A stretch of DNA of 24,621 nt from a virus, in the IMG/VR virus record IMGVR_UViG_3300035703_000400, positions 1 through 24,621 of that record; one strand, given 5' to 3'. Position numbers and translations under genes: made by a program. The notes under the pieces were generated by a model. That model saw only the letters and a program-made list of their open reading frames with translations, did not search any database and had not been told where the DNA came from. The first letter of the stretch is position 1; each line of letters begins with the position of its first letter. This document shows positions 1-24,621 of the stretch, piece by piece.

Positions 1-524
1 AAGGCAAGGTGTACCCATGTATTTCTATGTGTTGTCTGTGTTGCTGCAGTGCTCCAGACAACGGCACTGGAGCTACTTTGTACAGTTACTTGCAGTTTAT
101 ATCCAAAACCTGCATCTCCGTAGCGAATCTGTAGTGCCCTCGTAGTGCCCCATGCTATAGAAGCAACCATCTGATAGGCCATATTATTGTTAGCCAAATA
201 AACCCAAGACTCAATAGTAAAATCACCTGTACCAAATTCAAAAGCATTGTTGGCTGCAACAGACAAATAGTCACCGCTGCCATCAAAATATGCACTTGAA
301 CCACCATATTTGCTCTGAGTGGTACTAATCTTGGTATTACCTAATCTTGAAATAGCAAGATTTTTAGGACCACTATCAATAAAAGTTGTGCTATTGTTTG
401 CACCATCTGCCTTTAGCAATAATGATACGTTTGCAAAGTATGGGTCATAGGTGTCTGGTATAACTGTTGGTTCAATTGGATCTGTTGTTCCAGATGAACC
501 TGTTGCTTCACTATAAAAAAACAT
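1..524 (-). CDS. LamG / concanavalin A-like lectin-domain structural protein (N-terminal part)
   Basis: The gene starts at an ATG at 522-524 and stays open to the window edge (174 complete codons). A strong Shine-Dalgarno site (GGAGG at 534-538) sits nine bases upstream. After a Ser/Thr/Pro-rich N-terminus (residues 1-27), residues 30-174 follow the classic LamG/concanavalin A-like pattern: 'SLLLKADG', then 'SAYFDGSGDYLSV', 'FEFGTGDFTIESWVY', and 'NTWVHLA' at the open end. Such domains form a beta-sandwich that binds sugars or caps fibres in many aquatic phage virion proteins. It lies downstream of the major capsid gene, behind its own leader and promoter-like motif. A virion surface or fibre role is inferred; the ligand is unknown. 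The C-terminus lies outside the window. Confidence 0.8.
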   Translation of the reverse strand, partial: MFFYSEATGSSGTTDPIEPTVIPDTYDPYFANVSLLLKADGANNSTTFIDSGPKNLAISRLGNTKISTTQSKYGGSSAYFDGSGDYLSVAANNAFEFGTGDFTIESWVYLANNNMAYQMVASIAWGTTRALQIRYGDAGFGYKLQVTVQSSSSAVVWSTAATQTTHRNTWVHLA

Positions 525-558
525 TGTTTATTCCTCCGCTGATTATCAGCATAACAAA

Positions 559-572
559 TATAAATAGTTTTA
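559..572 (-). promoter_or_regulatory. Promoter-like motif upstream of the LamG gene
   Basis: Read on the minus strand this is TAAAACTATTTATA, 35-48 bases before the start codon. Nearly the same sequence occurs before the scaffold gene and the repeat-fibre gene, and shorter versions occur before two other transcription units. A phage late-promoter or processing-site role is inferred from its recurrence only. Confidence 0.45.
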
Positions 573-581
573 GAATAGTTC

Positions 582-612
582 AAAAAGAAAACCCGCCTGA
601 AACATGGCGAGT
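582..612 (-). terminator. Rho-independent terminator after the GIY-YIG gene
   Basis: On the minus strand ACTCGCC (606-612) pairs with GGCGGGT (591-597) around an 8-base loop, with one G-U pair, followed by TTTCTTTTTG. It begins five bases after the endonuclease stop codon, so it ends that transcript before the LamG gene. Confidence 0.75.
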
Positions 613-616
613 TTGC

Positions 617-1207
617 TCAAATGTGCTTCCAAGATTTATATTCTATAATTGCTTGTATTGTTGATTTACCGACTCCATATTTTCTTGATAAACTTTTATA
701 TGTTTCATTACCAAGTGAATATAAGTTTCTTATTTCTTCTACTATTTGTTTATTCAATTTAGCAGAACTATTATTTTCGCCTCTATTCTTCTCTCCCATT
801 TTATTTTTAAGTTCATCACTTCTATTATTAGCTATTAGTTTAATTTTATCTTTAGTTTCTTTTGAATGTTGTTTTCCATAAAATGGATTGTTTTTACCAC
901 TCTTATCTGTAGGATTTTTATCAAAATTATAACCTATATCTCTTTCGTAACTTTTTGTTTCTTGCAAATAAAAAATTTCTTTTTCTATTCTATTTTGGTC
1001 ATTTACTTCTTCAATTATAGAAAATTCAAAATTTTCTTCTCCATATTTATCCCAAGCTGCTTGTAAATATGAATTTTCGTGTATTTTATTATTTAATTTA
1101 CTTTTATGATTATTCCATCGTTTATTTATATTGTTTGTGCTTCCAATATAAATTTTATTATTTATTTTGTTTCGTATTTGATAGATTGCTTGCATATAAG
1201 TAAACAT
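617..1207 (-). CDS. GIY-YIG homing endonuclease
   Basis: A free-standing endonuclease of 196 residues. The N-terminal GIY-YIG domain shows 'AIYQIRNK' (7-14, an AIY variant of GIY), 'IYIGSTNN' (19-26), a conserved Arg near 30, and a candidate metal-binding Glu around 75-77. A NUMOD3-type DNA-binding segment follows ('NNPFYGKQHSKETKDKI', 106-122), then a helix-turn-helix-like end (about 150-192, 'LSRKYGVGKSTIQAII'). This order matches the Seg/I-TevI-type enzymes of T4-like phages, which cut related genomes to spread their own gene. The next Met (residue 5) could also be the start; no strong ribosome binding site is visible for either. It sits just behind the capsid gene terminator and before another terminator. 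Confidence 0.9.
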   Translation of the reverse strand: MFTYMQAIYQIRNKINNKIYIGSTNNINKRWNNHKSKLNNKIHENSYLQAAWDKYGEENFEFSIIEEVNDQNRIEKEIFYLQETKSYERDIGYNFDKNPTDKSGKNNPFYGKQHSKETKDKIKLIANNRSDELKNKMGEKNRGENNSSAKLNKQIVEEIRNLYSLGNETYKSLSRKYGVGKSTIQAIIEYKSWKHI

Positions 1208-1210
1208 TCT

Positions 1211-1241
1211 AACAAATAAAGAAGCCCCTGTGAAGGGGCTT
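1211..1241 (-). terminator. Rho-independent terminator after the major capsid gene
   Basis: On the minus strand AAGCCCCT (1234-1241) pairs perfectly with AGGGGCTT (1222-1229) around a TCAC loop, followed by CTTTATTTGTT. It lies about 25 bases after the capsid protein stop codon, and only 14 bases before the endonuclease start. Confidence 0.85.
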
Positions 1242-1266
1242 GCTTTATATAGGTTTTATTTTAAGA

Positions 1267-2961
1267 TCAACCTAAGAGATCCTGGATCACAACCAAGCCG
1301 TACATGTCTGGACGTACCATCTTCTTGGCGTAACGGGTCATGACACCCTTACGTGGTACGAAATCTTCAGTACCAAAGATGGTTGGTGTAACTTGTAGTG
1401 GTACATATGGAGCATATACGAATCCACTTTCGAGGAAACTATTGCCTTTACGACCAACAAGGATCAGGTTGCGTGGGAAGTATGGGTCAACAAAGACATC
1501 CCATTTCTTACTGAGCGAACCTGCTTTGACAGCACCGATAGTGCCCTTGGCATCATCATGAACAACATTGGCACGGAAGCCACTGGTGAACTCAAGGATG
1601 TTGGCAACTTCTGGTCCACAAACAACGAAGTTTGCACCACCACGAAGTGTTTTACGGTGAATTGCAGCACTTACATCATTGATTGTTTCAACGAGGGTTT
1701 CGTACCACATACTGACGTTACCGGTGAAGTCAGCACCATTTGGATCACTTACACCACTGGCAATCGCAAGACCAGTTGTACGATCAACGAATTTACCTGG
1801 ACGACGTGACCAGTATAGTGTTGCAGCGGTAGCACCTTTGACAAGTTCACCAAGCATTTCTTGATCAATTTCAAGACCAATCTGTTCTGAGAGAATTGAA
1901 GTGAGTTCAACTTCTGCATCAAGATTGTGGTAAGCATTGAGGTCTTGACCAAGTTCTGGTGTCCATTTTGCCTTGAGCTTGCGGGTCTTGGCAGTTACAG
2001 CAACACTGTCGACTTTGATGTCAATTTCTGGAATATTGGCTTCGCCTTCAAATGTTACAAGTGAAGCAACAACTGCACCTTGAGCATCAAGACCGGCATT
2101 GCCAATAACATCAGCAATTGGCCAACTTGCAGCACGACTGCCAGCATTTGTAGCAAGGTCGGCAGCACTAACACTACCATCAAGGCTTGCAACAACAATG
2201 CGAACATGGGTGTAGGTATCACCACCAACATCAACAAGACCGGTTGAGTCTGTTTTGGAGGTTAGACGACGAACAAGTGAACCACTTGGTAGTGTTGCAT
2301 TGATTGCAATAAGACTACTGCGATCAAGGTTGGTGAGAGCCGAAACGGCAACAGTGAATACCGCTACAGTGGTTGAACCACTGACAAAATCAGCATCAAA
2401 TTTGCAGAGTTTGTCAAGAGCACCACCAGCACCGAAAGTACCGGAAGCAATTGCCGCACTTACTGTTACGTTACCAGAACCGGTTGGTAGTGAATAACCT
2501 TGGTTTAGAGCGCGTAGTGAGTTTTCAGCATTTGGACCGCTGAGACTGACACCACCAGTGAGTTGTGAACCTACAACACCACCACCGAATAGTGAAGAAC
2601 CTGAAAGGTTTGCACCACGATCACGTTCAAATTGGAAGTCAAGGAAGAAGATTAGACCGCTTGGGAGACTCATTGGTTGTACGCTGACGAGTTCGTTAGC
2701 GATTAGGCTACCGAATACACGGCGAACGATTGGGAATGCAACCGCAGCGAAACCTTCTACATCACCTCCTGACATTGTGTTCGCTTCACGTAGTAATTCT
2801 TGTGCTTGACTTTCTAGTAGGCGAGCCATGTTCGCTTTTGCGCGATCATCGCCAATACCTTCTAATAGACCTGTGTCTGACCATTTACTGAGTAGTGCGC
2901 CACCTTCTTTTTCAAGGTCACGCTTTACGATACCTTCTGTTAATTTTTTGATTACTGACAT
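1267..2961 (-). CDS. gp23: Major capsid protein (T4 gp23-like)
   Basis: The main shell protein of the head, 564 residues against 521 in T4. The family signature after the N-terminal arm is clear: 'FPIVRRVFGSLIANELVSVQ' (76-95), then 'PMSLPSGLIFFLDF' (96-109). The N-terminal arm (1-70) is helical and charged, as expected for a scaffold-contacting propeptide that the gp21-type protease removes; 'LLE' at 48-50 is one candidate cleavage site, not proven. The middle section (about 115-320) is rich in Gly, Ala, Ser and Thr and could hold an inserted domain. The ribosome binding site AGGAG precedes the ATG. It directly follows the scaffold gene, as 22-23 do in T4, and is closed by a strong terminator. 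Confidence 0.95.
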   Translation of the reverse strand: MSVIKKLTEGIVKRDLEKEGGALLSKWSDTGLLEGIGDDRAKANMARLLESQAQELLREANTMSGGDVEGFAAVAFPIVRRVFGSLIANELVSVQPMSLPSGLIFFLDFQFERDRGANLSGSSLFGGGVVGSQLTGGVSLSGPNAENSLRALNQGYSLPTGSGNVTVSAAIASGTFGAGGALDKLCKFDADFVSGSTTVAVFTVAVSALTNLDRSSLIAINATLPSGSLVRRLTSKTDSTGLVDVGGDTYTHVRIVVASLDGSVSAADLATNAGSRAASWPIADVIGNAGLDAQGAVVASLVTFEGEANIPEIDIKVDSVAVTAKTRKLKAKWTPELGQDLNAYHNLDAEVELTSILSEQIGLEIDQEMLGELVKGATAATLYWSRRPGKFVDRTTGLAIASGVSDPNGADFTGNVSMWYETLVETINDVSAAIHRKTLRGGANFVVCGPEVANILEFTSGFRANVVHDDAKGTIGAVKAGSLSKKWDVFVDPYFPRNLILVGRKGNSFLESGFVYAPYVPLQVTPTIFGTEDFVPRKGVMTRYAKKMVRPDMYGLVVIQDLLG

Positions 2962-2984
2962 TTTATAACTCCTGTGAATATATT

Positions 2985-3000
2985 TGGTATCATTTGATAC
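2985..3000. repeat. Short inverted repeat over the scaffold stop codon
   Basis: GGTATCA and TGATACC form a perfect 7-base inverted repeat around two bases. It covers the stop codon of the scaffold gene and lies 24 bases before the capsid start. It has no U-tract, so it is not a terminator. A weak effect on scaffold/capsid translation balance is possible; chance is also possible. Confidence 0.35.
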
Positions 3001-4372
3001 CGGCTAATCTCAACCAACGATCTTTATTTTGATCAACTGGTTGTTCTGCTTGTTTGTGAGGTAAACGGAATGAACTCTTTTTACTAATCGCTTCATTCAG
3101 TGATTTTGGTGAACGTTCTTCTTTTGCATGACCACCCACTGAATTGATTAGTGTTTCATATATTGTTTTTGCTTCACTAACAGAATCAGCCTTGGAAACA
3201 GCTTCGACAATTTGTGTTTTTTGTCGCTCATTCAAGGAGGCGCTTTTCAAGATCTGATTTTCATAAAACAGTCTGGCATTCAGTAGATTTACTTCTTCAA
3301 GTTTCTTGAATGCAACAGACATTTGTTCTATGGTGGAAGAGAATGATTTATTCTCTTCCAAGAGTTTGTTTATTTTTGCATCTTTGCTCTCAACTTCTTT
3401 TAGGAGAACTTGCGATGCTTTTAGTAGTTCGGTTGTTTTTGATTCTTTTATTTGTTTTTTATCTGCCCTCAGAGCAGCAAAGTCAGCACCAGTTATTTCA
3501 TCTGTTGGAGGAGCAGCACTGGCTATTTTTTGTTGTTTTGCAGAAAGTTTCTTTTCTTTTGTTGCTGCAAATGGACCTGCAGGTTCATCACTGGAGCCTG
3601 GTGTAAAGGTTTCTTCTTCGCTCTTTTTTACAAGTGGCATACTTGGATCATCAGTCATTTCATAGCGATCCATATAATTGCTTATTTCTTCTGGTGAAAG
3701 TTTATCAACAAACTCTTTGCCAAATGCTACTTTTAGCGCATCCTTGAACTTCTCAAAAACTGGCTGTTCTTGTTGCTGATCTTTGTAAAAAGAATACTCT
3801 TCACTTCCTGGAATATCTATTTCGTTTAGTGCTTCATCTAGGTCTACTTCAGCTTCTTCTTCAAGAGTATCTTCTTCAAGTTCAATGCTTTCAAGTTCTA
3901 AACTTTCTGCCAAACCAGTTCCACCCATTGCTGGTGGAGTTTGTTCTAATCCCATAGAACCTGATTCTTCTTCTTTGTCGCCTATTTGTAACTGATCGGC
4001 AAGATCAGCAAGATTTATTTCTAATGAAACTTCTTCATCATCATCAGGACAGGGACAAAGTTTTTCTCCATCTGTTGCCGCAAGAGGAATATCACCAGCA
4101 GTTCCAGCAACATAACCTTTATTTGATTCATCTGGTGGAGCGCCACCAAAGTCAACAGTTGGCATGTCACTTTGACCACCAGCAAGAGCATCAGTTGGAG
4201 ATGGAGTATCGGCACTCATTTCATCTTCGTCTTGTTCCAGTAGTTTTTCTACTGCTTCTTTTACCTGTGGAGCAAACTTTTCTAATAGTGCTGCTTGTGC
4301 GCTTTTATACGCTGAGTCTCGTAGTGCTTGTGCATCTACTATTGCTTGTTCTAATAGCTTTGAACTACTCAT
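2990..4372 (-). CDS. gp22: Prohead core scaffold protein (gp22-like)
   Basis: The assembly scaffold that fills the prohead before DNA entry. I place the start at the ATG at 4370-4372 (protein 'MSSSKLLEQA...', 460 residues), because an AGGAG site precedes it; a longer frame reaches 4426 but would begin inside leader sequence. Residues 40-200 are strongly acidic and low in complexity. Residues 305-375 are helical coiled-coil. The segment 'LNARLFYENQILKSASLNER' followed by 'QKTQIVEAVSKA' (364-395) and the ending 'DRWLRLAGIK' resemble the conserved C-terminus of marine T4-like gp22 proteins. It is longer than T4 gp22 (about 270 residues), the extra part being the acidic half. It lies immediately upstream of the capsid gene, as expected, and is probably degraded by the protease at maturation. 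Confidence 0.85.
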   Translation of the reverse strand: MSSSKLLEQAIVDAQALRDSAYKSAQAALLEKFAPQVKEAVEKLLEQDEDEMSADTPSPTDALAGGQSDMPTVDFGGAPPDESNKGYVAGTAGDIPLAATDGEKLCPCPDDDEEVSLEINLADLADQLQIGDKEEESGSMGLEQTPPAMGGTGLAESLELESIELEEDTLEEEAEVDLDEALNEIDIPGSEEYSFYKDQQQEQPVFEKFKDALKVAFGKEFVDKLSPEEISNYMDRYEMTDDPSMPLVKKSEEETFTPGSSDEPAGPFAATKEKKLSAKQQKIASAAPPTDEITGADFAALRADKKQIKESKTTELLKASQVLLKEVESKDAKINKLLEENKSFSSTIEQMSVAFKKLEEVNLLNARLFYENQILKSASLNERQKTQIVEAVSKADSVSEAKTIYETLINSVGGHAKEERSPKSLNEAISKKSSFRLPHKQAEQPVDQNKDRWLRLAGIK

Positions 4373-4403
4373 TAAAAATACTCCTAAAATACACTTTACT
4401 GAA

Positions 4404-4416
4404 CTAAATAGTTTTA
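4404..4416 (-). promoter_or_regulatory. Promoter-like motif upstream of the scaffold gene
   Basis: On the minus strand this reads TAAAACTATTTAG, 32-44 bases before the chosen start codon, matching the motif before the LamG and repeat-fibre genes. A separate T4-style late-promoter sequence, TATAAATA in the sense direction, lies further upstream at 4457-4464, inside the end of the preceding gene. Confidence 0.4.
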
Positions 4417-4448
4417 TTTTTGACAACTTACCATAACTGTGGGCAAAA

Positions 4449-5000
4449 CTATAGTTTATTTATAAAACACTTTATTAAATTACTTTCTCCGTCAGTATTT
4501 TCAAGTGCTTGAGCTATTACTTTACCAAATAAATCTCGTTTTGTTCCGAATATCGTTCGTGTTTTTGCTGCACGACCATGACCTGGTTTATCGCTTGTAA
4601 CGATCCAATCGCCTTCATTTACTTTTCCAGTAACAAGAACATGTTCAGCACCCAATATTATTGGCTGTTCTTTGCCGTACATTGTTGCACCAACAACACG
4701 ATGATCTTCTGCTTTGTAACAAGGTATTGCTTTGCCATTTTCCCAAACAACAACAGTTCCAGTTGGGTATTCTGCGAGTTCTTGTGTTGTTAAACCAGTT
4801 TCAAATACCGCACCAACGGTTGTTTGTTGGGCATATATATCGTTCCATCTGTTTTGTGGAGAACCAATAGTCCTTATTGCATCTCCTTGCGGAAGTAAAG
4901 AACCTGTTATTTGAATAGAGCCGCTGAAACTTACAGTTCCATCGTTTAATATCTTGTGAACATGTGTTGAGCCACTTACTACACTTATGCCTTTAGTCAT
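4449..5000 (-). CDS. Fibre- or decoration-like protein with conserved N-terminal module
   Basis: A 183-residue protein. Residues 3-35 ('KGISVVSGSTHVHKILNDGT...') match the start of the large repeat-fibre protein encoded just upstream ('KGFAVISGSSTVVAKIMENG'), so the two probably share an attachment module. Residues 40-60 contain 'IGSPQNRWNDIYAQ', the common phage-fibre form of a triple-stranded beta segment. The rest is beta-rich with many 'G-x-V' turns and ends 'LFGKVIAQALE...IKCFINKL', resembling the C-terminal beta domains of some phage fibres and bacterial adhesins. No enzyme motif is seen. The ribosome binding site is weak. A virion surface role is inferred from the composition and neighbours. 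Confidence 0.6.
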   Translation of the reverse strand: MTKGISVVSGSTHVHKILNDGTVSFSGSIQITGSLLPQGDAIRTIGSPQNRWNDIYAQQTTVGAVFETGLTTQELAEYPTGTVVVWENGKAIPCYKAEDHRVVGATMYGKEQPIILGAEHVLVTGKVNEGDWIVTSDKPGHGRAAKTRTIFGTKRDLFGKVIAQALENTDGESNLIKCFINKL

Positions 5001-5050
5001 TTCTTGCCCGCTTCTTCAATAAATATGAAGCAAAAAGTTGTTTTTTCTCA

Positions 5051-5058
5051 ATAAATAG
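5051..5058 (-). promoter_or_regulatory. Promoter-like motif upstream of the 183-residue fibre-like gene
   Basis: CTATTTAT on the minus strand, 51 bases before the start codon and just after a strong terminator. The position suggests a new transcript starts here. Only the core of the recurring motif is kept; the AAAA before it is absent. Confidence 0.4.
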
Positions 5059-5063
5059 CAGAT

Positions 5064-5100
5064 TCAAATAAAAAACCGGCACCCTTTCGGATGCCGGCTT
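5064..5100 (-). terminator. Strong Rho-independent terminator after the repeat-fibre gene
   Basis: On the minus strand GCCGGCATCC (89-98 of the 5000s) pairs with GGGTGCCGGT around a GAAA tetraloop, with two wobble pairs, followed by TTTTTATTTG. It lies about 23 bases after the stop codon of the large fibre gene. Confidence 0.9.
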
Positions 5101-5122
5101 GTAGTTTATATAAAACTACTTA

Positions 5123-8104
5123 TCAGACTGCAAAGAATGAACTTGCGAACCATTCGCCACCTTCACAGAAGTACCATTTCTGGCCTTGTGGGAAGGCTGC
5201 AACAGCATCATCAGCGGCATCAAGATAGAACATGTGGCCGTTGTGTGCTGATTGATCACCACTGGTGTAAGCTGCTGGGATTGTTTCAGCAGTAAACTTA
5301 GGTGCTTGGAACTTACCGTTTACTGTTACTTGATCTGCAGAGCTATTACCGAGTGTTGCATTACCATTTACTGTTAGGTTGCCAGCGATGGTTACATCAT
5401 CTGGTAGACCGATTGTAAAGGTGTTTGCAGCACCGAGTGCAAATGAACCATTTACTGTAACTTCATTGGCTGTGCCATTGATTACGAGTGAAGTTAGTTC
5501 AACTGTATCAAGGCGTGAATCAAGGGATGCATCTCCGCTTTCACGGGCTGATGCTTCACTGGATAGAGCACTTGATAGACTTGTATCGGCACTTGTGCGA
5601 GCAGAAGATTCTGTTGATAGTGCGGTAGCAAGACTGGTGTCTGCTGCTGCACGAGCACTTTCTTCTGCTGATACACGAGTATCAATACTTGCATCTGCAC
5701 TTGCGCGTGCTGATTCTTCATTTGATAGACGGCTTGCGAGGCTGCCATCGGCTGAAGCGCGAGCACTTTCTTCTGCAGAAACTCTTGCATCAACACTTGC
5801 ATCTGCGCTTGTGCGACTTGATGCTTCGGTTGAAAGAGCACTTGCAAGACTTGCGTCTGCACTTTCACGGGCTGATGCTTCACCTGATACAACTGCTTCA
5901 ATACTTGCAACATTGCTTGCAATGGTACTTGTTACGGTTGTAGCAAAGTTTGGATCATCACCAAGTGCTGCAGCAAGTTCATTGAGAGTGTCAAGTAGTT
6001 CTGGAGCACTATCAACAAGAGCGGCAACTGCTGCATCAGTGTAGCTGTTTGCAGCGGCTTCAACTGATGCATCGCCTGAAACTCTTGAAGAAGCTTCAGT
6101 TGATAGAGCACTGTTGAGACTACTGTCAGCACTTGCACGAACACTTTCTTCTGCTGATACACGAGCTTCAAGACTTGCGTCTGCGCTTGCACGGATACTT
6201 GCTTCTGAAGAAACAGCATTTGCACGATCAACTATTTCTGTTGATAGTGCACTGTTTAGACTTGCGTCTGCGCTTGCGCGAACAGATGCTTCGCCTGAAA
6301 GAGCACTTTCAAGACTTGTATCTGCTGCTGCACGGGCACTTTCTTCGGTGCTCATGCGAGTGTCAACTGAAGCGAAGTCTGTTGAAATGTCTATAGTTAT
6401 AGCATTTTCAAGACTTGCTATTGCACTTTCTCTTGCTGATGTTTCAACACTGACTTTGCCGTCAAGACTTGCTTCTGCAGATGTTGCGCGTGAAGCTTCA
6501 CTGCTGATCTGACTTGCAAGACTTGCATCACCGCTTACACGGCTTGAAGCTTCAGAAGAAACACTTGTTGATAGCGCAGTTTGAACTGAACCAATCTTGG
6601 TGTCAAGTGAACCTTCCGCTGCAGTAGCGCGTGATTCTTCGGTTGATAGTCTGGAAGTTAGACTTGCGTCGCCACTTACACGACTTGATGCTTCAGTTGA
6701 TAGAGCGCCAGCAAGACTTGCATCACCGCTTACGCGACTTGATGCTTCGCTGGAAATATCACTACTTAGTGAAGCAACACTGCTGATGATTTGACCAGCT
6801 TGTGTTGTATCAAGACTTGCTACATATGCAACAACTTCAGCAAACTGATCAAGATCAGCTGTTGAACCACTAAGGATAGCGTCTATTCTTGCTTTTTCTG
6901 CACTGATTTGACTTGCAAGACTATCATCCGCAGCAACACGACTTGAAGCTTCTGTTGAAACTGCAGTTGAGAATGCCGCTGCTACGCTTGCATCACCAGC
7001 AACACGACTTGATGTTTCGGTACTGACTTTAGCATCAAGTGAAGCTTCTGCGGAAGCAGCACGGGATGCTTCAGCGGAAATGCTTGTTGATAGTTTTGAA
7101 TCAAGACTTGCATCAGCACTTGCAAACGCACTTGTTAGTGAACCTTCGGCTGAAACAGCACGAGATGCTTCACTACTGATTTGTGCTTCAAGGCTTGCTT
7201 CGGCAGATTCAGCACGGGCTTCTTCTGCACTAACAAGAGCAGCAACACTATCATCGCCAGCAACGCGATTTGAAGCTTCAGTTGAAACTGCTGCTTCACG
7301 AAGTGATACTTCACTTGAAAGAGCACTTGCAAGACTATCATCGCCAGCAACACGACTTGAGGCTTCAGTTGAAACCGCAGTTGAGAATGCTGCTGCTACA
7401 CTTACATCACCTGCTGCACGAGCACTTTCTTCGCTTGAAAGACGAACAGTTAGACTGCTGTCTGCTGCAGCGCGGACACTTTCTTCTGCTGCAGCGCGAA
7501 CATCAATACTTGCAACGCTGGCTGTTAGTTCATTGACTTTTGAAGTCAGGTCGCCAATACCAGAAACAAGTTGTGATGCTGCTTCGCCATCGCCATCAAG
7601 GAACTCTTGAATGTCTTTGATGGTGCTTAGGGCACCGGATAGTGTGCCGTCGCCACCGACGAGCGTATCTATTCTGTTGTCAACTGCAGTTTCTAAACTT
7701 GATACTGCACTTATGCGCGCTGAAACTTCAGAACTTAGTGCGCTGTTTAGACTGCTATCTCCTGCTGCGCGGGCACTTTCTTCCGCTGATACGCGAGCAT
7801 CAATGGATTCAAAATCTGCCGCTGAACCAGAAGCAAGTGAATTTAGAACTGCTTGAACATCACTACCATCGCTGGTTGTAACATTTGCTGCAGCAACTTT
7901 ACCTAATGATGCACTACCTGCTGCATCAATTAGAACAACACGACCTGCGCCACTTGCACTTGATGATAGATCAAGTACGAGTGAGCCGCTGACTTTCATG
8001 TCGACTGCTTTATCTTGACCGAATACTACTGTGCCGTTTTCCATGATTTTAGCAACAACTGTGCTAGAACCTGAAATAACTGCAAAACCTTTTTGTTTTG
8101 ACAT
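5123..8104 (-). CDS. Long repeat-fibre protein with tandem 18-residue repeats
   Basis: A 993-residue virion fibre candidate. I choose the ATG at 8102-8104 (protein 'MSKQKGFAVISGSS...') because an AGGAG lies upstream and the N-terminus then aligns with the neighbouring 183-residue protein. Residues 1-104 are a beta-rich head module. Residues 105-864 are about 28-30 near-complete 18-residue repeats of the form [VLI]S.EASxR.S.DASL.x[AR]. They are interrupted by three longer inserts: 'GGDGTLSGALSTIKDIQEF', 'ILSGSTADLDQFAEVVAYV', and 'LLDTLNELAAALGDDPNFA'. The last two types recur in aquatic phage fibres. Residues 865-993 are beta-rich and end in an aromatic cap. The repeats are Ser/Ala/Glu-rich and helical, so a long parallel trimeric rod is likely. 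Head fibre, neck whisker or tail fibre cannot be told apart. Confidence 0.75.
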   Translation of the reverse strand: MSKQKGFAVISGSSTVVAKIMENGTVVFGQDKAVDMKVSGSLVLDLSSSASGAGRVVLIDAAGSASLGKVAAANVTTSDGSDVQAVLNSLASGSAADFESIDARVSAEESARAAGDSSLNSALSSEVSARISAVSSLETAVDNRIDTLVGGDGTLSGALSTIKDIQEFLDGDGEAASQLVSGIGDLTSKVNELTASVASIDVRAAAEESVRAAADSSLTVRLSSEESARAAGDVSVAAAFSTAVSTEASSRVAGDDSLASALSSEVSLREAAVSTEASNRVAGDDSVAALVSAEEARAESAEASLEAQISSEASRAVSAEGSLTSAFASADASLDSKLSTSISAEASRAASAEASLDAKVSTETSSRVAGDASVAAAFSTAVSTEASSRVAADDSLASQISAEKARIDAILSGSTADLDQFAEVVAYVASLDTTQAGQIISSVASLSSDISSEASSRVSGDASLAGALSTEASSRVSGDASLTSRLSTEESRATAAEGSLDTKIGSVQTALSTSVSSEASSRVSGDASLASQISSEASRATSAEASLDGKVSVETSARESAIASLENAITIDISTDFASVDTRMSTEESARAAADTSLESALSGEASVRASADASLNSALSTEIVDRANAVSSEASIRASADASLEARVSAEESVRASADSSLNSALSTEASSRVSGDASVEAAANSYTDAAVAALVDSAPELLDTLNELAAALGDDPNFATTVTSTIASNVASIEAVVSGEASARESADASLASALSTEASSRTSADASVDARVSAEESARASADGSLASRLSNEESARASADASIDTRVSAEESARAAADTSLATALSTESSARTSADTSLSSALSSEASARESGDASLDSRLDTVELTSLVINGTANEVTVNGSFALGAANTFTIGLPDDVTIAGNLTVNGNATLGNSSADQVTVNGKFQAPKFTAETIPAAYTSGDQSAHNGHMFYLDAADDAVAAFPQGQKWYFCEGGEWFASSFFAV
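5513..7792 (-). repeat. Array of 54-base coding repeats (18-residue units)
   Basis: These bases encode the repeated rod of the fibre protein. Units run [VLI]S.EASxR.SxDASL.x[AR], often alternating a V-type and an L-type start. Synonymous and conservative changes differ between units, so the array is old rather than a recent duplication. Typical units are 'LSTEASSRVSGDASLTSR' and 'VSAEESARASADGSLASR'. Confidence 0.85.
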
Positions 8105-8134
8105 ATAATGAGGATCTCCTAATAAAGAAAACAA

Positions 8135-8154
8135 TGTTGTCTCTGTAGACAACA
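8135..8154 (-). promoter_or_regulatory. Leader stem-loop of the repeat-fibre gene
   Basis: TGTTGTCT and AGACAACA form a perfect 8-base stem with a 4-base loop in the untranslated leader, between the promoter-like motif (8161-8177) and the ribosome binding site. There is no U-tract, so a terminator is unlikely. mRNA stabilisation is a possible role. Confidence 0.55.
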
Positions 8155-8160
8155 ATGTAA

Positions 8161-8177
8161 CTATAAATAGTTTTGAA
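8161..8177 (-). promoter_or_regulatory. Promoter-like motif upstream of the repeat-fibre gene
   Basis: On the minus strand this reads TTCAAAACTATTTATAG, 57 bases before the chosen start codon. It is the fullest copy of the recurring motif. It stands in the 148-base gap between the two large fibre genes, in which I see no gene. Confidence 0.5.
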
Positions 8178-8252
8178 ATAATATAAAATCAGTAGCGATG
8201 TTTGCTATGAAAATGGCAATTATTTCATTCTTGATTTACTGATATTTTACTA

Positions 8253-9659
8253 TCAAGAAACAGATATTATTTCAAGCCAAGCAAACCACTTAAAAGTTGT
8301 AGAAGCAGCACCGGTAACTGTAAAAAGTATGTTTGTGCCGCTGGTTGTCACGCCTATTGTTGGAGTTATATTTTCTTCATTGGCAGAGGTGAGACTCATA
8401 ACGGCAGTAACAACTCCAGATACATTTTTAGCACGAACATTCCCTATATAACTATTTACTGCTCCAGTGCTTTGTCTGGCAACACACTGATACATTATGC
8501 TATATGCGGTGTTTGCTATAGTTGGATAGGTATATATTATTGCAGCCACTGCATCCACAGTGATAACATCTCCACTTACGCTTCTGCGCTCTCTTCCTCC
8601 ATGAACAACAGCAACACTATTCAATGCCGGACTGTAAATGCCGGTGTCGGCGTCACCGTGAAAACTATATGTTGGCGTGTTCAATCCGCCAGCATCCCAT
8701 CTTATCCAAGGCCCACCGTTTATTAATGATGTTCCTGCTGTTGCACCTATGTTGAATTTGTTTGATGCATTATGAGAAAAAGCCAAAACACCATCTGTAT
8801 TATTCCAAGACATACCAGAACCAGCAGCATTTTGAAAACTATATGCTGGATTTGCGGTATTGCCATTTGGATTAAGAGTGCGAACAGTATTCGTAATGTT
8901 TGTGTAATCTATAGTAGATAAATCACCAACAGTAATGTCGCGAATTTTATATTGTGATTTATAGCCTACAGTGTTTGTTATATTGTCTGCAGCTGTGACA
9001 TTAATGTCTGCACCGGTATCTGCAGAAACGATTTCTATAGAGCCAGTGGTTATTTCAACTTTTTGATTAGATGTGGCAAGTTTTGATGTTGTAAGTCCTT
9101 CTATGGTAGTATTGGCTCCCTGAATAATAGTGTTATCGCTGGCGCTCATTGTCAGATCATCGCCAGCAGTTATAATAATGTCCGAGGTTGCTCCCGTAGC
9201 AGTAAATGACATGCTGCCGGATCTTGCAAAAGCTCCAGCATCGCTTATAGTTATGCCGCTGCCATCTTGTATTAATTTTCCTGTTGTGCCGTCAAATCGC
9301 ACTATAGCATTATCGTTACTAGATATTGCACCAGTAACATTACCACCAGTGGATGATATAATTCCATTATTTATTGTTATGTTCGTTCCGGCCAAAAACT
9401 TACTTCTTACATCATTTGCAAAGTTTGATATATTTGAAGCAGTAAGACCATATAATTGAGAGCCGTCACCTTTGAAAGAAGAACTAATGATAACTTGTTC
9501 TGCGCTTATATCTTCATTAAAAGTTGTGTGTGAATTAACAATAAGAGAATCAGTAAATAGATCGCCTATTACGGTGTCTCCAGCAATAGACAAGTTGCCA
9601 GGAATGTTTATCCCGGCAGAGCTTGATATTTCGCTGTTTTTTATTATTATATTGGCCAT
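8253..9659 (-). CDS. Tail-fibre-like structural protein
   Basis: A 468-residue beta-rich, Ser/Thr/Asn/Gly-rich protein. The N-terminal part has the phage fibre pattern 'GNLSIAGDTVIGDLFTDSLI' (21-40). The middle contains 'DNAIVRFDGTTGKLIQDGS', and two related segments near 267-345: 'NPAYSFQNAAGSGMSWNNTD', and 'TPTYSFHGDADTGIYSPALN'. These are common in fibre and appendage proteins of aquatic phages. The last ~100 residues may form a cap domain ('FKWFAWLEIISVS' at the end). No enzymatic or chaperone domain is recognisable. The start codon is only 4 bases after a large hairpin and lacks a good free Shine-Dalgarno site. It is the first of three fibre-like genes between bS21 and the scaffold gene. 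Confidence 0.7.
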   Translation of the reverse strand: MANIIIKNSEISSSAGINIPGNLSIAGDTVIGDLFTDSLIVNSHTTFNEDISAEQVIISSSFKGDGSQLYGLTASNISNFANDVRSKFLAGTNITINNGIISSTGGNVTGAISSNDNAIVRFDGTTGKLIQDGSGITISDAGAFARSGSMSFTATGATSDIIITAGDDLTMSASDNTIIQGANTTIEGLTTSKLATSNQKVEITTGSIEIVSADTGADINVTAADNITNTVGYKSQYKIRDITVGDLSTIDYTNITNTVRTLNPNGNTANPAYSFQNAAGSGMSWNNTDGVLAFSHNASNKFNIGATAGTSLINGGPWIRWDAGGLNTPTYSFHGDADTGIYSPALNSVAVVHGGRERRSVSGDVITVDAVAAIIYTYPTIANTAYSIMYQCVARQSTGAVNSYIGNVRAKNVSGVVTAVMSLTSANEENITPTIGVTTSGTNILFTVTGAASTTFKWFAWLEIISVS

Positions 9660-9663
9660 TAGT

Positions 9664-9693
9664 TACCTACATATATGCATTTATATATAGGTA
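9664..9693. promoter_or_regulatory. Long AT-rich hairpin between bS21 and the fibre gene
   Basis: On the minus strand TACCTATATATA and TATATGTAGGTA can pair over 12 bases (one wobble) around AATGCA. It starts seven bases after the bS21 stop and ends four bases before the next ATG. The only Shine-Dalgarno-like bases (TAGGT) are in the stem. On the plus strand it is followed by GTTTTTT, so it could also stop antisense transcripts. The same stretch holds TATATAAAT, which resembles a -10 or T4 late element. Confidence 0.5.
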
Positions 9694-9699
9694 GTTTTT

Positions 9700-9903
9700 T
9701 CAATCTTCTTTTCCTGCAGCAGCCTTTTCTTTTTCTATGGCTCTTGCTTTTTGTCTGCGTTTTGTATGTGCTTGCATAGAAGGTTTCACAAAATATTTAC
9801 GATCATATACCTGTTCTACTATTCTCATTTTCTTTGTTTTTTTGAGAAACTTTTTTATCATTTTTTCTACATTGCCATCAACTTCATCTAAACTTACTTT
9901 CAT
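9700..9903 (-). CDS. rpsU: Ribosomal protein bS21, phage-encoded
   Basis: A 67-residue basic protein matching bacterial small-subunit protein bS21 (71 residues in E. coli). The match covers the whole family core: 'VEKMIKKFLKKTKKMRIVEQ' (12-31) corresponds to the '[20 protein letters not shown]' region, and 'VYDRKYFVKPSMQAHTKRRQ' (32-51) to the 'REFYEKPTTERKRAK' region. I choose the ATG at 9901-9903 because GAGG lies six bases upstream; a longer frame back to 9951 would need a TTG start and would overlap the previous gene. bS21 helps the 30S subunit contact the mRNA Shine-Dalgarno helix. Phage copies are known in environmental genomes and probably replace the host protein to favour phage mRNA. 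Its place in the late operon is notable. Confidence 0.9.
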   Translation of the reverse strand: MKVSLDEVDGNVEKMIKKFLKKTKKMRIVEQVYDRKYFVKPSMQAHTKRRQKARAIEKEKAAAGKED

Positions 9904-9922
9904 GTTTTCCTCGTATTCTTTA

Positions 9923-10375
9923 TCAAGTAATATTGAACTTTTTTCCACCAAACAGTTTGCTTATATCAACGCCTGGATCATTTGGTGATATTCCACCAAG
10001 CGGGTTTCCTACACTTTCTTGAACTGGGGAAGGTGCTGGAGTGGTTCCCTTGAACACGTCAACTCCACCAACTTTCATTGATAGATTTTTGCTAACTTGC
10101 TCACTTTGTTTGCGAAAGTCAGCAGCTATTTCTTGTCGTTCTCTCTTTATTTGTTCCATCAACTCATTATTAACTTGTGGTTTTGTTTTTGCTGGCTGTG
10201 AAGCGTTTGCTATTTGTGTTTTAGAAGCTTCTGTTAGAACAGGCAAAGCGCCTTTCATTACTTCTTTTATAACACTTGATAATAAACCACTTTCAAGAAG
10301 TATTTCTTCAACACTTTCGCGGACACACTCTTGAACTATTGGTTTTATTATTTCTTTGAGTTCACTTTTTTTCAT
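9923..10375 (-). CDS. Unknown small protein with 'KSELKEIIKP' N-terminus
   Basis: A 150-residue protein starting at an ATGA overlap with the prohead protease stop. Residues 1-30 ('MKKSELKEIIKPIVQECVRE', then 'SVEEILLESG') form an amphipathic acidic-ended helix, similar in style to the N-termini of three other proteins in this window. Residues 60-100 are a charged helix; the C-terminus (110-150) is Gly/Pro-rich and ends 'ISKLFGGKKFNIT'. No enzyme motif is seen. Its place between protease and scaffold genes suggests a core or internal head protein, which is inference. Confidence 0.65.
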   Translation of the reverse strand: MKKSELKEIIKPIVQECVRESVEEILLESGLLSSVIKEVMKGALPVLTEASKTQIANASQPAKTKPQVNNELMEQIKRERQEIAADFRKQSEQVSKNLSMKVGGVDVFKGTTPAPSPVQESVGNPLGGISPNDPGVDISKLFGGKKFNIT

Positions 10376-10977
10376 TTTCCACCTATAATATCATTTAGTA
10401 AGCGGTTTATTCTATCTGATTTTGTGAAAATGTTAGGTGCTTTTTTACTTTCTGAAAGACTCATAAATGCACCACCTGTTGATGGTTCGCTCACAAAGTC
10501 AAAACAAATAAGCTGAAAATCATCTTCTACTATAGTTAGACCACCACGCTCTTTTACACTACCAAGACCGCGACTTGAAATACCAAGTTTTACACCACTT
10601 TCAACAAGTGATTTTAATATTTGACCTGATGGTGTTGATAATACTTTTACCTTACCCATTACATCTTTGCCATTCCACCAAATGTCTGTAACAATATGTG
10701 AGGCATTTTTTAGATTTATAACACTTTCATCCGGATGGTCAAGTTCGCCAAGAGCACGGTTTTCGGCAATAAGTTTTTTATAGTTTTCTACTTCTCTACG
10801 AAGAACATTTTCTGGATAAACACGACCATTGCCATTTTTGGCATCTGCTCTTTGAATGACACCTGAAAGCATCATACCGCCACTTTTCACAAAGCTTTTT
10901 TCTGCTTCTGTTAGAAGATCTTGGCATACACCGCCTTCACAGAGTTCAAAATATTCACGAAGTAAAAACTGACTCAT
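10372..10977 (-). CDS. gp21: Prohead protease (T4 gp21-like)
   Basis: The serine protease that matures the prohead by cutting capsid, scaffold and core proteins, typically after (I/L)-x-E. The 201-residue length is close to T4 gp21. Visible family motifs are 'NGNGRVYPENVLRREV' (48-63), 'ALGELDHPDE' with the catalytic His at 81, 'DIWWNGKDVMGKVKVL' (98-113), and 'GISSRGLGSV' with the catalytic Ser at 134 or 135. Asp160 in 'LICFDFVSEP' is a possible third active-site residue. The start is fixed by an ATGA overlap with the preceding gene. The C-terminal tail (175-201) may be lost by self-processing. Confidence 0.95.
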   Translation of the reverse strand: MSQFLLREYFELCEGGVCQDLLTEAEKSFVKSGGMMLSGVIQRADAKNGNGRVYPENVLRREVENYKKLIAENRALGELDHPDESVINLKNASHIVTDIWWNGKDVMGKVKVLSTPSGQILKSLVESGVKLGISSRGLGSVKERGGLTIVEDDFQLICFDFVSEPSTGGAFMSLSESKKAPNIFTKSDRINRLLNDIIGGK

Positions 10978-12023
10978 AATCTAACTCCTGGTTTGGTATA
11001 TTTTTTCCAACTATTATAAAAATTTTTATAGTCTTTTGATTCTTGTATATTTTCGCTGTCATCTTCTAGGCTTGGCATATCAGCAACTCTTGGATCGTTT
11101 GTATGTATTAGTTTGTTATAAAGTCGTTGACTTATTGCTAAACGTCCATCTCTGAACAAAATACCGATTACAAAAGCTATAATATCGCGACCTATAGAGC
11201 CTTGAAAATATTTTTCAGTAGTTAGTATAAGACTTTTTACATACCAAGAATCAAAATTTATTGCACCAATTTGTTGCATAGATGGAGTTGGTCTTGTAGT
11301 ATTTTCTTGTATTGGACCAATAGTTGGATTTTGTATAACTCTTTTTGTACTAACAAGATACTTCAAAACAGTATCTACTTCTTTTGTTGTTTTAGCTTGT
11401 TCTTCTTTACTTTTGTTTATATATATCTCTGCGCCTCTGAGTGACGACATGACATTATCTCTCAAGTTTTGAAAATCTACCTTATCAATATCAAACATTA
11501 GAGACTGATATTGTGGTATAACGCCTATTTTTTCTGGGGCAGCTAATAGTTTTGGTATATTTCCAGATGAAGGAAGTTCTCCAGATGGCTGGATAGTTTC
11601 TGGTGATTTTTGACTTGGTGGCAATCCTTTTTGCTGCGAAGGAGGAAGTTTGGGTAGAGTTCCCAAATCATATGTTCCTGATGGCTGTTTTGTTTTTTTA
11701 TCTTGTGAAACAAAAACATCGCTTGGCTCTATAGCTTTTGTTTGCTTTGTTGCAAGAGCCGTTTGCTGTGCTTGCTGTTTTTCTGGTTCTTGTTGTGGTT
11801 CTTGCTTCTGTGTTGTTTTTGCTGTTTGTTTGGCTGTCGGGACATATCTATATCCAGCAAATGCTCTGCCAACACCCTGTGATGCATTTGGTCTTGGTTT
11901 TGTAAATCTTTTATAAAGATCTTTTATTCTATCAAGAAAACCTTCTTGAACTCCCTCTTCAGCAAGGAGCTTGATAGTTTCTTCTTGTAATATTGCATCA
12001 AACTCCTTTTTTGAAAAAGACAT
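10974..12023 (-). CDS. Unknown, possibly internal head protein, with 'EGFLDR' N-terminus
   Basis: A 349-residue protein. Residues 1-40 ('FSKKEFDAILQEETIKLLAE', then 'EGVQEGFLDRIKDLYKRF') resemble the start of the neighbouring 198-residue protein ('QELQRIIKEEL ... EGFLDKLLG'). Residues 60-160 are low-complexity, rich in Gln, Lys, Thr and Pro ('KQEPQQEPEKQQAQQ'). Residues 170-349 look folded, with 'SWYVKSLILTTEKYFQGSIG' near 260-280. A disordered linker between a short head-targeting-like segment and a folded domain would suit a packaged protein. That is inference; I do not recognise the folded domain. It ends in an ATGA overlap with the protease gene. Confidence 0.65.
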   Translation of the reverse strand: MSFSKKEFDAILQEETIKLLAEEGVQEGFLDRIKDLYKRFTKPRPNASQGVGRAFAGYRYVPTAKQTAKTTQKQEPQQEPEKQQAQQTALATKQTKAIEPSDVFVSQDKKTKQPSGTYDLGTLPKLPPSQQKGLPPSQKSPETIQPSGELPSSGNIPKLLAAPEKIGVIPQYQSLMFDIDKVDFQNLRDNVMSSLRGAEIYINKSKEEQAKTTKEVDTVLKYLVSTKRVIQNPTIGPIQENTTRPTPSMQQIGAINFDSWYVKSLILTTEKYFQGSIGRDIIAFVIGILFRDGRLAISQRLYNKLIHTNDPRVADMPSLEDDSENIQESKDYKNFYNSWKKYTKPGVRL

Positions 12024-12055
12024 TTTATAAAACCTTTATTTATTTTGAAATATTC

Positions 12056-12652
12056 TCATTCTTCTAGTTTTGCAACTGGAATAGAGCCTTGTCCCATTCC
12101 TCGTCCACGAACTGCAACATTACCATACTTTCTAACATCTGGCATGTTTTGTAGTTTTTTCTGGACTATGTCCATGAGTTTTGCTCTATCAACCATGCCT
12201 TCGGCGCCCATTGGTGGTTTTTCTCCTGGCGCTATTTTGGCAAGTGTATTCAGTAAGTTTTGTGTTGAAAGCTTGCTTCTTCTTTTTGGATCGGCAAGTG
12301 CCGACATCACATTGCGAAGTGTTATATCTTCTGGTTTATCAGTTATTGTTTTTAGCTCTGGTCCTTTAGGTGTTGTTTTACTATAAAGATCTGCTACATC
12401 ATTTGATATTTTTGTTACCTGTAAGCCGAGTTCTTTGTTTCCTTGGTTGGAAGCTAGTCCTCTCAGATCGCCAAGATTTTTTTGAACTACATCAAGTTTC
12501 TTTTTGACATCATCATCGGTAACAAAATCACCAAACCTCGGCTGTTTGCCAAGCAGCTTGTCAAGAAAACCTTCTTCAAGTTCTCCTGCTTCTGTCATTG
12601 CACTAAGTTCTTCTTTTATTATTCTTTGTAGCTCTTGTTTTGTTACTTTCAT
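12056..12652 (-). CDS. Unknown, possibly internal head protein, with 'IIKEEL' N-terminus
   Basis: I choose the ATG at 12650-12652 (protein 'MKVTKQELQRIIKEELSAMT...', 198 residues) because AAGGG lies eight bases upstream; a longer frame starting at 12673 is less likely. Residues 1-35 contain 'MKVTKQELQRIIKEEL' and 'EEGFLDKLLG', shared in style with the genes at 10974-12023 and 18235-18687. The rest is helical and Lys/Leu-rich, with no recognisable enzyme motif, and ends 'RGRGMGQGSIPVAKLEE'. It precedes the protease gene in the position where T4 carries prohead core genes 67 and 68. A core or cargo role is inferred. Confidence 0.65.
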   Translation of the reverse strand: MKVTKQELQRIIKEELSAMTEAGELEEGFLDKLLGKQPRFGDFVTDDDVKKKLDVVQKNLGDLRGLASNQGNKELGLQVTKISNDVADLYSKTTPKGPELKTITDKPEDITLRNVMSALADPKRRSKLSTQNLLNTLAKIAPGEKPPMGAEGMVDRAKLMDIVQKKLQNMPDVRKYGNVAVRGRGMGQGSIPVAKLEE

Positions 12653-12663
12653 GCGATAAGCCC

Positions 12664-12780
12664 TTATATACACAAACTAAATGCGGGCGCAACCCGCACG
12701 ATATAGCTTCCTTTACAACATCTGCGACTATTGGTCTGTGGAAGAAACCATTTACGAATATTTTGATCTACTAAGTTCAT
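12664..12780 (-). CDS. Possible 38-residue protein
   Basis: A short frame begins at the ATG at 12778-12780, with GAGG seven bases upstream, and ends 12 bases before the next gene start. The peptide contains 'NIRKWFLPQTNSRRCCKGSY' and ends 'RVAPAFSLCI'. The good ribosome binding site and the snug fit favour a real gene. Against it, the last third overlaps a GC-rich hairpin that looks like a terminator. No family is recognised. Confidence 0.4.
   Translation of the reverse strand: MNLVDQNIRKWFLPQTNSRRCCKGSYIVRVAPAFSLCI
12671..12698 (-). terminator. Possible terminator hairpin after the DUF1360-like gene
   Basis: On the minus strand TGCGGG (12693-12698) pairs with CCCGCA (12682-12687) around TTGCG, followed by TTTAGTTTGTG. 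The stem is good but the U-tract is interrupted, so termination may be partial. It overlaps the end of the 38-residue frame. Confidence 0.45.
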
Positions 12781-12795
12781 ATAAACCTCACAAAA

Positions 12796-12804
12796 TATAA
12801 ATAT
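12796..12804 (-). promoter_or_regulatory. Promoter-like ATATTTATA motif
   Basis: On the minus strand ATATTTATA lies 16-24 bases before the 38-residue frame and after the DUF1360-like gene. It is a weaker copy of the recurring (C/A)TATTTATA motif. Confidence 0.3.
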
Positions 12805-12814
12805 CTCGTAACTT

Positions 12815-13123
12815 TTATTTATTCACTATTTTTATCATTATTCCTTCATCACTAAATAGTTTATCACATATATAGCTGGTATATGAAGAAACAAGTGCAA
12901 ATACAAATGCGCCAATATAAAAGTTAGAAAACAAAAGCACACCTGAAATCCAAAATAATGTAAATTGGATATATCCAACATGAAAGCCAACGCACATGCT
13001 GCAACGAAATAGTTCTCCCAGTATTCCGTTTTTTGGTCTTATTTTATCTAAAATGCTTCCATAACACAATATTTGTGTTGCGCCGGCACATGATAAAATA
13101 AACAATATGATATCAACTATCAT
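12815..13123 (-). CDS. Small membrane protein, DUF1360-like
   Basis: A 102-residue protein with three hydrophobic segments (about 3-20, 46-66 and 68-86). The motif 'LFRCSMCVGFHVG' (38-50), a Cys pair followed by Gly and an aromatic residue, is typical of DUF1360-type small membrane proteins found in phages and bacteria; their function is unknown. It starts in an ATGA overlap with the preceding gene, so it is translationally linked to the head genes. An inner-membrane location in the infected cell is likely. Confidence 0.65.
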   Translation of the reverse strand: MIVDIILFILSCAGATQILCYGSILDKIRPKNGILGELFRCSMCVGFHVGYIQFTLFWISGVLLFSNFYIGAFVFALVSSYTSYICDKLFSDEGIMIKIVNK

Positions 13124-13698
13124 AAACCATAAGCATAACGACGAACTTGATGTATTGGAACTGAACCTTTTTCTTGTGCCGCAGGAACTTTGCCAAGTTC
13201 AGTGCTTTCTTTATCGTTTGGCTCTGTAACACTATCGGCATAAGCATCTGCAACTGCTTGTTGATAAACAACTGATGGTTTTTCACTGTCTATCCATTTT
13301 GAAACAAGCATCAACATTAGATCGTCTATTGGCATTTCTTGCGCTGGTTTTATTATTTTTGCTTCTAAAGAACCATATACATTTCCAGCGGCAATGCTAT
13401 CAAAAACTAATGTGCCTTTTTTAGTTAGATATTTCATAAGGCGATCTTGTGTTTGGTAAATGTGATCGTCAAAGTTTTCTTTTGAGAAAGTTATAATACG
13501 CATTTTATCAGGCATTATAACAATATCAATATCTGGATGATCTGATACAATAATATTACCATCAAGTGTTCGCCTTGCTTTTACTTTTATTGTAAAAAGT
13601 TGTTTTTTCTTTTCTGGCTCTTGTGCTTGAATATTATCATCAAAAGCCTGATCTGGCTGCGGATCTGTGCTTGTTATTTTTACTTTTAGATCAGCCAT
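13120..13698 (-). CDS. Conserved-type unknown protein of the head operon
   Basis: A 192-residue protein. After an acidic, Pro/Gln-rich first 30 residues comes a beta-rich core: 'FTIKVKARRTLDGNIIVSDH' (35-54) and 'PDIDIVIMPDKMRIITFSKE' (55-74). A helical part (80-150) and a charged tail ending 'IHQVRRYAYGL' follow. The layout resembles hypothetical proteins placed between portal and protease in marine T4-like phages, from memory. It overlaps the genes on both sides by 8 and 4 bases. No function can be assigned from the sequence. Confidence 0.6.
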   Translation of the reverse strand: MADLKVKITSTDPQPDQAFDDNIQAQEPEKKKQLFTIKVKARRTLDGNIIVSDHPDIDIVIMPDKMRIITFSKENFDDHIYQTQDRLMKYLTKKGTLVFDSIAAGNVYGSLEAKIIKPAQEMPIDDLMLMLVSKWIDSEKPSVVYQQAVADAYADSVTEPNDKESTELGKVPAAQEKGSVPIHQVRRYAYGL

Positions 13699-14557
13699 TA
13701 TTTGTTTCTTCCTTGCTTTCTATTTCTTTTATAAGGCTTTGTATTTTCATGACCTCTTCTATTAGTGAATTGTCAATGTCTTTTTGTTTATAATTTTCTA
13801 CTCTTTCCAAAACCATTACTGTTTTATCTTTTAGAAAGCGATCTTCTGCTATTTGTTTTTCTTCAAGGCTTGTTTTTAGTGAGTTTTTTATTCTTTGTAT
13901 TTCTTCATTTAGATATAGTTTGAATTCTGTTCCACCATCAGCAAAACTCATTACATACTTTGTTAGAAGTTCTTTTTGTTCCGAAAGAAGAGAGTTGCTG
14001 TATTGTTCATTGAACTTTTTCACAAATAGATTATAAGTTAGGGAATCAAGTGTGACAAGCTTATCTTTTTCAGCACTTTCTGGTGTTGATGTCATCTTGC
14101 TAACTATTTGTGACTCTAATAATACTTTTTCTTTTACTGGAACGCTGTTGTTGAATATTTGAGATATTGTAGCAAGGTTTTTGTAATCGGATACAAAAGT
14201 ATTAAATATTGAACCATTTGATAGTTTGTTTAGAATATTTACAAGCTTTGTTTGTTCGTTGAATATTTGTTTTTTATCTAAAAGTTCATATTGAAATTTT
14301 GCTTCATTCAGTATTTTTTGTGCTATATCGCTAGAAACTTCATACGACTCATGAACGGCGCGATATAAATCAAGTTCTTTTTTCAGAACCTGACCGCGAG
14401 AGAAAAAAGACTTACAAACTTTTACAAGAAACTTTTTTTGTTCTTCATTTTTTTGCAATACTGCATTTGTTATTTCACGAACAATAACTTCATATAAAAA
14501 AGCAGTGTTTCGCTTTTTATTGTGTTTAGTCTTCACTATTTTCTTTGTTTGTTGCAT
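13691..14557 (-). CDS. Unknown helical protein downstream of the portal gene
   Basis: A 288-residue, almost wholly helical protein rich in Lys, Glu and Leu. It opens with a basic stretch 'KKIVKTKHNKKRNTAFLYEV' (5-24) and ends in an acidic coiled-coil. Several Leu/Ile heptads are visible between 60 and 280. A GGAGAAG site precedes the ATG, which lies inside the end of the portal gene (32-base overlap). In T4 this place holds the prohead core genes 67 and 68, so a core or scaffold helper role is possible. That is inference from position. Confidence 0.6.
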   Translation of the reverse strand: MQQTKKIVKTKHNKKRNTAFLYEVIVREITNAVLQKNEEQKKFLVKVCKSFFSRGQVLKKELDLYRAVHESYEVSSDIAQKILNEAKFQYELLDKKQIFNEQTKLVNILNKLSNGSIFNTFVSDYKNLATISQIFNNSVPVKEKVLLESQIVSKMTSTPESAEKDKLVTLDSLTYNLFVKKFNEQYSNSLLSEQKELLTKYVMSFADGGTEFKLYLNEEIQRIKNSLKTSLEEKQIAEDRFLKDKTVMVLERVENYKQKDIDNSLIEEVMKIQSLIKEIESKEETNNG

Positions 14558-16628
14558 TTTTCTTCTCCAAAGAACTTATAAGTTGCTTCAAGTTGTCGTT
14601 GTTAGATAATATTTTCTGCTCAACAATATTATTGTCTTGCTTTTTATCTGCTTCACTCAACATCTCTTCACTATAACTATTTTCATATTGTTCGTAAATA
14701 CCATTACCAAGACCAAATAGTTCTTGTGCGCCAGAACCCATAACATTTCTCATTGAACCACCGCCAAGTTCTTTACTGAACTTTGACTGATAGCTTCTTG
14801 TTCTTGCTCCTGTTGGTCTACTATCTCCACCGCGATATTTTACAGGCATATACATTTTGCCTCTTGATGCAGGAGTAGTTGTTAGTTTGTCGTCTCTTTT
14901 TCCTGGTGCTGCCAATAATGGACCTGCTTCTTCTCCACCGGCTGGTGTTTCTGCTGGTGTTTCTGTTGGTGTTGCAGCACCTGCTTCTGGTTCAGAAGTA
15001 AGTGTTCCTAAATCTATACCGGGGCCACCTTCTGCTCCACCGGCACCAGTATCTCCACCAAGACCACCAGTATCCATTCCACCGCCAAATGCATCAGCAT
15101 CACCGGCTGCAGCTTCTTGCTCTGAACCTGCTTTTTCAACAGCGGCTTTGAACTTGAAGTCAAAGAACATTTCGCGTTGATTCCGCAAAAATTCTTCATC
15201 TGAAAGACCAAATATTTTTTTAGCAACCCAACGCTTGCTGAAATATCCTTCTGTTGCAGCACTTGCAACTTCAAATTTTGTTTTCCAAGTTTCCAGTTCT
15301 TGTAGCTCTGCTATTTTGCTTGGGTTATTTAGTCGTAGTTTGAACTTTATAAGATCTTCATTTCTGTAACCAAGAACAAATAGGTGAATAACCCCTATCT
15401 TTTCAAGTTCACTTACGACAGATCTTTGAAGGCGTTGAATGGTTCTGGCAAAACGGATATCTTTTTGTGCCAAGGTTGTTTTATCTTCTTCACCACCTTC
15501 ACCACGAGCAAGATAACTTTGCGGTATCTTTATAGCAGAAAATAATTTATCTCGTAGATATTTTACATCTTCTATGTCGCCAGTGTATTGGCCACCAGCA
15601 AGACTTTCTATTTTTGTTGATTGTTGACCACGAACTGGAATAAAATAATCTTCCTCTATTGACAGTGGGTTGTAGCGAAGGTCAACGCGACCGGTTTTTT
15701 CATCAACAACTTGGTTACGTTTTAGGGCTGTCATTGCTTTTTGCATGAATTGCTCAACATCATTTGGAGCGACGTTTCCAACATCAACATAGAATACACG
15801 ACGCTCTGCCGAACGAACAATACGATAAGCCATCATAGCATCTTCAAGCAGAGTCAGTTGTCGCCATATTCTACGGGCAGGCTCTAACACGCTTGTTCCA
15901 TATGGAGCATATTTATCGTTTCCAAGAATACGGAAATGACCCATTTGCCAGTTTTCAAAAGTCATGCCGCCACTATTCCATTGAAACTGAACATAGTTTG
16001 GATTTTTTTCATCTTCACCTTCTATACGCTCAACTTCATATGGAGGAATGCCAATAGCATTTCTAATACCATCGCGTTCATCAATATCCAGATAAAGAAA
16101 AAAGTCGCCAAACTTACACATAGTTCGTGACCAACCAAAAAGATTGAACTCTATGTTCAGTATGTCATAATAAAGACTGTGAAGAATGTTTTTTATTTCT
16201 TCATTTGGGCAGTCTATGTTTAGAACCTTTTCCAGTGAGTTACTTGTTGTCATTTCGTCGGCATAAATATCAAGTGCCGATGCTATTTCAGGTGTGTATT
16301 CCATTTGTTCAAAATCTACATATCTTTCAGCACGGTTTTGGTTGGCCATGCTTTGAGAATGAACATAATCAAATGGATTATAGGAAGACTTTTTGAACTG
16401 TTGTCCTTGTGCTGACTGAAAACGGTATTTATCTAAACGACGGCGACGTTCGCTTTTATAGTTTTGTTGGCGACGATTGACAATAGGACCAGAAAATAGT
16501 TTTGTAAGTCTTTTGAAAAGACCATTGTCCGGATTATATGGACTCTTATCTTGATTTACTCTTCCTCTTTTTGAGGGAGTTATGTTGCGAAAGTCGCTTC
16601 TATTTATTGGTTTGCTATTGTCAGCCAT
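14526..16628 (-). CDS. gp20: Portal vertex protein (T4 gp20-like)
   Basis: Forms the ring at one vertex through which DNA enters, and initiates prohead assembly. The T4-like portal signature runs from about 85 to 495, including 'YTPEIASALDIYADEMTT' (111-128), 'YGTSVLEPARRIWRQLTLLE' (243-262), and 'RVFYVDVGNVAP' (277-288). It also has 'KLFSAIKIPQSYLARGEGGE' (361-380) and 'IRFARTIQRLQRSV' (391-404). At 700 residues it is much longer than T4 gp20 (about 524). The extra part is a Gly/Ala/Glu/Pro-rich linker (500-580) and a 120-residue tail. It starts four bases after the terminase stop with an AAGGA site. Confidence 0.95.
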   Translation of the reverse strand: MADNSKPINRSDFRNITPSKRGRVNQDKSPYNPDNGLFKRLTKLFSGPIVNRRQQNYKSERRRRLDKYRFQSAQGQQFKKSSYNPFDYVHSQSMANQNRAERYVDFEQMEYTPEIASALDIYADEMTTSNSLEKVLNIDCPNEEIKNILHSLYYDILNIEFNLFGWSRTMCKFGDFFLYLDIDERDGIRNAIGIPPYEVERIEGEDEKNPNYVQFQWNSGGMTFENWQMGHFRILGNDKYAPYGTSVLEPARRIWRQLTLLEDAMMAYRIVRSAERRVFYVDVGNVAPNDVEQFMQKAMTALKRNQVVDEKTGRVDLRYNPLSIEEDYFIPVRGQQSTKIESLAGGQYTGDIEDVKYLRDKLFSAIKIPQSYLARGEGGEEDKTTLAQKDIRFARTIQRLQRSVVSELEKIGVIHLFVLGYRNEDLIKFKLRLNNPSKIAELQELETWKTKFEVASAATEGYFSKRWVAKKIFGLSDEEFLRNQREMFFDFKFKAAVEKAGSEQEAAAGDADAFGGGMDTGGLGGDTGAGGAEGGPGIDLGTLTSEPEAGAATPTETPAETPAGGEEAGPLLAAPGKRDDKLTTTPASRGKMYMPVKYRGGDSRPTGARTRSYQSKFSKELGGGSMRNVMGSGAQELFGLGNGIYEQYENSYSEEMLSEADKKQDNNIVEQKILSNNDNLKQLISSLEKKNATNKENSED

Positions 16629-16632
16629 TTAT

Positions 16633-18231
16633 TTATCCTTTATATAGCCAGTCATACATTTTGTAGAACTCTTTTAGTTCTCTTTGATTTACTCTTTTTT
16701 CGTCTAACGAATAGTTGCTATTATAGCCTATCTGGCCAGGTATTTTAGTCTGAACGCGAGTATTTGCCATAGTTATGGCATTAAACATTGCTTTTGTGTA
16801 TTCAACATCTCGTTGTGAGGTTGTAAGTGCTGTATCTCGTACCCAACAAGCAATAGCGAGCGACATTGTGAGATCATCATTTCTATTTTTCATTGCTTCT
16901 GGGCGGCCATTGTTCCATATAAATGTAGATAGTTCTTCAACCATTCTATTAGAATATATTTTTATCATCTTATTTCGGATAAACTCTTCAAGTTTTGCCA
17001 CTATAAGGGGTCTTGTTTTTTGGGTTGTTGTAAAACCTGGAACACTGTTTGTCATGCTTTCTGCTTGAACTTGCTCTATGAATTCATGTGTTGATTTTAT
17101 TGAAAAATAAATATTTGGATATTTTCTTTCTATAAGTTTATCAAGAACATTGTAGCCAATATTGTTATTTTCTACAACAAGAAGAGCATTGTTATATTCT
17201 TTTCCTGTTTGGAAAAGCATGTCGGCATAAATATCTGGTGCTATTTTGCCTTGATATTCTGCTACTTGTTCCATTGTTTCAAGTTTTATAACATGGAAAG
17301 CAGAAAAGTCCTTTCCATCTCCGCGAGCAACATCGGCAACAAGAAGATAAGAAAAGTTTTGTCTTGCCTCTTCCCATATCCAGTAGTTTCTATCAAAACC
17401 TGTGCGATATTTTGGCTCTAAAACAGATTCTCTTATTTCTTGTAAATCTTGTGAATTTATAACGCCTTCGCCGGATGCGTTGAAAGAGCATTCATATTCT
17501 TGCGCTATATCTCGTCTATTCATATTACGAGTAGCGGCCTCAAACCAGTCACGATCTCGTTCTGGATGGGCATCCCAATTTAGCTTTACAGCGTGAAAGT
17601 CATTAGAGTTATTTTCTGCATTTATATAAGTTTCATGGAACCAGTTACCAACACCATTTGGAGTGCTAATAGCTATACAACGACCACCTGCGGATAGTGT
17701 TGGGAATATACTTTTCCATAAGTCTTCCATGCCCTCAACGAATGCTGCTTCGTCTATAACAAGAAGACTTAGAGCTTCTGAACGGCCAGCACTTTCACTT
17801 GTTGAAGATGCCTTGATCCACGAGCCATTGTTTAGTTCAAAACTGTTTCGGTTGTCTATTGATATGTCAGCGATATTCATCCAAGCTGGTAGGCTTTTTA
17901 TCATCTTTTTTACTTTTTTTACAAGATTGGCAGCAACATCAAGCTTTGTGGCAACAACAAGAACAGTTTTTTGTCTGCGGAAAAGAAGCATCCAAGCAAT
18001 ATATCCCGCAACAGCGGTTGATAAACCTAACTGACGGGCTTTTAGAACTATATTGAAGCGATAGTCTTCAAATGCTTTTATTGTATCTTGCTGATAGCCA
18101 TATAAACTAAATGGTATCAAGCCTTTTTCTGGGTGAGCGATCTTACAATAGTTTGTAATAAAGTATGTGGGATCACGCCCACATTTCTTTACTTCTTCCC
18201 TTACTTGATCTTTTGTGAGAACATAACTCAT
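16633..18231 (-). CDS. gp17: Terminase large subunit (T4 gp17-like)
   Basis: The motor that cuts and pumps DNA into the prohead. The N-terminal ATPase shows an adenine-binding Gln region ('YGYQQDTIKAF', 44-54), a Walker A-like 'ARQLGLST' (65-72), a Walker B 'LLVIDEAAF' (156-164), and a coupling motif 'ISTPNG' (188-193). The C-terminal nuclease shows Asp300 in 'VADVARGDGKDFS', Glu354 in 'LLVVENNNIG', and Asp452/453 in 'NRNDDLTMSLAIA'. At 532 residues it is a little shorter than T4 gp17 (610). It starts three bases after the preceding stop. The portal gene follows directly. Confidence 0.95.
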   Translation of the reverse strand: MSYVLTKDQVREEVKKCGRDPTYFITNYCKIAHPEKGLIPFSLYGYQQDTIKAFEDYRFNIVLKARQLGLSTAVAGYIAWMLLFRRQKTVLVVATKLDVAANLVKKVKKMIKSLPAWMNIADISIDNRNSFELNNGSWIKASSTSESAGRSEALSLLVIDEAAFVEGMEDLWKSIFPTLSAGGRCIAISTPNGVGNWFHETYINAENNSNDFHAVKLNWDAHPERDRDWFEAATRNMNRRDIAQEYECSFNASGEGVINSQDLQEIRESVLEPKYRTGFDRNYWIWEEARQNFSYLLVADVARGDGKDFSAFHVIKLETMEQVAEYQGKIAPDIYADMLFQTGKEYNNALLVVENNNIGYNVLDKLIERKYPNIYFSIKSTHEFIEQVQAESMTNSVPGFTTTQKTRPLIVAKLEEFIRNKMIKIYSNRMVEELSTFIWNNGRPEAMKNRNDDLTMSLAIACWVRDTALTTSQRDVEYTKAMFNAITMANTRVQTKIPGQIGYNSNYSLDEKRVNQRELKEFYKMYDWLYKG

Positions 18232-18234
18232 ATA

Positions 18235-18687
18235 TCATTTTTTTGGTTTCGTGCCATTGACTGGATCTTTTGTTTCTGGGTCAAGGAGTTTATCTTCCAT
18301 GGTTCCGGCTTTCTTTTTAGCAACTATTCTACCGGCTGCAGCAACTGCTTCTGGGTCATCAGCCCAACTTGAAGCTTGTTTTACTGCTTTTTTGAACTCT
18401 GCTGGTGTTACTTTGCCAGCACCACCGGCACCACCACGAATCGCCTTCATAGTGGACGCCGAGGCTTTATATTCTTGACCTTTGTGTTTTACTTTTTCAA
18501 CTTCTTCAAGACTTCCGGATTCTTTATCGGCATCTATTTCATCTTCAATAGCCTTTTCGCCGGCTTCTTTTGAAAGTTCTTCAATAGCCTCTTCGTCAAG
18601 TTCAAGAACATTTTCTTCAACATATTTTTCATGAAGCTCAACTTCTTCACGAATGATTTGCAGCAGTCTTGCTTTGGTTATTTTCAT
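18235..18687 (-). CDS. Unknown protein with 'IIREE' N-terminus, upstream of the terminase
   Basis: I choose the ATG at 18685-18687, which overlaps the preceding stop as ATGA and has AGGTGG upstream; the protein is 150 residues. It starts 'MKITKARLLQIIREEVELHE', the clearest example of the shared N-terminal segment. An acidic helix follows (20-60), then 'KASASTMKAIRGGAGGAGKV' and a Lys-rich C-terminal half ('FKKAVKQASSWADDPEAVAA', about 97-116). T4 carries the small terminase gene in this place, but I see no small-terminase signature. A packaged or core protein is an alternative. Function unknown. Confidence 0.6.
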   Translation of the reverse strand: MKITKARLLQIIREEVELHEKYVEENVLELDEEAIEELSKEAGEKAIEDEIDADKESGSLEEVEKVKHKGQEYKASASTMKAIRGGAGGAGKVTPAEFKKAVKQASSWADDPEAVAAAGRIVAKKKAGTMEDKLLDPETKDPVNGTKPKK

Positions 18688-19214
18688 TTCTTTAGTCCAC
18701 CTAATGCTAGCCATTTTTGAAGTTGTTCGCTGCGTTCAACATCTTTTTGATCTTCAAGCTTTGGCATGTCAACATCTTTTATCTTGTAATGACATTGTGC
18801 TGTTACAAAAACACGGATTCTTGATGTTTCTTCAACAAGCATTTTTACTTCACCATATTTTTCAACATTTAGTTCTTTGCCTGATACTTTTTTGAATTCT
18901 TTTTTTAGATATTTTAGTGCTTCTGCTATATGCTCTTCAACTTGTTCACCAAGCTTTGGACTGTGTGCTTCTTCAAGTTTGAGTTCTGAATGATAAGATA
19001 TTATCAAACAAGGAAAAGAACCATCTTTTGCTGCGTGATGTGTTACCCGAGCACGAAAACCATCAAGGAGACGACATTCACAACTGGTAAATGCTGGGAC
19101 TTCTTCACGGCGCAGACCTGCTTTGATTGCCTTACCGTCTTTATCAGTAGCGCCATCATATGTTTGTGCCATTACTTGTGAAATACCGCTTATTACATCC
19201 ATTAGTTCAGCCAT
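18684..19214 (-). CDS. Unknown 176-residue protein
   Basis: A soluble-looking protein with an alpha/beta pattern. Visible stretches include 'GLRREEVPAFTSCECRLLDG' (33-52), 'RARVTHHAAKDGSFPCLIIS' (54-73), and 'SRIRVFVTAQCHYKIKD' (130-146). Four Cys and several His do not form an obvious metal site. A strong AAGGAG site precedes the ATG. It ends in an ATGA overlap with the next gene and shares the operon with the terminase. I do not recognise a family; neck or packaging roles fit the place but are not supported by a motif. Confidence 0.6.
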   Translation of the reverse strand: MAELMDVISGISQVMAQTYDGATDKDGKAIKAGLRREEVPAFTSCECRLLDGFRARVTHHAAKDGSFPCLIISYHSELKLEEAHSPKLGEQVEEHIAEALKYLKKEFKKVSGKELNVEKYGEVKMLVEETSRIRVFVTAQCHYKIKDVDMPKLEDQKDVERSEQLQKWLALGGLKK

Positions 19215-19237
19215 TTATTATCATCTCCTTGTATGGT

Positions 19238-19432
19238 TCAGTCTTCTTTTGCTTTTACTTCGCGAACTTTTTCCAGAGCAGCATTGCGAAGTTCTTTTAG
19301 CATCTTTGCAAGTGCAGCTACGTCTTTACGAAGACGAGTTGCTGCCGAGCGATTGCCTTTATCAACTTTTACTGCATCTGCTTTACACGCTTCAAGTGCT
19401 TTCGCTACTTCTTCGAGTTTTTCAACTACCAT
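19238..19432 (-). CDS. Histone H1-like (Hc1-type) DNA-binding protein
   Basis: A 64-residue charged helical protein. The stretch 'DKGNRSAATRLRKDVAALAK' (24-43) followed by 'MLKELRNAALEKVREV' matches the core of bacterial histone H1-like proteins such as chlamydial Hc1 ('ERGNKAAAQRVRTDSIKLEK'): GN-[KR]-x-AA-x-R-[VL]-R with Leu/Lys spacing after it. It lacks the long Lys/Ala/Pro-rich tail of Hc1, so it is a core-only form. The family binds and compacts DNA. In a late phage operon it could condense progeny DNA or the host nucleoid. An AGGTGA site lies inside the end of the preceding gene, with an 11-base overlap. Confidence 0.7.
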   Translation of the reverse strand: MVVEKLEEVAKALEACKADAVKVDKGNRSAATRLRKDVAALAKMLKELRNAALEKVREVKAKED

Positions 19433-19814
19433 TTGTAATCACCTTCTTTCTTTCTTCCCAAAGGTCTTCGCGACCTTCAATATACTTTATAAAACACTCA
19501 TGGCAACATCCAAACTTATTCATATAAACATCATCTTTTACACTAAAAGAATAACGCCCACATTGTAAGACCGGACAAACCCTGGTGGTTTTGGTAGTAA
19601 ATAGTTTTTTCTTTACTAAAAACCCATTTTCTTCAACTATTTCTTGTTTTTCGGCCTTTTGTCTAACAACTTGGGCTTGTTCTTTTACTTGTTCTATGTA
19701 ATCTTTTTCTTTTTCTTCGTTCCAGTTTGCCTTTGGATTTGCAATAGCATCTTCTCCGTATTTTTCTTTTACGGCTCTTTCTATTGCGGCTATTTTATCC
19801 CAGTCAGTAGTCAT
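19422..19814 (-). CDS. Cys-rich, probable zinc-binding unknown protein
   Basis: A 130-residue protein. Residues 1-62 are charged and helical ('DWDKIAAIERAVKEKYGEDA' at 4-23). Residues 78-115 hold a four-to-five Cys cluster: 'VCPVLQCGRYSF' followed after about 15 residues by 'FGCCHECFIKYIEGRE', which can bind one zinc ion as a ribbon. A basic tail follows. It begins in an ATGA overlap with the preceding gene. The function is unknown; similar zinc proteins recur in marine T4-like phages, as far as I recall. Confidence 0.6.
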   Translation of the reverse strand: MTTDWDKIAAIERAVKEKYGEDAIANPKANWNEEKEKDYIEQVKEQAQVVRQKAEKQEIVEENGFLVKKKLFTTKTTRVCPVLQCGRYSFSVKDDVYMNKFGCCHECFIKYIEGREDLWEERKKVITNGS

Positions 19815-20239
19815 TTTTGAACCTGGTTTATCAATACGATTGTTCCCACTATGGCAGCAGTTGAAACTACTGTTCCAACAGCGAGTCCACCAAAAAAATA
19901 ATATGCGTTATCACCGCCGTCATCAATCCGATCCAAGAAAACCTTATCCTGTTCATTGCGTAACCTGTTTATTTCATCAAATTTTTTCTTTTCAAGATCA
20001 AGTTCGTTTTTTAGCAAACCCATATCAAGAATGCATTTGTTTTTTTCTTTTTCAACTGCGGCTTCGCTGTTTATTTTGCATATTTCTGCCGCTGCTTGTT
20101 TATCTGCCAATATTTTTGCGGCTTCTTCTTTTGTCAGAAAGATGCCATCTGCTGGGGATGGTTGTCCTTTCGCGACTGCTGTTTGTGCCAAGCAGTTGGC
20201 TGATAATAAAAATGATAATACTATACATAAACTTCTCAT
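19811..20239 (-). CDS. Exported coiled-coil protein with C-terminal membrane anchor (possible spanin partner)
   Basis: A 142-residue protein. Residues 1-18 ('MRSLCIVLSFLLSANCLA') are a signal peptide; Cys16 is not in a good lipobox, so cleavage by signal peptidase I after 'CLA' is more likely. Residues 35-108 are a charged coiled-coil with two Cys. Residues 113-138 ('YYFFGGLAVGTVVSTAAIVG...') form a transmembrane helix. A periplasmic coiled-coil anchored at its C-terminus fits a lysis-associated or envelope-spanning role. Its start overlaps the stop of the preceding membrane protein (ATGA), so the two are probably made together. Confidence 0.6.
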   Translation of the reverse strand: MRSLCIVLSFLLSANCLAQTAVAKGQPSPADGIFLTKEEAAKILADKQAAAEICKINSEAAVEKEKNKCILDMGLLKNELDLEKKKFDEINRLRNEQDKVFLDRIDDGGDNAYYFFGGLAVGTVVSTAAIVGTIVLINQVQK

Positions 20240-20604
20240 AGTTTGAATTCTTCTTTCATCTTATCGGCAAGCTCTTGTGTTGTTTTGTCTTTTAGAACAT
20301 CTATTGTTTTTTGTTTATCTTCTAAAACTTTTTTTATTTGTTGTTCTTTTTTTAGCTCTATCTGCTTGGCCTTTTTTTCTGCCCTATCAATAATAGTTTT
20401 GTCTTTTTCAGTTTTTTTATCATTTAGTGTTTCAAGTTTGTCAAACTGTTTTTTATAGCCATCAGCAAGTTTTTTTATCATATTAGTAAGTCCGGCAACT
20501 TTTGCATTTTCAATAAAACTTACCACTATAACAAGTCCGGTTAGTCCAAGAACAACAAACATATACCAATATTTTTTTATTGTTTTGAATATTTTATCTA
20601 TCAT
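20236..20604 (-). CDS. Inner-membrane coiled-coil protein (i-spanin-like candidate)
   Basis: A 122-residue protein with one N-terminal transmembrane helix (about 12-31, 'YWYMFVVLGLTGLVIVVSF'), followed by a long Lys/Glu/Asp-rich coiled-coil to the end. This layout is that of an inner-membrane spanin, which disrupts the outer membrane at lysis, but many phage membrane proteins look alike. Its start codon lies 11 bases inside the 46-residue membrane peptide gene; AGGGA precedes it. Neighbouring holin-like and exported proteins support a lysis role. Confidence 0.6.
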   Translation of the reverse strand: MIDKIFKTIKKYWYMFVVLGLTGLVIVVSFIENAKVAGLTNMIKKLADGYKKQFDKLETLNDKKTEKDKTIIDRAEKKAKQIELKKEQQIKKVLEDKQKTIDVLKDKTTQELADKMKEEFKL

Positions 20605-20734
20605 TTGTTTCCCTATTTCTCATTATTTCTAAAATAAGACCGATCACAGCCATCAATATGATGGCCATGACCAGTCCACTTTTTACAGCACTATACAGGC
20701 GGTGTGCTTTGGTTTCCTGCTTTTGCTTTGACAT
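20594..20734 (-). CDS. Hidden 46-residue membrane peptide
   Basis: A short frame starts at the ATG at 20732-20734, inside the end of the holin-like gene, and stops at 20594-20596, inside the start of the next gene. The peptide has a charged N-terminus ('MSKQKQETKAHRLYSAVKSG'), one strong hydrophobic helix ('LVMAIILMAVIGLILEIM', 21-38) and a charged end ('RNRETNDR'). It fills the 86 bases that would otherwise be empty between two genes. No good ribosome binding site is visible, so translation may depend on the upstream gene. It could be a holin partner or antiholin. Confidence 0.6.
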   Translation of the reverse strand: MSKQKQETKAHRLYSAVKSGLVMAIILMAVIGLILEIMRNRETNDR

Positions 20735-20921
20735 ATTCTACGATGAAGTCTTTCGCTGCTTGGGAGCCAATATAAACCATGCTTATCTGTAACCATTGTT
20801 CGCCATCAATAAGTTGCAAAGGAACTCCAACGGTGGCTACAAGCCAAACAAGCAATTTTCTACTAACAAGTTTTGATATGCCTTTATCAAGTAACTCTTT
20901 TTTTAGTCTGGCCATTATCAT
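20691..20921 (-). CDS. Holin-like small membrane protein
   Basis: A 76-residue protein with a basic N-terminus and two hydrophobic segments (23-38, 'LLVWLVATVGVPLQLI', and 43-62, 'WLQISMVYIGSQAAKDFIVE'). 'GEQWLQISMVYIGSQ' resembles small phage holins. A GGAGG site lies four bases before the first ATG and ten before a second (20913-20915), so either could be used. It overlaps the stop of the Rad50-like gene. A pore-forming lysis role is inferred from size, topology and neighbours; no endolysin gene is seen in the window. Confidence 0.55.
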   Translation of the reverse strand: MIMARLKKELLDKGISKLVSRKLLVWLVATVGVPLQLIDGEQWLQISMVYIGSQAAKDFIVEYVKAKAGNQSTPPV

Positions 20922-23539
20922 TTTACCTCCACATGTGCATAACCATTGTTATTACTAATAAGTATCTGCATGTCGGCAATATCTTTTAGTTCTGGGAGAT
21001 GCGATATCAACAATATTGTCTTATAACTGACTTTTAACATATCAAGCATTCTTGTGAAGCCTTCCATATTTTCTTCGTCAAGTGATGTTGCTGGTTCGTC
21101 CAATATCATTATATCACCAACTGGAAGTGAAGTTATTTTTGTTAGAGCAAGTCTTATAGCCATAGCAGCAAGACTTTTTTCTGCTCCACTTGCCAACTCT
21201 ATTGGTCGTTTTTCATACTTTGGATGCTTGATAAGAATATCAAGTTTTTTACCATCATCTTCAAAAAAGATCTCAAAACTAACAATATTGGCAAGAACTT
21301 TTGCTATTTCTTCATTTATAACTGGAAGTTTTTTACGAATAATATCATAGCTTATTCCATTACTGTGCATTGCTCTTTCAAACATAGAAATAGCAGCATA
21401 TTCATCTCGTAGTTTAGCAAGTTCTGATTTTGACTCTTCAAGATCAGTTTGCTTTTGTTCCAGCGAACCCTGTTCACGATGCAGTTTTATTATACTTGTT
21501 TCGCAAACATTTAGTTGTTTTGTTAGTTTATCGTTTTTTTCAACAACACTTTGTTTTGTTTTTGTTAGTTCATTTAGCTTGAGTGCCACTTCTTCGTTTT
21601 TGTAATAATTTTGTATTTTCTCTTCCAACTTCTCTATCATGCTTTGCGAAACTATTATTTTGCCATTTAGTTGCTCGTTTTCAAGCTTCTTGTTGGCGAC
21701 AAGAGTTTCCATGTTTCTTATTTTTTCCAAGATAAGGTTGCGAGAAGAGATGGACTTTTCTATTTCTTCTGGATTTAGTTCTGCTATTGTTTTTTCTATT
21801 TCTTGCTTTCTTCTGTTTGCTATAAGCACAAGATCGCTTTTATCAGCGATTTGATCTTTCTTTTGAAAGGCACCGGTAAGAAACTTACAGGTAGGAAAAG
21901 TATTTCCACATGGGACCTCATCCAAAATCTGTATATCTTTTTTGTCACGGAGAATATCTTTTTCAAGTTCATTTATTTGCCTCAACACCTTGTCAAGTTC
22001 TTTGTTTTTTTCTATTATAGAATTTTTATTTTTGTTTATTTCTTCTATTTTTATACCAGTAACAACTTTTTTAGCAACATCAAGTGCTCGTTCTTTTTCT
22101 ATATAAAATTCACTATTTTCTTTCATTGTTTTGCCGAACTTTTCTATGTCGCTGAATATCTTTTCTAAAGATAATTTGGCATTATCAATATCAATAACAT
22201 CTATTTTTGGCATAGAAGCAGTTTCTATGTTTATATTGTTTATTTGTTCTGTTAGAACTTTTATTTCACTTTTTATTTCTTCGCACTCATCAAGTTGTTG
22301 TTGTGCCTTACCCTTTAGTTCAATCAATTTTATAGATGTTTCTAATATCTCTTGATCGTGATTTTTTGTTTCAAGTCGTTTTAGTGCTGCTTTTAGTTCT
22401 GTTGCTTCACTGTTTGAAAGTTTGTATTTTTTAGCGAATATATCAAGATCAAGGAACTTTCCAAGTATTTCTTTACGACGAGTTGAACCTTCGTTGATAA
22501 AGTCAAGAGAACCAAGCTGGGAAGACATAGAAGTAAAAAGAAAATCTTCCAATGTTCCAAATACTTTACGAATATTTTTATCTGTTTCGTTGCGATCAAG
22601 ACCATTTAGATTACCTTTTTCAAACCTTTCACAGTCTTCGCTTTCTCCTATATCACAGACACTAAAAGAAACATCGGTTTTTGCTTCAAGTGTTTCTTCT
22701 CCATTTAGTTTCTTAGTATATTTTTCAGCAGTTCTTTCAATAGTATATTGCTTGTCATCAACAAGTAGATCAACAACAACACGACAGTTGTCTTGGTTTT
22801 GGTTGATAATATTTACATTTTTACGAACATTTTTACTTGTTGAATTCTGCATACCCCAAAGCATTGAGTCCAAAATAGCAGACTTTCCTTGACCGTTGGG
22901 GCCATTTAGAGAAACAACACCGTTTAGTTTTTGGAAATCTATTGAGTTATCTTTTCCATAGTTGAACATATTGTCCCACATCAATGACTTGATTGTCCAA
23001 CGAATGTTTCTGGACACTTCTTCGTTTTCTTCGGCAATAGAATTGTATTTTTTATTTAGTTCGTATACTTTTTGCAATATTTCTGCTGTTGGATTATAGT
23101 CTTTTAGATATTCAGCAAGCAGTTTTTCTTGTGTTGATATTGAGCGCAAATCTTGATCTTCCATCTTGTTGATGGTTTCTGTTATATCTATTCTGCTTGT
23201 TGCCTTGTTTAGAAAGGCAACACTTTCTGGCTGAAACTTTACTTTGATAATATCAAGTGTTTTTCTTATTTCATTTGCTGAAATGTTGCTATCAGCCATA
23301 ACACGAATACGAGCGTTTGTCTTTATGTTGGCTGTTTCATCAAACTTGCCATTTTCATCAAGTTTGATAGTTACAAATGGCTTTGGGTGCGGGATAGCAA
23401 TATGCCGAACATCAAACTGGTTTTTATTTTGTATTTCCCAAATAAGAAAACCCTTATCGTCTGTTTCTCCATGGTTCTGTTGGCAAGTTGATCCTGGATA
23501 AATTTTTTTATGTTGCTTCTTCTTGATCTTTATTTTCAT
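20918..23539 (-). CDS. gp46: Rad50/gp46-like ATPase with an Mre11-type C-terminal segment at its start
   Basis: An 873-residue protein. From about residue 181 it is a complete Rad50/SbcC/gp46: 'IKSLMWDNMFNYGKDNSIDF' (183-202), Walker A 'GPNGQGKS' (213-220), a Q-loop 'TSMSSQLGSLDFIN' (336-349), long coiled coils, an unusual hook 'CGNTFPTC' (Cys544, Cys551), a signature 'LASGAEKSLA' (782-791), Walker B 'IMILDEP' (810-816) and His847. Residues 12-180 instead resemble the end of Mre11/SbcD: 'KIYPGSTCQQNHGETDDKGF' (12-31), a beta capping part, and a Rad50-binding-like helix ('STQEKLLAEYLKD', 135-147). No Mre11 nuclease motifs are present. Together with a nuclease it would resect DNA ends for recombination-dependent replication. 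The first 31 bases overlap the HNH gene. Confidence 0.9.
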   Translation of the reverse strand: MKIKIKKKQHKKIYPGSTCQQNHGETDDKGFLIWEIQNKNQFDVRHIAIPHPKPFVTIKLDENGKFDETANIKTNARIRVMADSNISANEIRKTLDIIKVKFQPESVAFLNKATSRIDITETINKMEDQDLRSISTQEKLLAEYLKDYNPTAEILQKVYELNKKYNSIAEENEEVSRNIRWTIKSLMWDNMFNYGKDNSIDFQKLNGVVSLNGPNGQGKSAILDSMLWGMQNSTSKNVRKNVNIINQNQDNCRVVVDLLVDDKQYTIERTAEKYTKKLNGEETLEAKTDVSFSVCDIGESEDCERFEKGNLNGLDRNETDKNIRKVFGTLEDFLFTSMSSQLGSLDFINEGSTRRKEILGKFLDLDIFAKKYKLSNSEATELKAALKRLETKNHDQEILETSIKLIELKGKAQQQLDECEEIKSEIKVLTEQINNINIETASMPKIDVIDIDNAKLSLEKIFSDIEKFGKTMKENSEFYIEKERALDVAKKVVTGIKIEEINKNKNSIIEKNKELDKVLRQINELEKDILRDKKDIQILDEVPCGNTFPTCKFLTGAFQKKDQIADKSDLVLIANRRKQEIEKTIAELNPEEIEKSISSRNLILEKIRNMETLVANKKLENEQLNGKIIVSQSMIEKLEEKIQNYYKNEEVALKLNELTKTKQSVVEKNDKLTKQLNVCETSIIKLHREQGSLEQKQTDLEESKSELAKLRDEYAAISMFERAMHSNGISYDIIRKKLPVINEEIAKVLANIVSFEIFFEDDGKKLDILIKHPKYEKRPIELASGAEKSLAAMAIRLALTKITSLPVGDIMILDEPATSLDEENMEGFTRMLDMLKVSYKTILLISHLPELKDIADMQILISNNNGYAHVEVK

Positions 23540-24482
23540 ATTTACAACCTTTTTTTATATTATCTAACCAAGGAATAAAACGCAAGTTTGATATGTTGCC
23601 TATTATTTCAGGCGGTATATTGTTTATTAGGCCATACGATATCGGTATAACATGGTCTAAATGATAACAGCCTTCTTCACCGGTCTGTCCTCTTTTATCG
23701 TAGTTTTCTAAAAGATGCAATGGTTGTTTTTCGGTTATTCTACGGACTTGTTTATAATATTTTTCTTTATTTGAAAGTCTATTTTCATATTCTTCATATG
23801 GAATACCAAATAATGTTTCTATTAATGTTCTCCTTCTTTTTTCTATGGTTTCTTCGTCTATATTTTCTAATGCTATTTCGTAAGATTTTTTTCCATATTT
23901 TTCTAAACACATATTTTCTGTTTCTTGTCTAAATGCCGTAGAACAAAATGGATGTTCTGTGCCGTATTTTTCTAAACTATAGTTTTTTATACTCTCTACT
24001 CTTTTTTTAGTGCTATCTGTACCGTGGCCTATGGGATGACCCAATAGTTCTGCGGTTTTCTTTCTTGCTTCCTTTACTTGTCTCACATATTCTGCGTTTT
24101 TCCAAATATCTTTCATAAAAACAGACATATTCTTTTTATGCTCTTCTGTATGAGAACAGTTTTTGTTTCCTATCATAATATTTTTTTTATGCAGATCGGA
24201 ACATTTACGGGAACAAAGTTTATTTTTTCTTGTTCGTCTAATAACAAATATATTTTGACAGTATAAACATTTTCTTTCTTCTGTGCCTACTTTTGATACT
24301 TTTGAACCAATATGCTGGCATTTTTCGCAGCAATAAACTTTGTTTGTTGTTTTATTTTGACATATTTTACAATATATTGTTTTTGTAGGATCTCTTGGAC
24401 CTACATATCCAGCATCTCTACATTTATAGGAACAATAAGTTTTATTTTTCGTTTCAGTATCACACACTTTACATTTTATCAT
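23508..24482 (-). CDS. HNH homing endonuclease with zinc knuckles
   Basis: A 324-residue endonuclease. I choose the ATG at 24480-24482, eight bases after GAGG; a GTG at 24491 is also in frame. Three four-Cys knuckles come first (Cys4/7/17/21, Cys38/41/51-52/55, Cys72/75/90/94). A DNA-binding middle follows, with 'SLEKYGTEHPF' (169-179) and 'CLEKYGKKSYE' (192-202) repeats typical of one phage endonuclease family. An HNH domain 'YHLDHVIPISYGL' (273-285) with 'GNISNLRFIPWLDNIKKGCK' (295-314) completes it. The enzyme would cut a related allele to spread its gene. It ends inside the Rad50-like gene, whose start it shares by 32 bases. Confidence 0.9.
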   Translation of the reverse strand: MIKCKVCDTETKNKTYCSYKCRDAGYVGPRDPTKTIYCKICQNKTTNKVYCCEKCQHIGSKVSKVGTEERKCLYCQNIFVIRRTRKNKLCSRKCSDLHKKNIMIGNKNCSHTEEHKKNMSVFMKDIWKNAEYVRQVKEARKKTAELLGHPIGHGTDSTKKRVESIKNYSLEKYGTEHPFCSTAFRQETENMCLEKYGKKSYEIALENIDEETIEKRRRTLIETLFGIPYEEYENRLSNKEKYYKQVRRITEKQPLHLLENYDKRGQTGEEGCYHLDHVIPISYGLINNIPPEIIGNISNLRFIPWLDNIKKGCKYENKDQEEAT

Positions 24483-24490
24483 AGTATTCA

Positions 24491-24527
24491 CCTCGTATCT
24501 GTTATATTGTAAGTAGTAGATACGAAG
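24491..24527 (-). promoter_or_regulatory. Hairpin sequestering the ribosome binding site of the HNH gene
   Basis: On the minus strand CTTCGTATCT (24518-24527) pairs with AGATACGAGG (24491-24500) over ten bases with one wobble, around a 17-base loop. The GAGG at its end is the Shine-Dalgarno site of the endonuclease. The loop contains TACAATATAA, a -10-like sequence, so a transcript starting there would lack the first arm and leave the site free. Confidence 0.65.
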
Positions 24528-24540
24528 AGAAAAGACGATA

Positions 24541-24621
24541 CTATTCTTCTACCACTTCCCAACCTCTTTGGAGGTATTTTTGCAAATCTTCTTCTTCCAC
24601 TTCCAAAATAGTTTCTTGCGG
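24541..24621 (-). CDS. C-terminal end of an unidentified gene
   Basis: An open frame enters from the right edge and stops at TAG (24541-24543) after 26 codons. The peptide is acidic ('ETILEVEEEDLQKYLQRGWE' and 'VVEE'). It does not resemble the Mre11 nuclease sequence that would be expected just before the Rad50-like fusion, but 26 residues are too few to exclude that. Confidence 0.6.
   Translation of the reverse strand, partial: PQETILEVEEEDLQKYLQRGWEVVEE

Follow-up and report, generated by a model that had tools for sequence, protein, structure and literature searches.

Array of 18-residue units

What kind of rod is built by a phage protein that repeats an 18-residue unit along most of its length, and what keeps the unit at 18 residues? 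We addressed this question in the window, the whole 24,621-nucleotide IMG/VR virus record IMGVR_UViG_3300035703_000400. The rod fibre gene lies on its minus strand (5123..8104) and encodes 993 residues from an ATG at 8104, the same ATG from which its relatives align; an alternative upstream TTG start at 8155 is possible. The initial annotation had proposed about 28-30 repeats at 5513-7792, and these coordinates are exact: residues 105-864 carry 29 gap-free units at a profile score of at least 8 bits, with unit 1 opening at base 7792 and unit 29 closing at base 5513. The same profile finds a mean of 0.04 units (maximum 1) in 50 shuffles of the protein. The window and its relatives also supplied the training data of that profile, and units within the family are related by descent and are not independent samples. 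Identity autocorrelation, the check suggested along with that claim, is highest at lag 18 (0.275, z 16.2) and next highest at lag 36 (0.203, z 9.1); neither outcome named as contrary to the claim, a missing lag-18 peak or a heptad-only pattern, was found.

The unit consensus is [VLI]-S-[TSA]-E-[AE]-S-[AS]-R-[AV]-[SA]-[AG]-D-A-S-L-x-[SA]-[AR], with E4 and S14 kept in 29 of 29 units, S2 and S6 in 28, R8 in 24, L15 in 23 and D12 in 22. The array is not uniform, since spacers of 4, 11 or 15 residues occur at seven places besides three inserts. On the minus strand, segment A (residues 105-140, 7685..7792) has 2 units, segment B (residues 204-399, 6908..7495) has 9 with spacers of 4, 11, 15 and 4, segment C (residues 450-684, 6053..6757) has 11 with spacers of 11, 15 and 11, and segment D (residues 739-864, 5513..5890) has 7 contiguous units. 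The proposed alternation of V-start and L-start units in a 36-residue super-unit did not hold up, because the 18 contiguous pairs show 8 V/L switches where 8.3 are expected by chance (p 0.66), and units two places apart resemble each other scarcely better than adjacent ones do (9.8 of 18 versus 9.3, with 9.4 for all pairs).

Tandem Repeats Finder reported no array at the rod region, and identical residues share a codon at a frequency of 0.50 versus 0.45 predicted from gene-wide usage, only a slight excess, which points to a repeat that either is old or is under selection at the protein level. The same two results led us to reject a recent origin of the entire array by tandem duplication of DNA. 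Full-length relatives carry 12-31 units, and a close pair of them differs by one exact 54-bp unit; single-unit indels do therefore occur. Scanning genome contigs with the rod yielded 494 matches to the pattern, none of them a relative. Searches with the pure repeat found no significant match in Pfam (best E 0.041), PHROG (best E 0.0052) or the PDB, and SF-assemblin (PF06705) scored 15.8 bits (E 0.0095) against a gathering score of 30.6. Nor did we find a description of this repeat in the literature on fibre repeats, octadecads, hendecad fibres, the RxD motif and serine-rich fibre coiled coils (open-licence full texts).

Helical period and spacing of the units

Eighteen residues had been read as five turns of 3.6 residues, and the aliphatic residues of the rod agree, with a Fourier power of 35.6 at 3.61 residues per turn (99% of shuffles fall below 7.7) and peaks of 3.595-3.635 in segments B-D. 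According to PMC4786415, 18/5 is among the periodicities of coiled coils, and an undistorted helix has about 3.63 residues per turn. The aliphatic period therefore points to near-straight helices, as the initial annotation had supposed. An ordinary heptad coiled coil, in which the 18-residue unit merely mirrors duplication history, could draw on 18 being 7+11, on 11-residue spacers being 18 minus 7, and on coiled-coil stalks being common in fibres. However, the heptad period of 3.5 has a power of only 3.3, below the shuffle 99% level of 7.7, and synonymous sites are near randomised, so that the 18-residue form appears to be held by selection and not by recent duplication; we regard the heptad reading as very improbable.

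Successive units either abut or are linked by short spacers, mostly of 4, 11 or 15 residues, that keep the helical phase, and many spacers continue the aliphatic stripe with F, L, I or V. Across 41 helical runs from 17 proteins the mean is 3.618 residues per turn, where the whole turns assigned to spacers are bookkeeping and not a free fit. Short spacers in the family (71 in all) have only the lengths 4, 7, 8, 11, 15 and 18 (p 0.00075 versus random), and 33 spacers in five further rods have lengths of 4, 8, 11, 15, 18, 22, 26 and 29 (0 of 20,000 random draws), with distinct lengths treated in both cases as random draws from 1-30. Exceptions, with lengths of 14 and 27 alongside 0, come from named phage records, seven proteins of which (0-5 units per protein) were examined; in these the Ser/Thr coat described below is also weaker (42%). 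One of these seven proteins, a crAss-like one, was read with table 11, which gave only a 332-residue open frame, and its count of 0 units is unreliable for this reason.

Faces of the helix

The rod reverses the layout of an ordinary coiled coil: its charged and its aliphatic side chains lie together on one side of the helix, and the opposite side is a coat rich in serine. The charged-to-aliphatic angle has a median of 13 degrees and is below 60 in 41 of 41 rod windows. In the stripe face, which we take as the inner one, 203 residues are 44% charged and 30% aliphatic; in the outer face, also 203 residues, 72% are Ser/Thr, 96% are S/T/A/G and 1% are charged. Face composition is similar in 196 family units and 80 other units, while control helical proteins mostly show the reverse (angle above 120 in 13 of 13 windows of an SbcC-like protein, 15 of 23 of gp22 and 1 of 1 of GCN4-pII). 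A canonical coiled coil has a mostly hydrophobic stripe with its charges outside; since the aliphatic face here is 44% charged, we describe the rod as working like a coiled coil and not as a canonical one. On the full hydropathy scale little is left of the 3.6 peak inside individual segments, since the aliphatic face also carries Arg, Glu and Asp. This loss would also be expected if that face were not buried, and two aliphatics per 18 residues offer little for a hydrophobic core.

An inside-out packing, with the Ser/Ala/Thr face as a tight helix-helix interface (Alacoil-like) and the charged/aliphatic stripe exposed, would explain why small residues make up nearly all of the back face. It would also fit S2, S6 and S14, which are nearly invariant in the 29 units though both Ser codon families are used, a core-like conservation that a mere coat would not need. 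Against it, V/L/I1 and L15 recur in almost every unit, the spacers hold the phase of the aliphatic stripe, and many carry that stripe on; we consider this packing unlikely.

The acid at position 12 follows the position of the arginine: R7 goes with E in 52 units and D in 2, and R8 with D in 216 and E in 1. After thinning to 136 units, the ratios are 24:2 for R7-Glu12 and 93:1 for R8-Asp12. E4-R8 and R8-D12 are i,i+4 pairs with a modelled within-chain C-beta distance of 6.4 A, less than the between-chain distance in every bundle tried (the models used left-handed helices, whose distances equal those of their mirror image). Salt bridges between chains and within a chain could not be told apart by simple bundle geometry. 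Within-chain ladders of this kind would suit single stable alpha-helices, each a rod by itself, that oligomerise only through their end domains. Such helices do not need a strictly phased aliphatic stripe, however, and the R7-E12 variant is i,i+5, which is poor within a helix and is the classical g-e' spacing between coiled-coil chains; we consider single helices unlikely too. A monomer AF2 model of the full protein renders the rod as long helices with low confidence (pLDDT 53, pTM 0.21). The sharing of one face by charge and aliphatics, the Ser/Thr coat, the phase-keeping spacers and the Arg-acid rule are all absent from the initial annotation, which overall is partly supported.

Inserts, end domains and genomic setting

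All three inserts had been called known fibre inserts, which is true of insert 3 and found no support for inserts 1 and 2 (no PHROG match at E 0.01). Insert 1 (residues 141-203, 63 residues; 7496..7684, minus strand) interrupts the helix twice in the AF2 model, which is of low confidence there, and insert 2 (residues 400-449, 50 residues; 6758..6907, minus), with RIDAILSGS..LDQFAEVV.., recurs in rods of other phages. Insert 3 (residues 685-738, 54 residues; 5891..6052, minus) is the described ALVDSAPxxLDTLNELAAALGDDPNFATTV fibre insert, and its sequence places it among the phage fibres with the LDTLNELAAALGDDPNF insert. It matches 30 PHROG families, in which most annotations read tail fibre or tail protein, and, by sequence, two solved fibre chains, PDB 9d93_La and 6v8i_BN. 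Its AF2 model, again a monomer (pLDDT 91.8), consists of a helix, a break beside Pro, a 16-residue helix, a loop and a helix; Foldseek with this model gave no PDB match and a single meaningless match in BFVD. A common origin is supported by hhalign for two pairings only, insert 2 with the SN-D type found in other rods (probability 93) and insert 3 with the type called NGAP (97). A shared origin of inserts 1, 2 and 3 found no such support, their three pairs being among eight others that are all weak (<=49).

The N-terminal domain (residues 1-104; 7793..8104, minus), with 10 relatives by scan, resembles the start of a fibre-like neighbour gene (4449..5000, minus, 183 aa) that has a related N-terminal motif (BLASTP E 4e-5), and is probably the virion-attachment end. 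The C-terminal domain (residues 865-993; 5126..5512, minus) terminates in KWYFCEGGEWFASSFFAV. A second fibre-like neighbour (8253..9659, minus, 468 aa) matches the tail fiber family phrog_28766 (E 9e-4), and its position is conserved. Judged by its genes, the window is a far-T4-like phage fragment, with a Gp23 major capsid protein (Pfam E 1.7e-70), gp20 portal, gp21 protease and gp17 terminase.

The rod gene of relatives sits between gp21 and gp22-gp23, at a conserved site, and its C-terminal ending also occurs in a neck-like protein encoded downstream of gp23 in relatives. Both observations would fit a head fibre or neck whisker in place of a tail fibre, a separate question that is compatible with a coiled-coil rod. 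Gene position is no proof of virion position, however, and the insert 3 family consists mostly of annotated tail proteins; we give the head or neck location somewhat less than an even chance.

Proposed structure and its implications

The reading we favour, and think fairly probable as a whole, is a far-T4-like virion fibre with a parallel, probably trimeric 18/5 alpha-helical coiled-coil stalk, in which we infer both the oligomeric state and the face that turns inward. The stripe of V/L/I1, E4, A/E5, R8, A/G11, D12 and L15 would face the bundle axis, so that paired aliphatic layers (L15 and the next V/L1) would alternate with E4, R8, D12 salt-bridge layers, leaving an almost uncharged Ser/Thr/Ala coat outside. 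With a period near that of a free helix, the rod would hardly supercoil and could lengthen or shorten by whole 54-bp units without rotating its ends. Attachment to the virion would fall to the N-terminal domain, and capping or binding to the C-terminal one. The rod would be about 90 nm long (593 residues, units plus spacers), and up to 114 nm if residues 105-864 were all extended helix.

Layers, salt-bridge network and coat together would make the rod straight, self-registering, non-sticky and extendable by single genetic units. If this layout is right, charges stabilise the rod inside and not outside, and it would offer a ready-made stiff, modular, low-stick spacer. It would also explain why sequence searches with low-complexity masking miss such rods: among the matches listed in a sequence search, all 40 lie on insert 3 and none on the rod alone. 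On this layout, stalk and domains can also be told apart in a type of fibre that is common, though unannotated, in environmental phages.

Comparison with known systems

Trimeric autotransporter adhesin stalks (YxD/RxD) are alike in placing polar residues in a trimeric coiled-coil core, according to PMC6555100. Their spacing is R-x-D, whereas here it is R-x3-D, and the rod gene has no Pfam match to the YadA anchor. The solved Klebsiella KP34-like phage tail fibre chain 23sh_r ("tail fiber gp9") has one unit-like stretch near residues 141-177, IDAEAATRKAADDALSMR, that keeps E4, R8, D12 and L15, but the match is weak (E 0.42) and is a single unit with no array; KP34 gp49 has 0 units by the rod profile.

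Tail fibres with the ALVDSAP..LDTLNELAAALGDDPNFATTV insert (PHROG 454, 1197 and 2631; 9d93_La; 80alpha FibU, 6v8i_BN) share insert 3. Chain 9d93_La is titled "Tail collar fibers, gp4" and presumably comes from phage Bxb1. For 80alpha FibU, PMC7048315 reports no density beyond residue 123. The pure 18-residue rod has no match among PDB chains (phmmer to E 10).

In the literature searched, an octadecad rod with an E4-R8-D12 network, an R8-Asp/R7-Glu length rule and a charge-free Ser/Thr coat might be an undescribed class of coiled coil, although we hold this to be rather doubtful. The rod also resembles the 18/5 coiled coils described by Hartmann et al. 2016 (PMC4786415) as heptads whose stutters are delocalised. 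These too have 18 residues in five turns and a near-straight bundle, and in their terms a rod spacer of 4 residues is a stutter and one of 11 a hendecad. Unlike them, the rod repeats the 18-residue register itself, 29 times, with a charged aliphatic face and a Ser/Thr coat.

Genomic setting of the rod gene

The main genes of this 24,621-base virus record lie on the minus strand, including terminase gp17 (16633-18231), portal gp20 (14526-16628), prohead protease gp21 (10372-10977), a gp22-like gene named from its position with no PHROG match (2990-4369) and major capsid gp23 (1267-2961; Gp23 E 1.7e-70, with PHROGs also matching), all (-). The rod fibre is encoded by the second of three fibre-like genes, at 8104-5123 (-). 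Among annotated phages, the capsid proteins nearest to this gp23 come from an uncultured phage, immuto-group Flavobacterium phages and Microcystis phage Mel-JY01; at this ~48-52% identity, we therefore take the phage to be far-T4-like, a label that also draws on a published account of far-T4 phages (PMC4360716).

Several smaller features accompany these genes. A ribosomal protein S21 domain (Pfam PF01165, E 1e-6) is encoded by a small gene at 9700-9951 (-), located after gp21 and before the fibre genes; the gene is kept in relatives, and Mel-JY01 has one annotated RpsU at a similar place. A GIY-YIG homing-type endonuclease with NUMOD3 (617-1207 (-)) sits between gp23 and a gene for a Concanavalin A-like (Laminin_G_3) domain protein truncated by the window end (3-524 (-)). 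The protein at 23508-24491 (-) has cysteine-pair motifs, a weak DUF7487 match and a presumably HNH-like C-terminus. Two open frames overlapping the rod, 5379-6044 (+) (221 aa) and 5494-5922 (-) (another frame, 142 aa), arise from the repeat's codon pattern and are probably non-genes.

An 18-residue repeat held at the protein level

Using a gap-free profile on the 993-residue protein, we found 29 units of 18 residues over residues 105-864, excluding spacers and inserts, against a mean of 0.04 units in shuffled proteins, and protein autocorrelation was strongest at lag 18, which bears out the roughly 28-30 eighteen-residue repeats of the initial annotation. Tandem Repeats Finder reported no array at the DNA level, and adjacent units agree at 29.4 of 54 bases and at 9.3 of 18 residues. 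Given this divergence, a codon match at identical residues near expectation (0.50 observed, 0.45 expected) and the presence of both Ser codon families at conserved serines, the protein-level pattern is maintained by selection.

The repeat has a helical period. Over the whole rod, the aliphatic signal has its maximum at 3.61 residues per turn; taken singly, segments B, C and D give 3.635, 3.615 and 3.595, segment A being too short for a value. The heptad period of 3.5 is not above noise, so the 3.6-residue periodicity proposed earlier, rather than a heptad-only pattern, holds. On a full hydropathy scale the peak is modest over the whole rod (3.605; 9.4 versus 7.2) and absent in single segments, because charges share the aliphatic face.

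The spacers keep this phase. Those in the window are 0, 4, 11 or 15 residues long; short spacers across 12 rod-bearing family proteins (the window and 11 others, the thirteenth, L018, having end domains without units) are 4 (27), 7 (1), 8 (1), 11 (23), 15 (14) and 18 (5), and those in five other rods are 4 (7), 8 (1), 11 (20), 15 (1), 18 (1), 22 (1), 26 (1) and 29 (1). These lengths approximate whole helix turns. Among 35 distinct 11-residue spacers, 13 correspond to the unit's first 11 residues, that is, a unit minus 7, and for the remainder the best fit puts the gap elsewhere in the unit. With whole turns assigned to spacers, the mean over 41 runs is 3.618 residues per turn; PMC4786415 gives 3.63 for an undistorted helix. 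Separately, the rods of the relatives L090 and L012 have a 22-residue unit (18+4, STEISNRESAVSGLSTDVSxAL) in near-exact tandem.

Inverted helix faces and an Arg-acid rule

The two faces of the helix are inverted. With position 8 at 0 degrees and 203 residues counted per face, the face within 60 degrees (positions 1, 4, 5, 8, 11, 12, 15) is 44% charged, 30% aliphatic and 1% Ser/Thr, and that at 120 degrees or more (2, 3, 6, 10, 13, 14, 17) is 72% Ser/Thr, 24% Ala/Gly, 1% charged and 1% aliphatic. Among 36-residue rod windows with enough residues and a clear aliphatic direction, the median angle between the charged and the aliphatic direction is 13 degrees, and 41 of 41 are below 60. When 28-residue windows are run across the full 105-864 region with its inserts, 72 of 89 lie below 60 degrees and 12 above 120; the corresponding controls exceed 120 degrees in 13/13 windows (SbcC-like protein), 15/23 (gp22, with 1 below 60), 3/3 (13691-14557), 5/5 (20236-20604), 6/11 (18684-19214, with 3 below 60) and 1/1 (GCN4-pII). 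Relatives and other rods lean the same way, less clearly than the window does, the fraction below 60 degrees being 0.71-0.95 across seven measured family members, 0.87-1.00 for L100, L103 and L104, 0.58 for L108 and 0.50 for L109.

Within the charged face, Arg at position 7 or 8 is linked to the acid at position 12. At a profile threshold of 14, 213 distinct family units comprise R8/D12 (152), R7/E12 (42), R7/D12 (2), R8/E12 (0), R8/V or I (16) and other (1); for 80 distinct units of five other rods the counts are 64, 10, 0, 1, 3 and 2. Thinning to at most 13 of 18 residues shared leaves 136 units (R8/D12 93, R7/E12 24, R7/D12 2, R8/E12 1, others 16). The profile scores each position independently, so the link is not built in by it; inherited unit subtypes add to it. 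In a simple straight-bundle model, R8-D12 is 6.4 A within a chain and ~7-9.5 A between chains, and R7-E12 is 9.7 A and ~9-11.5 A. The longer gap goes with the longer acid, in a model that does not separate same-chain from between-chain pairing.

Relatives, length change and gene order

With residues 1-108 as scan query, 10 contigs matched; with L010 and L018 from a capsid scan, the family beside the window has 12 members, three of which (L085, L087, L090) run off the contig end. Full-length rods have 12 to 31 units and span 277-850 residues. Length changes by units: L083 and L084, 92-93% identical to the window, have one unit fewer at one place, a difference of exactly 54 bases, in frame. The genomic site is conserved, with gp21 upstream of the rod gene in 11/12 contigs and a 4449-type gene, gp22 and gp23 following it, in that order, in 9/9 contigs that extend past it (counted by hand, overlapping loci from one contig once).

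A rod-only scan gave 8 loci, of which L100, L103 and L104 come from phages with unrelated ends; two further rods, L108 and L109, were reached through L103. The L100 rod matched 34 annotated-phage records at low identity, including lambda J-like, Vibrio, Streptococcus and crAss-like proteins. Seven annotated-phage proteins were inspected, among them a KP34 protein from a separate search rather than the L100 query: five have 2-5 units and the other two lack them, one of this pair having been read in part only. The J-like protein of Escherichia phage Cyrano (L190) has five 18-residue units almost exactly 66 residues apart, so the unit can also appear as a single copy within each larger repeat.

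The rod fibre ends in ~45 residues (5126-5260 (-), GHMFYL...KWYFCE-x-GxW) that are found again at the C-terminus of another protein, ~264 residues long, which relatives (L023, L024, L026, L032, L041, L047, L051, L052, L061, L065) encode downstream of gp23. This second protein has a weak match to head closure Hc2 (phrog_460, E 0.002-0.012). The two are virion proteins with a common terminal module. A more distant relative carries, upstream of gp22, a gene (L032:2-1891 (+)) with a similar C-terminal ending and near-exact repeats of another kind (GDADMNGALDVAGAT...); its product is probably a beta-structured fibre.

Inserts and predicted structure

Three known fibre inserts had been proposed, a description that suits insert 3 (685-738), with matches to 30 PHROG families, at least 526 viral stretches and, by sequence, two PDB chains, and not inserts 1 (141-203) and 2 (400-449), for which PHROG gave nothing at E 0.01. 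The whole rod protein matches 549 annotated-phage records, and among the matches listed 40/40 fall on insert 3, which is a widespread fibre insert. In its AF2 model (51-row alignment, pLDDT 91.8) the first helix runs to 699, with a break next to Pro701; a helix of 16 residues comes next and, after a loop at 717-719, another helix that continues into the following units. The whole-protein AF2 model (pLDDT 53) has a helical rod with breaks at 150-153, 170-173, 283, 429-432 and 714-717; this prediction supports helix and little beyond that.

Proposed assembly and known systems

We infer that the rod chains probably form a parallel trimer, in which the aliphatic/charged stripe would be turned inward with salt-bridge layers; the rod would be straight and attached through its N-terminal end. 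Units and spacers would give a length of ~90 nm (593 residues x 0.15 nm), and the whole of 105-864 at most 114 nm. Both 18/5 coiled coils and helical phage stalks are already known. For the pure 18-residue repeat, neither Pfam nor PHROG gave a family, and open-licence full-text literature yielded no account of a long octadecad array whose aliphatic face also carries the charges.
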